A stretch of 64,000 nucleotides of DNA from Paenibacillus sp. 481 (GTDB taxonomy: Bacteria; Bacillota; Bacilli; Paenibacillales; Paenibacillaceae). The stretch is from NCBI RefSeq assembly GCF_021223605.1, contig NZ_CP075175.1:1139001-1203000 (forward strand), written 5' to 3'. Both the position numbers and the translations under genes were made by a program. Positions 1-64,000 of this stretch are shown here, piece after piece (the first letter of the stretch is position 1; each line of letters starts with the position of its first letter). The notes below the pieces were generated by a model. The model made no database searches, was not told the origin of the DNA, and worked only from the letters and a program-made list of their open reading frames with translations.

Positions 1-125
1 TCAACGCCTAACTGGTAAATTCCAACCGCAGGAGCAACCCCCCACTCAGATAGTAACTGATAGATGAAACCGGAAAGCGCCAAAATAAAATATTTGTTCT
101 TGAAACGGCTTTGAATATTTGTCAT
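1..125 (-). CDS. Phage holin, phi LC3-like (partial, C-terminus outside window)
   Basis: This ORF starts with ATG at 125 and is open to the left edge, giving about 41 residues beginning MTNIQSRFKNKYFILALSGF. The pattern of a basic start followed by a hydrophobic helix, with an RFKN-type motif, is characteristic of small phi LC3-type phage holins. These form the membrane lesion that lets endolysin out at the end of the lytic cycle. It lies directly downstream of the XhlA-type gene, the usual lysis arrangement in PBSX-like phages. The endolysin gene would be expected just beyond the left edge. Confidence 0.65.
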   Translation of the reverse strand, partial: MTNIQSRFKNKYFILALSGFIYQLLSEWGVAPAVGIYQLGV

Positions 126-130
126 AGTAA

Positions 131-442
131 TCACCCTTTCAATTTTATAAAGAAAGCAAAAATGGCAGTGACAGTACCTGTGACACACGCTCCCGTCACT
201 GTCCGCCAAAGCCATTTTTGATTGTCTTCTATTTTATTGACTTCTTCTTTAAAATCTTCTCTTGTTTCACTAAGGCGATGATGCGCCGACTTACCTTGAT
301 CAAGTGCTTCCTCAGCAATTGACCTCACGGCCTCAACCTTGTGTGGCAAATCACGTATGACGTCAACTTTTGCCTCAAGTCGAGCTAAATCGACCCTGAC
401 ATTTACTAAAGTTTCGGTCACAGCTTTCATTTCTTCGGACAC
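131..442 (-). CDS. XhlA-type lysis-associated membrane protein
   Basis: A 103-residue protein with a long charged helical region (about residues 1-75) followed by one C-terminal membrane segment (about 78-99) ending in FFIKLKG. This architecture matches haemolysin XhlA of PBSX-type prophages, which sits beside the holin and assists lysis. It lies between the tail fibre gene and the holin fragment on the same strand. The N-terminal half has coiled-coil-like heptads. The family call rests on size, topology and position. Confidence 0.75.
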   Translation of the reverse strand: MSEEMKAVTETLVNVRVDLARLEAKVDVIRDLPHKVEAVRSIAEEALDQGKSAHHRLSETREDFKEEVNKIEDNQKWLWRTVTGACVTGTVTAIFAFFIKLKG

Positions 443-462
443 CTCTTCTCACCTCCTTCAAT

Positions 463-1647
463 CTAAAATCCGTAGAGGGAAAATCCTGCGTGATGCCACC
501 CAAAACCAAAATCAGCAGGAGTACGTTGAACTTCTCTGGCACGTACCTTAACTGAACCTGCTAGATATTCGATGTCTATGGCAAACTGCATCACACTACC
601 ACCGCCGTTGCGTACCCATCTGATCTTAATCTCACCTGTGGGCGCATTATTCGCGCGGATATGCCCTACATCATTTTCAAACTGGTACGACCCAAGTGCG
701 TCACTCCCCGTATGATATGTTGAAAGATGAAATCCAATAGGAGTACTAAAAGGAGTGGTTACTGTGACCCATTGTCCAAGCGGCAAGAACACAGCTGCAA
801 AATGCGTTTGCACAGTAGGAGGCCCTGATTGAATTTGGCGCACCATAGCTGCCAACTCAGCCCAGGTATTGTTGATGGTCGCTGGCATTCCTTTGGCAAT
901 GAGCGACGCGACCACCGCTGCCTTAGCGTCATTGCCATACTGCTTTGCCAGCGCCGCCTCATCGTACACTTTTTTCAGAGCGCTTGCTGTTGGCGCCAAA
1001 TTGAGCGCTGTGCTTGTGACTGAATCTATTAGTTGGACTATCCCCTGCGTAGTGACTGTTGCTTTAGGTAGCGCTTCTGCCGTGTGACTGTGTTGTGCTG
1101 GGGCTGCGCCAATTGATGTCACCGTTACTTCTTTAATTTTTAGCTCAGTGTATTGCTTTACCCTAATTTCAGCCGCCGCGATTTCTTCGGGTTTTGCCCA
1201 AACGAGTGATGCATCAATTGTTGCGACTACATTAGTTGCTCCATTGATGATCAATATCGCGTCGAGCGCTTTTTCAATTACATCGGGACCGCCACCAGGA
1301 GGAAGGAATTCAGCAGTTTGCCCCGAATTGGCGTAGGCATACAGTATTTCACCCTCTGTCGGGTCCTGTGCAAAAATACCAATCTCGCGCAAGTAGAAGC
1401 CCGCTACGATGTCTTTATTTGTGATGACAGTTCCAACAACTGCTTTCCCCTCGCCTTGGAGGGCCAATTTGGCAACACCTAATGATTTTTTCTCACTGAT
1501 AAGTCTATTCAAGCTGATAGGGTCGGAAGTTCCTAGCTGACCGTCACCGAGTGCGAAACGGGTATAACGTAACTGCACTCCGGTTTGAGCCTTGGCGTGA
1601 AGATTTCGACCTTTTTGTGTCAGTGTGAATCCGTTAAACGCAGCCAT
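463..1647 (-). CDS. Phage tail fibre protein (tail-collar fibre N-terminal domain)
   Basis: A 394-residue protein whose first 150 residues (MAAFNGFTLTQKGRNLHAKA onward, with the FALGDG motif) match the tail-collar fibre domain found at the N-terminus of many myophage fibres (DUF3751-type). Around residues 185-235 there is a tail-fibre-repeat-like stretch beginning with HSH and containing TTQGIVQL. The C-terminal 130 residues are rich in Trp, Gly and Tyr and presumably form the receptor-binding tip. It follows gene I directly, as P2 gene H does. No chaperone gene of the P2 G type is seen downstream. Confidence 0.8.
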   Translation of the reverse strand: MAAFNGFTLTQKGRNLHAKAQTGVQLRYTRFALGDGQLGTSDPISLNRLISEKKSLGVAKLALQGEGKAVVGTVITNKDIVAGFYLREIGIFAQDPTEGEILYAYANSGQTAEFLPPGGGPDVIEKALDAILIINGATNVVATIDASLVWAKPEEIAAAEIRVKQYTELKIKEVTVTSIGAAPAQHSHTAEALPKATVTTQGIVQLIDSVTSTALNLAPTASALKKVYDEAALAKQYGNDAKAAVVASLIAKGMPATINNTWAELAAMVRQIQSGPPTVQTHFAAVFLPLGQWVTVTTPFSTPIGFHLSTYHTGSDALGSYQFENDVGHIRANNAPTGEIKIRWVRNGGGSVMQFAIDIEYLAGSVKVRAREVQRTPADFGFGWHHAGFSLYGF

Positions 1648-2213
1648 TATGTCACCACCTGTTCTATTGTTAATTTTTCGCCCATGTGCAAAGCACCTGC
1701 AAAATACAAATTCATATTTTCGGTCTGTGAAATAACGATCTTTTCAAGCCGAGCACTCAACCGAGTCACAGATTCGACAGCCTTTATAAACTCTTGTGCC
1801 TTTGAGGTGGTCACATCCGGATTGTTCGTAATAACCCTGTAATGATAGGGCTGTCCGCCATATTCAAACCATTCCTCGACTTTGCCTTCACCAAAAAGGG
1901 ATGTCACCAATTCCTCTATAGCGCTCGGCGTTGCCTTACGCCTATGCCATGGAATCGCATTTTTAACAAGCTCCCGCCTCTGCTGCAACGGAAGAGTAGG
2001 ATCATAGAAATCGACGTGAAACTCCCAAGCCAGATCGTCCACTTCTTCGTCGGTCAATTCGTCCATACGTGAAAAGCGTGGCAGCTGCCTGATTTCTTCT
2101 ATGAGCTCATCCAATTCTCTATCAATGGCTATAGCTGCCGCTTTAATATTTGGATCTTTAGCTACGTTAGAAGGTAGCAGATCGAGCAAACTAACACGGA
2201 CAATATCAATCAT
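1647..2213 (-). CDS. Phage tail protein I (P2 gpI-like baseplate protein)
   Basis: A 188-residue protein with the gpI signature. An N-terminal LLPSNVA/D segment is followed by acidic helices, a DELAWEFHVDFYDP-like block (here LAWEFHVDFYDP) and the downstream HRRKATPSAIEELV motif. In P2-like phages gpI is part of the baseplate wedge and is encoded after J. The gene overlaps J by 8 bases and abuts the fibre gene, so the block is probably translationally coupled. Length and order agree with the family. Confidence 0.88.
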   Translation of the reverse strand: MIDIVRVSLLDLLPSNVAKDPNIKAAAIAIDRELDELIEEIRQLPRFSRMDELTDEEVDDLAWEFHVDFYDPTLPLQQRRELVKNAIPWHRRKATPSAIEELVTSLFGEGKVEEWFEYGGQPYHYRVITNNPDVTTSKAQEFIKAVESVTRLSARLEKIVISQTENMNLYFAGALHMGEKLTIEQVVT

Positions 2214-3330
2214 CAGCCAGCCCCCTATACGTCACAGTAGGCGTCGAGGTAACCGCTATTTCGGCGGCTGCAATCACTCCATACGTCGGGCTAACGACAT
2301 CGACACGATGAGCTCCCGCCAACATTACTCGTCGTATAAGTTCAGACGGGTTAACATCACGCCCTAACTTTGACTTTTGCCACACCACAAAATCATTCAC
2401 CGCTTGCGCAACAGCAGACTGTATGGTGACTGCTTCCGCCGCACGCTCACGAATAATCCAATACGAAAGATCTATGGTGTATGGTTTTGTCGTCGGTGCT
2501 GCAACCGTAACCCTGTCGGTGAGAGGTCGAACTTTTCTATCGTTTAATGCCACGGTGACAGCATTAAGAATGTCCTGCGTCGGCATCCCGCCACCAGTCA
2601 GAAGTGGAACAACCCGAACCTCTCCAGGTGCTGGCGAGCTCACACTAACATCAATAATTGCTGGGCTGGCAGTCTTAGCCCAATATTGATATGCCCCAAC
2701 AGGTCCGGCCACAGAAAATGATTCAGGCGCCGTTCGTATGCGATCACGGTATGAGTCATCAGATTCTATTTCTGCTCCACCACTGCTTTCAGTATTGTTA
2801 CGTACATTTGCAACAAAAGGTATAGGGTCAACGAGGGTATCAATTTGTCCTACCAAAAATCCGTTTCCTACTAATCCCGATGTGGTGCAAGAGCACGCTA
2901 TGTCAAGAGATAGCTCCCCTGGTCGTATTTCCGCCACATTGTCAGTTACGAAGAACAGTTGGCTCCCGCCACCTGTCACCCTTGTACCTGCTGGAATAGT
3001 AACCGCAGACGGGCGCGGCGCGGAAAGCGTGAACCTAACAGTCGTCTTTGCCGCTGCTGCTGGTAACCGCTTAGTTTCCGAGCGTGCACCAATATGGTCT
3101 AGGAAATCTCCCCTAGCGTATTTCAAATGATCCAACTTTTTGCCATGGTTTATAAGAACGTGTTGATGGCTCAACATTTGTGCCGTAGCCAATAAAAAAA
3201 GGCGTATCGGGTCCGCAGGAAATAATTTGCGACCTGATACTGCCTCAAACGTGGAAACTAAGTTGTTAATAGTTTTGTTTACGTCTTCATCAACGAAAGT
3301 TATGTCTGGTAATTGGTTTAAACTACTCAC
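2206..3330 (-). CDS. Baseplate assembly protein J (P2 gpJ-like)
   Basis: A 374-residue protein of the baseplate J family, which forms the wedge arms of contractile phage baseplates. Visible family features are the central SGGAEIESDDSYRDRIRTAP block (around residues 185-205), typical of gpJ, and the preceding Ala/Gly-rich beta segments with PAGTRVTGG. It overlaps gene W upstream by 8 bases and gene I downstream by 8 bases. The W-J-I order is the canonical P2 order. Confidence 0.92.
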   Translation of the reverse strand: MSSLNQLPDITFVDEDVNKTINNLVSTFEAVSGRKLFPADPIRLFLLATAQMLSHQHVLINHGKKLDHLKYARGDFLDHIGARSETKRLPAAAAKTTVRFTLSAPRPSAVTIPAGTRVTGGGSQLFFVTDNVAEIRPGELSLDIACSCTTSGLVGNGFLVGQIDTLVDPIPFVANVRNNTESSGGAEIESDDSYRDRIRTAPESFSVAGPVGAYQYWAKTASPAIIDVSVSSPAPGEVRVVPLLTGGGMPTQDILNAVTVALNDRKVRPLTDRVTVAAPTTKPYTIDLSYWIIRERAAEAVTIQSAVAQAVNDFVVWQKSKLGRDVNPSELIRRVMLAGAHRVDVVSPTYGVIAAAEIAVTSTPTVTYRGLADD

Positions 3331-3649
3331 CTTCCCCCTCCTCCACTAAACCATATCTCACAATCGGGATGAGTTGTCCCAACTGCTCTCCATCCTCATA
3401 AACTACTTCTATTACTTGTACGCGATGTTCGTACGTGTGAATAGCTGTTATGATCTCACCTGTCATTCTCGCTTGCACAAGTTCTTGCGGCTCGTCCAGC
3501 ATGGAAGCGTCAAAACCAAACTCCCTATCCAATGGTACGCTACCGACCATCGTCCCCAAAATGGTACGTAAGTTTTGATTGATCTCTTCAATTCCATCCG
3601 GAGCAAAGTCGATACCTGTGCTTTCTCTCCTAACTTCAAATGTTCGCAT
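3323..3649 (-). CDS. Baseplate wedge protein W (gp25/gpW-type lysozyme-like)
   Basis: A 108-residue protein of the GPW/gp25 family that joins the baseplate wedge to the tube and sheath. The block INQNLRTILGTMVGSVPLDREFG (around residues 25-46) is the family hallmark (I-x-LIL-x-T-x-G-ERV/P-x-RP/EFG). It also carries the expected EPR-type region and C-terminal beta strands. It is followed immediately by J with an 8-base overlap. In phage T4 the homologue is gp25. Confidence 0.92.
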   Translation of the reverse strand: MRTFEVRRESTGIDFAPDGIEEINQNLRTILGTMVGSVPLDREFGFDASMLDEPQELVQARMTGEIITAIHTYEHRVQVIEVVYEDGEQLGQLIPIVRYGLVEEGEGE

Positions 3650-3650
3650 C

Positions 3651-4055
3651 TTATCGCCTCACATTACGAACGTACTCTTCCAAGTTAACTGTGACACCGC
3701 CAGATAGAATTCTACCCTTGTTGTCTATTTGCTCCCATTTTTGTTCCACTGATGTGATGACCCACATTCCGGTTCCGATCGTTCTGCCGCCAACAATGAG
3801 TGGAACAGCTTTTCCGGTGGCTGCGAGCTGCTGCAATTTTGCCATTTCATTAATCGGGTTCATGCCACGTTGTATGCTAAATTGCATCGCAAATGAAGCC
3901 GTATCAAGGTTAGGCCCTATCCATTGAGTTAGCGGCTTGCGACCAAGTACTTCATGCTTTGCCCACCGTCCAGCAGTGCTACGACTGAACCCGTCGAAAG
4001 TACGTATCTTTTGGTTTGTGGCCACGAAAACTATTCCACCGAGTGAACCGATCAT
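3651..4055 (-). CDS. Phage tail protein U (P2 gpU-like)
   Basis: A 134-residue protein of the P2 GpU family. It starts MIGSLGGIVFVAT and carries the family motif WAKHEVLGRKPLTQWIG around residues 32-49, which normally reads as R-W-x-x-H-E-x-I-x-x-P-x-L-E-x-x-G. It lies between V and W here, whereas in P2 it is next to the tape measure gene. It overlaps gene V by 4 bases. The role in tail completion is taken from P2. Confidence 0.88.
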   Translation of the reverse strand: MIGSLGGIVFVATNQKIRTFDGFSRSTAGRWAKHEVLGRKPLTQWIGPNLDTASFAMQFSIQRGMNPINEMAKLQQLAATGKAVPLIVGGRTIGTGMWVITSVEQKWEQIDNKGRILSGGVTVNLEEYVRNVRR

Positions 4056-4486
4056 GGTGAGATACCGCCATGTGAAATTTTACCTGTCACTGTGAGGTTG
4101 CCTTCGATTCGCACACCATCTGGCGCTTTAATGGTTGTTTTACCTTCGACTACGATACCGCTCATCGCTTTTATATTCAGTATTTTTGTCTCACTGTCAT
4201 AAAAAACAAAACTACCATCTTCAAACCAAACACCGAGCTGGCTTGATTTAGTAGTCGGCGGCTTGTCATCTTCCCCATAATAAGAGCCAATGCAAAACCC
4301 CTGATCATCGTCAAAAACACAAACAACCATGTCCCCAACTGCAGACATGGCGTAGACTTTTGCGCTATTGGTTTGCAAAAAGACAATAGGCAGCTCGTCA
4401 GACACTATGTCGTCCTGATCAGCAAATGTGACACGGACAGTTGCTTGAGCTGCATTTACGCTTGAAACTGTACCGATGCGGATCAT
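4052..4486 (-). CDS. Baseplate spike / assembly protein V (P2 gpV-like)
   Basis: A 144-residue protein with an N-terminal OB-fold (MIRIGTVSSVNAAQATVRVTF, residues 1-21), the AVGDMVVCVFDDD strand (about 50-63), the GxCIGSYY turn and a C-terminal repeat of short beta segments (LNIKA..IVVEG..TTIKAP..VRIEG..LTVTG). This is the layout of the P2 gpV membrane-piercing spike. It is shorter than P2 gpV, and no HxH apex motif is visible. It lies in the D-V-U-W order of a contractile baseplate. Confidence 0.85.
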   Translation of the reverse strand: MIRIGTVSSVNAAQATVRVTFADQDDIVSDELPIVFLQTNSAKVYAMSAVGDMVVCVFDDDQGFCIGSYYGEDDKPPTTKSSQLGVWFEDGSFVFYDSETKILNIKAMSGIVVEGKTTIKAPDGVRIEGNLTVTGKISHGGISP

Positions 4487-4487
4487 G

Positions 4488-5522
4488 CTACCACCCCAAT
4501 ACTTTTCTTATTTCTAAGTCGGTACGGTATCCACCTGAACCAACGGCATGCTTTGCACTCACAATGATGTACTTGCCATCGAATCGACCGAAGTCTTTTA
4601 GTTGGATTGTAGCGCCTGCTGCCAGCCTAACGTCACCCATCATGGACAAGCTTGCTTTTCCGACTTCTTTATTTTTTTCTCGTAACTTCTTCTTCGCCAA
4701 TCGTATGCCTGCAGCTTGAGAGTCTATCTTTTCTTTAATTCGCAATGTCGGTCCCGTCTTCGGTGCGCCTGGCGGTGTGTACGAAGCTTGTATTGTTTTT
4801 GTCATCTTCTTTTTTTTATGTTGATACGTAACAACACAAGAACGATACGCCGCTCCTGATGTACTCCAGCTAAACGAATACGAACTGACATTGCTTTCCC
4901 CGCGGTTAATCGTCATAATTGGCGCCTGTTGCTCAAATTTTGCTTCATCAAACAACACGAGCTTTCCGCCTGTGATCTTGATAGCCACCCCTTCTTTAAT
5001 GCAAGCATCCATAAGAAAAGCCATGTCGGACTGGTCTTGCTGTTCAATGCGATCATACGTTGTGTCATCTGCGCTGAAAAAAAGCTTCAAACCTGCCCTT
5101 TTTGCGATGTCACGTGCTAGGGTTGATAGTTTTACCTTTTCCCATGCCCTAGTTCGTTTTTCATGGCGAATTGACGCACTTACTGGCAAAGATAAGGCTT
5201 TGATCTGCACTGTGTCCGGTGGACCAGCGAAGTCCACGGCATCCACGGAAAATGTCCCGCACGGAAGCTTCATGGTCTCGCCGTGTTTAAACCAGTTGTG
5301 CGTGATGATTTCCGCCTTGATTTTATCTCCCGCCATCGAAATCCAGTCCGATTGCCAGCGGCGTTCGCGGTCTGCAAGTGTGAGCTGCAAGTCATCTAAG
5401 TAGCCAGGTGCCGCATCCGAGTAATTGAAATCAATCAACCAATCGGATAACGGCCCTGAAATGTCTTTTCCGTTATATGTGAGTTTCAGTTCTGCGCGGC
5501 GAGCGCTCATGATTTTGGTCAA
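4488..5522 (-). CDS. Late control gene D protein (P2 gpD-like, baseplate hub)
   Basis: A 344-residue protein of the gpD/gp27-like family, which builds the hub that holds the spike. Diagnostic stretches are an N-terminal region ending in SWLIDFNYSD-like text, LTLADRERRWQSDWI (around 46-60) and the central IEQQDQSDMAFLMDACIKEG block (around 160-180). It overlaps the gpX gene upstream by 4 bases (an ATGA junction) and precedes V. The name late control is historical from P2; no regulatory role is implied. Confidence 0.9.
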   Translation of the reverse strand: MTKIMSARRAELKLTYNGKDISGPLSDWLIDFNYSDAAPGYLDDLQLTLADRERRWQSDWISMAGDKIKAEIITHNWFKHGETMKLPCGTFSVDAVDFAGPPDTVQIKALSLPVSASIRHEKRTRAWEKVKLSTLARDIAKRAGLKLFFSADDTTYDRIEQQDQSDMAFLMDACIKEGVAIKITGGKLVLFDEAKFEQQAPIMTINRGESNVSSYSFSWSTSGAAYRSCVVTYQHKKKKMTKTIQASYTPPGAPKTGPTLRIKEKIDSQAAGIRLAKKKLREKNKEVGKASLSMMGDVRLAAGATIQLKDFGRFDGKYIIVSAKHAVGSGGYRTDLEIRKVLGW

Positions 5523-5731
5523 TCATCGTCACCTCGTTTCCACGGAGGCAATGTATCCGCACTTTCAATTGGCGCGTCCGGTACAAACAGCTTCACTCCT
5601 GAACCAAATACAACTATGTGAGCGTAATCAGGGTTGGCGTTCATGAGTAGTGTCATTTTCCGCTCATCGCCGTACATCCTGTGAGCAACGATGTCCCATG
5701 TGTCGCCCTGTATCGTTACATATTGTCTCAT
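5519..5731 (-). CDS. Tail protein X (P2 gpX-like, LysM fold)
   Basis: A 70-residue protein starting MRQYVTIQGDTWDIVAHRMY. The QGDTWD..A motif and the following MNANPDYAHIVVFGSGVKLFVPD stretch are those of P2 gpX, a small LysM-like tail protein. It overlaps the D gene by 4 bases and abuts the tape measure gene, so T, X and D probably form a translationally coupled block. Confidence 0.92.
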   Translation of the reverse strand: MRQYVTIQGDTWDIVAHRMYGDERKMTLLMNANPDYAHIVVFGSGVKLFVPDAPIESADTLPPWKRGDDD

Positions 5732-8526
5732 TACTTCATACTCACCCGCCCAACTTGTTGTTTGAAAGCATTGAATTGGCGCTCAAAATCCGGTTGAGTG
5801 GCTGCAACAGCTCTTTTAACTACTTGCTCATCAGCATTCCCGTGGACGATTATTGTTGGACTAAAGATAAAGTCCCCAACCGTTGTTGTTCCGCCGCCTC
5901 CACGTGGTGTTACACCAAGCATGCTACCAGCAGTTTTCCACAAATCCATTGAGCGCTGCGAGTTGTTTATGGGGACAATTACTTCCTTGTCTCCGCCTTC
6001 TCCAATCCACGCCAATTCCGGACGGGAAACAATGCCCCCCTCCGCATAGCCTTTGACTTTTTCAAGCAGCGGAATCTGCACTCCAAACTTGCCTCCACCA
6101 GGAAGGTCAAAGCTAATAGAGTTCATGCTCTCAATTGCACCGTTTATCAGGTCTATTGCAATGTTAATTGGCGCAACTAGAAACTCTCCTAAGCCTTTAA
6201 ATATCCCAATGAAAATATCTTTTACGCCTTGCCAAGCACCCTCCCAGTTACCCGTAAAAACATTTGTGATAAAGTCGGTGATCCCTTTAAAGGCGATCAA
6301 TAATCCGTCGATAACACCTTCTACACCGTCTATTGCCGTCATAACGACGTTTTCGATGATTGGAAAACATTCGTTGAATGCGTTAAACAACTCATCCAAG
6401 ATTGGCTTTACAAATTCAAAAATTGCGTTGAATGCGTCTCCGATGCTGTTAGCAATTTCAACGATGCGTGGCAGAAAAGCATCCATCATGGACGAAAGTT
6501 TTGGGAAAACCTTAGTGGCTAGAAAATCAAATATTTTTGAGATAACCGGCCATATCTTGTCCATTAGGTATGTCACCACTGGCATCAGTGCATCGGTAAT
6601 TTCAAGCCCCACTTCATAAAATGTAGCACCGATGGACGCCACAACGGGAATTACTTGGGCGATGATACTGCCGATGGACTCTATCACTGACATGACATGC
6701 GGCTTAATATCGGTCCACAGCGCGATCATACTTTCTTTTATCGCGCCGACTTTTTGAAATGTACCATCCATGCCCGCAGAATCCAAACCACTCATAAAAA
6801 GATCTTTTACAAATACCATCGCATTACCTACACCCTGAAATGCGACTCGGACTGCTGCTCCCCATGATTTCGCTTGATCTGACTCTAGCCATGTTGTCAT
6901 ACTACCTACAAAATCAGCAGCAGCCGTTGCTACTTTTTTGATTAGCGGCATTGTTGGTAATAATGCCGCAATTTGTAGCGTCTCCATCGCGCCCGAAAAT
7001 TGTTCGACTGCTCCCTTCGCGTTATCCATTTTTCCTTTCGCAACATCTAACGCGGTAGTCTCACTCATTTCTTTGTTAAACTTCTTTACTCCCTCGGCCC
7101 CTGCCTCGAAGAGAATATTTCCAGCTCGTACAGCATCAGATCCGAACATTGTTTGAAGCGCCTGCGCTCTTTGCTGATCAGTTAAATGTTTCATGGATTT
7201 TTGCAATAATCCAGAGATTTGACTGAGATCTTTCAGCTTGCCTTTAGCCGTGAAGAACTGGTTGGCACCTTTCGATGTCATCAATCCTAATTGATGGAAA
7301 AGTTTAATTTGCTCTTTGCTCTTAGGTTGGAGTGTCGCAAGCATCGTTTTTAACGATGTACCAGCATCAGACCCTTTGAGTCCCTTATTTGCGAAAAGCC
7401 CCATCGCTATGCTAGTGTCACGAAACGTCATTCCAACGCCCGAAGCAACAGCAGAAACGGCCGATAAACTGTATCTCATCTCTTCAACACTGGTGGCTGA
7501 GGCATTTGCTACCCCAGCAAGAATATTCGCAGCATCAGCAGCTTTCATTCCATCTTTTGAATATGCGTTCATCGCTGTGGACATGATTTCGGCAGCCTCA
7601 GCGAGTTCAACTCCTCCTGCAGCAGCGAGGTTCAAAGACGCTTCAAGCCCGTCCCCCATTACTTGTTTAGTAGACATGCCCGCTTTGATCAATTCCTCCA
7701 TGCCCTGTGCAGCTTCAAGAGCTGAGTATTTTGTCGTTGCCCCCATTTTCAATGCAAGAGCTTGAACCTTACCCATTTCATTGTTAGCGAGACCGCCCAG
7801 TACCTGAACTGAATCAATCTGTGCCTCAAAATCCATTGCTTTTTTCGTGGAACTACCGACCGCATATGCAGCTCCAGCTCCAACAGCGAGTGCAGGTGCT
7901 GACATAAGAGCCGCACCTACAAAGGCCCCACCCGCTGCACCTCCAGCTCCGCCCCTACCCCCAGCACCTCCAGAACCCGGACTAGGCCCGTGCATACCTT
8001 GGATTCGCCTCATCTGCTGCTCTAAATCCCTTATTTGCTCAACGTATGTTCGAATGTCGCTGCCAAACTGGTTTGAAGGCATTCGTATCGAGCGAATGCT
8101 TCGCAAGGAGTGTTCTACGCTACGTAAATCCGGTACGAGATCACGCAGTTCTCGTTTTAGGCCGGCAAAGACATTCGCCGGACCCCGAAATCTCCTGAAT
8201 TTGAGTTCTAATTTGTCTATACCATTTTCGACTTGTTCAATGTAGTTCTGTATCCCATTCCCTAAGTGATTAGATGGCATTCGTATCGAGCGCATGCTTC
8301 GCAAGGAGTGTTCTACGCTACGTAAGTCAGGTACTAGCTCGCGGGTTTCTCTTTTCAAACTTGCGAAGACGTTGGTGGGCCCACGAAAACTCCTAAATCG
8401 TAGTTCTAGCTTTTTAACTCCATCTTCTATCATTTCCAAGTCACTTACCGCAGTTTGCATGGTGTTAGAGTAGTTTGACTGGAATTTGGCCGCTAACTCA
8501 AAAGCAATTTTATAAATTTTAGACAT
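5731..8526 (-). CDS. Tail tape measure protein (P2 gpT-like)
   Basis: A 931-residue tape measure protein, which sets tail length and is ejected during infection. The central TP901-type core is visible around residues 195-420 (Gly/Ala-rich segment, then FEAQIDSVQVLGG, TKYSALEAAQGMEELIKAG and SDAGTSLKTMLATL). Hydrophobic segments lie between about 555 and 790. The N-terminus contains a 66-residue tandem duplication (about residues 38-103 and 104-169), also clear in the DNA with a 198-bp period. Start ATG 8526 lies 4 bases after the stop of the frameshifted E+E' reading frame. Confidence 0.93.
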   Translation of the reverse strand: MSKIYKIAFELAAKFQSNYSNTMQTAVSDLEMIEDGVKKLELRFRSFRGPTNVFASLKRETRELVPDLRSVEHSLRSMRSIRMPSNHLGNGIQNYIEQVENGIDKLELKFRRFRGPANVFAGLKRELRDLVPDLRSVEHSLRSIRSIRMPSNQFGSDIRTYVEQIRDLEQQMRRIQGMHGPSPGSGGAGGRGGAGGAAGGAFVGAALMSAPALAVGAGAAYAVGSSTKKAMDFEAQIDSVQVLGGLANNEMGKVQALALKMGATTKYSALEAAQGMEELIKAGMSTKQVMGDGLEASLNLAAAGGVELAEAAEIMSTAMNAYSKDGMKAADAANILAGVANASATSVEEMRYSLSAVSAVASGVGMTFRDTSIAMGLFANKGLKGSDAGTSLKTMLATLQPKSKEQIKLFHQLGLMTSKGANQFFTAKGKLKDLSQISGLLQKSMKHLTDQQRAQALQTMFGSDAVRAGNILFEAGAEGVKKFNKEMSETTALDVAKGKMDNAKGAVEQFSGAMETLQIAALLPTMPLIKKVATAAADFVGSMTTWLESDQAKSWGAAVRVAFQGVGNAMVFVKDLFMSGLDSAGMDGTFQKVGAIKESMIALWTDIKPHVMSVIESIGSIIAQVIPVVASIGATFYEVGLEITDALMPVVTYLMDKIWPVISKIFDFLATKVFPKLSSMMDAFLPRIVEIANSIGDAFNAIFEFVKPILDELFNAFNECFPIIENVVMTAIDGVEGVIDGLLIAFKGITDFITNVFTGNWEGAWQGVKDIFIGIFKGLGEFLVAPINIAIDLINGAIESMNSISFDLPGGGKFGVQIPLLEKVKGYAEGGIVSRPELAWIGEGGDKEVIVPINNSQRSMDLWKTAGSMLGVTPRGGGGTTTVGDFIFSPTIIVHGNADEQVVKRAVAATQPDFERQFNAFKQQVGRVSMK
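8058..8455 (-). repeat. 198-bp tandem duplication in the tape measure gene
   Basis: Two adjacent copies of a 198-bp unit encode 66-residue repeats (KKLELRFRSFRGPTNVFA and DKLELKFRRFRGPANVFA begin the two copies). The shared block cattcgtatcgagcg occurs at about 8080 and 8278, exactly 198 bases apart. Protein identity between copies is high while DNA differences are scattered. This indicates an in-frame duplication that has been kept under selection. Confidence 0.9.
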
Positions 8527-8530
8527 CCAC

Positions 8531-9015
8531 TCACCTCTCCCTCTTCGGCTGGCTATCCTTTATCGCTTCTGCCCAGCTCATCAAATCAGTAAGGGGGAGA
8601 TCTAACCAATACGGTACAGGGGTTTGAGTTGACATAGAAAAAGAGACAACCGCTTTTTTTAGCAGTTGTCCCCCATTCTTATCTGCAAGGCCTAACTTAG
8701 CAAAAAACCCTGTACCTTGACTGTAATTTTTGAGAAGTCTTTTGCAGGCATCGCAGCTACCATCTCATATGGCACGCGAGCAGCACACGCTGCAACATGT
8801 GCGAGATATTTTTTTGACATCTCGTACACGTGAATTTGCTCTGTTGTTGATTCTTTGACGCGACGCTCACAGAGCATCATGTCATCTCCTGTCAAGCTAT
8901 CGAGGTCAAGAAGAACTTCGGTATATTCTTGCCCTTCAAATTTAAAAGGCCGACTGAGCTCAAAAATCCGCTCGTCGGCCTCTTTGTTCAATTTTATTGT
9001 TTTATCTTTACTCAT
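8531..9015 (-). CDS. Tail assembly chaperone E+E' frameshift product (-1 at 8701-8707)
   Basis: Reading gene E from 9015, the minus strand has the heptamer T TTT TTG in frame at 8707-8701, just before the E stop codon (8694-8692). A -1 slip there opens a frame that runs without a stop through AKLGLADKNGGQLL and on to TGA at 8533-8531, 4 bases before the tape measure start. The extension ends in PYWLDLPLTDLMSWAEAIK, resembling the Trp-rich P2 E' tail. In P2 the same heptamer is used for gpE to gpE+E'. The fused protein would be about 160 residues. Confidence 0.85.
8692..9015 (-). CDS. Phage tail assembly chaperone E (P2 gpE / Mu gp41-like)
   Basis: A 107-residue protein with a strong ribosome binding site (AAGGAGG). 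It has the PFKFEGQEYTEVLLDLDSLTGDDM pattern typical of gpE/gp41-like tail assembly chaperones, with a helical C-terminal half. It lies between tail tube and tape measure, the conserved location of the chaperone pair that coats the tape measure during tail assembly. It is the zero-frame product; the longer E+E' product comes from -1 frameshifting. Confidence 0.88.
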   Translation of the reverse strand: MSKDKTIKLNKEADERIFELSRPFKFEGQEYTEVLLDLDSLTGDDMMLCERRVKESTTEQIHVYEMSKKYLAHVAACAARVPYEMVAAMPAKDFSKITVKVQGFLLS

Positions 9016-9033
9016 GATTAAATTCCTCCTTTG

Positions 9034-9561
9034 TTATAGTCCTAACTGTGAACGCATTTTTGCAAGGTAATCGACACCATCGATAATAAATTTAAAATTG
9101 TATTTGTCGATCTCAAGCAGCACTTTTCCACCAACCTCAAGTTTGTAATAAATGACTTCAAACTCATTTAATGAGTCTGTTGTCGCACCGACAGCTAGTT
9201 TTCCAGTTTCAAACTTTTTCGGAATCGCCCGAACCGAGGCCTTTATCCCCACTTGATCGTACGAGCTGGTGGTTGGATTGAAGACTTGTTCGGATGCTCG
9301 GAAGTCTAGTGCATGTGCAACTGGAGCTGCTAAACGAATAGCAGCTGGTTCAATCGCACGCCAATTCAATGTGCATGTCATGCTTGCGAGAGCGCCAATT
9401 GTTGGGCTGTTCACTTCTCCGAAAATTCCTGCACCCTTCACCGCCTCGGTAAGGGATTCGACGCTTGGTAACTGCACTTCGGATGTACCTAGGAACGTAC
9501 TACCGTTTAAGTACACCGTGTATTGGGATACTCTTTCAGCAATTTGTCGAGTCAATTTCAA
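9034..9561 (-). CDS. Major tail tube protein (P2 FII-like)
   Basis: A 175-residue protein of the contractile tail tube family. It contains YLNGSTFLGTSEVQLPSVES near the N-terminus and the C-terminal pattern YKLEVGGKVLLEIDKYNFKF, both typical of P2 FII. Tube rings stack beneath the sheath and form the DNA conduit. It follows the sheath gene with a 15-base gap, as in P2. Confidence 0.92.
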   Translation of the reverse strand: MKLTRQIAERVSQYTVYLNGSTFLGTSEVQLPSVESLTEAVKGAGIFGEVNSPTIGALASMTCTLNWRAIEPAAIRLAAPVAHALDFRASEQVFNPTTSSYDQVGIKASVRAIPKKFETGKLAVGATTDSLNEFEVIYYKLEVGGKVLLEIDKYNFKFIIDGVDYLAKMRSQLGL

Positions 9562-9576
9562 TTCCCCCTTCCTGTA

Positions 9577-11016
9577 TTAACCACCTATAGCACTCAGGTA
9601 CTGCGGATCGTATTCAATAAGAAAGCGCATTTCCTGCGCAGGCGTCGGCGGTGTAACAAAGATATGAAATTTGAGCTTGCCATTCATAAGATCGCTAGCT
9701 GGGTTTTCTTCTTTCAAAAATTCAACTCTACCACCCAGTATGAATTGATTCGCTTGTAAGCCGTTTAACCAAATGTTCAGGCTGTCTGTAACAGCTTCAA
9801 CGAGCCGTTTGTTTGCTGGATTATCTACGTATTTCCAATACGTGATTATAACTGTGTTGGAGATATAGTCGAACATTCGCCGTACAGCGATGAATGCTGC
9901 GACTGGGCTTGTATCATCAGGAAAGGCAGCTGTGCGGTTGCCCCATGCTTTGAATCCGCCAATGAAATTCAAAACAGTACTGATTCCGTGAGAGTTGATG
10001 AACTGGGCTTGGTCCGGCCCCAAAAGCAGTTCGTCACCGTTCTCCAACACAGCTGCATTAGCTTGGATTGCTTTGTTCGACGGACTCATGTATGGAACGC
10101 CGCCATTCTCGGCATCAAGTTTGCAAATCACTCCTGCCAGATGCGTCGATAGGTGATATTTTTTGCCGCCAAATTTCACTTTCGGAAAAGCTGCGATCTG
10201 ACGGTCGGAAGTGATTCGATTGTCATTTTTCCATTGCGGTAAGTCTGTATACTTCTTGTCTGCAGGTAAGTCCACAAGAACTTGTGCCTTGAAATGACCG
10301 TTTATGCTACCTGCTTTCGCGGCCATAACAGCCGCCACTACTGAATCATGTGAATAACCTGGGGCCAATACAAGACCAGGCAACACTCGATAGCGTGGGA
10401 ATACTTGATTCAACAACTCCAATCCTGTTACTTTTCCTGTGACAGAATCAACGCCGCCAACAATGTCAGTAGACTTGATTACGGTCGGGTCCAACTTGTC
10501 GTACCCTATTTGCAGTGATGTGACAGTTGGTAGAATCGCGCCTCCAGCTTTTGCCGTAACTACTAGGTGACCCACATCATTGAAGGCAGTTGTGTAGTCT
10601 TTACCTAATTGGTATGGCGTCGTGCCGTCCGATGACTTTACCTGCACACTTGCAGCCAAAACACCCTCAACTTTAATGGTGGCTACTCCCGCCGTAACAG
10701 GAACGGAAGCAGGAGCGACAGTTGCTTTGTGCTTGGACGGGTCCATAACATTAACAAAAACTACTGGTGACTGATTGTACAATTTGTAATGCGAGTCCAT
10801 AAACTCACATAAAGAAAATGATGTCCAATCATTTGAATACCCCAGCACTTCCACTGCTTCTGAAAAACTGTTGCAAAGTACAGGCGTATTAACTGCCGGC
10901 TGCTTCGCTAAATTTATCGGAGCCGTTCCGAACACGACAGGAACTGTCGCCTGTGGCGGCGCTGGCGAAAGAACCGATAGTGGAACCTCTTGTGTAAAAA
11001 CTCCATGCCGTTCCAT
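9577..11016 (-). CDS. Tail sheath protein (P2 FI-like)
   Basis: A 479-residue sheath protein. Family features include the N-terminal GVFTQEVPLS segment, the central LVLAPGYSHDSVVAAVMAAK block (around 215-235), GVICKLDAENGGVPYMSPSNK (around 295-315), and the C-terminal region with WKYVDNPANKRLVEAV. The C-terminal domain is the conserved contractile core. It is preceded by two small genes of uncertain function and followed by the tube gene. Confidence 0.95.
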   Translation of the reverse strand: MERHGVFTQEVPLSVLSPAPPQATVPVVFGTAPINLAKQPAVNTPVLCNSFSEAVEVLGYSNDWTSFSLCEFMDSHYKLYNQSPVVFVNVMDPSKHKATVAPASVPVTAGVATIKVEGVLAASVQVKSSDGTTPYQLGKDYTTAFNDVGHLVVTAKAGGAILPTVTSLQIGYDKLDPTVIKSTDIVGGVDSVTGKVTGLELLNQVFPRYRVLPGLVLAPGYSHDSVVAAVMAAKAGSINGHFKAQVLVDLPADKKYTDLPQWKNDNRITSDRQIAAFPKVKFGGKKYHLSTHLAGVICKLDAENGGVPYMSPSNKAIQANAAVLENGDELLLGPDQAQFINSHGISTVLNFIGGFKAWGNRTAAFPDDTSPVAAFIAVRRMFDYISNTVIITYWKYVDNPANKRLVEAVTDSLNIWLNGLQANQFILGGRVEFLKEENPASDLMNGKLKFHIFVTPPTPAQEMRFLIEYDPQYLSAIGG

Positions 11017-11023
11017 TGTTCTA

Positions 11024-11332
11024 TCATTCTCCTTTCAGTTTCAAGTAAGCTGCTCGTAGTGGTGTTCCCTGTTGCAGCATTTGCATCTGTGCTAATGGAA
11101 AATCTGAAATAGGTACAAACAATTCTCTTACTTCCGGCTTTCGTTCTATTACATCTTTCAAATATTCCGGAATACCGCCTATAAACGGCGTATACTGCAC
11201 AATTCGCCCATCTTCTATAGTTGGGCCGATGTAAATGAGATGCGGCTTTTCTTGTTGCACTTGCTTATTTTCTGGCTTTGCAACTTGTACCTGCGGCACT
11301 ATCTTGGGCGCTTCTTGATTTGCATCAGACAT
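11024..11332 (-). CDS. Hypothetical phage protein upstream of sheath
   Basis: A 102-residue protein with a Gln/Lys-rich, presumably disordered N-terminus (residues 1-30). A compact segment then holds IYIGPTIEDGRIVQYTPFIGGIPEYLKDVIE, followed by a helical C-terminus. I do not recognise a family. It lies 8 bases from the sheath gene and overlaps the preceding 158-residue gene by 8 bases, so it is co-translated with tail genes. The IPEYLKDVIERKPEVRELFVP stretch resembles small accessory proteins found near sheath genes in Bacillus phages, but that is only an impression. Confidence 0.7.
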   Translation of the reverse strand: MSDANQEAPKIVPQVQVAKPENKQVQQEKPHLIYIGPTIEDGRIVQYTPFIGGIPEYLKDVIERKPEVRELFVPISDFPLAQMQMLQQGTPLRAAYLKLKGE

Positions 11333-11801
11333 GATCTCTCACCTCCTGGAATATTCGCGGCGCTTCCCATAGCGTCGTCATTTCTGCCACCCAATGTGGG
11401 TTTGGCTGGTCTTCGTATACCTTCACTTTTAGAGGGAATTTCAACCTAAGTTTCCCGCCAAGAATGCGACTTTTAAGCACTGTTTGCCTAATCCCCTCAA
11501 TCAAGTTCACGACATCGATCACACCTTCTTCATCACGAGAAACCGTTCCGAAAAAGAGTTTCACTTGAACCGTTGACTCGTTTTCTTCATCGACACCTTC
11601 ATCTGCTCGCACGATGATAAACGGAAAGTCACTTTCTTGTGATTTGGGTGGATTTTGCTGGTTAGGAGCTGTTTTAGGCGGCAAATCCCAAATATGAATC
11701 CTTGGCGGCACAAGTTTGTTTGCAGAATCTCTTAGTCGCACTTTTTCTGTTTCGACTTCCAAAAAATCTTTCATGAGATATGTTGCAATGGCTAATGTCA
11801 C
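11325..11801 (-). CDS. Probable tail terminator / tail completion protein
   Basis: A 158-residue protein not confidently assigned. It has an N-terminal helix, the FPFIIVRADEGVDEENESTVQVKLFFGTVSRDEEG strand pattern and a long helix VVNLIEGIRQTVLKSRIL. This resembles the alpha/beta fold of tail terminator proteins, which cap the tail before head joining. The position right after the gpZ-like gene equals that of lambda gpU. The product is inferred from fold impression and gene order. Confidence 0.6.
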   Translation of the reverse strand: MTLAIATYLMKDFLEVETEKVRLRDSANKLVPPRIHIWDLPPKTAPNQQNPPKSQESDFPFIIVRADEGVDEENESTVQVKLFFGTVSRDEEGVIDVVNLIEGIRQTVLKSRILGGKLRLKFPLKVKVYEDQPNPHWVAEMTTLWEAPRIFQEVRDHV

Positions 11802-11815
11802 AATGGCCCTCCCTT

Positions 11816-12355
11816 CTAACGTAGCAGCCTATTTACTTCGTGAGTAAACCGCTGCGCCATCCTTCGTTCTGCTTCGCTTTCGACATGGTTCACAACTTCT
11901 TGATTCCCCATCATGCCTGGGACGGACGGGCCATATAGCTCCTGAATAGGGAGCCGGCGCTTACCAAGTCGCCTGAACGCTCCAATATGTCCATTTCGCA
12001 TTTCCCCAACGAATGCGCCCGCTACGGGTTTGAGCCCAGTACGTTTAACAGCAGCCTTTAATACTTTCGGCTGCCGTTTCGGTACTTTACTTGGGGTTGT
12101 CTTAAAACGCTTTAGCGGTATGTTCTCGGACCTCGACGACATCCTAGCTTTTAAGGCACTAGCATCGGTCGTGGTGATCCTAATGGTCGATTTTACTTCC
12201 GACGATTTGATATGGTAGCCCGCAGTCAGCTTACGTGTTGCCTCGGTTCCGACACCATGTATGGTGCGGTTCAGTGATGATGCGAGCGCCTTTGCTGCTC
12301 CATCTTTTAACTTACGGACCTGCTGTAAGACCTTTTTGGGCTCTAATGTGCTCAT
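11816..12355 (-). CDS. Minor tail protein Z-like (lambda gpZ family)
   Basis: A 179-residue basic protein. The N-terminal half (KDGAAKALASSLNRTIHGVGTEATRKLTAGYHIKSSEVKSTI) matches the gpZ pattern of R-x-LN, T and Y-x-I/V-x-x-x-x-I/V, and the C-terminal half is rich in Arg. In lambda, gpZ acts at tail completion or head joining. Finding it between an FII-like gene and a P2-type sheath is part of the mosaic nature of this prophage. The start overlaps the upstream gene by 4 bases. Confidence 0.75.
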   Translation of the reverse strand: MSTLEPKKVLQQVRKLKDGAAKALASSLNRTIHGVGTEATRKLTAGYHIKSSEVKSTIRITTTDASALKARMSSRSENIPLKRFKTTPSKVPKRQPKVLKAAVKRTGLKPVAGAFVGEMRNGHIGAFRRLGKRRLPIQELYGPSVPGMMGNQEVVNHVESEAERRMAQRFTHEVNRLLR

Positions 12356-12678
12356 GATGTATTTGCATCCAGCGTGATAGCTAGCAAGCCGTCCTCATCC
12401 TCAGCAGAAACAACGATGTAGTATTTACCGTCAAGTCGGACTTCTTCTCCGTCTTCTGGTTTATACCCCAGTTCAATTGGATCGGCATAAACAACTTTTT
12501 TAGACAAAGACACCCCAAACGTATGCGACGTGTGCGCATATGACATGGGGTGTTCTTTCAACATATTGTGATCCATTATTAAGCTGATTTGACGATCGTT
12601 CCATTGATGGGGAGTAGCAAACTCATCTGTATCCATAAATGTACCGACATCGCTTGCGAATGTGTCCCTCAGCTTCAT
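12352..12678 (-). CDS. Head-tail connector, FII-like
   Basis: A 108-residue protein with a mainly beta C-terminal half (KPEDGEEVRLDGKYYIVVSAEDEDGLLAITLDA). It occupies the place of lambda FII, between the capsid block and gpZ. Lambda-type FII proteins are annotated as head-tail joining or attachment proteins of this size and shape. It overlaps gpZ by 4 bases and the 84-residue gene by 4 bases. The call depends mainly on gene order. Confidence 0.65.
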   Translation of the reverse strand: MKLRDTFASDVGTFMDTDEFATPHQWNDRQISLIMDHNMLKEHPMSYAHTSHTFGVSLSKKVVYADPIELGYKPEDGEEVRLDGKYYIVVSAEDEDGLLAITLDANTS

Positions 12679-12929
12679 TCTTCGGTCACTGGAGCAACAT
12701 ATTCTCCTACACCTTCATCAACTGGTAATTCGGAATTCCCTTCAACATTTTCACTTCCAACGAGCGGTTGACTTGCAGCAATAACCTCAATCTCCTCCTT
12801 ACTAAGCGCCACAGCAAAACCCTCGGACACCAATCGCTTTGCTTCTTTGGCAGGAAGTCCTTCTATAACTGAGCCAATTTCATACACCGTGCCGCTGTAA
12901 CTGATCGACCATATAGCTCTGATTGTCAT
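12675..12929 (-). CDS. Hypothetical head-completion protein
   Basis: An 84-residue acidic protein. A short compact domain (WSISYSGTVYEIGSVIEGLP.KEAKRLVSEGFAV, residues 6-40) is followed by an acidic, Glu/Val-rich tail. The first part resembles small head fibre or FI-like proteins, but no family can be named with confidence. It lies between the major capsid gene and the FII-like gene, the position of lambda FI, and overlaps FII by 4 bases. Confidence 0.65.
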   Translation of the reverse strand: MTIRAIWSISYSGTVYEIGSVIEGLPAKEAKRLVSEGFAVALSKEEIEVIAASQPLVGSENVEGNSELPVDEGVGEYVAPVTEE

Positions 12930-12942
12930 CTTCTCTCACTCC

Positions 12943-13983
12943 CTATGCAACTTTAACTACATACCATGCATCGATATTTTCTGGGATTGGAATTGGTCGG
13001 CTCAGAAGAGTGATCTCCTCGATGCTATCATTCTCATTTACAATTCGACGCGCAACGCGTTCTGCAACGTGTGTAACCCATTGTTTGGATTTCGGATCGA
13101 TAAATGTGATCGCACCATGATTAAAATATGAACTTGTCTCACTGGAACCCATGAGATAGTGAAAATCAGGTACCATCGGTTTTTCCTCTTCCGTAAACGG
13201 ATCAACATACCACTCATTGTAAACGTAAATTTCCAAGCCTAATTCCGTTATTTTACCGACATAATCGACGGCCGCGCTAATGGGACGAGGAATTATCTCA
13301 CCCCGAATGATTCGACGACTTTCCATAGCTTTTATGACATTCGGGTTAGTAATAAACAACTCATATGTTTTCTCACTGAATACGACGATATTTGGAACAA
13401 TGCTGCTTTTTTGGCGAATCGTTGCTTTGCGACGACGCAATTCTGCGAGGGGATCGCTTTTTGGATCGCTCCACATGTCTGTACCAGCCAATACCTGCTT
13501 ATTCACAAATTCATAATCAAATTCTTCATCAATATCATCGTCTTTCATGCGAATTTTTCCACTGAATAGCAACTCAGAACTCATCTGTTCCTTTCTTCTG
13601 CTGACTTGCGTATCAAGGTCATCAATATCCTTTGCTACTATTTTAGCCGCACGTTCTTCTTCCGTTTGACCTGAGTAAATAAGTTCCCCAGGGAGACGCT
13701 TTTGAATTACGTCCCCATCAATCACTCTCTTCGGATTAATAAGCACTGGCGTAAATGTCTTCGTAACATACCCGTCGCGCTTAACTTCTTTCCCCTTTAA
13801 ATTGCGAGGGGATGAATAACGAGCAAGGCGACGCTTACCTTTTACAAAATCAATGTCTACGCGAGATGTTACGCTGGTTTCACTCCCAGAAAAAAATGTG
13901 TTTTTCAAGAAACTAAATGCAGGTGGCAACGATTCGATTACTCGTTGAAGCGTCCGCGGATCGTACAAATCAATTGGTGGCAT
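12943..13983 (-). CDS. Major capsid protein (lambda gpE family)
   Basis: A 346-residue protein with the layout of lambda-type capsid protein E. An N-terminal PPAFSFLKNTFF segment is followed by DIDFVKGKRRLARYSSPRNLKGKEVKRDGY (around 43-72), the KPKRVIDGD-like region and the E-loop area. The C-terminal half carries the YVDPFTEEEKPMVPDF block and ends in PENIDAWYVVKVA. It is preceded by the decoration protein gene as in lambda D-E order. It would form the HK97-fold icosahedral shell. Confidence 0.92.
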   Translation of the reverse strand: MPPIDLYDPRTLQRVIESLPPAFSFLKNTFFSGSETSVTSRVDIDFVKGKRRLARYSSPRNLKGKEVKRDGYVTKTFTPVLINPKRVIDGDVIQKRLPGELIYSGQTEEERAAKIVAKDIDDLDTQVSRRKEQMSSELLFSGKIRMKDDDIDEEFDYEFVNKQVLAGTDMWSDPKSDPLAELRRRKATIRQKSSIVPNIVVFSEKTYELFITNPNVIKAMESRRIIRGEIIPRPISAAVDYVGKITELGLEIYVYNEWYVDPFTEEEKPMVPDFHYLMGSSETSSYFNHGAITFIDPKSKQWVTHVAERVARRIVNENDSIEEITLLSRPIPIPENIDAWYVVKVA

Positions 13984-13996
13984 GTGTTATTCCTCC

Positions 13997-14353
13997 TTAT
14001 TTACCTACTCGTTTAATAAAAATACCAATGTTTCTGAGCGCCTGCTTGTGCTTATCAGCGGTGTCTGTGCCGCCAAATAACAACTCATCGCGGTTAAATT
14101 CACCCGTCAAGTAAATCAAAGCAACCTTATCTGCAAGCGTTGCATCCACATCATCTGCTAGAATAGCGACTGCCGTCTGTGAACCATCTGTTTTAATCGA
14201 ATCAACTAGCGTCGCTTTATTCTCCAACGTGATGATTCCTAACACAGATCCTCTTTTGTATGCACGTCCCATTTTCAATGTGATTCCGTCTTCTACAATT
14301 GGATATTCGCCTACCACTAACTGCTTATATTGCAACTCATTCTTTTGAATCAT
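13997..14353 (-). CDS. Head decoration protein D (lambda gpD-like)
   Basis: A 118-residue protein similar to lambda gpD, which trimerises on the expanded capsid and stabilises it. The pattern G.TLKMGRAYKRGSVLG near residue 25-40, followed by the DGSQTAVAILADDVDA region, is the family signature (K.G.VLG...G.......A...A..ILA.DVDA). It lies between protease and capsid, as in lambda. It overlaps the protease gene by 4 bases. Confidence 0.92.
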   Translation of the reverse strand: MIQKNELQYKQLVVGEYPIVEDGITLKMGRAYKRGSVLGIITLENKATLVDSIKTDGSQTAVAILADDVDATLADKVALIYLTGEFNRDELLFGGTDTADKHKQALRNIGIFIKRVGK

Positions 14354-15468
14354 TGCGTAACACCTCGATTCTTATTGATTAAACCTACGATCAAATTCGC
14401 GGCTGCGTCTACTTTGCCGCCACTATTTTGAAAACCAAAATCAGAAGTAACATGAGCGGCGCCAGAATTGTTCGAATCATCAAGCAAGCTAGCAACGATT
14501 CCACCGCGGCGGCTTGCGTCGGCTTTCAAAATATCAATAGCCGCCTGTGCTGCAGTCGCGAACGATTCATATTTTGCCTTGTTCACAACCGCTGTGGCCC
14601 CCGGTGTGTTTGCCAATTGGTCCAAAGCTTTCAAACGAGTTCGTTCCTGCTCAATCCCTTGATTGGTAGCTGCAGCATAAATACTTGGATGAAGTGCCGC
14701 AAATTTTTCAAGCGTCATTTCATCGTTTTGCGGCGGCTGCGATTTACTTCCGTTTTGATTTGGTTGTGGCATCGCAAGGACACTCGCAACTGTACTTAAT
14801 GCTGATTGAGTTGTTGCTTTGTTCTCATGTGGTAATTCAGGTGCATTCATAAACTTTGAGAAGTCCACTGTGACCCCATTAAATACAGCGTTTTTCCCTC
14901 GCAAAGATGCTGAAATTTGTACCGTTTGTTCAATTTCAGTAGCAAATCCATTTTCGATTGCTTCGTCCGGAAGAAACCATTTTTCAGCATCCATAAGAGA
15001 TTTAATTTCATCAGCACTTAAACCAGTCTTTTCGGAATACACCTCAACGAGTGCATCACGAATTTTATCCAAGACATCTGCTGTATGGCGAAGCTCATTG
15101 GACTCAGCACCCCACACACTGGTCCAAGGATTATGAATCATCATCATTGAGCCTTTCGGCATGATGATCTTGTCACCAGCGCATGCAATAATCGATGCGA
15201 TCGATGCGGCCAAACCTTCAACTCGCACAGTTATCTTTGCTTTGTGTTCTTTCAGCAACTGATAGATATGCAAGCCCGCAAATACATCACCACCACCACT
15301 ATTCAGCCGTACGACAATCTCATCTACATCTCCTAGTGCATTTAAGTCGTCTCTGAATTTTGCTGGCGTTACCGCATCTCCCCACCAACTAAATTCAGCA
15401 ATTGGACCGTACATCGTAAGTTCGCCGCTATTGTTCGTCTTCTTCATGCTCCAGAATATTTTTGGCAC
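14350..15468 (-). CDS. Head maturation protease, ClpP-type (S14)
   Basis: The ORF is open from 15480, but that GTG sits inside the Shine-Dalgarno sequence (AGGAGGTGA). The GTG at 15468, about 9 bases further on, is the better start and gives 372 residues. The ClpP-like domain shows LNSGGGDVFAGLHIYQLL, the nucleophile region GLAASIAS (Ser about 89) and MMMIHNPWT (His about 112). The C-terminal part beyond residue 220 is scaffold-like and low in complexity. It cleaves scaffold and prohead proteins. The start overlaps the portal gene end by about 40 bases. Confidence 0.88.
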   Translation of the reverse strand: MPKIFWSMKKTNNSGELTMYGPIAEFSWWGDAVTPAKFRDDLNALGDVDEIVVRLNSGGGDVFAGLHIYQLLKEHKAKITVRVEGLAASIASIIACAGDKIIMPKGSMMMIHNPWTSVWGAESNELRHTADVLDKIRDALVEVYSEKTGLSADEIKSLMDAEKWFLPDEAIENGFATEIEQTVQISASLRGKNAVFNGVTVDFSKFMNAPELPHENKATTQSALSTVASVLAMPQPNQNGSKSQPPQNDEMTLEKFAALHPSIYAAATNQGIEQERTRLKALDQLANTPGATAVVNKAKYESFATAAQAAIDILKADASRRGGIVASLLDDSNNSGAAHVTSDFGFQNSGGKVDAAANLIVGLINKNRGVTQ

Positions 15469-17002
15469 TTGGTTTGTCACCTCCTGATTTAATCAAGCTT
15501 GTTTCTTGCATCATTTTTTCTTCCCGCTTCCGCTGCTTCATGTTTACCTCATAATCTCCACCCGTAAGTTCGGCTGTCTCGCGCTCTCTCGTACTGAATC
15601 CTTCTTCTACCCGCTTCGATGCCGCATTTACTTCTTTCAGCGGATCTATTTGACCTGGCGATGGTCCATGCCATTCAGCTTTGGTGTAAGCGCGGCGAAT
15701 GATTGGATCGTCAAAGAAGCCTGGCGCATATATCCGACCTTTCGCCACAGCTTCAGCAAACCATTCCTCATACACAGGTTGGCAAAAATCAGCTGCCAAC
15801 CATGAACGGCGCATGCGGAACATCTTCCACGCTTCCAAAAGTGCGGCACGACTGGCGCTATAGGATGCGGTAAAGTGCTTAACCAATAGCTCGTAAGGAA
15901 TTTCAAGTGCAGCTCCGATTTGCCTTAGTATGGCTGTAACAAATCCATCAAAGGCCGTATTTGGTCGACCAGGATTAGCTGTTTCAACGGACTCGCCAGG
16001 AGCAAGGCCAACAATTGCTCCATTCCCCAATTCGTACCCGTATTCATCATTTGGGTCGATTTCTTCGCCATAGCTTAAACCCTCAGCGAGCATTCCATTT
16101 TGGGGTGCTTCCGATTTTACAAACACCGTGAACATACCACTCACAACAGCGGCCATTAGCTCCGCTTCTGTGTACCGTCCAAGTTGCTTTAATGCCTCGA
16201 TGACTGGAGCCAGCAAAGGGACGCCGCGCCGCTGATCCGGCCTCTCACTTTCCATGAGGTGAATGAGGTTACGCCGCCCAGTTTTTCGCCCAAACGCTTC
16301 AACTCGTGTCCACTCCCTTTTAACGGATCGTTTCGACAGTGGGTGTTTGTTCAAAAAATGATAGGCTACGACTTCGCCTGACGGTGAGCACTCAACACCG
16401 CCTATAATGTCTCGTCCTTCCTTGCGGTCAGGATCACAGCACCGATCTGCTTCCAGTAAGCGAATGCGTAAGTCGTAGACGCTATGAGGCCGTGGTTGCA
16501 TTGGTAAAAGTGCAAAGCAGTCACCACTCATGAGCTGACTTAAAAATGCGAGCTGTTGCAATTCGTAGAAGTTATTTAATCTCATTGCGTCGCAATCGTA
16601 TGACTCACACCACAGTTCAAACTCCCGCTTTATGGTCCTCTTCAATTCGTCTGCCTGTTCGTCGCTCAGTTTTAAAAAATCCACATCAACAGCCGGCTTC
16701 AATTTCAAACCTGTTCCAACAACATTAGTTCGAGTTGTCTTTAGTGCACCAGTTGCAAGTGTTGCTCCACCCATGTATAAATCACGGGAACGCTGTCTCA
16801 ACACGTCCAGATTGTCAATGATGTCCTCGTCGGGGCTACCTCCGCCAAACTGCCAACCTAGCAGAGATTTTTTTCTTCTGCTAGCCCCATGATGGGAATA
16901 ACCGCTGTTCAGCACGTTCAGTTTTTGACGAGCTGCTTCCCTTTTTAAAGCCCAGCTAGGAGCAACAGACACAATCATGCGGTCGATAATATTGGGCATC
17001 AT
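15428..17002 (-). CDS. Phage portal protein (lambda gpB family)
   Basis: A 524-residue portal protein of the lambda family, forming the dodecameric ring at the capsid vertex. Visible family features are the early RSRDLYMGGATLATGALKTTRTNVVGTGL block (around 70-98), LLEADRCC, the WHGPSPGQIDPLKE motif near residue 445 and the ETAELTGGDY segment near the end. It sits downstream of gpW-like and terminase genes and overlaps the gpW-like gene by 4 bases. Confidence 0.95.
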   Translation of the reverse strand: MMPNIIDRMIVSVAPSWALKREAARQKLNVLNSGYSHHGASRRKKSLLGWQFGGGSPDEDIIDNLDVLRQRSRDLYMGGATLATGALKTTRTNVVGTGLKLKPAVDVDFLKLSDEQADELKRTIKREFELWCESYDCDAMRLNNFYELQQLAFLSQLMSGDCFALLPMQPRPHSVYDLRIRLLEADRCCDPDRKEGRDIIGGVECSPSGEVVAYHFLNKHPLSKRSVKREWTRVEAFGRKTGRRNLIHLMESERPDQRRGVPLLAPVIEALKQLGRYTEAELMAAVVSGMFTVFVKSEAPQNGMLAEGLSYGEEIDPNDEYGYELGNGAIVGLAPGESVETANPGRPNTAFDGFVTAILRQIGAALEIPYELLVKHFTASYSASRAALLEAWKMFRMRRSWLAADFCQPVYEEWFAEAVAKGRIYAPGFFDDPIIRRAYTKAEWHGPSPGQIDPLKEVNAASKRVEEGFSTRERETAELTGGDYEVNMKQRKREEKMMQETSLIKSGGDKPSAKNILEHEEDEQ

Positions 17003-17238
17003 AAGTCACGTGGGATAGCTCGCATGACACGCACGCCAGAGTGCCGCCCACGCTCCAAACGTGCAACCTCATTGCTCCAAAATCGAATCTGAGACATTAT
17101 GTCCTGCAAATCTACACGCTGCAGCTGCCGTGTACCAATACGATACGATTGTCCCGTACTCACTTTTGCCTCAGCGTCCATCCACATCTGCAATCTCGCT
17201 TTTGCTTCCGTTAATGTCCAACTCATCTCCCTTTTCAC
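16999..17238 (-). CDS. gpW-like head-tail joining protein (DUF6148-type)
   Basis: A 79-residue protein with the pattern LTEAKARLQMWMDAEAKVSTGQSYRIGTRQLQRVDLQDI followed by an IRFWSNEVARLE helix. This matches the small gpW-like proteins common in Firmicute phages between terminase and portal. In lambda, gpW plugs the portal after packaging. It overlaps the portal gene by 4 bases. Confidence 0.85.
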   Translation of the reverse strand: MKREMSWTLTEAKARLQMWMDAEAKVSTGQSYRIGTRQLQRVDLQDIMSQIRFWSNEVARLERGRHSGVRVMRAIPRDL

Positions 17239-17253
17239 CTCCTTTCGTGGGGT

Positions 17254-19119
17254 TTACGTAACGCCTCGGCTGATTACCTTTCTGCGCTGCGGCTGTTTTG
17301 GAGCATCAAAAAAACCGCTCGGTTTGAGCGGTTCATCAAGTTTAGGATTTAATATTTCAATTGCTGCTCGATTGTACACCGCTAAGTCGAGCGGTTCGTT
17401 TCGAGCTCTCACTCGGACCCAAACGTGGTAAGGGGCTCCCATCTTGTAACGTTTTTGCATTACCTCCGCAGTTAGTCCCTCGAAATATTGCATCTCATAT
17501 CCCCGATTTCGCTCGGGGGTGGTAAGCGGAAAATGGCAATATCCTTGTGTTTTATTACCTTCCTTATCCGTCGGTGGCAAAGCAACAGCGCTCATGACCT
17601 TCGATTTACCTTCATTTACGCCTAAGCGAATAACCATCGCTCTGTAACGGTTATTCTGAGAAGTGCCTATTATCAACGGCAGATAGGTTCCATCACCTGA
17701 ATCCTCACCCTTAATAGCAAATACCCTACGGACTTCACGAGGTTTGCAAAATCTATAAACCTCATTCGTGAAGTGACCACCTGAGTCCATACATGTAATT
17801 GCAATAGAAAACTTCCGTCCCTCCGCATCTTTCCATATCCGCTTTAGATATTCGTCCAAGTCTGTCCATACTTGAGATTGATTCAAATCACCATAAATCA
17901 CGTGATACTCAATGCGCCAATTTTCATGGCCAGCGCCCCAGCCCTGCACTTCAATCTCAAAACGGTTGTCTTGAGTATCCACGGCTGCAGTTAAAACTTT
18001 GACACCGCTAGGAACATCAGCGTGATACATTTCGCGGCGATTGTATAATATTTCATGGTCCATGACCTCGACTTTTTCTTCCCACGATTCTGCCAAAACC
18101 GTGTTAAAAAAAGTTTTTAGCAATTCCGAACCGCCTTGATTAGCCTTATACCAATCGTTGACGATGCTCTTCCAAGTTACATTGATAGTTGCGTACAAAC
18201 TACTAAGCTGGAAACCGCGAACTGTAGCATGCTTTTTTCGAGCTACCCAGGTACCGCGTGAGCCCATATCCTTCTTCCACTCAAACTCTGCATGAAGAGT
18301 TCCACAGTGTTCACAAGCATGATCAACTTTGGTACATTGACTTGTTTCTTTGTCATATTCAAATTTAAGCCGCTTCCACTCCAATACTTGCAGTTCATCA
18401 CAAGACGGACATGGCAATTGGAACTGTTCCATCGTGCTGTCATTATAGAGCGATTCAATTTTCGAAATCCCTTTTACAGTCGGCGTCGAAACCAAGACAA
18501 GCTTTTTATTATAAAATGTCTTAGTACGCGCTGTTACCAACGAAACCGGATCGCCCTCTTTACCTGCCGACAATGGAAAACGATCAACTTCATCGGCAAT
18601 AACCACTCGAATCGGCTTAGAAGCCAATGATGCAGGTGAATTTGCTCCAGCGATGTTGATCCTGCCGCCTGGAAATGACTTATAGAGAATAGTATTTCTG
18701 CTGTCTCGGCTTTTATCTTTCACAATAAGCTTTGATAGCTGCGGCGAATCGCGGTACATGGGCGTTAGACGGTCATTTGAAAAGTCTCTTGCAACCGTCA
18801 AATCTGGTTGTATTACCATTATTGGCGCTGGATCGTGGCCTGTGAAATACCCGATCGTATTAAGCTGAATGTCCGTTTTACCTAACTGAGCAGCCCACAT
18901 ACACACTACCATTTCGATTAATGGATCAGATATAGCCCTCATTGGCTCCCGTTGATAAGGAGCGCGGTCAGTATTCCACGGACCAGGTTCCGCAGATGCT
19001 TCTGGCGATAGCACTCGATGTTCGTCTGCCCATTCATCTATACCGATCAGAGGCGGAGGAGCGACAAGCTTTACGATGCTGCGGAGTAATTCAAGAGTTT
19101 GGCGCTTTTGTCGGTTCAT
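17254..19119 (-). CDS. Terminase large subunit (lambda GpA family)
   Basis: A 621-residue packaging ATPase and nuclease of the GpA family. Visible features include the DEWADEHRVLSPEASAEPGPWNTDRAPYQREPM opening, MWAAQLGKTDIQLNTIGYF (adenine and Walker A-like region), VIADEVDRFP (Walker B), VLVSTPTVKG, the zinc-binding CPSCDELQVLEW with later CEHCG, and the nuclease segment with TAAVDTQDNRFEIEVQGWG. It overlaps the small subunit gene by 4 bases. Confidence 0.95.
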   Translation of the reverse strand: MNRQKRQTLELLRSIVKLVAPPPLIGIDEWADEHRVLSPEASAEPGPWNTDRAPYQREPMRAISDPLIEMVVCMWAAQLGKTDIQLNTIGYFTGHDPAPIMVIQPDLTVARDFSNDRLTPMYRDSPQLSKLIVKDKSRDSRNTILYKSFPGGRINIAGANSPASLASKPIRVVIADEVDRFPLSAGKEGDPVSLVTARTKTFYNKKLVLVSTPTVKGISKIESLYNDSTMEQFQLPCPSCDELQVLEWKRLKFEYDKETSQCTKVDHACEHCGTLHAEFEWKKDMGSRGTWVARKKHATVRGFQLSSLYATINVTWKSIVNDWYKANQGGSELLKTFFNTVLAESWEEKVEVMDHEILYNRREMYHADVPSGVKVLTAAVDTQDNRFEIEVQGWGAGHENWRIEYHVIYGDLNQSQVWTDLDEYLKRIWKDAEGRKFSIAITCMDSGGHFTNEVYRFCKPREVRRVFAIKGEDSGDGTYLPLIIGTSQNNRYRAMVIRLGVNEGKSKVMSAVALPPTDKEGNKTQGYCHFPLTTPERNRGYEMQYFEGLTAEVMQKRYKMGAPYHVWVRVRARNEPLDLAVYNRAAIEILNPKLDEPLKPSGFFDAPKQPQRRKVISRGVT

Positions 19120-19649
19120 GAGTCATCACGTTTCAACGGATCGTATTTAGAAAGCTCAAAAAGCGCTAAATTCACACGTTTTTCAAGCATGACTCGAATT
19201 TCTTTAGGATCAGTCATATAAGACAGTTCATTCGCCAATTTTGGCGGTAAACTGGTCAAATTTGACCTAAAAACGACTATTAGCCCCCCCCACGCGTCCT
19301 GCACATCTGCTGTAGTGTGCAAATTACCCCGTTTTTCCTCTAGCTCAAGCTGCGCAATCTCTTTTTTAACTTGTTCATGTTCTGCTTTTATGTCCCGATA
19401 ACTTAGCTTGCCATCTGTAGACTCCCCTTCAATGTGATTCAGGTATGCCTTTATAGCATCGCCAAGCTTATATTTCTTCCCTGACTTCTTGATGATTCCA
19501 TCACGATTCAGTTTCCTGATCCACACATCGGATTTGCCAACCAAAGAAGCTAATTGACTCGCTGAAACCTCTAATTCATCGATTTTCTCCCCTTTCGCCA
19601 TAAGCTCACCCGCTTTCGATTTGTAATGAAATGTACTTTCGCTTTTCAC
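19116..19649 (-). CDS. Terminase small subunit (Nu1-like)
   Basis: A 177-residue DNA-packaging protein of the Nu1 type. The N-terminal winged helix-turn-helix (ELEVSASQLASLVGKSDVWIRKLNRDGIIKKSGKKYKLGD, about 24-64) is the cos recognition domain. It is followed by a charged coiled-coil region (EHEQVKKEIAQLELEEKRGN). The C-terminal part interacts with the large subunit in the family. A better start may be the internal Met near residue 14 (MAKGEKIDELEVSASQ), which is preceded by a GGTGAG purine run. Confidence 0.88.
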   Translation of the reverse strand: MKSESTFHYKSKAGELMAKGEKIDELEVSASQLASLVGKSDVWIRKLNRDGIIKKSGKKYKLGDAIKAYLNHIEGESTDGKLSYRDIKAEHEQVKKEIAQLELEEKRGNLHTTADVQDAWGGLIVVFRSNLTSLPPKLANELSYMTDPKEIRVMLEKRVNLALFELSKYDPLKRDDS

Positions 19650-19810
19650 TCACTCAAATACACATTGATTTTTGGCGCATCAGATGAAGAAAAAATTTAC
19701 AAAAAAACTCCTGTTCATGCGACTTAGTGTAAAAACGAAAGTGAATTTAAAAATTAAAGTCTACTCGGTTTTCGGGGCTGCGCGCACCCGCATTAAAAAT
19801 AAAACTCCCA

Positions 19811-19885
19811 AAGTACCTACGCTGCAGCTCTAACACCTACTGTGTACCACTACAGCGCATCCTCAGCACCTACTCCGTGCCACTG
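19811..19885. repeat. Imperfect repeats upstream of terminase genes, candidate packaging-site (cosB-like) elements
   Basis: Three copies of ACCTAC occur at 19815-19820, 19835-19840 and 19868-19873. The last two sit in an imperfect 22-bp repeat (CACCTACTGTGTACCACTAC and CACCTACTCCGTGCCACTGT). They lie directly upstream of the Nu1-like terminase gene, where lambda-type phages keep cos and the terminase-binding R sites. No cohesive-end cut site can be read from the sequence alone. Confidence 0.35.
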
Positions 19886-20087
19886 TCAATCGCGGCCGCC
19901 TGCTCATGACTTGATGCCGCATGCGGTTGAGTTGCCGTACTGTTTCATATTGTGGTCGCTTGTCAGTTGCGAGCCACAGTGAACATAGTGGAACAAACTC
20001 ACTGAATAGACGATGTAACTCTATTAGTTCGTTTGTTAATGATTCAACTGCTTCTCGTATTTTTTCGGCCTCTTCTTTTCCGAGCAT
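19863..20087 (-). CDS. Hypothetical phage protein
   Basis: A 74-residue mainly helical protein (MLGKEEAEKIREAVESLTNE start) with a good ribosome binding site (GAGGGAGG) 7 bases ahead of ATG. The C-terminal 20 residues are Arg-rich. It overlaps the end of an upstream small membrane protein gene and lies between that gene and the terminase block. No family is recognised. Its C-terminal codons coincide with the repeat region proposed as a packaging signal. Confidence 0.6.
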   Translation of the reverse strand: MLGKEEAEKIREAVESLTNELIELHRLFSEFVPLCSLWLATDKRPQYETVRQLNRMRHQVMSRRPRLTVARSRC

Positions 20088-20223
20088 GATGAGCCTCCCT
20101 CAAAATAGATATAGTCAATGTCCCAAAGGCAACCACGCTCATGAACAACCAAAGCCACCAATAGTTTACGAACTTCTCGCCTTCCGTCATATGGATCATG
20201 TCATTAATAAAGGTTTGAATCAT
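20044..20223 (-). CDS. Small phage membrane protein
   Basis: A 59-residue ORF starting MIQTFINDMIHMTEGEKFVN, with one strongly hydrophobic segment (WWLWLFMSVVAFGTLTISIL, residues 22-41) and a basic C-terminus (KRRGRK). Its ATG overlaps the stop codon of the preceding gene (CGATGA), and GAGGTGA lies upstream, so it is probably translationally coupled. No function can be assigned; holin-like or superinfection roles are possible for proteins of this shape. Confidence 0.5.
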   Translation of the reverse strand: MIQTFINDMIHMTEGEKFVNYWWLWLFMSVVAFGTLTISILREAHHARKRRGRKNTRSS

Positions 20224-20396
20224 CGCTGCGTGTCACCTCTATACGTTGAATCTCTTTCTGCCATATGGGTGTATATGAGTAACAATGCAATTAATATTGC
20301 TGCATCAATGTTGCCTAATAATGTGCAGACTGCTATACATCCATAATGAACTGCCTTGGATATCTTCCATTGGTTTATCAAGAACCAACGCTTCAT
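20220..20396 (-). CDS. Small phage membrane protein
   Basis: A 58-residue ORF. The ATG at 20396 (MKRWFLINQWKISKAVHYGC) lies 8 bases from GGGG and is preferred over an upstream GTG inside the Shine-Dalgarno region. It has two short hydrophobic stretches (AVHYGCIAVCTLLG and AAILIALLLIYTHM). The stop codon overlaps the start of the next small membrane gene by 4 bases. It lies just downstream of a terminator that closes the Pmp3-like gene. Confidence 0.5.
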   Translation of the reverse strand: MKRWFLINQWKISKAVHYGCIAVCTLLGNIDAAILIALLLIYTHMAERDSTYRGDTQR

Positions 20397-20406
20397 GTAT
20401 ATCACC

Positions 20407-20437
20407 CCACAAAAAAAGCACCCTCGGCGGGTGCTGG
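20407..20437 (-). terminator. Rho-independent terminator after the Pmp3-like gene
   Basis: On the minus strand AGCACCC and GGGTGCT form a 7-bp stem with a 5-base loop, followed by seven T residues. It lies 10 bases past the stop codon of the Pmp3-like gene. Confidence 0.88.
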
Positions 20438-20446
20438 CTCTAATTA

Positions 20447-20659
20447 TTAATGTCGTGATGATCGAATTAGTTCGGCTTGCTTTATCATACGCTTATTTGC
20501 CTTATGCTCGCTTACTACCAGAAACGCGTGAATCATCCCTGGAATAATAAAACACAGAGTCAAAAGAAAATTAAGCAGCGCTTGAATAGGTTTGCCGCAA
20601 AATAATACTGCAACAGGCGGCAAAAGAATGGCGAGTAAATACATACCATGATCACTCAC
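20447..20659 (-). CDS. Pmp3/YqaE family small membrane protein
   Basis: A 65- to 70-residue protein with the Pmp3/YqaE family pattern of two membrane helices. The core ILLPPVAVLFCGKPIQALLNF and LCFIIPGMIHAFLVV (residues about 10-48) is diagnostic. In yeast and plants Pmp3 proteins modulate membrane potential and salt tolerance; bacterial roles are poorly known. The first in-frame start is GTG at 20659, but the ATG at 20644 (MYLLAILLPP) is equally plausible because no clear ribosome site precedes either. It lies inside the phage segment, so it may be cargo. Confidence 0.82.
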   Translation of the reverse strand: MSDHGMYLLAILLPPVAVLFCGKPIQALLNFLLTLCFIIPGMIHAFLVVSEHKANKRMIKQAELIRSSRH

Positions 20660-20803
20660 TTTCGCAAGGTTTAAGCGCAGTATAACATTCCATGTTTTAC
20701 CTAATCAATCGTTATTTCTCTTTTGGCCCGAAACAAATGGTGAATATTAACACGCATGATAATAATGAGACAAATAGCATTAAGATACACCGCATAACTT
20801 CAT

Positions 20804-21550
20804 TCAACATATTTTGTAGCCTGCTTCACCGAGCGGATTGAGCCAAGGAACATAACTGGCGTTCTTACTGAAATCGAAATCGGACTGCGTTTTGACATCG
20901 CTTAGCACTGTGAGGCCCTTTAATGCTTGTATATTCTTTATTTCCTGCATTCTATCTAGTGTCCATTGCCCTGCTGCGTCGTGGAAGTCTTCCCACATAA
21001 TACCGTCCACGTGCAGGCATGAATGATAACGAAGCGTGTGAAAGCCTCTGTTCTGGATGATCAGCCCTTCTGTGTTCGTTGCTCGAATATCTGCAATCAG
21101 CTGCAGCAATCCTGCGTGTTGCTTAGCTTTATCATTCGCCGTAAAGTGATCTTTCTCTGCGATGTCCGCAACAGTGTCGAAGAACACACCGTCAAGGCCA
21201 AGCCCCATGATAAGCCTTTTGTACTCGCTTAGTAAGATGCTGCGGTAATGCGCTTGACTAATGTCCATTTGATAGGACTTCCATTGTGGGAAACGGTACG
21301 GCACACCTTTCACGTGGAAGTAGTCACTTGTACGTAGTTGGTTTAAGTAGGGAACAGCTTCGTTTGCTTGCATTGTGGACAGATAACCGACCACTAACGC
21401 TCCCTTAGACTTGATTGTCTTCACCATTTCTTTTGTGAGAAAATTTGCCTCCATGATGACTAACCCGTAATCCGCTAATTTAAGCTGCTGTTCTGGCGTC
21501 GGGTTTTCATAGAAGACTCGGAAACTTTTGACTCCTCTAAACTTGTCCAT
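20804..21550 (-). CDS. GH114-like glycoside hydrolase (endo-alpha-1,4-polygalactosaminidase family)
   Basis: The ORF opens at 21565, but ATG 21550 (MDKFRGVKSFRVFY) is better placed behind GGAGATGA and gives 248 residues. The fold is a TIM barrel of the GH114/TM1410 type. Visible strands are YGLVIMEANFL, GALVVGYLST, the GLGLDGVFFDTVAD active-site strand (about 120-133), GLIIQNRGF, DGIMWEDF and LTVLSDV. Family members cleave galactosaminoglycan-type polymers. No signal peptide is seen, so in a phage setting release would need lysis. It is flanked by terminators and is probably a cargo gene. Confidence 0.75.
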   Translation of the reverse strand: MDKFRGVKSFRVFYENPTPEQQLKLADYGLVIMEANFLTKEMVKTIKSKGALVVGYLSTMQANEAVPYLNQLRTSDYFHVKGVPYRFPQWKSYQMDISQAHYRSILLSEYKRLIMGLGLDGVFFDTVADIAEKDHFTANDKAKQHAGLLQLIADIRATNTEGLIIQNRGFHTLRYHSCLHVDGIMWEDFHDAAGQWTLDRMQEIKNIQALKGLTVLSDVKTQSDFDFSKNASYVPWLNPLGEAGYKIC

Positions 21551-21582
21551 GATCTTCATCTCCATTCATTTTTTATAAAAAC

Positions 21583-21610
21583 AAAAAAACGTCACTCGGA
21601 AGAGTGACAT
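21583..21610 (-). terminator. Rho-independent terminator
   Basis: On the minus strand GTCACTC and GAGTGAC pair around a TTCC loop and are followed by GTTTTTTTG. It ends any transcript coming from the repeat region at 21.6-22.0 kb just before the GH114-like gene. Confidence 0.8.
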
Positions 21611-21689
21611 TTGCGACGTATATATATTTACTAAGTACGTAAACAGTAGAAGATCTAAATATAAGTAACTATATATAGTTATTCTTGTT

Positions 21690-21905
21690 TGTGTTCAAAT
21701 TGCTGTTCAAAACGTTGTTCACGCACATGGCGCAAACCCTTGTGGCTCTAAGGGAAATACCTGCTCAAATCGTTGTTCAAATCGTTGTTCACTTGCTGTT
21801 CAAATCGCTGTTCAGCAGAGTGGTGAAATCCCTTACCCCGTATGGCCTCAAGGTTGCTCAAAACGTTGTTCATCAGGGGTCCGAAAAACCTTACATGGGC
21901 TCAAA
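21690..21905 (-). repeat. Cluster of short repeats built on GAACAACGATTT
   Basis: On the minus strand the 12-base unit TGAACAACGATT and variants (TGAACAGCGATT, TGAACAACGTTT, TGAACAGCAATT) recur at least eight times. They are arranged in three blocks, each preceded by a divergent spacer beginning GAGCCC or GAGGCC. One minus frame of about 41 codons (MNNVLSNLEAI to DLSRYFP) is open across two blocks but has no convincing ribosome site. I cannot assign a function. The region from 21,566 to 22,151 has no other gene, only this cluster and two terminators. Confidence 0.7.
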
Positions 21906-22007
21906 TTAGCTTGGGAAATAATTCGAACTTGATCATCGAACAAATACCGCATCAAAAGAGCCTTCATAAATAGCTTTCCCTACGCGTGCAATCTTCATTC
22001 GAGACAA

Positions 22008-22036
22008 CAAAAAAGGCGACCTGATTAGTCGCCCGA
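22008..22036 (-). terminator. Rho-independent terminator downstream of truncated gerE
   Basis: On the minus strand GGCGAC and GTCGCC pair around a 7-base loop and are followed by TTTTTTG. It lies about 115 bases after the gerE stop codon, on the phage side of the presumed junction. Confidence 0.8.
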
Positions 22037-22151
22037 CTGCCCGTCTTATGAAATTATCATGTTACAAATATAACACAGGGAAATCAAAGCAACACACACA
22101 TTATAGACAAAAATCACATAATATTCGCGCAAAAAACATGCACTGTTTTAG

Positions 22152-22319
22152 TTAGTCTTTATTATACATCAGCTTTGAGATATGGTTACGTACTGTTTTT
22201 TCACTAATAAACAGCTGCTGCGCGATATCTCGGGTCGTTTTGTCCTGAACGAGCAATTCAAAGACTTCACGTTCACGATTAGTCAACAAAAATTTACTTT
22301 TGTGATCGCTACCCTTCAA
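22152..22319 (-). pseudogene. gerE: gerE, 5' portion only (LuxR/GerE-type sporulation regulator truncated at prophage junction)
   Basis: A 55-codon ORF with TTG start behind AAGGAGG. Residues 10-48 match GerE, the late mother-cell regulator of spore coat genes: FLLTNREREVFELLVQDK and then the HTH ISEKTVRNHIS. B. subtilis GerE has 74 residues and continues with the QKLGVKGRSQAVVEL helix. Here the sequence diverges after NHIS and stops at KLMYNKD, so the fourth helix, needed for dimerisation in this family, is absent. The divergence coincides with the start of phage DNA. It could be a prophage-split gene rejoined by excision, or a decayed paralogue. The gene identity is firm; the split-gene reading is inference. 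Confidence 0.85.
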
Positions 22320-22380
22320 GTGTCACCCCTCCTTGCCCGAATTTTTGTAATTTAACAAGGTTAAGGGATACAGTCAAATT

Positions 22381-22408
22381 TATACTATGAAGGGCCATAA
22401 CACTTGGT
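22381..22408 (-). promoter_or_regulatory. Sigma-K-type promoter of gerE
   Basis: On the minus strand AC (22408-22407) is followed by 17 bases and CATAGTATA (22389-22381). This fits the sigma-K consensus AC-N16/17-CATANNNTA exactly. It lies about 60 bases upstream of the gerE start codon. gerE is a sigma-K target in B. subtilis. Confidence 0.75.
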
Positions 22409-22418
22409 GCGCCACATC

Positions 22419-22480
22419 GAAAAAATGGGCTTCGCTTTCTTACGCCATTATAAATGCGTAAGATGCGAAGCCCATTTTTA
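22419..22480. terminator. Strong bidirectional terminator
   Basis: A long near-perfect inverted repeat has AAAAATGGGCTTCG (22421-22434) pairing with CGAAGCCCATTTTT (22466-22479), extended inward by TTACGC/GCGTAA. It has A-runs before and T-runs after on both strands. It separates the YhcN/YlaJ gene from the gerE promoter. Confidence 0.88.
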
Positions 22481-22498
22481 ACAAACATACAGCTTGTA

Positions 22499-23431
22499 CT
22501 ATCGAACTCCTGGCGCGGTGTAATTCGTTCGGTTAGGCATCGTTGGATAGTTCGGTGGATAGTTGTTGCCACCTGGATAGCCAGTGCCATTGTATCCACT
22601 TGCATTAGTCGGGAACACACGGTAGAGCATTTCCTCGAATTCGGTAGCAAACCCAGACAACGGCTTTCCGTTAGCCGTATGACGCTTGTAGTCATTTAAA
22701 CGTCCTACAAAGTCAGGGTTCTCGGACACATATACGTTGCGACAGTTTGGCGCCTCTTTTTTCACGATATTCGCAATATGATGCTTCAGTTGCGGATCAA
22801 GAGTGTCGTAATTCGCCGTGTTGTTGTACGTCGTATTGTGGTTACGCATCGTACCATTATTGTGCGTCATATTGTTGTTATGCATCACATTGTTGTTATG
22901 CATCACATTGTTGTTATGCATCACATTGTTATTACGCACGCCGTTATTGTGCGTCAGGCTGTTGTTCGTGACGCCATTTCGATTAGTTCCGTACGATTTC
23001 GCTGTTGAATGGTCTGTCGTCACAGCGACATAGGCGTTATTGTTCGTGATGATAACGTTAGCCGATTTGACCCCTTTAATGCCTGCGATTTTATTAGCAA
23101 TGTCCTGATGCATTTGCAAATTGCCAACGCTGTGTGCGCCATAACGTCCACTGTGCGCACCGTTATTATAGCGGCCCGTGCCGTAACCACTATAGTTGCC
23201 AGCGCCATTATGATTCCGATAACCGTCATAACCGTAATTGTTATACGTCCGGTTTCCATCGTGGTTGGTCATCGGATTAAGACCATTTGTAGTTGAGTTA
23301 TAGCGCATGCCGGTCGGGTTATTCAAGCTATTCGGGGTCACATTATTATTGCTGGGGGTTGTACAAGCCGTTAACCCCGTTGTCATTACTAACGCAGCTG
23401 TCAGTGCCAGTAAAGTCGCTTTGATTCGCAT
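22499..23431 (-). CDS. YhcN/YlaJ family sporulation lipoprotein with Asn-rich repeat
   Basis: The start is ATG 23431, behind AAGGAGG, giving 310 residues. The ORF extends upstream, but only this start yields a lipoprotein signal (MRIKATLLALTAALVMTTGL then TAC, lipobox Cys about 22). A YhcN/YlaJ-type domain is visible in two parts: IANKIAGIKGVKSANVIITNNNAYVAV before the insert and ANIVKKEAPNCRNVYVSENPDFVGRLNDY after it. Between them lies an Asn/His/Met-rich insert with an MHNNNV repeat. Homologues are forespore-made spore lipoproteins. The N- and C-terminal regions are also Asn/Gly/Tyr-rich. Confidence 0.85.
   Translation of the reverse strand: MRIKATLLALTAALVMTTGLTACTTPSNNNVTPNSLNNPTGMRYNSTTNGLNPMTNHDGNRTYNNYGYDGYRNHNGAGNYSGYGTGRYNNGAHSGRYGAHSVGNLQMHQDIANKIAGIKGVKSANVIITNNNAYVAVTTDHSTAKSYGTNRNGVTNNSLTHNNGVRNNNVMHNNNVMHNNNVMHNNNMTHNNGTMRNHNTTYNNTANYDTLDPQLKHHIANIVKKEAPNCRNVYVSENPDFVGRLNDYKRHTANGKPLSGFATEFEEMLYRVFPTNASGYNGTGYPGGNNYPPNYPTMPNRTNYTAPGVR
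22868..22932 (-). repeat. 18-bp tandem repeat encoding MHNNNV
   Basis: Three or more consecutive copies of an 18-bp unit (plus strand atgcatcacattgttgtt) lie inside the YhcN/YlaJ gene, with degenerate copies on both sides. The unit is a multiple of three, so copy number changes would keep the frame. Confidence 0.9.
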
Positions 23432-23700
23432 GCATGTTCCTCCTTGTGCATTTACATTTTTGCCGCCACTCTTATATTGCACTGCCTTAGCGGAGTTATG
23501 ATGCCAACCTTTTTCCGCCTCTTCCACAACATCCCTAACATCAGGCTCAAATCTAAAATTCATTGACGGATAAAAAATAGATCGATAAAATTAGCATCAG
23601 GTACTACGATCAAGTAATAATCTAGGTCAATGGTCAATTTCATTTCTTGAAGAAGCCATTTTCGATGCAGTAATCGAAGCATTTAAGGAGGAGACATGAC

Positions 23701-24717
23701 ATGCGTACAGCAACATTGCACACGAAAGCACGAATCACAGCCTTCGGGGTATACGTTCCTGAGAAAGTGATTACTAACGATGATTTAGCAAAATTAGTAG
23801 ATACGAATCACGATTGGATCGTACAGCGTACAGGTATGATTGAGCGCAGAATGGTAGATGAACATGTATACGCAAGTGATATCGCGCAACGAGCGATAGA
23901 ACATATGAGCAAGACTCAGCATGTGGATCTTAATGATGTGGATGCGCTAATTGTAGCAACGACGACGCCCGACGCCTTTTTCCCTAGCACAGCTGCCATT
24001 ACACAAGCTAAGCTCGGCATTCCTAATTGTTCGTCCTTCGACGTATCCAATGCGTGTGCTGGATTTGTTACCGCGCTGCAAGTTGCGATCGGACTTATTG
24101 ATTCAGGCATGCACCGTAAAGTGATTGTCGTTGGTGCAGAAGTGTTGACGCGAACCGTTGATTATACGGATCGCAGCACGTGTATTTTGTTCGGTGATGG
24201 CGCTGGGGCCATGTTGCTTGAAGCTGATCCACACCCACATACATACGCCCCTTGCTTTATTGCCTCTAGCTCACATACGATGGGCGATCTTCAAGGTACA
24301 CTATATCGTAGCGCCATTGCCAACCAGATTAATGGTATCCCGCTCAAAGCAGATGGCACGATGGTTCAGAACGGCCGTGAAGTGTACAAATGGGCCCTTT
24401 CCCAAATTCCTAAAGGCATGCATGAACTGATGAAAGTATCCGGCTACTCACTTGAACAAGTCGATTGCTTTGTACCTCATAGCGCGAATCTGCGCATGAT
24501 TGAATCATTATGTGAACGCAGCGGTATTTCCATAGACAACACCTTAACGAGTGTCCAATACTTTGGAAATACATCCGCCGCCAGCATCCCATTAGCATTA
24601 GCTGAAGGAATAAAAGACGGAAGATTGCAGCAAAATAGCCTTGTCCTATTGTACGGATTTGGCGGTGGTCTATCCCAATCCGGCTTGTTACTGCATTGGC
24701 CACTTCCATCGCAATAA
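23701..24717 (+). CDS. fabH: 3-oxoacyl-ACP synthase III (FabH-type ketosynthase)
   Basis: A 338-residue KAS III enzyme, which condenses an acyl-CoA with malonyl-ACP to start fatty acid synthesis. The catalytic triad is visible: Cys119 in SNACAGF, His in CFVPHSANLRM and Asn in YFGNTSAASIP. The C-terminal LLYGFGGGLSQSGLLL motif is typical. A strong ribosome site (AAGGAGGAG) precedes ATG 23701. It stands alone, with only a GT4 gene downstream, and not in a fab operon. It may therefore be a second FabH with a specialised acyl substrate; that part is inference. Confidence 0.93.
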   Translation: MRTATLHTKARITAFGVYVPEKVITNDDLAKLVDTNHDWIVQRTGMIERRMVDEHVYASDIAQRAIEHMSKTQHVDLNDVDALIVATTTPDAFFPSTAAITQAKLGIPNCSSFDVSNACAGFVTALQVAIGLIDSGMHRKVIVVGAEVLTRTVDYTDRSTCILFGDGAGAMLLEADPHPHTYAPCFIASSSHTMGDLQGTLYRSAIANQINGIPLKADGTMVQNGREVYKWALSQIPKGMHELMKVSGYSLEQVDCFVPHSANLRMIESLCERSGISIDNTLTSVQYFGNTSAASIPLALAEGIKDGRLQQNSLVLLYGFGGGLSQSGLLLHWPLPSQ

Positions 24718-24798
24718 CCCACACCACTTGTAGTTCGTACTCATATATTAATTGCAACCAAACAATGTGTACGGACATCCTATAAGGCGGTGGAATGG

Positions 24799-25878
24799 GT
24801 GAACATCTTGTTTACGTATTACGTGCCGAGCGGCGGTGTGGAGACGTTAAATCGTCTGCGCTGCCAAACGCTGAATCGCAACGGAATTAACGGGCATCTG
24901 CTCTATTTACGTTCTGGAGCGGGCATCCAAAACGTATCCAACATCCCTATGTTTACGACTAATTACGATGAAGATATTAAGCAAATTTTAGAGCATCATC
25001 AATATGCACTCATCTTCGTTTCGTCTGACTATACGATGATTGAACGGCTGCGCCGGCTCGGTTATAATGGGCCAATCGTCTATGAAGCGCAAGGATTAGG
25101 CCCACTTCATGTAGCTGAAAATACGATCATTGAAGCCGCTCCTGTGCTAAAGCAATACGCACAAGCCGTTCACCTTCCCCCAACTAGACACTTAATCAGC
25201 TTGTTCGGACGGCACTGCCCGTGGCTGCCACAATATGTATTTTCAAATGTCATTGATACCGCTCGATTTAACTATAAGCCTAATATACCGCCTGTTCACC
25301 CGATCGTGGCTTGGGTTGGACGATTGGAAGAAAATAAAAACTGGAAAGACTTTTTGGAAATTGGGTATTGGCTCAATCGTTATGATAAACGGGTTCGACT
25401 GTGGATGTTTCAAGATGCAAACATCTATGTAGAAGCAGATAAACAGCTGTTCGAACCTATGATTAAAGCTTTAAATTTGCAAGATAAGCTGACGATATTC
25501 AACAATGTTCCACATGCCGAAATGGCGCATTATTTCTCTCAAATAGGTGATTCAGGAGGAATCCTACTATCTACCTCTGGCACCGAGGGCTTTGGTTATG
25601 CTGTTGCAGAAGCGATGACTTGCCGCTGTCCCGTATTATGTACGGATTCAGACGGTGTTAAGCTATTTGTCCGGCATGATGTAACCGGCAAATTTTATGG
25701 TCACCATCAAATCTCGCAAGCGGTCGAGCAAGCGCTAGATTTAATGAGGAACAAGCCATTGCGTAATCAGATTCGTGAAACTTCTGCTAGTTATATTAAA
25801 GCCCATTTCGGGGAAAGCGAATATGTGTACAACTTCAAAAATATGCTTCGCTCTGTGCTAGGAATAGGTCATCTCTAG
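24799..25878 (+). CDS. Glycosyltransferase family 4
   Basis: A protein of about 359 residues. The frame opens with GTG 24790, which lies inside the ribosome site AAGGCGG; GTG 24799 (MNILFTYYVPSGGVETLNRL) is preferred. The N-terminus is a GT-B Rossmann half with the SGGVE acceptor-side loop. The C-terminal half shows HPIVAWVGRLEENKNWKDFL and the GT4 motif STSGTEGFGYAVAEAM with its E-x7-E arrangement. It transfers an unidentified sugar. It follows fabH by about 80 bases on the same strand. The glycan target is unknown. Confidence 0.88.
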   Translation: MNILFTYYVPSGGVETLNRLRCQTLNRNGINGHLLYLRSGAGIQNVSNIPMFTTNYDEDIKQILEHHQYALIFVSSDYTMIERLRRLGYNGPIVYEAQGLGPLHVAENTIIEAAPVLKQYAQAVHLPPTRHLISLFGRHCPWLPQYVFSNVIDTARFNYKPNIPPVHPIVAWVGRLEENKNWKDFLEIGYWLNRYDKRVRLWMFQDANIYVEADKQLFEPMIKALNLQDKLTIFNNVPHAEMAHYFSQIGDSGGILLSTSGTEGFGYAVAEAMTCRCPVLCTDSDGVKLFVRHDVTGKFYGHHQISQAVEQALDLMRNKPLRNQIRETSASYIKAHFGESEYVYNFKNMLRSVLGIGHL

Positions 25879-25983
25879 GCAGCATGCAATCCTATAATTC
25901 TATAATCCTATTCCTGCATATTAGTAGGCATTATTCCGTGGTCACGTAATCGCGCAAACACCGATCTAGCTATCAGCCTAAAA

Positions 25984-26482
25984 AACAGCAGCGGTCATTT
26001 GACCGCTGCTGCCAGCTTGTCGAGAAACTTCTGTTTGTTAAGACGAGGGTTTCTCTTCATTGAGATAACAACAAGCAGCTTCGCACTTATCGGTCGGGAG
26101 TCAGCTGATCTCTTGTGCCCTAACCGTTGGTGGTCAGCTGATGGTGGTCAGATGTTTCACTGCGCCTCCTCTCCTAACGGTTGCCACAGTTGTTATTTCA
26201 GCGAAAATGAACCCGTTCAACATGTAACGGTTATGAGGGCTCTTATTACGATGAAAACAGCTGAATGTTGAATGAAATTGGAGAAATAAGCTCACCTATA
26301 ACCGTTAGAAATCAAAACGAGGTAAATCTGGCGATATAGCCACTATAGCAACCGTTAAGAACAAGCTTTGTTTTCTTGACAGTCGTTCACAGCAAGTCGT
26401 ACAGCGGCAGCGGATCGGGAGTCAAGAACTAGCTTTGTATTCTTGACAGCCTGACAGCAGCGGTCATTTGACCGCTGCTGTT
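25984..26482. repeat. Non-coding repeat element bounded by two identical hairpins
   Basis: A 24-base perfect palindrome (AGCAGCGGTC, ATTT-type centre, GACCGCTGCT) occurs at 25987-26010 and again, identical, at 26456-26479. The stretch between carries five copies of AACCGTTA or its complement (26121, 26175, 26225, 26299, 26350). It also has two copies of AGCTTTGTxTTCTTGACAG (about 26365 and 26430). No convincing gene lies in this 585-base gap. The right hairpin overlaps the stop codon of the DUF4340 gene. It may be a small dispersed element or duplicated terminator. Confidence 0.75.
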
Positions 26483-27534
26483 CTGTGTTGTTCTTCCCAC
26501 ATTTGTAGGGATTGATCGATCTTGTGGCGCTCTATCCCGTAAGCCCATTCGCTTTGGGAGGAGACTAGCCATACCGTGTCTTTTTCCGCGTCTACATACC
26601 CATGGTATAACGTCGTTTGTTCTGACGGTTTTTGAACAGGTTGATGAACAGTTTTATGAACACCATCTTCTTTAGCTGATGTGACTTGCAACGTTAATAA
26701 AGGTTCAGCTAAGGTGGAAGTTGGCTTTGTCCACTGTTTAGCCGGTTTAGGCGCTTCACTCGTGCTCCAACTGCTAATATGATTGAGCAAAGTTATGATT
26801 TGCTCCTCCTGCAATGGTTTACCATTCAATGTCCACTTCGGCTCCGACTCCATAGCAGAAGCCCCTTGCTCATGATTAGGTTCAGCCGCGTTGTTAGTCG
26901 GCTTATCCGTAGAGGACGCACGTTCACGCTTGAGCTTATAAGTAGTGCCCGCGCTCGTTAGCGTGACCGCTTGTACTTGATCCGTATTCAGCTGAATCGG
27001 TTCCTTAATAGCAAAGTCAACAGCTGAGCGATTAAGTGATACTAATTGCGAAGCAGCCACTTGATATACAGTCGTCTCCTCATTAATGGCTACATAGACA
27101 TAGTCAGCTAGCGGCGATGGATTTCCTTCTTTAATCGTCTGGCTTGTGCCATCCTTCAGCGTGATTCTATATTGCGCTGTTGGTTGTTCCAGCCCGTATT
27201 TGCCCAAGTCCATTGCCTGCTCCTCTACCATAGCAGCTATCTCAACGGCTGCCAAGGAAGAGAGCCAATCTTGAACCGGATAAACATTAATCGGATACGT
27301 TGCAGGTTGAATCATCACCCAGTCCTTATTTTGTCGTTCAAGTTTAATCGATTCCGTCTTTGTTGCGGCGTCTGCGCCTTGCACAACAATAGATTGTACC
27401 TGTTCAGCGTCCAATTGAAGTAACTTCTGCTGCGGCTCACTAGTGCCTGTTTGAAAAAATTGCTGTGTCGACGCATACCATAACCCTGCACCAAACAACA
27501 GAAGTAGCAGCACAGTCAGCCATGATTTTTTCAT
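26464..27534 (-). CDS. DUF4340 domain protein of a Gld-type ABC system
   Basis: A 356-residue protein. The start is ATG 27534, which overlaps the stop of the upstream gene (ATGA) and begins MKKSWLTVLLLLLFGAGLWY, a membrane anchor. The rest is an extracytoplasmic DUF4340 domain with repeated small beta units (IVVQG, LERQNKDWVM, YGLEQPTAQYRITLKDGTSQTI, VYVAINEETTVYQV). A Ser/Thr/Asn-rich insert lies around residues 205-225. It is the last gene of a four-gene operon. Its last codons lie in the hairpin repeat at 26456-26479. Confidence 0.85.
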   Translation of the reverse strand: MKKSWLTVLLLLLFGAGLWYASTQQFFQTGTSEPQQKLLQLDAEQVQSIVVQGADAATKTESIKLERQNKDWVMIQPATYPINVYPVQDWLSSLAAVEIAAMVEEQAMDLGKYGLEQPTAQYRITLKDGTSQTIKEGNPSPLADYVYVAINEETTVYQVAASQLVSLNRSAVDFAIKEPIQLNTDQVQAVTLTSAGTTYKLKRERASSTDKPTNNAAEPNHEQGASAMESEPKWTLNGKPLQEEQIITLLNHISSWSTSEAPKPAKQWTKPTSTLAEPLLTLQVTSAKEDGVHKTVHQPVQKPSEQTTLYHGYVDAEKDTVWLVSSQSEWAYGIERHKIDQSLQMWEEQHRTAAVK

Positions 27535-28919
27535 TGCGCCCTTCTCCTTCTCCACCATATTCCGCCACCTACTGCAAGCAGGAACAATGGTGCACCGATG
27601 ACCGTCGTCCACAAAATCGCTTGACCTTGTGCAGGTGTCAAATAAGCAACTTGATACGCTTCATGCTCACGCGGTCGGATCGTTAATTGATCCTTGTCCC
27701 CTTGCAGCCAGTTGACGCTATTCAACGCAAAATCTCGATTGCCCTGCGTCATAATCATGCTATTATGCAAATACGATGCACCACCAACGACGACTGCTTT
27801 TGGCTTGCCATCAGCTGTTTGAACCGCGTATCCGAGATTCAAGGGGCCCGTTAAATCCTTAGCATCCTGCTCGCTACCTTGCTCACTCATTTTTTTGAGA
27901 TCAGTCTCGCCATACGCTTGCTCACTCGTCGTTAAAATAGGCTCCACCACGAAACCTTCCTGCTGCTTCGCTTCAAGCGGCACACCTAGACTAAGCATCG
28001 TGACCAAGTTGTACTGTGCTAACTTTGAAGTCAGTTCGTGTGAACTGTAGTTCGTCACGATCGTATACGGATCATTAAGCAAACTTTTTTTCGGCTCAAC
28101 GGCAATCGCATGGCGATTGTTGACCCCGACTACCTGCAACAACTTGTCCATCTGTTTCCATTGCTGCTTCATGTCAGGGTTGTAACCGAGCGCGATGTAC
28201 AGCTTACCGTTGCCCTCGACGTATTTTTTCAACAACTGGTATTCCTGCTCACTAATATCTTGCTGCGCGCCCGCGATCATAATCATATCCGCATCCGCCG
28301 GAATCGAGCCTGCTTGATAGATATTCAACGGTTGAAGCTCGATATTTTCTTGCAAAAAGCTAGATTGCAGCGCGGACATCTGGGCGAGTGGAAACTCTTG
28401 ATGCCCATTCAGCGCATACACCTTTGTCTTTTTGTCCGATGTCAGACTGCGTAACGCTTGCGTCATTTTTTGTTCGCCGCTAAACGCATACGCTCCATAC
28501 CCTTCGCCCGCGCTGAACATCTCATATAAGCCAACTGTATTACGCTTCTCCCCTTGCTCCAACACGAGTGAGCTGCCTGACAGCTCGTATTGCTGCGCCA
28601 ACGAAGGTTCTTTTAACAAATCATATTGTGAAAACGTAATATTCTTGTTGTGCTTGGCATACTGCTGCGCCATATCGGCCACTTGACGTGTTAGGATCGG
28701 ATCGTCTTGCGGCGTCACAAACAACTTCATGTCCACCTTCCCGTTCAATTGTGACAACGTAGTCGTCGTCTGGTCTGACAGAGTGAACGATTGATTTTTA
28801 GTTAAATCCCATTGAAACCCGGTTAACGATTGCAAAAAGTACGTAAGCAATACAAAGATGCCGACTACGGCAACTGATAGTAAAGCCGCATTCGTGCCGC
28901 GCAGCCATTTGTTCATCAT
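27531..28919 (-). CDS. GldG-like ABC transporter auxiliary protein
   Basis: A 462-residue protein (ATG 28919 behind GGAGG). An N-terminal membrane helix (AALLSVAVVGIFVLLTYFLQ) is followed by the GldG/ABC_transp_aux domain (QWDLTKNQSFTLSDQTTTTLSQL, LFVTPQDDPILTRQVADMAQQYAK, then GEKRNTVGLYEMF). A C-terminal helix ends in WWRRRRAQ. In gliding Bacteroidetes, GldG works with GldA and GldF; in Firmicutes the complex is of unknown substrate. It overlaps the DUF4340 gene by 4 bases and follows the permease by 4 bases. Confidence 0.88.
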   Translation of the reverse strand: MMNKWLRGTNAALLSVAVVGIFVLLTYFLQSLTGFQWDLTKNQSFTLSDQTTTTLSQLNGKVDMKLFVTPQDDPILTRQVADMAQQYAKHNKNITFSQYDLLKEPSLAQQYELSGSSLVLEQGEKRNTVGLYEMFSAGEGYGAYAFSGEQKMTQALRSLTSDKKTKVYALNGHQEFPLAQMSALQSSFLQENIELQPLNIYQAGSIPADADMIMIAGAQQDISEQEYQLLKKYVEGNGKLYIALGYNPDMKQQWKQMDKLLQVVGVNNRHAIAVEPKKSLLNDPYTIVTNYSSHELTSKLAQYNLVTMLSLGVPLEAKQQEGFVVEPILTTSEQAYGETDLKKMSEQGSEQDAKDLTGPLNLGYAVQTADGKPKAVVVGGASYLHNSMIMTQGNRDFALNSVNWLQGDKDQLTIRPREHEAYQVAYLTPAQGQAILWTTVIGAPLFLLAVGGGIWWRRRRAQ

Positions 28920-28923
28920 TGAA

Positions 28924-29637
28924 TTACCTCCACCGTTTTCTTTCAAGCACCTGAATGCTAAGTACAATAAATACGACTGTCAATGTGATAAAAAAGACGA
29001 TATCCGCGCCGCTCAATATACCTTTTGAGAACGAGTCCAAGCGGGCGCTCATCGCCAACGGCATGAGCCATGTCCCTAAGCTTTCCGCTGCTTGCGCCGC
29101 CCAGTCCAGCAACCAAAAAATGAGCAGCAGCACAACTCCTGTCATTGCTGCAATCATTTGATGCTGCGACAACGCAGAGGCGAACAAGCCGATGGCCGCC
29201 ATCGCGGCTGTAAGCAGCAACATGCCGAGGAGAGAAGTCAATACGACGGTCATATCGATCGGCCCAAAAAAGGACATCACGATCGGATAAATAAAATTCA
29301 AGCCCACGAGCAGTACCATGAGTAGTAACGCGGCCGCGTATTTTCCTAGTACGATCTCACTTAATCGTGCTGGTGAAGTTAATAGCAATTCATCCGTTCC
29401 TTGCCGAAATTCATCGGCCAACAGGCGCATCGTTAAGAGCGGAATAATAAAGATGAACATAAATGTCGCGTTGCCTGACACGAGTCGGAAATCGATAATG
29501 CTTGGCTGAAACATGACAAAGTTCAAGTAAAACATCAAGCTTGATATAAGCATGTACACCGCAAAAGCCGCATACGAGGTCGGCGATGTAAAATAAGCGT
29601 GCAACTCTTTACGAAATATCGCATTAAATCTGCGCAT
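28924..29637 (-). CDS. ABC-2 type permease (GldF-like)
   Basis: A 237-residue integral membrane protein with six hydrophobic segments. It begins MRRFNAIFRKELHAYFTSP, typical of ABC-2 permeases, with the RLLADEFRQGTDELLLTSPARLSEIVLGKY cytoplasmic coupling region after the second helix. It overlaps the ATPase gene by 14 bases. Together with the upstream ATPase and the downstream GldG-like protein it forms the transport core. Confidence 0.9.
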   Translation of the reverse strand: MRRFNAIFRKELHAYFTSPTSYAAFAVYMLISSLMFYLNFVMFQPSIIDFRLVSGNATFMFIFIIPLLTMRLLADEFRQGTDELLLTSPARLSEIVLGKYAAALLLMVLLVGLNFIYPIVMSFFGPIDMTVVLTSLLGMLLLTAAMAAIGLFASALSQHQMIAAMTGVVLLLIFWLLDWAAQAAESLGTWLMPLAMSARLDSFSKGILSGADIVFFITLTVVFIVLSIQVLERKRWR

Positions 29638-30811
29638 CGCGGGACGCCTCCTCTGTCGTTAAGCGCGTAAACACTTCTTCTAAGCTAGTCGATTGACGCT
29701 TTAGTTCGAGAATAGGGTAGCCTGCTTGTGCTAAAGCAAAAAATAATGGTTCACGGACGTCCTGATCGTTACGCGAGATGACCTTCAACTTAACGGTGTC
29801 CGTGAGCGTGTTCGCGTCCGTGTGCGCTGTCGATGCTGCGACTCCCGTGTTCGCGTCCGTGTGCGCCGTCGACGCTGCGACTCCCGCTTTTCGTTCGACT
29901 TCGATTTCCTCGATAGTTTCCAGCTCGTCATGGCCAACCTTTTTCAGCCCATCACCAAGCTCTACATCAATAACCACTCGCTCCCTCACCTCTGGATTTA
30001 TAACCTCCAGATCATGACGTTCATGCAGAGTCGGAACAATCGGCGCTAACTGCTCAATTACAATATCCTCACCTAATCCACGAATAAGCTCAATAACTTC
30101 GCGTTCAGGCCCCTTCACTTCCATCATTAACGCCGTTTCCTGTCCTAGCGCTGCTCCCAGCCGATCCGGTCGTTCATCCAACACGAGTCTACCCTGATGA
30201 ATAATTAAGACCCGATTGCAGAGCGCATTCACTTCCGGCAAAATATGCGTACTTAGCAGCACAGTATGCTGCTCACCCAATTCACGAATCAATTGGCGAA
30301 TCTCCACAATTTGATTCGGATCTAAGCCTGAAGTGGGCTCGTCCAACACGAGCAACTCTGGCTTATGAATAATCGCCTGCGCTAGTCCGAGGCGCTGCTT
30401 GTACCCTTTAGACAAGTTGCGTATCAGCTGTCTCTCTCTACCATGCAGATCAAGCTTGTCTATCATTTCTGCGATCCGTACCTTTTGCTCACGGGCAGGT
30501 ACATCTCGTAAATCGGCGACAAATTTTAAATAGGAATTAACCGACATATCTGGATATAGCGGCGGCGTTTCTGGTAAATATCCAATTTTGCGCCGCACGA
30601 CAGCCGCTGCATCAGACATGGCTAATCCATCAAGACGAATCGAGCCGCTCGTCGGATTCAAATACCCTGTAATCATGCGCATCGTTGTCGTCTTGCCCGC
30701 TCCGTTCGGGCCGAGAAAGCCGACAATTTCCCCCCGCTCCATCGTAAAGTCGATAGACTGCACACCATATCGATTGCCAAACCTTTTACTTACATCGTTC
30801 ACTTCTAACAT
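29624..30811 (-). CDS. ABC transporter ATP-binding protein (GldA-like) with repeated C-terminal insert
   Basis: A 395-residue ATPase with Walker A GPNGAGKTT, signature LSKGYKQRLGLAQ, Walker B LLVLDEP and the STH switch. The nucleotide-binding domain ends near residue 220. The C-terminal extension carries a tandem 13-residue duplication (GVAASTAHTDANT twice, about residues 310-335) between two beta-rich halves of the GldA-type tail. The DNA repeat lies at about 29805-29885. It heads the four-gene operon. Confidence 0.92.
   Translation of the reverse strand: MLEVNDVSKRFGNRYGVQSIDFTMERGEIVGFLGPNGAGKTTTMRMITGYLNPTSGSIRLDGLAMSDAAAVVRRKIGYLPETPPLYPDMSVNSYLKFVADLRDVPAREQKVRIAEMIDKLDLHGRERQLIRNLSKGYKQRLGLAQAIIHKPELLVLDEPTSGLDPNQIVEIRQLIRELGEQHTVLLSTHILPEVNALCNRVLIIHQGRLVLDERPDRLGAALGQETALMMEVKGPEREVIELIRGLGEDIVIEQLAPIVPTLHERHDLEVINPEVRERVVIDVELGDGLKKVGHDELETIEEIEVERKAGVAASTAHTDANTGVAASTAHTDANTLTDTVKLKVISRNDQDVREPLFFALAQAGYPILELKRQSTSLEEVFTRLTTEEASRDAQI
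29800..29886 (-). repeat. 39-bp tandem repeat in the ABC ATPase C-terminal region
   Basis: Two adjacent near-identical units of about 39 bp (plus strand gtgttcgcgtccgtgtgcg start) encode GVAASTAHTDANT twice. A few silent differences separate the copies. Confidence 0.88.
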
Positions 30812-30835
30812 CTAGACCCTCCTTGCTCATCCTTA

Positions 30836-30876
30836 GCTCAGGAGGGTGCCCTCCCTGTCTTAGCGCTCCCCTGAGC
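30836..30876 (-). promoter_or_regulatory. Alternative hairpins in the leader of the ABC operon
   Basis: GCTCAGG (30836-30842) can pair with CCTGAGC (30870-30876), while the inner GGAGGG and CCTCCC (30841-30855) form a competing hairpin. It lies about 25 bases ahead of the ATPase start on the minus strand. There is no U-tract, so leader regulation is only a possibility. Confidence 0.3.
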
Positions 30877-30972
30877 CTGTCGTTACAAAGAGCTATATTA
30901 CGGAACAAAGTGTAAAAGCACCTTAAAGGAAACTGAAAGCAAACTTAAAATTGATTGTCTATATGGTGAACT

Positions 30973-31884
30973 TTACATATTCATATCGTGATAAGTTTGC
31001 CGTAGCCCATCGAGCAGCGAGGTGCGGGGCGCCCAACCCACATCTCTCGCCACACGTTCAAACGCTAGACAACTATGACGAATATCTCCTTGTCGTGCTG
31101 GTGCATGTACCGTGTGCAGCCCCCTTCCATGTACATGCTCCAACATGCTAATCAGCTCGTTGATCGATGTAGACTTGCCTGTACCTACCTGCCACAGTCC
31201 ACTCAATCCAGCATCAACCACACGCATACAGGCGTCTGCAACGTCTGCGACATATATAAAGTCACGTGTTTGCTCGCCATCCCCATCTATGCGCAAAGGT
31301 TGCCCTGCTTGAATCAGCTTCAAATAGACAGCAACGACCCCGCCTTCCCCCTTCGGGGTCTGCCGCGGACCATACACATTGGCGAAACGAAGTACCGCCC
31401 CCTTCACACCTTTATGCCGAATATACTGTTCGACATAACGCTCGGCTGTCAGCTTGGACAGCCCATAGCAAGAAATAGGCTCCGTCGGCATATCTTCTTG
31501 GAGCATGTCTGGCTCCAACTGTCCGTATACAGCAGACGTGGATGCCAATACAAACTGTCCGACCTTAGCACGATGGCACGCTTCTAGCATCATCAATGTA
31601 CCAAGCACATTCGCTTGCATATCCGCGATCGGATTATCCAATGATCGCTTCACATCAGCTTGAGCTGCCAAATGAATAACGCTGTCCGGTTTCAAACGCT
31701 CCACCAACAAACAAGCCGCTTCATCCGTCACACTCAATGGATGAAGCACCGCTTGCGAAGGTAGCCAACCAAAATATCCGGTTGTGCCATCATCAATCAC
31801 ATGAACGTCATCCCCACGTTCAAGGAGAGCTTCTACGAGATGAGAGCCGATAAACCCCGCTCCACCTGTAACTATGATCCGCAA
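30973..31884 (-). CDS. NAD-dependent sugar-nucleotide epimerase (GalE-like extended SDR)
   Basis: A 303-residue extended SDR. Visible features are the NAD-binding GGAGFIGSHL near the N-terminus, the DDGTTGY segment, HLAAQADVKRSLDNP, the catalytic STSAVYG and YGLSK (Tyr-x3-Lys), and FANVYGPRQTPKGEGGVVAVY. These match UDP-glucose/GlcNAc 4-epimerases. It probably supplies a UDP-sugar for the neighbouring glycosyltransferases. The upstream gene is 16 bases away on the same strand. Confidence 0.9.
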   Translation of the reverse strand: MRIIVTGGAGFIGSHLVEALLERGDDVHVIDDGTTGYFGWLPSQAVLHPLSVTDEAACLLVERLKPDSVIHLAAQADVKRSLDNPIADMQANVLGTLMMLEACHRAKVGQFVLASTSAVYGQLEPDMLQEDMPTEPISCYGLSKLTAERYVEQYIRHKGVKGAVLRFANVYGPRQTPKGEGGVVAVYLKLIQAGQPLRIDGDGEQTRDFIYVADVADACMRVVDAGLSGLWQVGTGKSTSINELISMLEHVHGRGLHTVHAPARQGDIRHSCLAFERVARDVGWAPRTSLLDGLRQTYHDMNM

Positions 31885-31899
31885 GGCAACCCCTCCTCA

Positions 31900-32265
31900 C
31901 TAAGCCTGCACCACATCCACCTCAGTGAATGAATCCATGCCAATGGTCTTCGTAACGGAACTATCCCGATCCTTGAGGTGTACCGTAATTTTCAACGGAT
32001 GATGGCCTGTAATCGTCGTAAACACTTGAAACCCATACGGCCCACTCATCAACCGCATATCGGGAATGCGGAAATACGCTTTTGAATCTCCTGAAGGCTT
32101 TACGCGGTTTAAATGCTCAGCAACGACTCCCCCATCACAAATGAGTCGCACGAGTACATTAGCGGATTGATGATGCAAGTTCTCCACATGCAAATCAGCA
32201 AATTTGATTTCTGAATCCCCATTTATAACCGGATTTGAAAACAACGCCGAATAGTAAACACCCAC
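31900..32265 (-). CDS. Hypothetical beta-rich protein
   Basis: A 121-residue protein (GTG 32265 behind AAGGAGG). The sequence alternates short beta strands (IKFADLHVENLHHQSANVLVRLICDG, SKAYFRIPDM, YGFQVFTTITGHHPLKITVHLKD), suggesting a single beta-sandwich. It has no signal peptide or membrane segment. No family is recognised. It is co-directional with the epimerase gene and probably in one operon. A role in a surface structure is only a guess from context. Confidence 0.7.
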   Translation of the reverse strand: MGVYYSALFSNPVINGDSEIKFADLHVENLHHQSANVLVRLICDGGVVAEHLNRVKPSGDSKAYFRIPDMRLMSGPYGFQVFTTITGHHPLKITVHLKDRDSSVTKTIGMDSFTEVDVVQA

Positions 32266-32476
32266 TTCGGTTCCTCCTTATGCGGTTGAGCCGCAATTGT
32301 CGCTACAACATATGCGGCAACGATGAGGTAGGCAAGGGTGTTCGCCCAACACAAACGCAAAACGATGCAGCATACGCCGTCCCTAGCGTCTATTTTTATA
32401 AGGAAAAGGCATATCACACATACCGACAATGAACAACGAAAATATACTACATTAAACTGGAGTCAGGGGGGGAACT

Positions 32477-33685
32477 ATGAATATCCTATTGGCGACCTAC
32501 TGGGAAATCCCTCATCTCGGAGGAGTATGGCCGCTTATGTCACGGCTGAAAACGGACTTGGAGGCACTAGGGCACCGCGTTGATATTTTCGGTAACGGGG
32601 TTGAATATTTCCATCTCATCAATCAGGACCGAAAGTTTATGAAATCGGATTACAGCCCCTTGATTGAAACGAGGTTATCAGCCTCGGCCTTAACCTACTC
32701 TTCGATTATTTACCACACGGAAGTAGACCGCTATTGTATGGAAGTCATTGCGGCTTCGATCGGACTGCACCAGTACGATCTTATTCATACCCACGATGTT
32801 ATTTCCGCTCGTGCCATTTCGAGAGTGAAGCCACGGCACATCCCACTTCTCGTTAATCCTCACGGTTCGCTGCTCGGTGAAATCAAGCTACTTATCGAGT
32901 CTCATGCCTTGTCTGACAATGATCTGTACATGTTGTACAACTACTACTATTCCTTAGAAATGAAGGGCGTCATGTCGTCCAATCATGCCTTAACTTCTTC
33001 ACAGTGGCTCAAGCATATTTTCGAAAAAGATTACCTCATTCCTAGCAGTCACGTCTCCGTGTTTCCATATGGAATTGACATCGGTCAATTTATACAAAAT
33101 ATGCAGTTGCCTACTACCTTAACTCGCCCTGCCAATAAAAAAGTCATAACGTTTACAGGCCGTATCGTTTATTTAAAAGGTATCGAAACCTTGCTGTTCG
33201 CCTTAGCTCAATTAAAGCGATTCCGGAACGATTGGGTGTGCTGGATTGTTGGAGAAGGGGCAAAGCGCCAAGAGTATGAACAGTTGGCTGTACAGCTAGG
33301 TATCGGGGAAGATGTCGTCTTTTGGGGTGGGCGGGCCGATATTCCGCAATTCATGGCACTAACGGACATTTATGTCCAACCAAGTTTGCAGGACAACCAG
33401 CCGTTATCTGTCATTGAAGCCCAAATCGCAGGCAAACCTGTTATTGTCTCCTCGGCATGCGGTTTGCCGGAAATGGTTCAGCACGGCACAACAGGCCTTA
33501 TCGTTCCTCCTGCTGATCCGGAATCGTTGTGCGGCAGTTTGAATCACTTGCTTGCGCACGAGGAATGGAGGCAACAACTCGGAGCTCAAGCGCAGCAGTT
33601 CGCCCTTCATTATTGGTCGATTGAGCGCTATAACGAAGAAATGTGGAGTTTATACGAAAAAGTATGCGGCAAGCGCATTCGATAA
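32477..33685 (+). CDS. Glycosyltransferase family 4
   Basis: A 402-residue GT-B enzyme. It starts MNILLATYWEIPHLGGVWPL behind a GGGGGG ribosome site. The C-terminal donor domain shows KKVITFTGRIVYLKGIETLL, WIVGEGAKRQEYEQLA and QPSLQDNQPLSVIEAQIAGKPVI, where the usual second Glu of the E-x7-E motif is kept (VIEAQ). The N-terminal DLIHTHDV segment is also typical. It is divergent from the epimerase and probably acts in surface glycan synthesis; the substrate is unknown. Confidence 0.9.
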   Translation: MNILLATYWEIPHLGGVWPLMSRLKTDLEALGHRVDIFGNGVEYFHLINQDRKFMKSDYSPLIETRLSASALTYSSIIYHTEVDRYCMEVIAASIGLHQYDLIHTHDVISARAISRVKPRHIPLLVNPHGSLLGEIKLLIESHALSDNDLYMLYNYYYSLEMKGVMSSNHALTSSQWLKHIFEKDYLIPSSHVSVFPYGIDIGQFIQNMQLPTTLTRPANKKVITFTGRIVYLKGIETLLFALAQLKRFRNDWVCWIVGEGAKRQEYEQLAVQLGIGEDVVFWGGRADIPQFMALTDIYVQPSLQDNQPLSVIEAQIAGKPVIVSSACGLPEMVQHGTTGLIVPPADPESLCGSLNHLLAHEEWRQQLGAQAQQFALHYWSIERYNEEMWSLYEKVCGKRIR

Positions 33686-33704
33686 TAGGGAGGTGTTCGT
33701 TGCG

Positions 33705-33884
33705 ATGCAAGTACCTGGAAACTTATATAACAGCTTATTTCTCGTTCATAGCGCCCAGGAATTATGGGTGGAATCATCGGTTTGGAATTCCGTCTTTGAA
33801 TCCGTACCTAATCATTATGCGATACCCGACTTGGAAATAGCGGGCCCGCTGTTGGAAATGCTAGAGCTGAAACATTTCTCATAA
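33705..33884 (+). CDS. Small hypothetical protein
   Basis: A 59-residue ORF starting MQVPGNLYNSLFLVHSAQEL, with GGGAGGTG about 11 bases upstream of ATG 33705. It lies 19 bases after the GT4 gene on the same strand. It is hydrophobic and acidic, with three Trp/Phe residues in the middle and no membrane helix of full length. No family is recognised. Coding is plausible from position and ribosome site only. Confidence 0.45.
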   Translation: MQVPGNLYNSLFLVHSAQELWVESSVWNSVFESVPNHYAIPDLEIAGPLLEMLELKHFS

Positions 33885-33890
33885 CTCAAA

Positions 33891-33975
33891 TCGCCTGCCC
33901 TGTATATGCTAGCACGAGCACACTGCCTTGCAAGGGCAAGTAGGAGCTTTCGTGCTAACCCATCAGAGCAGGCGA
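33891..33975. terminator. Three-tier nested hairpin between convergent genes
   Basis: The outer stem TCGCCTGC/GCAGGCGA (33891-33898 with 33968-33975) encloses TAGCACGA/TCGTGCTA (33910-33917 with 33950-33957). The innermost hairpin is GCCTTGCAAGGGC (33925-33937). It lies between the plus-strand small ORF and the minus-strand ATPase gene, so a bidirectional terminator is likely, but a T-run is absent. A structured RNA is an alternative. Confidence 0.55.
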
Positions 33976-33998
33976 CTGCTATCACACGCACCCAACAC

Positions 33999-34781
33999 TT
34001 ATATTCCTGTTGGAACGATATACATACCTGTATCTTGATCATGTTTAACGAGCACATCAACTCCATAAATCGATTTAATCGTCTCTTGCGTAATGACATG
34101 CTGGGGTGCGCCTTGCATGACGACTTGCCCATCTTTCATGACCATAATGTTGTCACTATAGCGAATGGCCTGATTAATATCGTGCAGCACCATCACAATC
34201 GTTAATTGATGTGCCGTATTTAATGATTTAATTAACTCTAGTATTTCAATCTGATAATAAATATCTAAATAAGTAGTCGGCTCATCTAAAAATAAAATCG
34301 GCGTGCTTTGCGCCAACGCCAGCGCAATCCATGCTCTTTGCCGCTCGCCGCCAGACAGCTCATCCAGCTTCATGTTGCGCTTATGTTGCAGATTCGTGCA
34401 GCTTAACGCCCACTCAATCGCTTTGTCATCTTGCTCGTGATCTTGAGCAAATAAGCTTTTGTGAGGCAGGCGGCCAAACCCTGCTAGTTTCTCGACGGTA
34501 ATGTCCGCCGGAGCATCGTCATGCTGGTGAACAACCGCCAGCTTCCGTGCCAATTGCTTTGGTTTGTAGCTACTAATCGCCTTGCCATCCACGATCACTT
34601 GTCCACTCTGTGGGGTATGATGTCTACACATCACACCTAGCAACGTTGATTTCCCACAACCATTTGGGCCAATAATGGTCGTCACTTTTCCGATGTCTAG
34701 CTCACAGCTAATATCGTGCAGCAAAGGTTGTTTGGGTGTGTAGCCAAACGTGATCTGTTCAATTTTCATAAATTCGCTCAC
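33999..34781 (-). CDS. Haem/iron ABC transporter ATP-binding protein
   Basis: A 260-residue FecE/HmuV-type ATPase with Walker A GPNGCGKST, the signature LSGGERQRAWIALALAQ, Walker B PILFLDEPTTYLDIYYQ and the VLHDINQAIRYSD switch. It is the last gene of the NEAT haem locus and overlaps the permease gene by 23 bases. It energises import of haem delivered by the IsdE-like lipoprotein. Confidence 0.93.
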   Translation of the reverse strand: MSEFMKIEQITFGYTPKQPLLHDISCELDIGKVTTIIGPNGCGKSTLLGVMCRHHTPQSGQVIVDGKAISSYKPKQLARKLAVVHQHDDAPADITVEKLAGFGRLPHKSLFAQDHEQDDKAIEWALSCTNLQHKRNMKLDELSGGERQRAWIALALAQSTPILFLDEPTTYLDIYYQIEILELIKSLNTAHQLTIVMVLHDINQAIRYSDNIMVMKDGQVVMQGAPQHVITQETIKSIYGVDVLVKHDQDTGMYIVPTGI

Positions 34782-35742
34782 TCTTTCTAAGCATAAAAAT
34801 TAAAAACGGCCCGCCAATCACGGTCATAATAATGGACGCGGGAATTTCATTAGGCGCAAGTATCGTTCTTCCTAACGTATCTGCCAGCAATAACAGCAAC
34901 GCCCCTGATAAGGCCGAAAAGGGAATCAGCACTTTATGATCCGTACCGACTAGCAAGCGGGCAATATGCGGAATAAGCAGTCCAACGAAAGCGATAAGTC
35001 CGCCAATGGCAGTCGCGACAGCCGCTAACAGCACGGCTACTGCTGATATAAGCAAGCGAACACGGGTCACATGAACACCTAAGCTTCTAGCTGTCTTGTC
35101 CTGTAGCGTTAAGAGATTGCACCACGCAAATAACAGCAGCGCTAACACGAGCCCAATCGATCCGTATGTTACCATCACCTCGACATCTTTCCACGTCTTT
35201 AAATTTAAAATGGACGTTGTCGCTTGATTGAGACTGGTGACCGCGTAGCTCCCCCTATAGTTGAACGATTGGCCGAGCCCCGTAAACGTCGCGTTGATCG
35301 CAATCCCGACCAATATAAGACGAGTAGGATTTAGACCTGATTTCCATGAAAATAAATATACTAAGAAACAAGCAAAGGCGCCGCCTAAAAAGGCAAACAA
35401 CGGCAGCCAAAAAAATAACGTCGGGAAAATCGAGACGACTAATAAAGAGATCACACCCGCTCCAGAAGAAATGCCGATTACACCCGCGTCTGCCAACGGA
35501 TTTTTCATAACGGCTTGCAGCAACACACCGGATACCGCCAACGCTGCACCTGTAAACAAAGACACAATCATCCTTGGAAAGCGTAAATCTTTAATAACCT
35601 CAACCTGCGCATTCGTTCCTGAAAAAAGACCTTGTATCAACTCTAAAAAGCTTATTTGTATGCTCCCGACTGTCATCGAGAATACGCATACTATTATAAG
35701 CAAGCAGCTAACAGCTATGAAGCTAACGATTTTCTTGTTCAT
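34759..35742 (-). CDS. Haem/iron ABC transporter permease (FecCD family, IsdF-like)
   Basis: A 327-residue permease of the FecCD/BtuC family with about nine or ten membrane segments. The conserved DLRFPRMIVSLFTGAALAVSGVLLQAVMKNPLADAGVIGISSGAG block (around 47-92) is diagnostic. The C-terminal part shows GLIAFVGLLIPHIARLLVGTDHK. It lies between the binding lipoprotein and the ATPase genes. A single permease gene suggests a homodimer. Confidence 0.94.
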   Translation of the reverse strand: MNKKIVSFIAVSCLLIIVCVFSMTVGSIQISFLELIQGLFSGTNAQVEVIKDLRFPRMIVSLFTGAALAVSGVLLQAVMKNPLADAGVIGISSGAGVISLLVVSIFPTLFFWLPLFAFLGGAFACFLVYLFSWKSGLNPTRLILVGIAINATFTGLGQSFNYRGSYAVTSLNQATTSILNLKTWKDVEVMVTYGSIGLVLALLLFAWCNLLTLQDKTARSLGVHVTRVRLLISAVAVLLAAVATAIGGLIAFVGLLIPHIARLLVGTDHKVLIPFSALSGALLLLLADTLGRTILAPNEIPASIIMTVIGGPFLIFMLRKSERIYEN

Positions 35743-35759
35743 CTGTGTGTACCTATGTC

Positions 35760-36764
35760 CTATTCCTGATAGAGGTAGCCCATCATGACATCTAGCGCTT
35801 TCAGGGCATCTAAATTAGCTGTCGTGCCAAATAACGCTTCCTCCAGATCGTATACCCGATCATTTTTCACCGCGTTAAAATGTTGCCAGATATCATTTTC
35901 CTGAAATTCTTGATCAAACATTTTGACGACTTCATCAGGCAGTCCATGCGCCGCTCGCAAAATAATATCTGGATTCGCCTGCTGCAAATATTCGGTATTG
36001 GAGGCGAGATACTCTACCTTTTCGCCTTGCACAATATTTTTGCCGCCTGCAAGCTTGACGAGGTCACCAATAAAGGAATGCTCCGTTGCGACTAAGTAAC
36101 TGCCCGGAACACCAAGCAAAATAAGCACGGACGGCTGTTTTTTGCCGGCTGTTTTCTGCTTGATCGCCGCCAACTTCGTATTAAATTGTTCCACGATGGC
36201 TGCTGCTTTTTGCTCACGATCATATGTTTTGCCTAGTGACAGAATGGCCTCATTCATTTTAGCTAGACTTGTTAAATCGATGAAGTTCGCTTTAATCCCT
36301 GCACTTTCAAATACAGGCGCCAAATCATATTGAAGCGTGGTTACAGATAGCACTTCAGTCGGTTGCAACGACTTCACAAGCTCCATATCTGGGCTCATGG
36401 GGTTGCCCACTTTGGTAATGCCTTTGTATCGTTCAGGTAGCACTTTGACGCTTGTCGGAATGCCTACTAGATCGATCTCCAATGCATCCATCATTTGTGT
36501 AACGGCTACCGTAGTCGATACGACTCGATGCTTGACTTGTGGGGCTTCTTTTTTGGCTGGGTCGGCCGTTGCTGCCGGCTCAACTGCTGCTGTTCCTGTT
36601 GCTGTTGCTGCTGTTCCGGCTGTTGTTGGTGAAGCTTGTCCCGCTGTACTTTCAGCAGATGACGTCGCAGTTGGCTTGCTCGTTTCTGCCGAGCAGCCTG
36701 AAAAAACAAATAAAACAGCGACGATCATAAAGATGATAGCTGCTGCGCGTTTCACATTTTTCAT
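35760..36764 (-). CDS. Haem-binding lipoprotein (IsdE-like)
   Basis: A 334-residue lipoprotein. ATG 36764 gives MKNVKRAAAIIFMIVAVLFV with lipobox FSGC, so this start is preferred over an upstream extension. After a 50-residue Ala/Thr/Pro-rich tether, the binding domain shows HRVVSTTVAVTQMMDALEIDLVGIPTS and GNPMSPDMELVKSL. The latter contains the region of the axial Met of S. aureus IsdE; an AAHG histidine in the second lobe could be the second ligand. It passes haem from NEAT proteins to the permease. Confidence 0.9.
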   Translation of the reverse strand: MKNVKRAAAIIFMIVAVLFVFSGCSAETSKPTATSSAESTAGQASPTTAGTAATATGTAAVEPAATADPAKKEAPQVKHRVVSTTVAVTQMMDALEIDLVGIPTSVKVLPERYKGITKVGNPMSPDMELVKSLQPTEVLSVTTLQYDLAPVFESAGIKANFIDLTSLAKMNEAILSLGKTYDREQKAAAIVEQFNTKLAAIKQKTAGKKQPSVLILLGVPGSYLVATEHSFIGDLVKLAGGKNIVQGEKVEYLASNTEYLQQANPDIILRAAHGLPDEVVKMFDQEFQENDIWQHFNAVKNDRVYDLEEALFGTTANLDALKALDVMMGYLYQE

Positions 36765-36815
36765 CCGAGGACGTTCTCCTTTATGTACACGATTTCCGAT
36801 TCTGTGCTGTAAAAT

Positions 36816-36848
36816 CACGGAGGACGCCAGTTGCCCGGCATCCTCGTG
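36816..36848 (-). terminator. Intra-operon hairpin after the NEAT-SLH gene side of the lipoprotein leader
   Basis: CACGGAGGACGCC and GGCATCCTCGTG form an imperfect stem around a short loop. On the minus strand it lies just after the NEAT-SLH stop codon and is followed by TTTTA. It may reduce read-through into the transporter genes. Confidence 0.5.
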
Positions 36849-36854
36849 AAATCA

Positions 36855-38129
36855 TTATTTGCTATTAACCATGCCCAAAATCATTTTGACTGCTTCCGCC
36901 TTGGTCACATTGTCATCGGGCTTGAACGTATTTTTGCCTTTGCCGCTTACGAGCTCGCGTTTGAGTGCAGCAGCTACGTAAGGCTTCGCCCAATCCGGAA
37001 TTTGATCAGCGTCTTTGAATTTTAGCGTCGCTTTCTCATCCACTTCGATGCCAAGCGCCCGCACAATCATCACCGTCAGTTCAAGTCGTGTAACAAGCTT
37101 GCTTGCGCGGAATGTATTGTCGTCGTAGCCGTTCATAATACCCGCTTTCACGACTTGCGCGACATGATCTTTCGCCTTGGACGAAATATTGTCACTGTCC
37201 GCAAAAGAAAGCTCCGCGTCTGCATCGCTCAAGTTAAGCGCTTGAGCAAACATGGACGAAACTTCGCCACGATTTACTTTCTTATTCGGAACGAAGTTCC
37301 CGTTCGCATCTGCGCTGACAAAGCCCAGTGTGATTGCTTCCTCAATGGCTGCTTTCGCCCAATGAGAATTAATGTCTGTCGGCATAACAACTTCTTTTGC
37401 AGCCGGCTTTTGTTGAACAGCCGTTTCTTTAGCTACGGCTTGTCCCTTAGCAGCTTCTTTCGTTCCAGCTGCCCCACCCGTTTTAGGGCCGTCTTTATCT
37501 GGCAATCCAGCTCCCGGTGTTGGAGTTACCGGACCAGGTCCCGGACTAGGGGAGCCTCCACCAGGGTTTCCACCTGAACCACCTCCAGGACTCGTACCCG
37601 GGTTCGGGTTTGGGTTCGGTTTAGGTTCTGGTGTCGGATCTGGCGTTGGATCCGGCTTTGGAGGAATAATCGGTTGAATATCTTCGAACTTAAAATGAAT
37701 ATCGTAATGGTTATGGTAATTTACTGCTGGCCAGTCAATTCTGACCCAACCAGGAACTACTTTAGTTAAATCATCAACTTTAAACTCAATAATTCTTGTG
37801 TTGAATTGCTTATCCTCTGAAACAACTCTTACATCAACCTTATTCACTTTTAATGTATGAATTTCTTTACTTTGCGTCACTTTAAAAGATACAAAGTATT
37901 CTCCCTGCCTTACATTTAATCGTTCCGGCCCATGAAAATACCCATCTGCCATCGATGCTTGATCTGTGTTGAATTTCAGTGCAGTTATTTTCAAAGAATA
38001 CTGACCATCGGGTATCCGAGCCGCTGCTTGGGCAGGGGATATTTGCAAGGTAGCCACTAACATAACAGCAGCTATTAACAATGACATCACTCTTGTGACG
38101 GGCTTACTTAATATATTCAACTTTAACAC
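36855..38129 (-). CDS. S-layer-anchored NEAT haem-binding protein (NEAT + three SLH)
   Basis: A 424-residue protein. The signal peptide spans about residues 1-36 (cleavage after SPAQAA). The NEAT domain is about 38-152, with strand LNVRQGEYFVSFKVTQ and the haem motif Y138-x3-Y142 (NYHNHYDI). A Pro/Gly-rich linker follows (155-210), then three SLH repeats at about 251-297, 308-360 and 371-424 (each with W/F-A, GYDDNTF-like and R/K-x-E motifs). SLH repeats bind pyruvylated wall polysaccharide, so this protein shows haem receptors at the S-layer without sortase. B. anthracis BslK has the same domain combination. Confidence 0.94.
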   Translation of the reverse strand: MLKLNILSKPVTRVMSLLIAAVMLVATLQISPAQAAARIPDGQYSLKITALKFNTDQASMADGYFHGPERLNVRQGEYFVSFKVTQSKEIHTLKVNKVDVRVVSEDKQFNTRIIEFKVDDLTKVVPGWVRIDWPAVNYHNHYDIHFKFEDIQPIIPPKPDPTPDPTPEPKPNPNPNPGTSPGGGSGGNPGGGSPSPGPGPVTPTPGAGLPDKDGPKTGGAAGTKEAAKGQAVAKETAVQQKPAAKEVVMPTDINSHWAKAAIEEAITLGFVSADANGNFVPNKKVNRGEVSSMFAQALNLSDADAELSFADSDNISSKAKDHVAQVVKAGIMNGYDDNTFRASKLVTRLELTVMIVRALGIEVDEKATLKFKDADQIPDWAKPYVAAALKRELVSGKGKNTFKPDDNVTKAEAVKMILGMVNSK

Positions 38130-38190
38130 TTCTCCTTACCTATTATCGTTTAATAGTCTAGTTGCATAGCGGTTAAAAAGGATCGAATTT

Positions 38191-38229
38191 CGATCTGTGC
38201 TCCTACAGCGGAAATAGGAGCACAGATCG
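38191..38229 (-). terminator. Strong intergenic hairpin between NEAT genes
   Basis: CGATCTGTGCTCCT (38191-38204) and AGGAGCACAGATCG (38216-38229) form a perfect 14-bp stem with an 11-base loop. On the minus strand a T-run follows about 12 bases later. It probably attenuates transcription from the secreted NEAT genes into the NEAT-SLH gene, or protects mRNA ends. Confidence 0.7.
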
Positions 38230-38277
38230 GCCTACGTTCTGAATTCAGGCAATGGGGGTGGGATTTCTCTTCTGCCT

Positions 38278-38754
38278 TTAGTTCAGACCGACTGGGAGGT
38301 TGTCATACTTAACCCACACATTGTAGCTATTTACATAGTTGATTTCTGGCCAATTAATGCTTATCCAAGCAGAGGAAGTTTGCGTCAAATTTGGAACTTC
38401 AAATTCAATCACTCTCGTATTCGCGGCTAAATCTTGACTCACAACTGTGGAGTCTACACCGTTAACTTTAAAATGTGTAATTTGTTTGCTCTGTGTAAAC
38501 GTAAAGGAAACATAGTTCTTTCCATTTCGTACATTTAAAAATTTAGGGCCCACAATATAACTATTTGTCATAGACGGCTCCGTAGAAGGCTGACCATTCA
38601 CATCTTTAAGAATCGTAACCCCGATCGGATATTGACCGTCTGGCAAAGCGGCAGCTGCTTTATCCGGAGAAATAAGCAGGGTAGCCATTAACATTACAAC
38701 CGCAACAAACAAAGCCACTACTTTTGACATCGGATTGCTTAACGTATTATTCAT
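38278..38754 (-). CDS. Secreted NEAT-domain haem-binding protein
   Basis: A 158-residue protein with a signal peptide (about 1-35, ending DKAAA) and a single NEAT domain. The haem motif Y140-x3-Y144 (NYVNSYNV) is intact, and the strand KNYVSFTFTQSKQITHFKV is close to that of the NEAT-SLH neighbour. No SLH, LPXTG or NPQTN anchor is present, so it is likely released as a haemophore, as IsdX-type proteins are in B. anthracis. High similarity to the neighbouring NEAT-SLH domain suggests duplication. Confidence 0.9.
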   Translation of the reverse strand: MNNTLSNPMSKVVALFVAVVMLMATLLISPDKAAAALPDGQYPIGVTILKDVNGQPSTEPSMTNSYIVGPKFLNVRNGKNYVSFTFTQSKQITHFKVNGVDSTVVSQDLAANTRVIEFEVPNLTQTSSAWISINWPEINYVNSYNVWVKYDNLPVGLN

Positions 38755-38793
38755 CTGAAATCCATCTCCTTATCGATTTAGAGTTTGTACGAC

Positions 38794-39255
38794 TTAGATA
38801 GCTGGGGTAATGGTGTTCGGTTCAAATTGAAGCTGTACATTATACTTACCTGTGTAGCCAATAAACGGAATGTAAATTTCGGAGTAGGCATTCAATTTTG
38901 CAGACAAGTTCGGCACTTCGAACTTCACAACGCGTGTATTTGCAGCCGCGTCGCTGCTTACAACTTCAGCGTTCGTAAGCACGCCATTTTGGTTTGTTTT
39001 AAACGCGGTAATCAAGCTGCTGCTCAAAATTTTCAGATGCACGAACTGTTTACCGTTCTGCACGACCAGCTTAGCAGGATACTCTGTGTAGTCTCCCAAA
39101 CGTGAAGGCTGATTCGTTTGGTCTTTCAGCACTTTATAGTTAATGGTGTACTGACCGTCAGCTATAGCTGCACTTGCTGGGGATACTTGTACAACCGCAA
39201 ACAACATGAACATCACAGCAAACATCGCAAGTACATTTTTCAATTGAAATCTCAT
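38794..39255 (-). CDS. Secreted NEAT-domain haem-binding protein
   Basis: A 153-residue protein with a signal peptide (about 1-30, ending SPASAA) and one NEAT domain. The haem motif is Y134-x3-Y138 (GYTGKYNV). It has no wall anchor. It is the most divergent of the four NEAT proteins in this locus, especially in the lip region (SRLGDYTEYPAKLVVQNGKQFVHLK). It lies second in the operon behind the Fur-controlled promoter. Confidence 0.88.
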   Translation of the reverse strand: MRFQLKNVLAMFAVMFMLFAVVQVSPASAAIADGQYTINYKVLKDQTNQPSRLGDYTEYPAKLVVQNGKQFVHLKILSSSLITAFKTNQNGVLTNAEVVSSDAAANTRVVKFEVPNLSAKLNAYSEIYIPFIGYTGKYNVQLQFEPNTITPAI

Positions 39256-39282
39256 TGGATATCGCTCCTTTGAATTCGAATT

Positions 39283-39939
39283 TTATTTACCGTTTCCTTT
39301 GCTGCTTGATACTTCCGAACTCGACTTCTTCTCCGACTTCGTACCCGATTTCACATTAGGCTGTGCAGTTGCCTTCACTCCTGATTTTGCATCGGGTTTC
39401 TTTTTAGCGGACTTGCTAGAGGATTTACCGGATTTGCCCTTACTCTTTGAGCTGCCCGCCTTGTAAGGTTTCATGCTCTTCGTATCAAAGACGAAACGAA
39501 TCGTATAATCGTGATCGTAATTAATAGATTCGACCGTAACATGAATCTTAGAAATTAACGGTGTAGACAAATCCTTCACATTGAGCTGCGCAAGCCTCGT
39601 GTCGGCTTTACTGTCACTGCTAACTACTTTCGTATCCACGTACTTGTCTTTGCTAACTGGCACTTTAAATTCAGTAATCCATTTGCTGTGATTTAGCTGA
39701 ATTTGAGCAACGATACTGCCATTTTTGACAATTACTTTTGCTGGTTTCTCAAAATAATCGTTGGCCATCGAAACCGAGTCATTTTCTGCTTTTTTAATCG
39801 TGTAGTCAATACTATAAATGCCGTCAGCAAGCTTAGCAGATTTAGCAGCTTGTACGTTAGGTGTGATAAATAGCGACACCAACATACACACTACCGTCAG
39901 CATAGACACTGGGATGGCCAACGTCTTTCTCATGTTCAA
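39283..39939 (-). CDS. NEAT-domain haem-binding protein (IsdC-like) with basic tail
   Basis: A 218-residue protein. The signal peptide spans about 1-32. The NEAT domain at about 36-155 has the IsdC-like stretch DYFEKPAKVIVKNGSIVAQIQL and the haem motif Y141-x3-Y145 (NYDHDYTI). The last 57 residues are Lys/Ser-rich and end without a sortase signal or membrane helix, unlike classical IsdC. The basic tail might bind teichoic acid or other anionic wall polymers. It is the first gene of the operon, behind GGAGG. Confidence 0.88.
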   Translation of the reverse strand: MNMRKTLAIPVSMLTVVCMLVSLFITPNVQAAKSAKLADGIYSIDYTIKKAENDSVSMANDYFEKPAKVIVKNGSIVAQIQLNHSKWITEFKVPVSKDKYVDTKVVSSDSKADTRLAQLNVKDLSTPLISKIHVTVESINYDHDYTIRFVFDTKSMKPYKAGSSKSKGKSGKSSSKSAKKKPDAKSGVKATAQPNVKSGTKSEKKSSSEVSSSKGNGK

Positions 39940-40019
39940 TGTCTCCCTCCTTTTTTCTTTAAAAATCCCGCTACGATATCGAATTCTGGAGTCATGAGGT
40001 TATGGTTGCTGCGCTGATT

Positions 40020-40075
40020 CTTATATAATAACGAGATAATGATTATCATTCTCAATAGACTACGCTTTGATATTA
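40020..40075 (-). promoter_or_regulatory. Fur box and promoter of the NEAT haem operon
   Basis: The near-palindrome GAGATAATGATTATCATTCT (40033-40052) matches the Fur consensus GATAATGATTATCATTATC. On the minus strand it overlaps a TTGAGA -35-like hexamer, with TATTAT about 19 bases downstream. It lies about 95 bases ahead of the first NEAT gene, so the locus should be induced by iron starvation. Confidence 0.9.
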
Positions 40076-40367
40076 GCCTATCAATCCGAAATTTGTCAAT
40101 AACAAATATATTATTTTCCAATATGAATTGTAATCGGGTTACGAATAATAACCATGGGGCATTTATAAGGCGCGGAGTGTTGATGAGAAAATAAGAGAAA
40201 GGTGTACTACATGTACTACAGCGATACAGTTCTACAGTTTCAAGATGAATCAGAACATTCTACGTGCCGGAATGTGTAATTAACATTGACACTAGGGAGA
40301 CGTTGTTTATATACTCAAACTTGTGGGAAAATTTTCATTTAAACCTAGCAGCGGAAGGAGCATCATC

Positions 40368-41036
40368 GTGATTTGTCAGAGCTGTCACTTCATGAATATG
40401 GAAACCGCAAGATTTTGCAACGAGTGTGGCGCTTCGATGCAGCATATGAACGTCCCCCCGTCTCCATTACCCGACAGACCAAGCAGGCTGTTCTCAAATA
40501 AGGCACTCGTCATGCTTATCACAGCGGTGACCTTACTTATTACAGGTGTAGTAGGAGTAGTGTTAACTATCGTAATCGTTGCTTATGAAGATAGTACAGT
40601 GGTGTCTCAAGAAAGTAGCAGTCTCGTTCCTGCTCTAGCTCAGACACAAACACACTCCCAGCCCGCGCCACAGCAGCAACCCATTAATTTGAGTCAATTT
40701 AATGCTTCCTCCGTTACTATTCCGTATAAGGAATTAGCTCGTAATCCTGACGAACATGACGGAGCGCAGGTCAGATACACGGGTGAAGTTATCCAAGTGA
40801 TGGAAACGGAACAAGTTACGGAGTATCGCATCAATGTAACGAAAGATAGTTACAACATTTATGATGATACGATTTACGTGTTCTACGCAAGGGGTGAAAA
40901 TGAGTCCCGCATATTAGAAGGGGATATCGTTACCTTTTGGGGCTACTCGAAGGGATTAGTATCTTATGAGAGTACGCTTGGCGGTACCATTACGATTCCG
41001 CAGGTTGAAGCTGTAGCTATTAAAATTAAACAATAA
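40368..41036 (+). CDS. Zinc-ribbon membrane protein
   Basis: A 222-residue protein. GTG 40368, right behind GGAAGGAG, is preferred to an upstream in-frame GTG because it begins exactly at the zinc ribbon (MICQSCHFMNMETARFCNECG, C-x2-C...C-x2-C). One membrane helix follows (ALVMLITAVTLLITGVVGVVL), then a Gln/Ser/Pro-rich spacer. The C-terminal domain of about 110 residues has a mainly beta, OB-like pattern (VRYTGEVIQVM, YRINVTKDSYN, TIYVFYA, EGDIVTFWGYSKG). Function is unknown. It is divergent from the NEAT operon. Confidence 0.8.
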   Translation: MICQSCHFMNMETARFCNECGASMQHMNVPPSPLPDRPSRLFSNKALVMLITAVTLLITGVVGVVLTIVIVAYEDSTVVSQESSSLVPALAQTQTHSQPAPQQQPINLSQFNASSVTIPYKELARNPDEHDGAQVRYTGEVIQVMETEQVTEYRINVTKDSYNIYDDTIYVFYARGENESRILEGDIVTFWGYSKGLVSYESTLGGTITIPQVEAVAIKIKQ

Positions 41037-41048
41037 TAAAGCCAAACA

Positions 41049-41107
41049 TGACCCTTAGCTGAACAGGATACACGGGATACCGTGCTTCGCAGACGGCTAA
41101 GGGCATT
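41049..41107. terminator. Bidirectional terminator-like double hairpin
   Basis: CCCTTAGC (41052-41059) pairs with GCTAAGGG (41096-41103), with an inner CACGG-GATA-CCGTG hairpin. It lies between the convergent zinc-ribbon and XRE genes. Confidence 0.6.
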
Positions 41108-41130
41108 CTTATGCTTACCGCACGTTCTTA

Positions 41131-41475
41131 TTACTTCTCACTGTCTTGACTATCCTCACGCATAAAGCGCCAAAATCGCATAAGCTCCTCGCGCTGCCTT
41201 ATTGGTGACAGCATGACTTGTTCAAAAAACGCTCGCAGTTTCGGGTCGTGTACGATTATCGTTTTTTCAGGAGCTACCGCCTGATCGTTGCCTACTAAAT
41301 AATCGACCGTCACTTCGTACAATTGAGCAATTTCCTTAACCATTTCAATATCAGGCTTACGATTTCCATTCTCATAATTGGAATAAGCAGAACGAGATAC
41401 GCCGATGCGGCTGGCAACTTGATCTTGTTTCCAACCTCGCTTCAATCGCTCTTGTTCCATGCGAATATTTAGCAT
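41131..41475 (-). CDS. XRE-family transcriptional regulator
   Basis: A 114-residue protein with a classical N-terminal helix-turn-helix (LKRGWKQDQVASRIGVSRSAYSNYENGNRKPDIEMVKEIAQLYEVTVDYLVG, residues 11-62). A short helical C-terminal part follows with PIRQREELMRFWRFMRED. It resembles SinR/Xre-type regulators. It stands alone between the zinc-ribbon gene and the glycan cluster. The target is not visible in the window. Confidence 0.93.
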   Translation of the reverse strand: MLNIRMEQERLKRGWKQDQVASRIGVSRSAYSNYENGNRKPDIEMVKEIAQLYEVTVDYLVGNDQAVAPEKTIIVHDPKLRAFFEQVMLSPIRQREELMRFWRFMREDSQDSEK

Positions 41476-41605
41476 GAGACCACCTCATCCTAAGTATATC
41501 GTTTCGTTATGAAACATTAAATCTCACACTTCGAAAAGAATCATTTTATATTTTTTGATACAAATAGTAGATTGGTACGCAAATCGTTACTTGCCTATCA
41601 ACGTA

Positions 41606-41666
41606 AAACGAGCACATTCGTCCTCCCTTTTTGATTGCTAAGGGTTTACGAAGCGCTCGTTCATGT
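41606..41666 (-). terminator. Terminator of the glycan cluster
   Basis: ACGAGCACATTCGT and ACGAAGCGCTCGT form an imperfect stem around a loop of about 26 bases. It lies just past the stop of the GT2 gene at 41701. The downstream T-run (TTTTA) is short. Confidence 0.55.
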
Positions 41667-41700
41667 TTGCCTATTGAGAATGTTGTCATTCCAACCATTA

Positions 41701-42417
41701 CTAGCGGCCTAATCTTGCAATAAAATCGCGCATTAACGGATGATAATGCCTGTTCGTCTCCTTCAATTCTTCATTGATCGCCGGACGATACCTCATCGTC
41801 CCCATAGCGCTATGCCAACGGTAGGCAGTCAACGGCTCGTTGACAAAATGGACTTCAAAGCCCGCCAACATAATTCGATACCAAAAATCAAGATCATGGG
41901 TATAAGGCAGTGCTTCATTAAAATAACCTACATGATAGAACAAATCGCGTCTCATCATGACGGTACAGCCGTTGATCGGGTTGTATTTAAAGAAGCCTTG
42001 ATAAAAATCAACTGCCGAATTGAACAGCAGTGCAGCACGCTGCTGCGTTACTTGTCCGAAGGCATTAATGTAATCGAAATTCGTATGACTAATTAAAGCA
42101 TTCCGCTCCAGCATATGATGGAGTTGATTCGTAATTTTGTGTGGGTAGAACAGATCATCGGAGCTAAGCCATACCACATATTGCCCCGCAGAGTGCTTGA
42201 TACCGTGATTGAGTGCGCTGGCTGTACCGCCATTTGCTTTTCCTAAATAATGAATGCGGTCGCGATAGGGAGCCATTTTGTCGACATGCATCGTTGATCC
42301 GTCGTCCACGACGACGATTTCAATGTTGGGGTAATTTTGCTGGACAGCGCTGGACAGCGCCTGTTCAATAAAGGGGTCGTTATAAAAGGGAATGATTATC
42401 GAAACAAGGGGGAACAT
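41701..42417 (-). CDS. Glycosyltransferase family 2
   Basis: A 238-residue GT-A enzyme. ATG 42417 (MFPLVSIIIPFYNDPFIEQA), right behind GGAGGTGA, is preferred over an upstream ATG. Conserved features are VVVDDGS, GTASALNHGIKHSAGQYVVWLSSDD (the DxD-type metal site) and the later HDLDFWYRIMLAG with ED-like acidic residues. It has no membrane helix. It is the last gene of the minus-strand glycan cluster and follows the SDR by 4 bases. Confidence 0.9.
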   Translation of the reverse strand: MFPLVSIIIPFYNDPFIEQALSSAVQQNYPNIEIVVVDDGSTMHVDKMAPYRDRIHYLGKANGGTASALNHGIKHSAGQYVVWLSSDDLFYPHKITNQLHHMLERNALISHTNFDYINAFGQVTQQRAALLFNSAVDFYQGFFKYNPINGCTVMMRRDLFYHVGYFNEALPYTHDLDFWYRIMLAGFEVHFVNEPLTAYRWHSAMGTMRYRPAINEELKETNRHYHPLMRDFIARLGR

Positions 42418-42421
42418 GGAA

Positions 42422-43375
42422 TCACCTCCATTCATGACGATAGTAGTTCAAAATATCAGAAACGGAGTGCTCAAAGGACCGGAGCGGCTTCCACCCCCAC
42501 GCATGAGGTGTTGCCCGATCTTCCTCTTCCATAGGGGGAGTAATAACGATTTGTTCTTGTTCGTTCCCTATTTCCACCTGTATCGACACTAATGCACTCC
42601 GTATAAATAGTTCCGCGACACTACCCAGTGATCGCTTCACTCTACTTTCTACTACGTACGTATTCCCCCTGATGCCATGTTCAAACACCATTTCATACGC
42701 AGCAACCGCATCACGTACATCCAAAAAATCTCGCAACGCTGAGCGGGATGACAAGTAAAATGGTTTTATCGCACCCCTTGAGCCTGTTGCGTCTGCTATG
42801 TCTGCTCCCGACGCTCTTCGTTCACATTGCACCGTATATCGCCCCAACAATCCACACAACCCGTTCGAAGCACCGGGTCCGACAAGATTGGAAGGTTCAA
42901 CGAGGCAAATGTCCTGCTGAAATAAATTCGACCAGCCAAGTGCAACTACTTCTTGAAGGGATTTACTGAACGCATAAGGGTGCGGTGGTATAAAAGAGGG
43001 ATGTACTGGCGCTTTTAGCTTCGATGTCGCAATCAAGATTCGACATTGGGGAACGACTCGCAACGCATTCAGCAAATGAAGCGTAGCTACGACGTTGATT
43101 TGAAACGCAAGTACGGGATCAGACCAAGAATCGGGTACGGCATTCATTCCGGCGAGGTGTAGGGCGTAGTGAGGCTGAATATGGTTGATGACCCGTTCCA
43201 CATCAGTTGCGCTCAACAAGTCGCACACGACGACTTGCACACCGAGTTGGGATAGCGCCTCGTCTTCACGCCGCGTGAGCGCTACGACTTGTAATCCGGC
43301 TTCCACAAAATGACGGGCAGCGTGCCGCCCCGTGAATCCGGTTGCCCCAGTAATGAGCAGCGTGCCCCCTTTCAT
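42422..43375 (-). CDS. NAD-dependent epimerase/dehydratase (extended SDR)
   Basis: A 317-residue extended SDR with TGATGFTGRHAARHF near the N-terminus, LHLAGMNAVPDSWSDP and the catalytic Tyr in HPYAFSKSLQE (YAFSK). The RDFLDVRDAVAAYEMVFEHG segment is typical of GDP-mannose 4,6-dehydratase and reductase-like enzymes such as GMD/RMD. It overlaps the RmlD-like gene by 4 bases. The exact nucleotide sugar is not determinable. Confidence 0.85.
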   Translation of the reverse strand: MKGGTLLITGATGFTGRHAARHFVEAGLQVVALTRREDEALSQLGVQVVVCDLLSATDVERVINHIQPHYALHLAGMNAVPDSWSDPVLAFQINVVATLHLLNALRVVPQCRILIATSKLKAPVHPSFIPPHPYAFSKSLQEVVALGWSNLFQQDICLVEPSNLVGPGASNGLCGLLGRYTVQCERRASGADIADATGSRGAIKPFYLSSRSALRDFLDVRDAVAAYEMVFEHGIRGNTYVVESRVKRSLGSVAELFIRSALVSIQVEIGNEQEQIVITPPMEEEDRATPHAWGWKPLRSFEHSVSDILNYYRHEWR

Positions 43376-44202
43376 CGCTGGCGCATCCTCTCCGCCAGCT
43401 CAGCCAGCATCGTTCGGTAAGGAGGAACCGGGTAATCAGCGTCACTCCGTGTATTCACGAGTGTACGATCCAGCACAGGTTCATTCGATGGCTCAATCGT
43501 AACATCTTCTTTACGAAAAGCTTGTTGCATGAGCATAAGCAGGTCATGCTTATTGATCGGCTTAGGGTGGGCCAGATGCAGTAACCCACCTACTGGCCGA
43601 TTCACATAATAGTGAATCGCTTTAGCTAACTCCAAAGTGGTAACGCCATTCCACCATACGTGTCGATAGCCTTGAACGACACCTTGTTGTTGCAAAAACC
43701 AGTTAAGCAACCCGATTCCTTGCTTGCGAATTTCCGGACCAATAATAGACGTTCGAATCGTAACGTGTGCCGTTCCGTCACGAAGTTCACCTAATGCTTT
43801 GGTAACAGCATACATGGACGTTCCATCCACTTCATCGGCTTCGATATAGCTACCATGGCTGCCGGAAAACACACAATCGGTGCTAATATGAATGACACGC
43901 GCACCTATTCGATCGGCGATTTGCCGCAAACGATGCGGCAATAGCCCGTTGACTTGATAAGCTTCAATCGGCTTACTCTCTGCCGCTTGATTCAAAATGC
44001 CGACCGCATTAATAATGACATGCGGTCGAACTGCCATTACGAGCCGATCTACTTGCTCGATGTCTGTTACGTCAAGCAGCAAGCCATATTCGTCCTCCGC
44101 ATCACGACTCGTATAGAACAAACTAAATTCTGGCTGCTCCTTAAAGTACTGAACAAGCATATGACCTGCCATCCCGTTTCCACCGATGACAAGCAATTTC
44201 AT
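43372..44202 (-). CDS. RmlD-like nucleotide-sugar reductase
   Basis: A 276-residue SDR of the RmlD substrate-binding family. Visible motifs are VIGGNGMAGHMLVQYF, INAVGILNQAAESKPIEAYQVNGLLP, HISTDCVFSG and YAVTKALGEL (catalytic Y-x3-K). It lacks the C-terminal cupin of CapF/WbjC. Between a CapE-like dehydratase and a WecB-like 2-epimerase, it fits the reductase step of UDP-L-QuiNAc synthesis (WbvR type). It abuts the dehydratase gene with a one-base overlap. Confidence 0.85.
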   Translation of the reverse strand: MKLLVIGGNGMAGHMLVQYFKEQPEFSLFYTSRDAEDEYGLLLDVTDIEQVDRLVMAVRPHVIINAVGILNQAAESKPIEAYQVNGLLPHRLRQIADRIGARVIHISTDCVFSGSHGSYIEADEVDGTSMYAVTKALGELRDGTAHVTIRTSIIGPEIRKQGIGLLNWFLQQQGVVQGYRHVWWNGVTTLELAKAIHYYVNRPVGGLLHLAHPKPINKHDLLMLMQQAFRKEDVTIEPSNEPVLDRTLVNTRSDADYPVPPYRTMLAELAERMRQR

Positions 44203-45185
44203 TACAGGAAGCCTCCCTGCTCCAACATCTCTTTAATCTCATGTTTGTTCATAATTTGATACTCCGAGCTAAAGCTTGAAAATTTAACGGCCGGATACTG
44301 ACTGTACTTCTCTTTTAGCCCTGGCACATCAATCGTCGGTAAAATGACCAAATACTGCTCATCATACACAACTGTCGATAAGCTTTCATAATCACTCATC
44401 AGTATTTCGTGAATTTTTTCCCCAGGGCGAATTCCACTTTCGATAATTTGCACGTCGCTTTTGCCTGACGCCTCAATCAGTACTTCAGCCAGATCGATAA
44501 TCCGGCACGTTGGCATCGTCAGCACGAAAATTTCGCCGCCAAAACTCTCTGTGGAAGCTTTGAACAACAGGCTAATCGCATCTTCCAGCGTTAAGAAGAA
44601 GCGCGTCATCTTTTTGTCCGTAATGCCAATTTGTTGCTTCGATTGAATTTGATTTTTGAACAAATGAACGACGCTACCGTTCGTACCAAGCACATTTCCA
44701 CCACGTACACACACAAACTTCGTTGTCGTACGGAGCAAGTTCGCATACACGATTAATTTTTCCCCAATCGCTTTCGTCATGCCATAAAAATTCGATGGGT
44801 TTGCTGCCTTATCCGTTGAAATGTAAATGACCTTGTTCACTTTGTTCTCAATGGAAGCCTCGATCACGTTTTGGGTGCCGATTACATTCGTTTTTAACGC
44901 TTCATATGGCTGATCCTCACAGACAGGTACGTGCTTCAAGGCAGCCAAATGGAACACATAATCCACGTCTTGGCAAGCTGTCGTCAAAGCCTCTTTGTCT
45001 CGAATATCGCCAATGACGAAGCTAAGCCGCTTATCCTCGAAAGCCCGATTCATCTCTACTTGGCTGGATTCATTGCGCGAGTAGACTATAATTTCTTTCG
45101 GGTGTTGCGGCAGCAATTGTCTGATTAACTCATACCCCCATGAACCAGTGCCGCCCGTCACGAGAATGCGTGAATTTTTAAACAT
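44202..45185 (-). CDS. UDP-GlcNAc 4,6-dehydratase/5-epimerase (CapE/WbjB type)
   Basis: A 327-residue enzyme. ATG 45185 (MFKNSRILVTGGTGSWGYEL), behind GGAGGGA, is the better start. Features are the GGTGSWG nucleotide-binding loop, DIRDKEAL, the LKHVPVCEDQPYEALKTNV block and STDKAANPSNFYGMTKAIGEKL (in this subfamily Met-x-Lys replaces Tyr-x3-Lys). The CapE signature at the C-terminus (RPGEKIHEILMSDYE) is present. It converts UDP-GlcNAc to a 6-deoxy-4-keto-hexose. It overlaps the 2-epimerase gene by 8 bases. Confidence 0.92.
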   Translation of the reverse strand: MFKNSRILVTGGTGSWGYELIRQLLPQHPKEIIVYSRNESSQVEMNRAFEDKRLSFVIGDIRDKEALTTACQDVDYVFHLAALKHVPVCEDQPYEALKTNVIGTQNVIEASIENKVNKVIYISTDKAANPSNFYGMTKAIGEKLIVYANLLRTTTKFVCVRGGNVLGTNGSVVHLFKNQIQSKQQIGITDKKMTRFFLTLEDAISLLFKASTESFGGEIFVLTMPTCRIIDLAEVLIEASGKSDVQIIESGIRPGEKIHEILMSDYESLSTVVYDEQYLVILPTIDVPGLKEKYSQYPAVKFSSFSSEYQIMNKHEIKEMLEQGGFL

Positions 45186-46269
45186 TTGGCTTCCCTCCAA
45201 GCAAATATTTCACCACAATATCCGATACGTTAACATCTAAGTAACCGTCGGGGCATTCCCATGTTGCAGGCAAACTTGTCATTACTTTTACAGCATCCCT
45301 AATATGTTCAGGCTTCAAGCCTGACACGACATTGCTGCCACAGTCGACCGTTTCCGGTCGTTCAGTCGTATTTCGAATCGTGACCGTCGGGATGTGAAAA
45401 ATACAGCATTCCTCCTGCACGGTGCCACTGTCTGTAATCGCGCAGCGTGCGTGCTGTTCCAGCCGCACAAAATCAAAAAAACCGAACGGCTCATAAAATT
45501 CGACGCGTGGATGCATGGAGCGCCTTAACTGCTCACTCATGCGGGATTTCGTTCGAGGATGAAGACTGCAAATCACACGTTCGCCATACGTCTTTGCAAT
45601 ATCGTTCAAGCTGTGCATAATCGAGGTCAAATGCTGCGGATTGTCGACGTTTTCGGCGCGATGTGCAGTCACTAAAAAATATTGCCCTGTCTCTAATTGC
45701 AGTCGTTCAAGAATGGAACTGGCATCAATCTGGGGTTTGTAATGCAAGAGCACTTCGCGTATTGGATTGCCTGTCAGCACGATGCGATTGCTGGGCATCC
45801 CTTCTCGAACTAGATTTTTTTTGCTCTGCTCCGTGTACGGCATATTAATCGTAGAAACCGTATCAATAACACGACGATTTTTTTCTTCGGGCACGGTTAA
45901 ATCGAAACAGCGGTTGCCGGCTTCCATATGAATGACAGGTATGCCAAGTCGCTCGACGACGATGGCGCTAAGGGCACTGTTCGTATCACCTAACAGCAGC
46001 ACTTTATCTGGCCGCTCTTGGAGGCACAGTCGCTCAATTTCACCGAACATGGACGCCATTTGAGTACCTAATGATTGCTGCTTATCTTGCAGCAAATAAT
46101 CAGGAGACCGCAATTCGAGTTCTGTAAAAAAAATATCACTGAGCGTCGGGGTAAAATTTTGTCCGGTGTGTACCAAGATGTGTCGATCTGCATACTGGTC
46201 CAACTTTTTGATGATGAGGCTTAGTCGTATGATTTCAGGACGTGTGCCGAGAATCGTCATGATGCGCAT
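45178..46269 (-). CDS. UDP-N-acetylglucosamine 2-epimerase (WecB/CapG/WbvD type)
   Basis: A 363-residue enzyme with ILGTRPEIIRLSLIIKKLDQ at the start, HTGQNFTPTLSDIFF, LLLGDTNSALSAIVVERLGIPVIHMEAGNRCFD (around 92-124) and the C-terminal DSGTVQEECCIFHIPTVTIRNTTERPETVDCGSN. All are UDP-GlcNAc 2-epimerase motifs. In CapE-linked clusters these enzymes epimerise the 6-deoxy sugar rather than UDP-GlcNAc. It is the first of five consecutive minus-strand glycan genes. Confidence 0.93.
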   Translation of the reverse strand: MRIMTILGTRPEIIRLSLIIKKLDQYADRHILVHTGQNFTPTLSDIFFTELELRSPDYLLQDKQQSLGTQMASMFGEIERLCLQERPDKVLLLGDTNSALSAIVVERLGIPVIHMEAGNRCFDLTVPEEKNRRVIDTVSTINMPYTEQSKKNLVREGMPSNRIVLTGNPIREVLLHYKPQIDASSILERLQLETGQYFLVTAHRAENVDNPQHLTSIMHSLNDIAKTYGERVICSLHPRTKSRMSEQLRRSMHPRVEFYEPFGFFDFVRLEQHARCAITDSGTVQEECCIFHIPTVTIRNTTERPETVDCGSNVVSGLKPEHIRDAVKVMTSLPATWECPDGYLDVNVSDIVVKYLLGGKPNV

Positions 46270-46331
46270 GGGAGGAGTTCACCTCGCTTTACTCCTTATT
46301 TTAGTAAGATTGCATGGTTTATTTAGCGCAA

Positions 46332-48047
46332 TTAGCGCCTAGGTCGTCCAGTACTCGCGCGACGTACGCGAATGTTCCGCTTGCTAGGCTTTATCCGCCT
46401 TTGTACTCGTGATGTTGCACCTGCCTGTTTACGGGCAGCTAATGGTGTTGGAAATTTGCGTGTACGTGAGCCTGCACGTAATCGCAAGCGGCCTGCACGA
46501 TTGCGCAGGACGCGCTTCCGCTTCGACTTGTTCAATCGCTTGCCCCGACGTAGTTTGCCTCGGCGCAGCGAGCTTCGACGTAACAGAGTACCGCGACGCC
46601 TAGCTTGGCTCTTCTTTAAACGGCGGGCCACGCGTGAAGTCCGAATTGCACGTGCTATAGGAAGTAGCGGGAGCGTGCTGACATGACCAAGCGGTTCACC
46701 GATAAGCAATGTGTGAAATACAACGTCAGGTATTCGCCACACGGTGCTAATACCGCGCTCTCGTAGTTGTCCTTCGTGCTGCAGAGGATGATATCGTCCG
46801 TTATCTTCAACGTAGATGACAGATTGCGAATTTTGAATCGCACGATATAATGCGCGATTCGCGTTAACGAAGCTCGTAAGCACCGTTAATAAACGGTGGC
46901 GGAACATATCGATACCGAACGTCTGTCGTACCACCTCCGCATTTCTAGCGCCTACCATTTCAATGCGATTAGGTTGTTGCAGCAATTGATGGACAACGGA
47001 TGTTAACCGAGCAACGTTACCTGTCTCGACGCAGTAAGCTTCGTTGCCTGTCGCGCTGAAAATTTCAAATAAGCCACCCGAAGCGTAAGCAACAGCCGCT
47101 TTTCCGAATATAAGTCCTTCCATTGCTGTTAATCCAAAACCTTCAGGCACTAAACTAGGTACAACAACAACATCCATTGCTGGGTAAATCGCTTGAATAT
47201 GAGGTTCAAAATAGATGAAGTGAAAGCGGTCAGCAAAAGCAGAGGTCGTAATCTGTGATTTGAGAGGTTCAACATAACCAGTGTCCGAGGGGTCACCCAC
47301 GATGAGAAAGCGAGCATTGGGGTCCTTTTCACATAGCTGTAAAGCCATCGGCACAAAGTGATCAAACCCTTTTTTGGCATATAAAGACGAAGAAACAAAA
47401 CCAACTAGACGATGCTCGGGAAGCAAGCCCAACTGCGCACGACGGATATGTCGCTGTTCTGGCCACGTGTGTGGTTCCAGATCCTCTTCAAGCCATGACG
47501 GCGGTAAAATGTAGAGCGGAGGTTGAGCCCCCCCTCCACCACTATGCCTGATAAACAATTGCAGCGTCGTTTCGGATATGCCAATAATCGCGTCACTAAA
47601 TAGACGAATAAGTGAGGCCGCACATGCTCCAAATTCATTATTTTCAATCGTCTCCGTAATTTGCCACAACGTTGGAATGCCCATTGATTTCGCAGCAACA
47701 GCTGGCAGAGCATGCACGCTAGTATTCGTAAACACGACGTCTGGACGAACGAGCTGCAACAACTGCAAGATTTGCTCCCACTCGGAATGGGACCTGAAAT
47801 ATTCCAAGTCAGCATGCAGCGTGGCAGTAGGACATACCATAGGGTAGAACAAACTACACGGCTGGATAATACACGAAATACCGGACTTGTTGGCAAGTAT
47901 CGAGAGCTGTCCCTCTTCTGGAACGACCAGTGTGCAATGATAATGAGCTGACATCTCGCGCGCTACAAACAACAACAGTTTTTCAGCTCCGGTGATGTAG
48001 TTTTTGTTGCATAAATGAGAAAACATAAGCATTTTGGGTTTTATCAT
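46332..48047 (-). CDS. Glycosyltransferase family 4 with extremely basic C-terminal tail
   Basis: A 571-residue protein. The GT4 core is about residues 1-400, with KNYITGAEKLLLFVARE at the acceptor side, HRLVGFVSSSLYAKKGFDHFVPMALQL and VVVPSLVPEGFGLTAMEGLIFGKAAVAY (E-x7-E). A linker of about 70 residues follows. The last 100 residues (472-571) contain about 44 Arg or Lys in runs such as RRSSLRRGKLRRGKR. Such tails are not part of GT4 enzymes. The tail recalls spore coat proteins like CotG and the basic protein at 60875-61225. It may tether the enzyme to a polyanionic surface. Confidence 0.88.
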   Translation of the reverse strand: MIKPKMLMFSHLCNKNYITGAEKLLLFVAREMSAHYHCTLVVPEEGQLSILANKSGISCIIQPCSLFYPMVCPTATLHADLEYFRSHSEWEQILQLLQLVRPDVVFTNTSVHALPAVAAKSMGIPTLWQITETIENNEFGACAASLIRLFSDAIIGISETTLQLFIRHSGGGGAQPPLYILPPSWLEEDLEPHTWPEQRHIRRAQLGLLPEHRLVGFVSSSLYAKKGFDHFVPMALQLCEKDPNARFLIVGDPSDTGYVEPLKSQITTSAFADRFHFIYFEPHIQAIYPAMDVVVVPSLVPEGFGLTAMEGLIFGKAAVAYASGGLFEIFSATGNEAYCVETGNVARLTSVVHQLLQQPNRIEMVGARNAEVVRQTFGIDMFRHRLLTVLTSFVNANRALYRAIQNSQSVIYVEDNGRYHPLQHEGQLRERGISTVWRIPDVVFHTLLIGEPLGHVSTLPLLPIARAIRTSRVARRLKKSQARRRGTLLRRSSLRRGKLRRGKRLNKSKRKRVLRNRAGRLRLRAGSRTRKFPTPLAARKQAGATSRVQRRIKPSKRNIRVRRASTGRPRR

Positions 48048-48468
48048 GTGATGGCCCGTTCTGAAGCTCTATGAACAGGTGTCGTTTCACCTCCCTCGCC
48101 AAGGTATTACAATATATTAGTCCACAGCGGGTATCGGCACGACATTTGAACCTCATACAAGCGTACAATTTGAAAAAAGTGTGCATAAAGGGGAGTCTTC
48201 CGATGAAAACGAAGGTAGGCTGCACATGAAAAGCAGCGTCGTAGAGGTATAGTGATAGTGTGGTGCACGTAAATGGGAACTATGAAAATGACGCACGTGT
48301 TCTCTTATAAACGAAGTTCGGAGGAGGCGTTTCTAGTAACGCTAGTTGCTTTAGTATAGTAGGCCTAGTAGCTCTAGTAGCTCTGGTAGCTCTGGTAGCT
48401 CTAGTAGTTCTAGCAGGTCAGTCCTCCCCACGTCACTTCGTTCATTTCTAATTGGCCTCAAGTTGACC
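48048..48468. other. 421-base intergenic region with 9-bp tandem repeat
   Basis: No gene is supported here. The region separates the GT4 gene and the KdpD-like gene, both on the minus strand. It holds the tandem repeat at about 48350-48416 and no recognisable promoter beyond A/T-rich stretches upstream of the GT4 start. Confidence 0.6.
48350..48416. repeat. 9-bp tandem repeat (TAGTAGCTC / TGGTAGCTC)
   Basis: Six to seven imperfect copies of a 9-base unit run from about 48350 to 48416 (ctagtagctctagtagctct and ctggtagctctggtagct). The tract is outside all genes, downstream of the KdpD-like gene. Confidence 0.85.
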
Positions 48469-50943
48469 TCAATCGTCATGCCCTTCCCAATCCGTAACAA
48501 TAAAAACGTCCATATGTCGAGCCAGACGCATAAGTTGGGCCATGCGCGAGCGTGTAGCACGACGGCCGTTGCGGGCTGGCAGGCCGACAATCATTTGGGT
48601 GGCGCGACGATTGTTCGCCAACTCGACTGCATTTGCCGCCCAATCTCTGCGGGACATAGGCTGCTGACTGCTAAACGTGCCGCCAAGACGCTCGGTTAGC
48701 GCTTGTACGGAGGTGAGTTGCTTGTCACAGTCCGCGCTGAGCCGACTTATGGGCAAGCTAATGACGTGCATAGCCGCCTTTAGGCGATGCGCAATTCGAA
48801 ATCCGTGCCGCACGAGTCGTTCGGCACGTTCGTCAGGTTCCACGCAGACGAAGATAACCTCTTCTCTGCGCCATGGCCCTCTAAGCAAAGCCCTCCGTTC
48901 CCACGATTCGAGCCGCTCATCTACATCGTCAGCTACTTCACGCAATGCCAATTCACGCAACCCAATTAGGTTAGGAATGCGAAAAAAGTGTTGCAGCGCC
49001 TGTTCAACTTTATCTGGAGCATAAATAAGCCCTGACCGCAATCGATCTCGTACCGTTTGCGGTGTCACGTCAATGAGCTGAATTTCATTCGCTCCGCTCA
49101 ATACATTGTCTGGTACGGTTTCACGTACACGAACTCCGGTTAGCTGCTCGACAGCATCATTTAAACTTTCGATATGTTGTACATTCACCGTTGTCACGAC
49201 GGAAATGCCCGCATCAAGCAGCACCAGTACATCTTCATAGCGCTTCGCCCGTTCACTCGTCGGCACATTTGTATGTGCAAGCTCATCCACAAGCACCACC
49301 TCAGGTTTGCGCGCAATAATACCTGCTGTGTCCATCTCTTCCAACTGCCGTCCACTATACCTTATGAAGCAACGCGGAATAACAGGCAGCTTGCCGAGTT
49401 GGGCAGCTGTCTCGCGTCGACCATGCGTCTCCAATAGACCGACTACAACGTCGATCCCTTGCGCCAGCAGGCGGTTGCCTTCTTGCAGCATATGATATGT
49501 CTTGCCTACTCCTGGGGCGGCACCAATAATGACTTTTAATCTGCCGCGGCGCAAACCGACTGCCGTCCGCTCCATTTCCTCCTCCGTCCAGCGCTTAAAA
49601 GGAGCGGGTACGTCGCGCGACGAGGGCGGCCGCGCAGGTAAAATGCGTTCACCCTCATGAATGGCACGATCTGCAATAAAAAACAAGCTCGTATCCTCGA
49701 TATGTTGCAGCAGTCCATTAATGAGCGAACCATTGCGCCATTCCTGCCACCTCGTTTGTCTAGAGTGGCCAAGCACGATCCGTGTAACGCCTCGTTCTAA
49801 GGCGTAATTCGCCAGCAGCGCGGCCATTTTCCGGCGCGAATGGCATGCAATTTCTTCGAGGGTAGCACCTATTTTGTGTGCAAGCTTGTTCAAGGAACGG
49901 CGAAACGTAGCCTCTACTGGCGTTAGATCTTGCTCAGGTGCAACAAAAGTGACGATATGCAGCTCACCGTTTAACCGTTTGGCAATTTGATGGCCGCGGC
50001 GGACGTGAATAGATCCATTCCAGCCATATTGTGTTAACACGAGAATGCGCTCTGTAGCGCCGGAAGGGCCAATCAGGCCCATTTCTTGACGATGTTCTTC
50101 CAAGGAGCCGTTCACGTCTTGGGCTAGCATACGGAGCGCCAGCTCTCTAAGGATGCTTAGTCGGCTGCGCTCGGCTGCGTGCCCCAATTGGGAGCGAGAG
50201 AGGCGATGTTGGCCTCTTCCGTGTGGCAAATTAGACGTACGCCGTTTTAATAAATAGCCTCCCTTAAGCTTGTTGCCCCCAATTTCCATCTTGCGTCCGA
50301 GCCCATGCTGACGATGCTGCCGCTCCATTAACGATTCCGCAGACACGTCAAGGAGGCGGACCTCGTCTGCCTCCTTGAGCACTTCACCTGGAATCGTCCA
50401 TTCCGATTCAATTCCTGTCATCCGCTTCGCTGTATCATGCACTCGCTCATCCTCGTAAGCGTTCATCGTAGCAATGACGCTAATGCCTTGGCGAAGCAAC
50501 TCGCGCACATCGTCCAACCGCGACATGTTGGACGCTCCTTGGCGATTGCGATGCGCCAATCCGTCAACGAGCACCACATCAGGCCCGAATTGCAGCAGCG
50601 CAGCAACGTCGAGGTCGCGCTGAGTGCGCCCCTCGACGTTCCATTCAATCATGGGCACAGCATCACACATAGCGGTTTGATCCCGCGTGTACTCGCCACC
50701 TGTTTCCCGATGTTGCTGCGGTGATGCAGGCCACGATGGTGTGGTCCCCCGCATGGGAGTAGTACCCCACACCACTTTCAGCCCTTGCTCGATGCAGGCT
50801 TCCCCTTCTTTAACCAACTCAGTCGTCTTACCCGCTCCGCTCGCGACAGCCATAAGTATACGGAATCGCCCACGTCGCATTTGATCGAGCAGCTTAAGCA
50901 ATGCCTCTGGCGACTTACGACGATATGCATCGGTTTCCTTCAC
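48469..50943 (-). CDS. Tandem KdpD sensor-USP protein without kinase domain
   Basis: An 824-residue soluble protein built from two KdpD N-terminal modules. Module 1 has a degenerate P-loop (ASGAGKTT, 34-41), VDGLAHRN (126-133) and a USP domain (about 298-425). Module 2 is canonical: GAAPGVGKT (474-482), VDELAHTN (552-559), NVQHIESLND, LRELALREVADDVD and a second USP (about 694-820). There are no membrane helices and no histidine kinase core. The USP domain of S. aureus KdpD binds c-di-AMP. It follows kdpC. No kdpE is in the window, so it probably regulates Kdp by another route. Confidence 0.92.
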   Translation of the reverse strand: MKETDAYRRKSPEALLKLLDQMRRGRFRILMAVASGAGKTTELVKEGEACIEQGLKVVWGTTPMRGTTPSWPASPQQHRETGGEYTRDQTAMCDAVPMIEWNVEGRTQRDLDVAALLQFGPDVVLVDGLAHRNRQGASNMSRLDDVRELLRQGISVIATMNAYEDERVHDTAKRMTGIESEWTIPGEVLKEADEVRLLDVSAESLMERQHRQHGLGRKMEIGGNKLKGGYLLKRRTSNLPHGRGQHRLSRSQLGHAAERSRLSILRELALRMLAQDVNGSLEEHRQEMGLIGPSGATERILVLTQYGWNGSIHVRRGHQIAKRLNGELHIVTFVAPEQDLTPVEATFRRSLNKLAHKIGATLEEIACHSRRKMAALLANYALERGVTRIVLGHSRQTRWQEWRNGSLINGLLQHIEDTSLFFIADRAIHEGERILPARPPSSRDVPAPFKRWTEEEMERTAVGLRRGRLKVIIGAAPGVGKTYHMLQEGNRLLAQGIDVVVGLLETHGRRETAAQLGKLPVIPRCFIRYSGRQLEEMDTAGIIARKPEVVLVDELAHTNVPTSERAKRYEDVLVLLDAGISVVTTVNVQHIESLNDAVEQLTGVRVRETVPDNVLSGANEIQLIDVTPQTVRDRLRSGLIYAPDKVEQALQHFFRIPNLIGLRELALREVADDVDERLESWERRALLRGPWRREEVIFVCVEPDERAERLVRHGFRIAHRLKAAMHVISLPISRLSADCDKQLTSVQALTERLGGTFSSQQPMSRRDWAANAVELANNRRATQMIVGLPARNGRRATRSRMAQLMRLARHMDVFIVTDWEGHDD

Positions 50944-51029
50944 CTTCTCACCTCTTCACCTAGGTAACATGGAGTTCGTTACATCCAACATCATCAGCTT
51001 CTTCCTTCAATAAAATAGAGCACGTTCAC

Positions 51030-51150
51030 TTCATTATATTTGATCCGCTTCATTCACTACATTCACTAGATTCACTCTAATCACTTCATTTACTTCATTC
51101 ACTACATGTACTACGCTTACTTTAATCACTTCATTCGCTTCATTTAATTC
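51030..51150. repeat. ATTCACTTCATT-type simple repeat between kdpC and the KdpD-like gene
   Basis: Many imperfect copies of ATTCACT, CTTCATT and TTCACTACA follow one another (plus strand), forming a low-complexity tract of about 120 bases. It separates the stop of kdpC from the KdpD-like start on the minus strand. No coding function is apparent. Confidence 0.75.
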
Positions 51151-51152
51151 AT

Positions 51153-51758
51153 CTATTTCAACTGCTGCTTCACATCCAAATTAAGCAGCAGCACATTAAC
51201 GCGCGGCTCGCCGAATATTCCTAAGTCCGGCGATTGCGTATGCTTGCTCACCATCTGCTTGAGCTGTTCGATAGCAATTCCGCTTTCCTTGGCGATGCGT
51301 GGTATTTGCGCATCAGCAGCTTCCGGGCTAATGTGGGGGTCCAAGCCCGAGCCCGAGTTGGTCACAAGATCGACCGGAAGCTTTGATACAGGAACTTCTG
51401 GATTAGCCTTGTTCCAATCGATAACCGACTGATCCAGACGTTCCTTTAATGCGGGGTTGGATGGAGCGAAGTTGGGAGATCCAGAGCCAGCCGCGTTATA
51501 TTCGATACTCGACACGCGACCGTGAAAATATTGCGGGGAAGTAAACGTTTGCCCGATTAGCTCAGAGCCAATCACTTGGCCGCGCTCATCATGAATGAGG
51601 CTGCCATTCGCTTGCTTCGGCATGGCAACTTGCGCCACCCCAGTCATCACAAACGGATAAATGATGCCGCACAATAACATAAGTCCAATAATGGAGCGGA
51701 TCATAGCCCCTAACGTGCCGGCTGTACTTGCTTTAGTTGTGCTAGACTGACTTGTCAT
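51153..51758 (-). CDS. kdpC: Potassium-transporting ATPase KdpC subunit
   Basis: A 201-residue protein. ATG 51758 (MTSQSSTTKASTAGTLGAMI), with AAAGGGTG upstream, is the correct start; the frame continues upstream through a low-complexity repeat. KdpC features are the N-terminal membrane helix (SIIGLMLLCGIIYPFVMTGVAQ), GSLIHDERGQVIGSELIGQ, FHGRVSSIEYNAAGSGSPNFAPSNPAL and the C-terminal GSGLDPHISPEAADAQIPRIAKESGI. It stabilises the KdpFABC complex. Confidence 0.95.
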   Translation of the reverse strand: MTSQSSTTKASTAGTLGAMIRSIIGLMLLCGIIYPFVMTGVAQVAMPKQANGSLIHDERGQVIGSELIGQTFTSPQYFHGRVSSIEYNAAGSGSPNFAPSNPALKERLDQSVIDWNKANPEVPVSKLPVDLVTNSGSGLDPHISPEAADAQIPRIAKESGIAIEQLKQMVSKHTQSPDLGIFGEPRVNVLLLNLDVKQQLK

Positions 51759-51811
51759 CGTTACGCACCCTTTCTTATTTCCAATCTTCCTTGGTTTACC
51801 CCATAAGAGCC

Positions 51812-51912
51812 GCTGCTCATGCTGGCGCTGACACTGGCATTGACGTTGACATTGACAATGACAGTAACGTCGGAACTCAATCTGACATCGATGCTGACAT
51901 TGATGCTTAACA
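51812..51912. repeat. TGACATTGACGT-type simple repeat between kdpB and kdpC
   Basis: A run of six-base units on TTGACA/TTGACG/CTGACA (plus strand gacactggcattgacgttg and following). It makes one minus frame encode alternating Cys-Gln-Arg residues. It lies outside both genes. Confidence 0.8.
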
Positions 51913-51985
51913 CCTGCCACTCAACTCCATGCCCATGCGCACAGCTCTTACGGGTTCTTTTTTTATCTCTCTCTATTTAGAAGAA

Positions 51986-54130
51986 CTACACCCACAGTCC
52001 CACAATTAAATCAATCACTTTAATACCGACAAAAGGAGCGACCAGTCCGCCCAGTCCGTAAATGAACAAGTTGCGCGCCAGCGTTTTTTCAGAAGACATC
52101 GGCTTGTACGTAACACCTTTCATCGCTAATGGAATGAGCACAGGAATAATGATAGCGTTGAAAATGAGTGCCGATAGTACTGCCGATACAGGCGAATGGA
52201 GCCCCATCACGTTAAGCGCCGACATTTGCGGAATCGCCACCATAAACATCGCTGGAATGATGGCAAAATATTTGGCAACGTCATTCGCAATACTGAACGT
52301 TGTCAACGCTCCACGAGTCATCAACAGCTGTTTACCGATTGCAACAACCTCAATCACTTTTGTCGGATCGGAATCCAGATCGACCATATTAGCGGCTTCC
52401 TTAGCCGCAGCCGTCCCCGAATTCATGGCGATGCCCACATCTGCCTGCGCCAAGGCTGGCGCGTCGTTCGTGCCGTCGCCTGTCATCGCCACCAGCTTGC
52501 CGGCCGCTTGCTCGCGGCGAATGAGCGCCAGCTTATCTTCAGGCTTACTTTCAGCAATAAAATCATCCACACCCGCTTCACGAGCAATCGTCGCTGCCGT
52601 TAGCGGATTATCTCCCGTACACATCACGGTGCGAATACCCATCCGGCGCAATTGCTCAAAGCGCTCTCTCATACCTGGCTTCACCGTATCCTTCAAATAA
52701 ATAATGCCGAAAATACGATTGTCTACGGCGACGGCAAGCGGCGTACCGCCCGCGGCTGCAACTTGTTCCGTCTGTTTATCCAAATCGTGCGGAATGTGGC
52801 CGCCTTGGGCTGCAACCCAATTTTTAACCGCATCTACCGCCCCTTTGCGTACTTTACGACCATCCTGCAAGTCAACTCCACTCATGCGGGTTTCTGCTTT
52901 AAATGGAATAAAGTCACCTGCTGCGGCCAACGTTTTGTCATACGTCCATCCTTGCTTGTTCATCCAATCCAGTACGGAACGGCCTTCAGGTGTCTCATCT
53001 TCATTCGAAGAGATAGCTGCCCAAAATCCAAGCTCTTCCCCTTTCGCCCCACCGACTGGAATTAAATCATGTGCCAAACGGTTACCAAACGTGATCGTTC
53101 CCGTTTTATCTAAAATAATCGTATGAATATCCCCGCATGCTTCAACAGCCTTACCTGAAGTCGCAATGACGTTAAACCGCGTCACACGGTCCATCCCAGC
53201 AATCCCAATCGCCGATAGCAAACCACCAATCGTCGTCGGAATTAAGCACACGAGCAAAGCAATCAATACCCCAACGTTCAGCTCAATGCCCAAATAGTTA
53301 CCGAAGAACGGCAGTGTAATCACGACAATTAAGAAAATGAGTGTCAAGCTGACGAGCACCGTATGCAACGCTAGCTCGTTCGGCGTCTTTTGACGCTGTG
53401 CACCTTCAACGAGTGCGATCATCCGATCAAGAAAAGATTCGCCCGGATCGCTCGTAATGCGAATCCGAATCATATCACTAATGACTTTCGTACCTGCCGT
53501 AACCGAGCTAAAATCGCCGCCTGATTCTTTTAATACCGGCGCAGACTCACCTGTAATCGCGGATTCATCGACCGACGCCAAGCCCGCAATAATTTCACCG
53601 TCACCCGGGATGATCTCGCCTTCACGGACGACAATGACATCGCCTTTGCGCAAGCTCGTGGAAGAGACACGCACCGTGCCAGTCTCTGTCACCTTGTTCG
53701 CCCACAAGTCACGCTTCGTCTGTTTCAACGAATCAGCTTGCGCTTTGCCACGGCCTTCCGCAAGCGCTTCGGCAAAGTTCGCGAACCAGACGGTCACGAA
53801 CAAAATGAAGCTAACCGCCGCATTGAACCACCACGGCATCGGCGCACCAAAAGCATCTGGCACAAACGTTAACAACAGAGTAATAACAAAGCCGATCTCG
53901 CAAATAAACATCATCGGATTTTTGATCATATAAGCCGGATTGAACTTTTTCAAAGCATCGACAGCCGCAACACGTACGAGCTCCCCGCTAAAAAAGCTGC
54001 GGTCCTTTTTAGGCGCATTGGGAATGCCTGGTCGCCCTCCCCCTGCTGGTCCACCCGTCTGTCTTTGGCCTCTTTGCCCGGAATCCGGTTCAAAAGGCGT
54101 CGGTGTTTTCATCATTTTTGCAGTACTCAT
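51986..54130 (-). CDS. kdpB: Potassium-transporting ATPase KdpB subunit
   Basis: A 714-residue P-type ATPase. It has an N-terminal Gly/Pro-rich extension of about 45 residues beyond the usual start of the family. Visible motifs are [10 protein letters not shown], the phosphorylation site DKTGT in [47 protein letters not shown] and [21 protein letters not shown]. It couples ATP hydrolysis to K+ import via KdpA. It follows kdpA by 29 bases. Confidence 0.97.
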
Positions 54131-54159
54131 CGCTTACAGCTCCTCCTTTATTCCCCTCA

Positions 54160-55839
54160 TCATTTCCACAACGTTAAATGTTCTGCGATCGGTCCAAGTA
54201 CGAGTACAGGGAAGAAAGTCAGCGCACCTACAATCACGACCGTCCCTACAAATACAACACCGAACGTTCCCGAACTCGTGCGGAAAGTTCCGCTCGTTTG
54301 CGGTATAGGCTGCTTGCTCGCCATCGAGCCTGCAACGGCCAACAGCGTAATCATCGAAATGTAGCGGCCCAAAAACATCACAATACCTGTGGAGATGTTC
54401 CAAAACGGCGTCGCATCCCCTAATCCTTCAAAGCCTGATCCATTATTGGCTGCGGATGAAGTAAATTCATACAACGCTTGCGACAGACCATGGAAGCCCG
54501 GATTGGAAATCGTATCGGCCTGTGTCGCCACGGCAATAGCTGTCGGTACGAGAATAAGGAGCGGCTGTACGATAAGCGTAACCGCGATCAGCTTCATTTC
54601 TTTGCTTTCCAGCTTGCGGCCAAGGAATTCCGGTGTACGCCCGACCATTAGGCCAGATAAGAACACAGCGATCATCGCGTACATCAATACGTTCAAAAAT
54701 CCTGCCCCGACCCCGCCAAATACGGTGTTCAGCATCATATTGGCCAGCGTAACGATTCCGCCGAGTGGAGTCAGTGTATCGTGCATTGTATTCACGCCAC
54801 CGGTCTCTGATGCCGTTGTAACAACCGAATATAACGACGATCCTGCGATACCGAAACGAACTTCCTTGCCTTCCATGCTGCCGCTGCCACTAAATCCATA
54901 AGCGTTCATTACAGGATTTCCAGCTTGTTCGGCTGCAATAGACGTACCTAGCAGCATAATGAACATCATCGACATCGCGACGAAAAGTACTCTGCCTTCT
55001 TTGGGACTACCGACCATACGGCCGTAAGCAAACGGTAGCGATGTACCGATTAGCATCATAAGCAGCATTTGCAGCATATTGCTGATTCCATCTGGGTTCT
55101 CGAACGGATGCGCAGAGTTGACTCCGAAAAACCCACCACCATTGTTGCCTAGCTCTTTAATCGCAATCAGCGAGGCTGCTGGTCCACGAGCGATGTGCTG
55201 TTCCGCTCCCTCAATCGTGATAGCCGTTTCCGTTGGACTGAACGTTTGTGGTACACCAAGCAGAACAAAGATCAAGCCCGCTACAATCGAAATCGGTAAA
55301 AATACACGTGTAATCGAGCGAACTAAATCGGCAAGGAAGTTGCCGAGCGGCTTACCGATTAAGCCACGAATAAAGGCGAACACGACAGCTAAGAACGTGG
55401 CTGGCGCTGTAAACATCAAGAACGTAATGCCGACCATTTGGGATAAATAAGATAATCCACTTTCCCCGCTGTAATGCTGCAAGTTCGTATTTGCCATAAA
55501 GCTTATTGCCGTATTAAAAGCGAGCGACGGCTCCATACCCGGAATCCCACTCGGATTAAGCGGCAGGATGCCTTGCAGACGAAAGATCGCGTAAGTAATG
55601 CCAATCATCAATATATTGGACAGCAGCGCTGCAAAAGCGTAGTTTTTCCAGCTCTGATTCACTTCTTTGATACCAAATAGTTTAAATAATAGTCGATCGA
55701 GCGGACCGAACACCGCATCTAGCGGCCGCGGCCCCCCGTTGTTGTCGAACACCTTGGCCAAATAAATTCCGGTTGGCCGCGCTAACAGCAGGACGAGCAG
55801 CAGCGTTACCCCGATTGAAATCCATCCTAATGCACTCAT
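54160..55839 (-). CDS. kdpA: Potassium-transporting ATPase KdpA subunit
   Basis: A 559-residue integral membrane protein that binds and channels K+. The four selectivity-filter regions are visible (NTNLQHYSGESGLSYLSQMVG, NNGGGFFGVNSAHPFENP, SETGGVNTMHDTLTPLGG and SSAANNGSGFEGLG). It begins MSALGWISIGVTLLLVLLLA and ends LTLWK. It lies between kdpF and kdpB. Confidence 0.97.
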   Translation of the reverse strand: MSALGWISIGVTLLLVLLLARPTGIYLAKVFDNNGGPRPLDAVFGPLDRLLFKLFGIKEVNQSWKNYAFAALLSNILMIGITYAIFRLQGILPLNPSGIPGMEPSLAFNTAISFMANTNLQHYSGESGLSYLSQMVGITFLMFTAPATFLAVVFAFIRGLIGKPLGNFLADLVRSITRVFLPISIVAGLIFVLLGVPQTFSPTETAITIEGAEQHIARGPAASLIAIKELGNNGGGFFGVNSAHPFENPDGISNMLQMLLMMLIGTSLPFAYGRMVGSPKEGRVLFVAMSMMFIMLLGTSIAAEQAGNPVMNAYGFSGSGSMEGKEVRFGIAGSSLYSVVTTASETGGVNTMHDTLTPLGGIVTLANMMLNTVFGGVGAGFLNVLMYAMIAVFLSGLMVGRTPEFLGRKLESKEMKLIAVTLIVQPLLILVPTAIAVATQADTISNPGFHGLSQALYEFTSSAANNGSGFEGLGDATPFWNISTGIVMFLGRYISMITLLAVAGSMASKQPIPQTSGTFRTSSGTFGVVFVGTVVIVGALTFFPVLVLGPIAEHLTLWK

Positions 55840-55900
55840 TGTATTTCCACCTTTCCCATATGACAGCGACTCTTGTCGAGCACCCTAGAATAAATTGTGT

Positions 55901-55981
55901 TTAAAATTTTTCTGGCTTCACTAATGCGTAACCTAAGTAGATGAACAAGGCCCCAACGATAACAAATAGTCCAATGGTCAC
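55901..55981 (-). CDS. kdpF: KdpF small subunit
   Basis: A 26-residue single-pass peptide starting GTG 55981 behind GGGGTGAAC. The sequence (MTIGLFVIVGALFIYLGYAL then VKPEKF) matches KdpF, which stabilises the Kdp complex. Its start codon overlaps the stop of the upstream 35-codon ORF (TTGTGA). It lies 62 bases ahead of kdpA. Confidence 0.88.
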   Translation of the reverse strand: MTIGLFVIVGALFIYLGYALVKPEKF

Positions 55982-56085
55982 AATCGTTCACCCCGATCTC
56001 CAACTTCCCGAGTACACCAGTGTAAGATGCCGATGCTCGTTAAGCCGAGCATACTAAGAAGCATTAACATGACCACGTCGTACAT
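55978..56085 (-). CDS. Small membrane peptide ahead of kdpF
   Basis: A 35-residue ORF (MYDVVMLMLLSMLGLTSIGI, then a Cys-containing polar tail CTREVGDRGERL). A strong GGGGAGG lies 8 bases ahead of ATG 56085. One membrane helix is predicted. Its stop overlaps the kdpF start, so translation is probably coupled. Small proteins of this form occur ahead of kdpF in other Firmicutes as far as I recall. It may be an extra accessory peptide of the pump. Confidence 0.7.
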   Translation of the reverse strand: MYDVVMLMLLSMLGLTSIGILHWCTREVGDRGERL

Positions 56086-56197
56086 CTTGAATTCCTCCCC
56101 TTTTTCTGTTCAACTTTCCTGTTCCAGCAACGGTTTATCAGTAGCAGCACAAGTGCGCAAGATAACTGAATTTTTCGTCACGATACGTAAAAAAGCA

Positions 56198-56241
56198 CGC
56201 AAAAAGGCCGCACGGAAAGAGGGTCCTTTCCGCGCGGCCTC
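56198..56241 (-). terminator. Terminator of the kdp riboswitch
   Basis: On the minus strand AGGCCGCGCGGAAAG and CTTTCCGTGCGGCCT form a 15-bp stem with a short loop, followed by TTTTT. It lies between the riboswitch aptamer and the kdp genes, as expected for control by transcription termination. Confidence 0.9.
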
Positions 56242-56297
56242 ACTAACGCACAGCAAATGAAAGCCGTACGTAGCCACGACGAAATAAGGCGGCCTCT

Positions 56298-56470
56298 ATG
56301 GACGCTTACGAGGTTAGCTGACGGATTCGGGCGCATTGAGTCGCCCTACTTGGCTTGAGCCAAGATTCACCCCTCACATGCGCGACTTGCAGCTCGTGTG
56401 AGCTGTCGTTACGCATGCTGTACTTGTGGTTCCCCCGCTTCCGTCGATTGACGGAACTCAGCGATGAGCA
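56298..56470 (-). promoter_or_regulatory. c-di-AMP riboswitch (ydaO-yuaA type) ahead of kdp
   Basis: On the minus strand the leader shows conserved ydaO blocks: ATCGCTGAGTTCCGTCAATC, GGAAGCGGGGGAACCA, GGGGTGAATC, and GAATCCGTCAGCTAACCTCG followed by TAAGCG. It is followed by a strong terminator and then the kdp genes. In Firmicutes such switches shut off K+ importers when c-di-AMP is high. The second copy at 57058-57226 shares long identical blocks with this one. Confidence 0.9.
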
Positions 56471-56524
56471 TAGCCTATTTTTTTAATGTGAAGACGAAGC
56501 ATCGTTCATATCACGGTTCAGCAT

Positions 56525-56968
56525 TTACAACGCTGTTGGCGTCGGGCAGTCTGTAACGGCATGAATAAGTTCCGTCATTAAAAAGCTTACTTGATCCGAT
56601 TGCGTGAACACGATGTAGTTCGCACCTAGCAATCGGTAAATCGAATGCGGATGATGATGTTTAGTAACGACCGTTATCGGGTCTGTTGTCCAATGTCGGC
56701 ACACTTGCAGCAAGCGGCACGTCAACGCGAAACTTTGCTCGAAAATGAAAATACGTCCTACAGGCACATGCGGTACGATCCAAGCTTTCGGATCGGACGT
56801 ATTCAGGTGACACATGTGCTTGACACCCAACTTCTCCAGCTTCTTGGCCATTCGGGTGCTGTTTACAATGGCCGCAGTAGGTATCCCTGCTCCCCTTAAC
56901 TGACGCACAAAGTCTACGCCCATCGCATTCGGTGCAAACACAGTAACGATGCGATCTGCTTCAAACAT
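56525..56968 (-). CDS. Small Rossmann/RCK-like protein under c-di-AMP riboswitch
   Basis: A 147-residue protein starting behind AGGAGGA. The pattern is Rossmann-like (IVTVFAPNAMGVDFVRQLRGAGIPTAAIVNS, then KLEKLGVKHMCHLNTSD, RIFIFEQSFALTCRLLQVC, ITVVTKHHHPHSIYRLLGANYIVF). This resembles the RCK_N/TrkA-N domains of K+ channels and Ktr gating subunits, but the GxGxxG loop is not intact and no RCK_C domain follows. With a c-di-AMP riboswitch and kdp as neighbours, a role in K+ homeostasis is likely. The family call is tentative. Confidence 0.65.
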   Translation of the reverse strand: MFEADRIVTVFAPNAMGVDFVRQLRGAGIPTAAIVNSTRMAKKLEKLGVKHMCHLNTSDPKAWIVPHVPVGRIFIFEQSFALTCRLLQVCRHWTTDPITVVTKHHHPHSIYRLLGANYIVFTQSDQVSFLMTELIHAVTDCPTPTAL

Positions 56969-57057
56969 ATCCTGTTCCTCCTGTCTTCATTACCGTCGCC
57001 TTTTTTTCCACAAGAAAGAGGAAATGCGCCAGATCAGACTAGGCACGCCTCTTCTCA

Positions 57058-57226
57058 CACGCTTACGAGGTTAGCTGACGGATTCGGGAGCGAGAAGTCC
57101 CCCTATCAAAGCAGCACGCTGCTTCAAATTCACCCCTACGAACGGATAATGCGCAAATTTGCCCATTATGGCCGATTTCGCTTATTGGTTCCCCCGCTTC
57201 CGTCGATTGACGGAACTCAGCGATCT
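57058..57226 (-). promoter_or_regulatory. c-di-AMP riboswitch (ydaO-yuaA type), second copy
   Basis: It contains the same blocks as the copy at 56298-56470. On the minus strand these are ATCGCTGAGTTCCGTCAATC, GGAAGCGGGGGAACCA, GGGGTGAAT, CCCGAATCCGTCAGCTAACC and TCGTAAGC. The aptamer interior differs in length and sequence, so the two are diverged paralogues. An imperfect GC-rich hairpin (about 57020-57055) lies between it and the ORF at 56968. The following gene is the RCK-like protein. Confidence 0.88.
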
Positions 57227-57558
57227 AGACGTTCGGATACGTTGTATTGCTGAACTGAATATTACGCCTGATTGCCTTAACCTGTAAATCACCGTGAAAG
57301 CTCATAAATGGTAATTCCGATGCAAGACATGCATGAAATCAAGTTCAATCTTCCAAAATCAGATCATTAGCTCGCTAACGCTCAACCGTTCGTGAATTAT
57401 GGTGATTTCAAGAGATATTAGCAGCAATTCCAATAACGAGCTGCATGTAAGCGCTACTTTCAATGAAATTGGCGTAAAAAAATAGGTTTGTATCTATTTA
57501 CACCGATTCCCAGATCACGTTAGGATACGCTCACAACGTTTTTGAGGAGGAGTTCGTA

Positions 57559-57987
57559 TTGGAATGCTCGGGCGACCTTGAACTTCAGCGGAAAATGCTC
57601 ATTACAGAGTGGCAGCGTTGGAATAACGAACGTTTTTTTAGCTCGATTCGTGCTTGCCGATTATGCACCGATGAACAGCCGCAGCCAACGGACGCGGCGT
57701 ACGCAACAGATGTCAGCTTTTTTCATGACATGATTTTTTTTCGTAGTTGCCCTCGCCACGATGAGCATGCTCCAGCCGGAAGTGAAGTGCCGCTGCTGCC
57801 AAATTGGGTCCGGGAGCGCAATATCGACAAACCGATGCAGCAAATGGAACAACAGGAGCGTGCAGCTGCTCTGGAAGACGTCGTGCAGCGTGTTACAGGG
57901 CAGCCTGTTAAACGAATTTGGCTAAGCATCGTGCTCGAAAATGGAGGCAAGCTAGATATGGTGGAAATTGAACAAACGCTCATTTGA
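57559..57987 (+). CDS. Hypothetical Cys-containing protein
   Basis: A 142-residue protein with TTG 57559 behind GAGGAGGAG. It has a helical N-terminus, a possible metal site (CRLC at about residues 33-36 and SCPRHDEH at about 63-70) and an acidic, helical C-terminal half with LEDVVQRVTGQPVKRIWLSIVLENGG. No membrane helix is present. No family is recognised. It stands alone, with a terminator downstream, and is the only plus-strand gene between 41 kb and 64 kb. The 57,230-57,540 gap upstream holds nothing clear beyond A/T-rich promoter-like DNA. Confidence 0.7.
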   Translation: MECSGDLELQRKMLITEWQRWNNERFFSSIRACRLCTDEQPQPTDAAYATDVSFFHDMIFFRSCPRHDEHAPAGSEVPLLPNWVRERNIDKPMQQMEQQERAAALEDVVQRVTGQPVKRIWLSIVLENGGKLDMVEIEQTLI

Positions 57988-58003
57988 CAAAATGCGCATA
58001 GAG

Positions 58004-58035
58004 CAAAGCCCGAGCAGATGTTGCCCGGGCTTTAT
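58004..58035 (+). terminator. Rho-independent terminator
   Basis: AAAGCCCG and CGGGCTTT form a stem extended by GCA/TGC-type pairs around a short loop. It follows the stop codon of the 142-residue gene by 17 bases. Confidence 0.85.
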
Positions 58036-58204
58036 GTTATTGTCCTACTCCTGTCAAGTAAAGGGTAAAGGTACAATATAGGGAGAGACGGTTGGGCATT
58101 TACAAGGTAGAGGTAGGATGAGGCAAGCTTTGATCTAGTAGGTGTCGTTGCTATCCATATGGACTAGGTTAGGTGAGTGGATTTGGTTGGTCATGTGGGC
58201 TGGG

Positions 58205-59458
58205 TCAGTTTGACTGGCCGATTGAATTTGATTGGTAGTGTGGGTTTGGTTGACCGAATGGGTTTGATTGGTCGATTGAGTTCAGTTGGTTAAGGTGCTG
58301 CTGTTGATCAGATGGTGGATCAAAAACGACGCGCAGAAGTTCGTTAATTCGATTCATATAGGTATGTTCTCTCATCGTCCGCTCTAGACTGCGCAGCGCG
58401 ATTTCTCGTCTTGCCTCCTCGTTATGCAAGTAATATTCAACCTTGCTCACTAACTCCTCCGAGGATCTGTAAGTCTCAATTTCAACGCCAGGCGTATAAA
58501 AACGGGGCAAATCCGCGCGAACATCGGTTAGTTGGAGTGTTCCGCAACCGGAAATTTCAAACGTTCGTGGATTAGGTGAAACAGCGGGAATACGAGCTTT
58601 GTTGTTGTTAACCGTCTCATCCTCGACGGAGCGATGCATATTGATCACAATTTTGCTGCCGTTGTACAACGTCGCTGTTTCATGCGGGCCCATCCATTTA
58701 TTTAACTCAATGCGCTTCTTGTAGCGAGAAAAATGGGTCAGGCGATCCCACCACAAGCCGGAGATTACGATGTTATGCGTCGCAAGGCGAGAAATAATCG
58801 GATTGAATGATCGAATTCGGTTCCAATAGCCCGAACCGATAAAGCTGACATCTCGGCGTACAGGGCTAATCGTATGGCGTGGGCGAAAATGGAGCGGAAA
58901 CACTCCAAACGGCAAATAATGCACGTGCTTACAGCCTAATAAGCGATAATATTCGACGCAGTTTAATTCTAGCGTAAATACATAGTCGTAATGCGGCACG
59001 ACAAGGGTCATAATGTCGGTATAGTAAGGATCGTCTGTAATCCATACAGCCGTCCGAATGCCAGACTGTCTAAGCTCATTCAGTTGTTCGACTGGAAATT
59101 CCATTCCATCTAATACAAGCACAAGATCGGGACGAATTTGTGCTGCCGTCTGCGCAACTGGATCACGTGGCCCTGCTATGGAAAGATGAGCAACTGTGCT
59201 TTGCAGCGTTGTTACAATGGCTTCATCCAATGGTGAATATGGAAAACCTTTTCCTGATGACACATACATGACATGAATCTGTCTCATGTCGGGATTTGCA
59301 TGCACGGTATGCATAATAAATTGCGAGCGTCCCCGGATGTACCCCTCCGCATATCCTTTATGGTTCCCTTCATGTTGTCCACGCTGACGAGCATTCCTTA
59401 TCGGATGCTTATTCATGGCAAGCGTCCGGCGCAACGACCTTAAATGGGACTTACGCAT
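58205..59458 (-). CDS. CgeB-like spore-surface glycosyltransferase
   Basis: A 417-residue protein. The basic N-terminus (about 1-30) is followed by a GYAEGYIRG motif (about 35-43). A GT-B domain of the CgeB family then follows, with RPDLVLVLDGMEFPVEQLNELRQSGIRTAVWITDDPYYTD, YLPFGVFPLHF, SFIGSGYWNRI and the C-terminal SPNPRTFEISGCGTLQLTD block. The last 30 residues are Asn/Gln/Ser-rich low complexity. CgeB in B. subtilis acts in the outermost spore crust. It is paralogous to the next gene upstream. Confidence 0.87.
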   Translation of the reverse strand: MRKSHLRSLRRTLAMNKHPIRNARQRGQHEGNHKGYAEGYIRGRSQFIMHTVHANPDMRQIHVMYVSSGKGFPYSPLDEAIVTTLQSTVAHLSIAGPRDPVAQTAAQIRPDLVLVLDGMEFPVEQLNELRQSGIRTAVWITDDPYYTDIMTLVVPHYDYVFTLELNCVEYYRLLGCKHVHYLPFGVFPLHFRPRHTISPVRRDVSFIGSGYWNRIRSFNPIISRLATHNIVISGLWWDRLTHFSRYKKRIELNKWMGPHETATLYNGSKIVINMHRSVEDETVNNNKARIPAVSPNPRTFEISGCGTLQLTDVRADLPRFYTPGVEIETYRSSEELVSKVEYYLHNEEARREIALRSLERTMREHTYMNRINELLRVVFDPPSDQQQHLNQLNSIDQSNPFGQPNPHYQSNSIGQSN

Positions 59459-59487
59459 CTTACAGCTCCTCTCTTATCGCGTGACTC

Positions 59488-60630
59488 CTAGCCCTTCATA
59501 ACCCTTAGCATTTGATCCACTCGATGCTCGAACGTATGGCGTTGAAAGGTCGTTTGCAGCCCGTTCATCGCTATACGAAAGCGCTCCGATTCATGATTTA
59601 AATAATAATCAAGCTTGTGAATAAGTTCGGCTGCTGTTTCGAACGTATCGATATCGAAGCCAGGTGTATACATTTCTAGAAGCTCACTGCGCGAATCAAT
59701 GAGCTGCAACGTACCACAAGCCGCGATTTCGTATGTGCGGGGGTTTAAGGACTGACCCGTAATATGGAAGCTGTTTCGATTGTCCAGTCCGTATTCCGAA
59801 GGCCGATGCATATTGATAACAATCTTAGCCGCATTGTAATAATGAACAGTCTCCTCGATCGGCACCCAGCCTTCGCGCAACAGCGGTTTTAACTGTGCAT
59901 ACTGCGTTAATCGATCCCAATGTCCGCCCGCTATAATCACTTTTTTACGCAGGAGATAGGGGGCAAGCTCGTCAAATAAGCGGGCTCGGTTCCAAAATGC
60001 ATTGCCGATAAAGCAAATATCGTACTTGTAACAGGCAGCTGTCCGCACAGGGTGGAACGTTGAAGTTCCTACGCCAAGCGGTAAATGCAGAACATAAAAA
60101 CAACCTAAACTCGCATAAAAGGGCAGACAGGCTCGCTCATGGGTGAAAATCATATCATAGTACGGAGCAGCCTTTGCTGTATCTTCTGTAAAATACGGAT
60201 CATCTACAAACCACACAGCTGACTTGATCCCCAATTCTCTTAAACGTGTCAAATGTTCCAAGTGATCGGCTGGAAACACATGCAGCCCATTCATAACGAG
60301 TACGACATCAGGACGCATTTGCTCCGCTGTCGCTAACATTTGTGACGCTTCAGCAGACACGAATTCCTTAGTCAGCTTGCTTAATGCTACACTGACTCCA
60401 CGATCTATCGCATCAAATCCTTGCGGAATGTATAGAACACGCAAATCGTGAGGCATGCTTGCGGGAAAGGTGGCTTTAGCAACGATCGATTCACCAAGCC
60501 CCAACCGATAGCCGTCCGCATATCCCTGTCGAAATCCATGCTGCCTCCCTTCTTCTTGGCGATTAACGAGTATACTTCTCACGTCACGATTCACCCAGCT
60601 TCTGGCGCAAGCTATCCTCACTATGCACAT
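59488..60630 (-). CDS. CgeB-like spore-surface glycosyltransferase (paralogue)
   Basis: A 380-residue protein aligned along its length with the 58205-59458 product. Shared features are the FRQGYADGYRLGLGESI motif near residues 33-50, RPDVVLVMNGLHVFPADHLEHLTRLRELGIKSAVWFVDDPYFTED, LPLGVGTSTFHP, CFIGNAFWNRARLFDE and SLNPRTYEIAACGTLQLIDSRSELLEMYTPG. It lacks the low-complexity C-terminal tail. The start used is ATG 60630 behind GAGG; GTG codons a little downstream are possible. It should glycosylate spore-surface material. Confidence 0.87.
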   Translation of the reverse strand: MCIVRIACARSWVNRDVRSILVNRQEEGRQHGFRQGYADGYRLGLGESIVAKATFPASMPHDLRVLYIPQGFDAIDRGVSVALSKLTKEFVSAEASQMLATAEQMRPDVVLVMNGLHVFPADHLEHLTRLRELGIKSAVWFVDDPYFTEDTAKAAPYYDMIFTHERACLPFYASLGCFYVLHLPLGVGTSTFHPVRTAACYKYDICFIGNAFWNRARLFDELAPYLLRKKVIIAGGHWDRLTQYAQLKPLLREGWVPIEETVHYYNAAKIVINMHRPSEYGLDNRNSFHITGQSLNPRTYEIAACGTLQLIDSRSELLEMYTPGFDIDTFETAAELIHKLDYYLNHESERFRIAMNGLQTTFQRHTFEHRVDQMLRVMKG

Positions 60631-60874
60631 TACGCCTCATATTTGTTATATCGAATTTAATATATGCCGCCATGGCAAGTGCATCATGGACGTGTGTCCG
60701 CAAAGCTAAAAAACAGGCTATTCCCTACGTGTGCGTGTATTCAAACTCTTTCAGACTCGTCCAATCACGACCAAGTTCCCCCCAGACATGCTTGTCCATG
60801 CAAAAAAACCCGGCATGCGTACGTTAACCGCAAAGTCCGAGCCCATGTTAGAACATTTCTCGTCCTTACATGCA

Positions 60875-61225
60875 TTAGGTTTGACCCGCATATGCTAAAT
60901 GATGACCGTCTTCAAAGCCTTTAGCAAAGCCTGTATTGAAGCCTTCATTGTACGCTTCATTAAAACTTTCGTTATACGCCTCATTTACCGCCTGCTTCGA
61001 TGGTTGAACTGTACGAACAAGCTTTCCTTTGGGCTGTGATCGCTTTTTTCGTGCCACTTTTCGCACAACTTTTCGCACCGTACCTGAACGGCTTGATCCT
61101 GATTTGACGGAACGTACTTTACGAAACAATTTAGAGAGCAATTGTTCTTGTCTCTTCACGGAACGACGTTTTGGTGCTCTCGTCTTCCGCGCCCGTATGC
61201 GTCGTGTTACCTGTTTGCGTGCCAT
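60875..61225 (-). CDS. Very basic protein with C-terminal [YF]xxG repeat
   Basis: A 116-residue protein. ATG 61225 (MARKQVTRRIRARKTRAPKR) is the chosen start, about 12 bases after AAGGAG. Residues 1-70 are about 45 percent Arg, Lys or Ser in short runs. The last 40 residues are a quasi-repeat of [FY]NExFN and NEGFNTGFAKGFEDG, with the same GFxxGFxxG spacing seen at the N-termini of nearby glycosyltransferases. No enzyme domain exists. It may be a structural spore-surface protein; this is inferred from composition and location. Confidence 0.7.
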   Translation of the reverse strand: MARKQVTRRIRARKTRAPKRRSVKRQEQLLSKLFRKVRSVKSGSSRSGTVRKVVRKVARKKRSQPKGKLVRTVQPSKQAVNEAYNESFNEAYNEGFNTGFAKGFEDGHHLAYAGQT

Positions 61226-61538
61226 AATGTTCGGCAACTCCTTCCTCCTGCACTCCTTCAACTGAAACACGCTGCAATCTACATGCCTCGATCAACCATG
61301 GCTCAGCAGGAGTGCCTTTCATAATCGTGCGCCAGCGCCAGCCTGTAACCATCTTGCACAGGCCTTGTTGGTAATTCGAGAGCAGCCGAATGTTATCTCC
61401 GAGCTGTTTTACAGAAGGTTCAGAATATTGATTTAGCTCTGCCACCTGCTCCAGCATGGTGGCTAGTGCATGCTGGCTTCGAATGATAGCACTAATCAAG
61501 TCAATTTTTACAGCTTGCTCGCTCTCCCATACATTCAT
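61131..61538 (-). CDS. Hypothetical helical protein of the spore-surface cluster
   Basis: A 135-residue protein. Residues 1-75 are helical and resemble its neighbours in length and pattern (LISAIIRSQHALATMLEQVAELNQYSEPSVKQLG). The tail is polar and acidic (about 95-135). The 3' end overlaps the basic protein gene by about 95 bases in another frame, which is unusual and may mean that one of the two ends or starts differently. No family is recognised. Confidence 0.65.
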   Translation of the reverse strand: MNVWESEQAVKIDLISAIIRSQHALATMLEQVAELNQYSEPSVKQLGDNIRLLSNYQQGLCKMVTGWRWRTIMKGTPAEPWLIEACRLQRVSVEGVQEEGVAEHYGTQTGNTTHTGAEDESTKTSFREETRTIAL

Positions 61539-61540
61539 CT

Positions 61541-61882
61541 CTAATTGTCTCCTAAATCAAATTCACCGCCAAACGCACCATCAGGGAAACCGTGCTCACC
61601 GGACACGTTGTTCGATCCTTTCGTAAGAGCTTTCATGTTGCGCGAAAGGCTCTGTTGCAGCTTCGTTAAGCCTTCTATCATCTCGATGACTTGATCATGC
61701 ACTTCTAATGAATCCGACAATTGTTCCTTATCCGTCGTAAACGATTGTTGCGTTAAATGGTTCAGCACCCAGTTTCGCTTTTTTTCAGCTTCAATCGCCT
61801 TCGCTTCCAATATCATGGCGATATTCCACTGCATTTTGGCCATTGCCTCTGCCATCATTAACAACGACCGTTCTTTACTCAC
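61541..61882 (-). CDS. Hypothetical helical protein of the spore-surface cluster
   Basis: A 113-residue protein. GTG 61882 (MSKERSLLMMAEAMAKMQWN) about 10 bases behind AAAGGAGG is preferred over an upstream ATG. The body is helical (MILEAKAIEAEKKRNWVLNHL, then VIEMIEGLTKLQQSLSRNMK), ending in a Gly/Phe/Asp-rich tail. It has a helix pattern similar to the two flanking small proteins, so the three may be distant paralogues. Function is unknown. Confidence 0.7.
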   Translation of the reverse strand: MSKERSLLMMAEAMAKMQWNIAMILEAKAIEAEKKRNWVLNHLTQQSFTTDKEQLSDSLEVHDQVIEMIEGLTKLQQSLSRNMKALTKGSNNVSGEHGFPDGAFGGEFDLGDN

Positions 61883-61910
61883 CGGACCTTTCCCTCCTTT
61901 GCTCAACACC

Positions 61911-62198
61911 CTACTCTTCCGCTGCTTCATGAAGTTCCTGCATTACATGTTTCAATTGATCAGCCATCGCTTCTTCTAACTCCGCAAGACTATTCAAATA
62001 GGAAATAATGCTTTTGGTTACGATGGCTGACTGATCTTTGATGCCGCTAATGCCTTCAAATTCAGGGTGAGTGTCCGGTAAAGCTTGAATAATTTGCGAC
62101 ATCCGAACAGCGACATGCCGTTCGGCATCCAGTAGACGCGCCATATGCTGATGCGTATGTGACATATGTGAAATGAGTTCATTGATGACCTGATGCAT
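61911..62198 (-). CDS. Hypothetical helical protein of the spore-surface cluster
   Basis: A 95-residue protein. ATG 62198 (MHQVINELISHMSHTHQHMA) behind AGGAGGA is preferred over an upstream start. It is almost entirely helical and His/Met-rich at the start, with LLDAERHVAVRMSQIIQAL and SYLNSLAELEEAMADQLKHVMQEL. This pattern looks like a small ferritin-like or four-helix spore protein, but no family can be named. It lies between the GT2 gene and the next small helical gene. Confidence 0.7.
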   Translation of the reverse strand: MHQVINELISHMSHTHQHMARLLDAERHVAVRMSQIIQALPDTHPEFEGISGIKDQSAIVTKSIISYLNSLAELEEAMADQLKHVMQELHEAAEE

Positions 62199-62318
62199 TC
62201 GACTTCCTCCTATGCACAAATACGCAAATGTACGACTTGTTCGATGAGCAGTATGCTATAACATAACATATGCCAATCGTCATAGCAGGTAAACGGGCTA
62301 TTCGCCCAAAAGCAAGCG

Positions 62319-63704
62319 CTACAAATGAAATGCAACAATTAGCGGCGCGGCACTTATCGGCAAACCTTCTTTTAACGTTTGCCGTTCTCGGTCCAGACGG
62401 ACTAACACACGGGTATCTAGCCGCCATCTGATCAGTGCATGCTCGGTCACGATCTCACGCCAACACTCCCCTTGGCGCTGATAATACTTTCCTTTTTCCG
62501 TCCGAAATACACCGCCATCTGGAATAGTTCCATCTGGATTGCTTTGCAAGTTCCATTTAACCTCCGCTACTGCCGCGTCCATAATCGGACCTGTTCCCCA
62601 TCCGCACAAATCGATTTGCGACACTTTCACAATCGGAATATTTACCGAACCGAACAACGGATATTTCGTGCCATGTTCAATCCAGTACACCGTGTCACTC
62701 AATCCCGTTACGGCAACATGAGTCGGATAGTAGCTTTGTGCTCGCACGGTTTCCTTCTTCGTAGGCTGCATTTTACTTTGCGCTTCATAGTACTGGCGTA
62801 CGCGGTGAACGAGTTCATACGGATTTCCCCATTTTGCGCTGAAAAAGGAACCATTTCTATCATTGATCTCGGTAATTCGGTCTCCTAATTGCTTCATACT
62901 CATGCTGCCGAAGTGGTGAATAAAGGAATCCCTTGCAATCATGAGCTTGCGACCGTTCAAGCGGATACGTATCATATAGTCATCATCTTCAAAGTTGCCG
63001 ATTTCAAACCCTTCGTCAAGATACCCTGTCGTTTCAAACAATTCGCGCCGAAATAACATACAGAAACCGACTAATCGATCTGTTCTTTGCCATTTGCTTG
63101 CGTTAGGCACATTGAATGCTTCCGCAAATTCCTGCATATGTTTCAATTGCTTGTATGGCACAGGAATTTGCTGATCGCCACTAATAAAGTTCGTCACTGG
63201 CCCGACGACGCCAATGTCGGGATCACTATTTAAACAATTCAACATATTGTTCAACCAGTTGGTCGTCACTATCGTATCATTGTTTAATACGCATATCGTT
63301 TGTCCTTTAGCCATCATCAGCCCTGTATTTACAGCTGCAGCAAAACCACGGTTTGTTTCATGCGCGTGAAAGCGTAAATGACTCATTTGATTGAGTAAAA
63401 AGTGGGCTGTCTCATCCTCGGATGCATCATCAACGACAATGATTTCATACGGTGTTGAAGTATGTGTTTGAATGCTTTCTACACACTGCTTCAGCAGGTC
63501 AAGATGGTTATACGTGGGGATAATGATGCTCGTGCCTTCAAAAGGAACCATGTACTGTTCCTGCCCCGCTCTAACACCTTCAGCATAACCGCGCGCATAG
63601 CCATAATTGAATTTTTCAAGGCGCAAATGTTGTTGAGTAGTATGATTGATACGTGATCGGCGGCTCGGTTTGCGCGAGGAAACCATATTGCGAGCGGCAA
63701 CCAT
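62319..63704 (-). CDS. Glycosyltransferase family 2 with C-terminal domain
   Basis: A 461-residue protein (ATG 63704 behind GGAGGTGA). A basic N-terminus is followed by the motif YGYARGYAEGVRAG (about 32-45). The GT-A domain shows TSIIIPTYNHLDLLKQCVESI, VVDDASEDET, CVLNNDTIVTTNWL and the later DEGFEIGNFEDDDYMIRI. The C-terminal 150 residues (from about 310) carry a beta-rich part with VYWIEHGTKYPLFGSVNIPI. The same N-terminal motif occurs in the CgeB paralogues. It probably adds a sugar to spore-surface proteins or glycan. Confidence 0.88.
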   Translation of the reverse strand: MVAARNMVSSRKPSRRSRINHTTQQHLRLEKFNYGYARGYAEGVRAGQEQYMVPFEGTSIIIPTYNHLDLLKQCVESIQTHTSTPYEIIVVDDASEDETAHFLLNQMSHLRFHAHETNRGFAAAVNTGLMMAKGQTICVLNNDTIVTTNWLNNMLNCLNSDPDIGVVGPVTNFISGDQQIPVPYKQLKHMQEFAEAFNVPNASKWQRTDRLVGFCMLFRRELFETTGYLDEGFEIGNFEDDDYMIRIRLNGRKLMIARDSFIHHFGSMSMKQLGDRITEINDRNGSFFSAKWGNPYELVHRVRQYYEAQSKMQPTKKETVRAQSYYPTHVAVTGLSDTVYWIEHGTKYPLFGSVNIPIVKVSQIDLCGWGTGPIMDAAVAEVKWNLQSNPDGTIPDGGVFRTEKGKYYQRQGECWREIVTEHALIRWRLDTRVLVRLDRERQTLKEGLPISAAPLIVAFHL

Positions 63705-63734
63705 AAACGTCACCTCCACCAAAATACTTCACCA

Positions 63735-64000
63735 CTAAAAAGATTCCACACCCTTAGCAATATTGTTAGCTAAATGACCGAAGTCGAGGGCTACTTTACC
63801 AAGATGCTGGGCGATGTGTTGCGAGATGATGACCGCCGGAATACCGGCCGCAACAAGCGCGAGGTCAAACGTATGTGTGGAGATTTCATCTAATACACGG
63901 GGAATATCCTGAACACCCTTGACTGGTGATACGACTCCGGTCACAGAGATGCTACGCTTAGTGAGGACATCCGCAAGCGCTTGCGCCTCATTGCCGACGA
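63735..64000 (-). CDS. GT-D-type glycosyltransferase, C-terminal fragment (runs off right edge)
   Basis: The frame is open from the right edge to the stop at 63735, giving at least 87 residues starting VGNEAQALADVLTKRSISVTG. The pattern FDLALVAAGIPAVIISQHIAQHLGKVALDFGH is the C-terminal signature of GT-D (DUF1792) glycosyltransferases. An apparent start codon at 63944 is internal. The rest of the gene lies beyond the window. It fits the surrounding glycosylation cluster. Confidence 0.8.
   Translation of the reverse strand, partial: VGNEAQALADVLTKRSISVTGVVSPVKGVQDIPRVLDEISTHTFDLALVAAGIPAVIISQHIAQHLGKVALDFGHLANNIAKGVESF

Follow-up and report, generated by a model that had tools for sequence, protein, structure and literature searches.

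Results

The two ends of gerE in Paenibacillus sp. 481

The window, by which we mean the whole stretch of DNA analysed, comprises 64,000 nucleotides of the Paenibacillus sp. 481 genome beginning at genome position 1139001, and it contains a truncated gerE reading frame (22152-22319, minus strand) that runs into phage DNA. This 55-codon frame has a TTG start with AGGAGG eight bases upstream, is GerE-like up to ..VRNHIS and then ends in a divergent tail (KLMYNKD, stop). It matches positions 3-42 of the 57 in the PF00196 profile (E 9.9e-15), and the match and the reading of the frame together bear out the original prediction of a 55-codon ORF with a strong ribosome-binding site that is GerE through NHIS and diverges afterwards; the span then proposed, 22100..22319, is exact at 22319, while its start at 22100 takes in about 50 bases beyond the stop codon. 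Because the crossover core sits at 22174-22181, bases 22152-22173 are already element DNA. The missing 3' part of the gene lies outside the window, 46.5 kb to the left of the 5' piece and on the same strand, and in a whole-genome profile search it matches PF00196 profile positions 36-55. The features of the two ends are (window coordinates unless marked genome):

22176..22319, minus strand: gerE 5' part, codons 1-48, host-derived, with its own TTG start and AGGAGG ribosome-binding site; also recovered with the 5'-piece query
22174..22181, minus strand: 8-bp crossover core ATCTCAAA, which is TTTGAGAT on the plus strand, common to the left end
22152..22173, minus strand: element-derived tail of the truncated ORF (..KLMYNKD, stop)
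22499..23431, minus strand: host gene upstream of gerE, sporulation lipoprotein of the YhcN/YlaJ family (PF09580, E 8.5e-23)
genome 1114550-1114636, minus strand: gerE 3' part, reading HISNVMQKLNVKGRSQAVVELIKLGELKI and then stop
genome 1114626-1114633: left copy of the 8-bp core
genome 1114665-1116257: large serine recombinase
genome 1116214-1116429: small ORF, candidate directionality factor

Both ends carry ATCTCAAA in register, and joining them there in silico gives a 74-residue GerE that is 99-100% identical to the intact 74-residue GerE present in 16 of the 19 genomes of the genus (strain 481 being among the 19); in the other three gerE is split. The rejoined protein would be a full-length and putatively functional product. 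The attachment site of the element is an imperfect inverted repeat (16 of 28 positions) centred on AA of codon 49, the best of the centres tried, and this AA is the putative exchange dinucleotide. An 11-bp repeat between the two ends was also considered as the core and was rejected as out of register with gerE, the in-register 8-bp core being taken.

The prediction had placed the rest of gerE to the left of position 1, and it is found there, on the minus strand and beside a large serine recombinase. A full-length gerE elsewhere and a left prophage end lacking the C-terminal half were the two observations, among those accessible to computation, that would have spoken against a split gene, and neither was made: the 5.69-Mb genome yields 13 PF00196 matches with no other intact gerE among them, 11 lying in ORFs of 219-631 codons and the remaining two being the gerE pieces. 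ORFs resembling the YhcN/YlaJ gene occupy the equivalent place in two other genomes with split gerE (G004 and G012), as judged by eye only.

The prophage between the pieces

Between the gerE pieces, inserted at codon 49, lies a 46.5-kb contractile-tail prophage that looks complete. With both halves of the gene located, a shared core, an in-frame join and phage genes in between, the proposal that a prophage interrupts gerE has held. The right half of the element falls within the window, and its left half, with the recombinase, the small ORF and the gerE 3' part, lies left of position 1. Its recognised genes in the window are:

1..22173, minus strand: right half of the 46.5-kb prophage
463..1578, minus strand: tail fiber protein (PHROG 7037, E 8.8e-38)
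2206..3330, minus strand: baseplate wedge subunit (PHROG 6, E 8.3e-78)
5731..8526, minus strand: tail length tape measure protein (PHROG 1533, E 8.4e-90)
9577..11016, minus strand: contractile tail sheath (PHROG 23, E 1.3e-88)
12943..13983, minus strand: major head protein (PHROG 29, E 2.8e-64)
14350..15480, minus strand: head maturation protease (PHROG 94, E 2.6e-84)
15428..17002, minus strand: portal protein, 524 aa, open (PHROG 537/21 on the last 242 residues)
17254..19119, minus strand: terminase large subunit (PHROG 15, E 1.9e-228)
19116..19649, minus strand: terminase small subunit (PHROG 57, E 4.6e-29)

Further open frames in the 46.5 kb encode an endolysin, RecT, DnaB, helicase-loader-type proteins and repressor-type regulators, so that the gene set of an intact temperate contractile-tail phage, from terminase to repressor-type regulator, is present as open frames. 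The large serine recombinase (530 aa) has Resolvase, Recombinase and Zn-ribbon domains, and its stop codon is 28 bp from the gerE 3' part. At the right prophage end, the product of a gene at 20804-21565 (minus strand) shows weak similarity to glycoside hydrolase families GHL15/GH114 and is a possible cargo gene, and imperfect short repeats (GTTGTTCAAA-like, identified by eye) cluster nearby at 21690-21880.

Split gerE across the family

Of 394 family genomes queried with the rejoined GerE, 376 gave a match (E <= 1e-15). Best E-values were bimodal, with 333 genomes at 1e-33 or better and 43 between 1e-28 and 6e-18, and the 5' and 3' pieces were searched separately in those 43 and in 5 of the 18 genomes without a match. 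Both pieces lie on one contig, in the right order and on the right strand, 2.6-63 kb apart, in 36 of the 394 genomes; five more (G087, G156, G196, G221, G310) have the pieces on different contigs, which brings the total to 41. One candidate (G094) was dropped as a frameshift with its pieces 10 bases apart. Two others stand outside the count: G294 has a 3' piece only (the full GerE query matches at E 6.4e-23, the 5'-piece query does not match), and G286, one of the genomes that the full query did not match, shows a recombinase and a 3' piece together with a damaged 5' piece and is not counted among the 36.

SpoIIID, like GerE a short mother-cell regulator, served as a control in 118 family genomes, where 108 full-length matches and no split gene were found; gerE is split on one contig in 14 of them. 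The 10 genomes without a full-length SpoIIID match all belong to one genus (g17, G375-G390), in which gerE has no match in any of 16 genomes either. This suggests loss of sporulation genes rather than splitting, and the lineage is probably non-sporulating.

Both ends were in hand for 35 of the 41 fetched loci and rejoin in frame in 34 of these (32 to 74 residues, 2 to 73), the single failure being a locus with three 3' copies (G232) at which the last copy, taken by rule, was the wrong one. Read by eye, AA stands at codon 49 on both ends in all 34. The in-register run common to both ends ranges from 2 to 24 bp, and because it is short in some loci the exact exchange point is deduced from the common dinucleotide.

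Several gerE 3' copies occur at one locus in G156, G178, G232, G233 and G354, which hints at insertions stacked on one another or at elements carrying a gerE 3' end of their own. In Paenibacillus wynnii, one of the named-genome recombinase loci described below (L225) has an uninterrupted gerE followed by a second gerE 3' fragment and what is left of a recombinase, perhaps from an element that broke down once it had provided a new 3' end.

A recombinase family and its small ORF

A recombinase of the window's family was detected in 36 of the 41 fetched split-gerE loci. In G050, G141 and G291 it is at the other end (loci L172, L184 and L169 respectively, taken as these genomes); at six loci (L169, L172, L176, L184, L191, L226) the recombinase adjoins the gerE 5' piece in inverted orientation, and elements of opposite polarity appear to use the same gerE slot. 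The recombinase ORF of the G173 element is broken, so some splits may be dead.

A scan of named genomes with the single recombinase as query found no relative; a 30-sequence recombinase alignment as query recovered 60 loci in named genomes, many of which repeat survey genomes. Within a fetched flank of up to 4 kb, 50 of the 60 carry a gerE piece, and these include records from Bacillus, Mesobacillus, Neobacillus, Peribacillus, Aneurinibacillus, Anoxybacillus (a MAG) and Alicyclobacillus. Of the 10 whose flank shows no such piece, one (L205/G072) has its gerE piece 5.3 kb off. In viral contigs a gerE piece accompanies the recombinase in 8 of 25 loci and none is seen in 17, many of the contigs ending near the recombinase.

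In 54 of 56 loci, the window's locus included, an ORF of about 40-105 codons belonging to one homologous family lies just upstream of the recombinase start or overlaps it; it was not found in a Peribacillus and an Alicyclobacillus tolerans locus. The 56 are a chosen set of 34 survey loci, 21 of the 60 named loci and phage Lily, from which about ten distinct named loci were left out (Aneurinibacillus and distant Alicyclobacillus among them) and L196 was dropped as having no intact recombinase ORF. The profile was seeded with six of the ORFs, and the six seeds alone recover 49 of the 56. Against 3304 other ORFs of the same loci it has one match, the second copy of the module in a tandem duplication. 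That duplication (L103, G045, 554-6019) consists of two identical tandem copies of a kinase-like ORF, the small ORF and the recombinase inside one gerE. None of five members tried has a significant Pfam match, and one of eight tried matches, at E 7.4e-6, a PHROG of unknown function. The small ORF is a candidate recombination directionality factor solely on the grounds of where it lies and how well it is conserved.

Element size and cargo

The recombinase tree has 63 rows, namely 56 loci and 7 close database relatives. A supported clade of 30 rows (100/93) holds the window's prophage, the Paenibacillus larvae phage Lily and elements of about 41 kb or more. Nested among these phage recombinases are those of small elements: G312 (2.9 kb) groups with G339 (53 kb) and G354 (about 41 kb), G045 (5.7 kb) stands beside the recombinase of Cohnella sp. 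OV330 (L172, taken as G050, 60 kb), and G320 (9.3 kb) and G147 (9.8 kb) are likewise nested. Such nesting of small with large elements is expected if selection preserves excision, and from the tree we read it as prophage decay or cargo exchange in which the excision pair was retained.

Elements with no recognised phage genes lie outside the 30-row clade. Two of them (G004 and G012) carry a type IV pilus operon encoding PilB, PilT, PilC, pilin-type and PilM-type proteins and a likely prepilin peptidase (L050 of G012, 2665-14552; L051 of G004, minus strand), which, as the cargo of gerE-splitting elements, would be lost from the mother cell on excision. A PilT-like match (E <= 1e-60) occurs in 6 of the 19 genomes, where only G004 and G012 are close (94-100%) and the other four stand at 42-44%. 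Anti-phage defence candidates occur in the G072 element (L104; AbiEi/AbiEii and a ThsA/SIR2-type protein), a defence-type reverse transcriptase (UG17) in the G180 element (L109), and transport and two-component genes in the G178 element. The smallest, G287 (L110, 2.6 kb), G312 (L111, 2.9 kb) and G313 (L112, 3.2 kb), are near-minimal modules in which the small ORF and the recombinase are joined by one other recognised ORF each, the three extra ORFs being a DUF1360, a DUF2935 and a DNA methylase.

Conservation of the gerE halves

Measured to the nearest intact congener and summed per genus and piece (9 genomes, two genera), pN/pS is 0.007-0.033; in one of these comparisons, at pS 0.79, synonymous sites are almost saturated. 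Taken across every pair of split genomes, the ratio is 0.060 for the 5' and 0.030 for the 3' piece. Low values of this kind may predate insertion and by themselves are no proof of selection while the gene was split. The pieces in the two pilus-carrying genomes (G004 and G012) differ at 8 codons, all synonymously, and would have been kept under selection while split if the pilus element was inherited vertically; the two recombinases are only 66% identical.

Timing of excision

Within 75 bases upstream of the small ORF, the motif CATA-N3-[TC]A occurs in 26 of 54 loci, where shuffled sequences give 2.8 (sd 1.6) and random positions 1.7 (sd 1.3); the motif was chosen after inspecting examples, and the loci are related to one another. 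It resembles the -10 box of the mother-cell sigma factors (sigma-E/K). The pattern is absent in 28 of the 54 loci, and strain 481 has CATAGGCTT, one base off. A looser -10-like pattern, CATA..T, occurs in 34 of 54 loci against 18.1 expected, and patterns for sigma-E and sigma-K that include the -35 element are not clearly enriched (4 and 6 of 54 loci against 2.3 and 2.9, sd 1.6).

Experiments on the gin element, which splits gerE of Bacillus cereus ATCC10987, also bear on timing: in the available text of that report, gin is excised at mid-sporulation by GirC with the 42-residue GirX (PMC5595907). From these experiments and the comparison above, we infer that excision in strain 481 is timed to sporulation.

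Discussion

A probable developmental switch at gerE

We regard it as quite probable that the prophage in codon 49 of gerE is cut out by its recombinase pair in the sporulating mother cell of strain 481 and that gerE is thereby rebuilt. The recombinase would have inserted the phage at AA of codon 49 and would be able to remove it again with the help of the small protein, acting as directionality factor. During sporulation the pair would be made in the mother cell, the prophage excised there and gerE rebuilt, and the rebuilt GerE would act late in spore coat formation; the mother cell would then die while the spore retains the prophage. The same pair may also serve ordinary prophage induction. 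Since gerE is dispensable in growing cells, the insertion would cost little.

The strongest competitor to this switch is an ordinary prophage that uses gerE as attB by chance and leaves by SOS-type excision only, the spores of most lysogens being GerE-deficient at a cost. The element does look like a whole, possibly active phage, the exact sigma-E/K-like motif is missing ahead of the small ORF in strain 481, and lysogens of the phage Xeni_IDv2 arose in culture, as far as the available text of that study describes (PMC12453123). What such a phage leaves unaccounted for are the elements with no recognised phage genes, down to 2.6-3.2 kb, that keep the recombinase and small ORF with gerE in frame, a retention not explained by phage induction. 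It also sits poorly with the conserved gerE halves, though divergence before insertion could give like values, and with gin, which according to the portion of the report at hand is excised during sporulation and is not mitomycin-inducible (PMC5595907). We consider chance use of gerE by an ordinary prophage unlikely.

Very unlikely, in our judgement, is that the prophage inactivated gerE for good, in a lineage that sporulates without GerE or is losing sporulation. Decay of this kind may occur elsewhere in the family: none of the 16 genomes of genus g17 gave a gerE match and none of the 10 sampled there a full-length SpoIIID, gerE of G094 is frameshifted, and the recombinase of G173 is broken. 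In strain 481, SpoIIID is full length and no interruption is seen in sigK (242 codons) or in a sigE-like ORF (261 codons, so named by deduction); the reading frames of the recombinase and of the two gerE halves are open and conserved, and the core is still present at either end. An assembly or strain-mixture artefact joining phage DNA to gerE is scarcely credible, given a single 5.69-Mb contig (99.85% complete), a second gerE half that turned up where it was predicted, on the expected strand and with the core in common, and the same layout on single contigs in 35 further genomes. With mobile DNA in the same slot in many related spore-formers, the split gerE is probably a widespread developmental switch and not a dead gene.

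Codon 49 as a possible docking slot

In about one in ten of the sampled family genomes gerE is split at the same dinucleotide by elements that range from 2.6 to 63 kb and have very different contents, but whose recombinases belong to a single family, as do their small ORFs. We lean towards a broader reading in which codon 49 of gerE is a docking slot across Bacilli, and the recombinase and the small protein are a portable module whose cargo is removed only in the dying mother cell. If this is true, any DNA could live in a late spore gene, be it a phage, a pilus, defence or transport operon or the module alone, and the cargo would stay in the growing cell and the spore. The elements would be tied to sporulation and protected by it, and the host would gain, or tolerate, a genetic timer on GerE. 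Why mother-cell genes are targeted, what the host gains, if anything, and by what route a prophage turns into a minimal switch are questions that these elements make testable; they also provide naturally occurring recombinases paired with their att sites and with candidate directionality factors, and they bear on lysogeny by phages of a honey-bee pathogen.

Comparison with known systems

The splitting of gerE is already known, and the prophage in strain 481 is a further case. Split sporulation genes appear in the literature, so far as the texts available cover it, as a handful: sigK, spsM, spoVFB, spoVR, yabG and the gerE of B. cereus. The frequency, the cargo range and the two-gene module of gerE elements were not found in the literature searched, a body outside which most subscription papers and all bioRxiv preprints fall.

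The closest likeness is to gin. According to the available part of its description, gin splits the same gene at a core, CATCTCAAA, for which AA was proposed as the exchange dinucleotide, yields a 74-residue product, and has a large serine recombinase with a small directionality factor, for which we have a candidate; GirC and GirX were matched by description only (PMC5595907). The prophage of strain 481 is likewise inserted at codon 49 through CATCTCAAA and AA, with 8 of the 9 bases of CATCTCAAA common to both ends because the 5'-end copy reads TATCTCAAA. In contrast, gin is described there as 28.6 kb with no phage genes and three recombinases, girA, girB and girC, and its sporulation-specific excision has been demonstrated, whereas the timing in strain 481 is deduced (PMC5595907). 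The element here is a whole contractile-tail prophage with one recognised recombinase of the family, and since the phage gene set is present it is not a gin element.

Prophages in gerE have been met in other hosts as well. The same report, in the text available, describes a prophage in gerE of Bacillus glycinifermentans BGLY, of another host family, whose integrase is 52% identical to GirC (PMC5595907). The recombinases of the P. larvae phages Xenia and Lily are about 50% identical to that of the window, and this group shares the gene order activator, small ORF, recombinase. As described in the accessible text of the Xeni_IDv2 study, that phage opened at its base 38,418 on entering gerE of P. 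larvae, and nine bases were duplicated (PMC12453123). The core of Xenia, a related phage in a different record, is placed by us at 38,415-38,425, where the Xeni_IDv2 integration was mapped. Unlike the resident prophage of strain 481, Xeni_IDv2 was there observed integrating, as newly arising phage-resistant lysogens (PMC12453123).

Three properties of the strain 481 element are those of the skin, SP-beta and gin elements generally: mobile DNA splits a sporulation gene of the mother cell that has no second, intact copy in the genome, the element encodes its own serine recombinase at one end, and an exact join at the short core common to both ends gives back the whole frame. By description, skin in sigK of B. 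subtilis, vfbin and vrin are of the same kind in other genes. The skin element of Clostridioides difficile is reportedly another sporulation gene split by a phage-like element. SP-beta in spsM of B. subtilis (PMC4191935) and yin of Clostridium botulinum (PMC10747680), likened by description from the texts available, are also elements, phage-like in the former case, that split sporulation genes other than gerE. Elements of the SP-beta, skin and yin kind have a recombinase and, where it has been identified, a directionality factor, the same pair that we propose for the prophage in gerE of strain 481.
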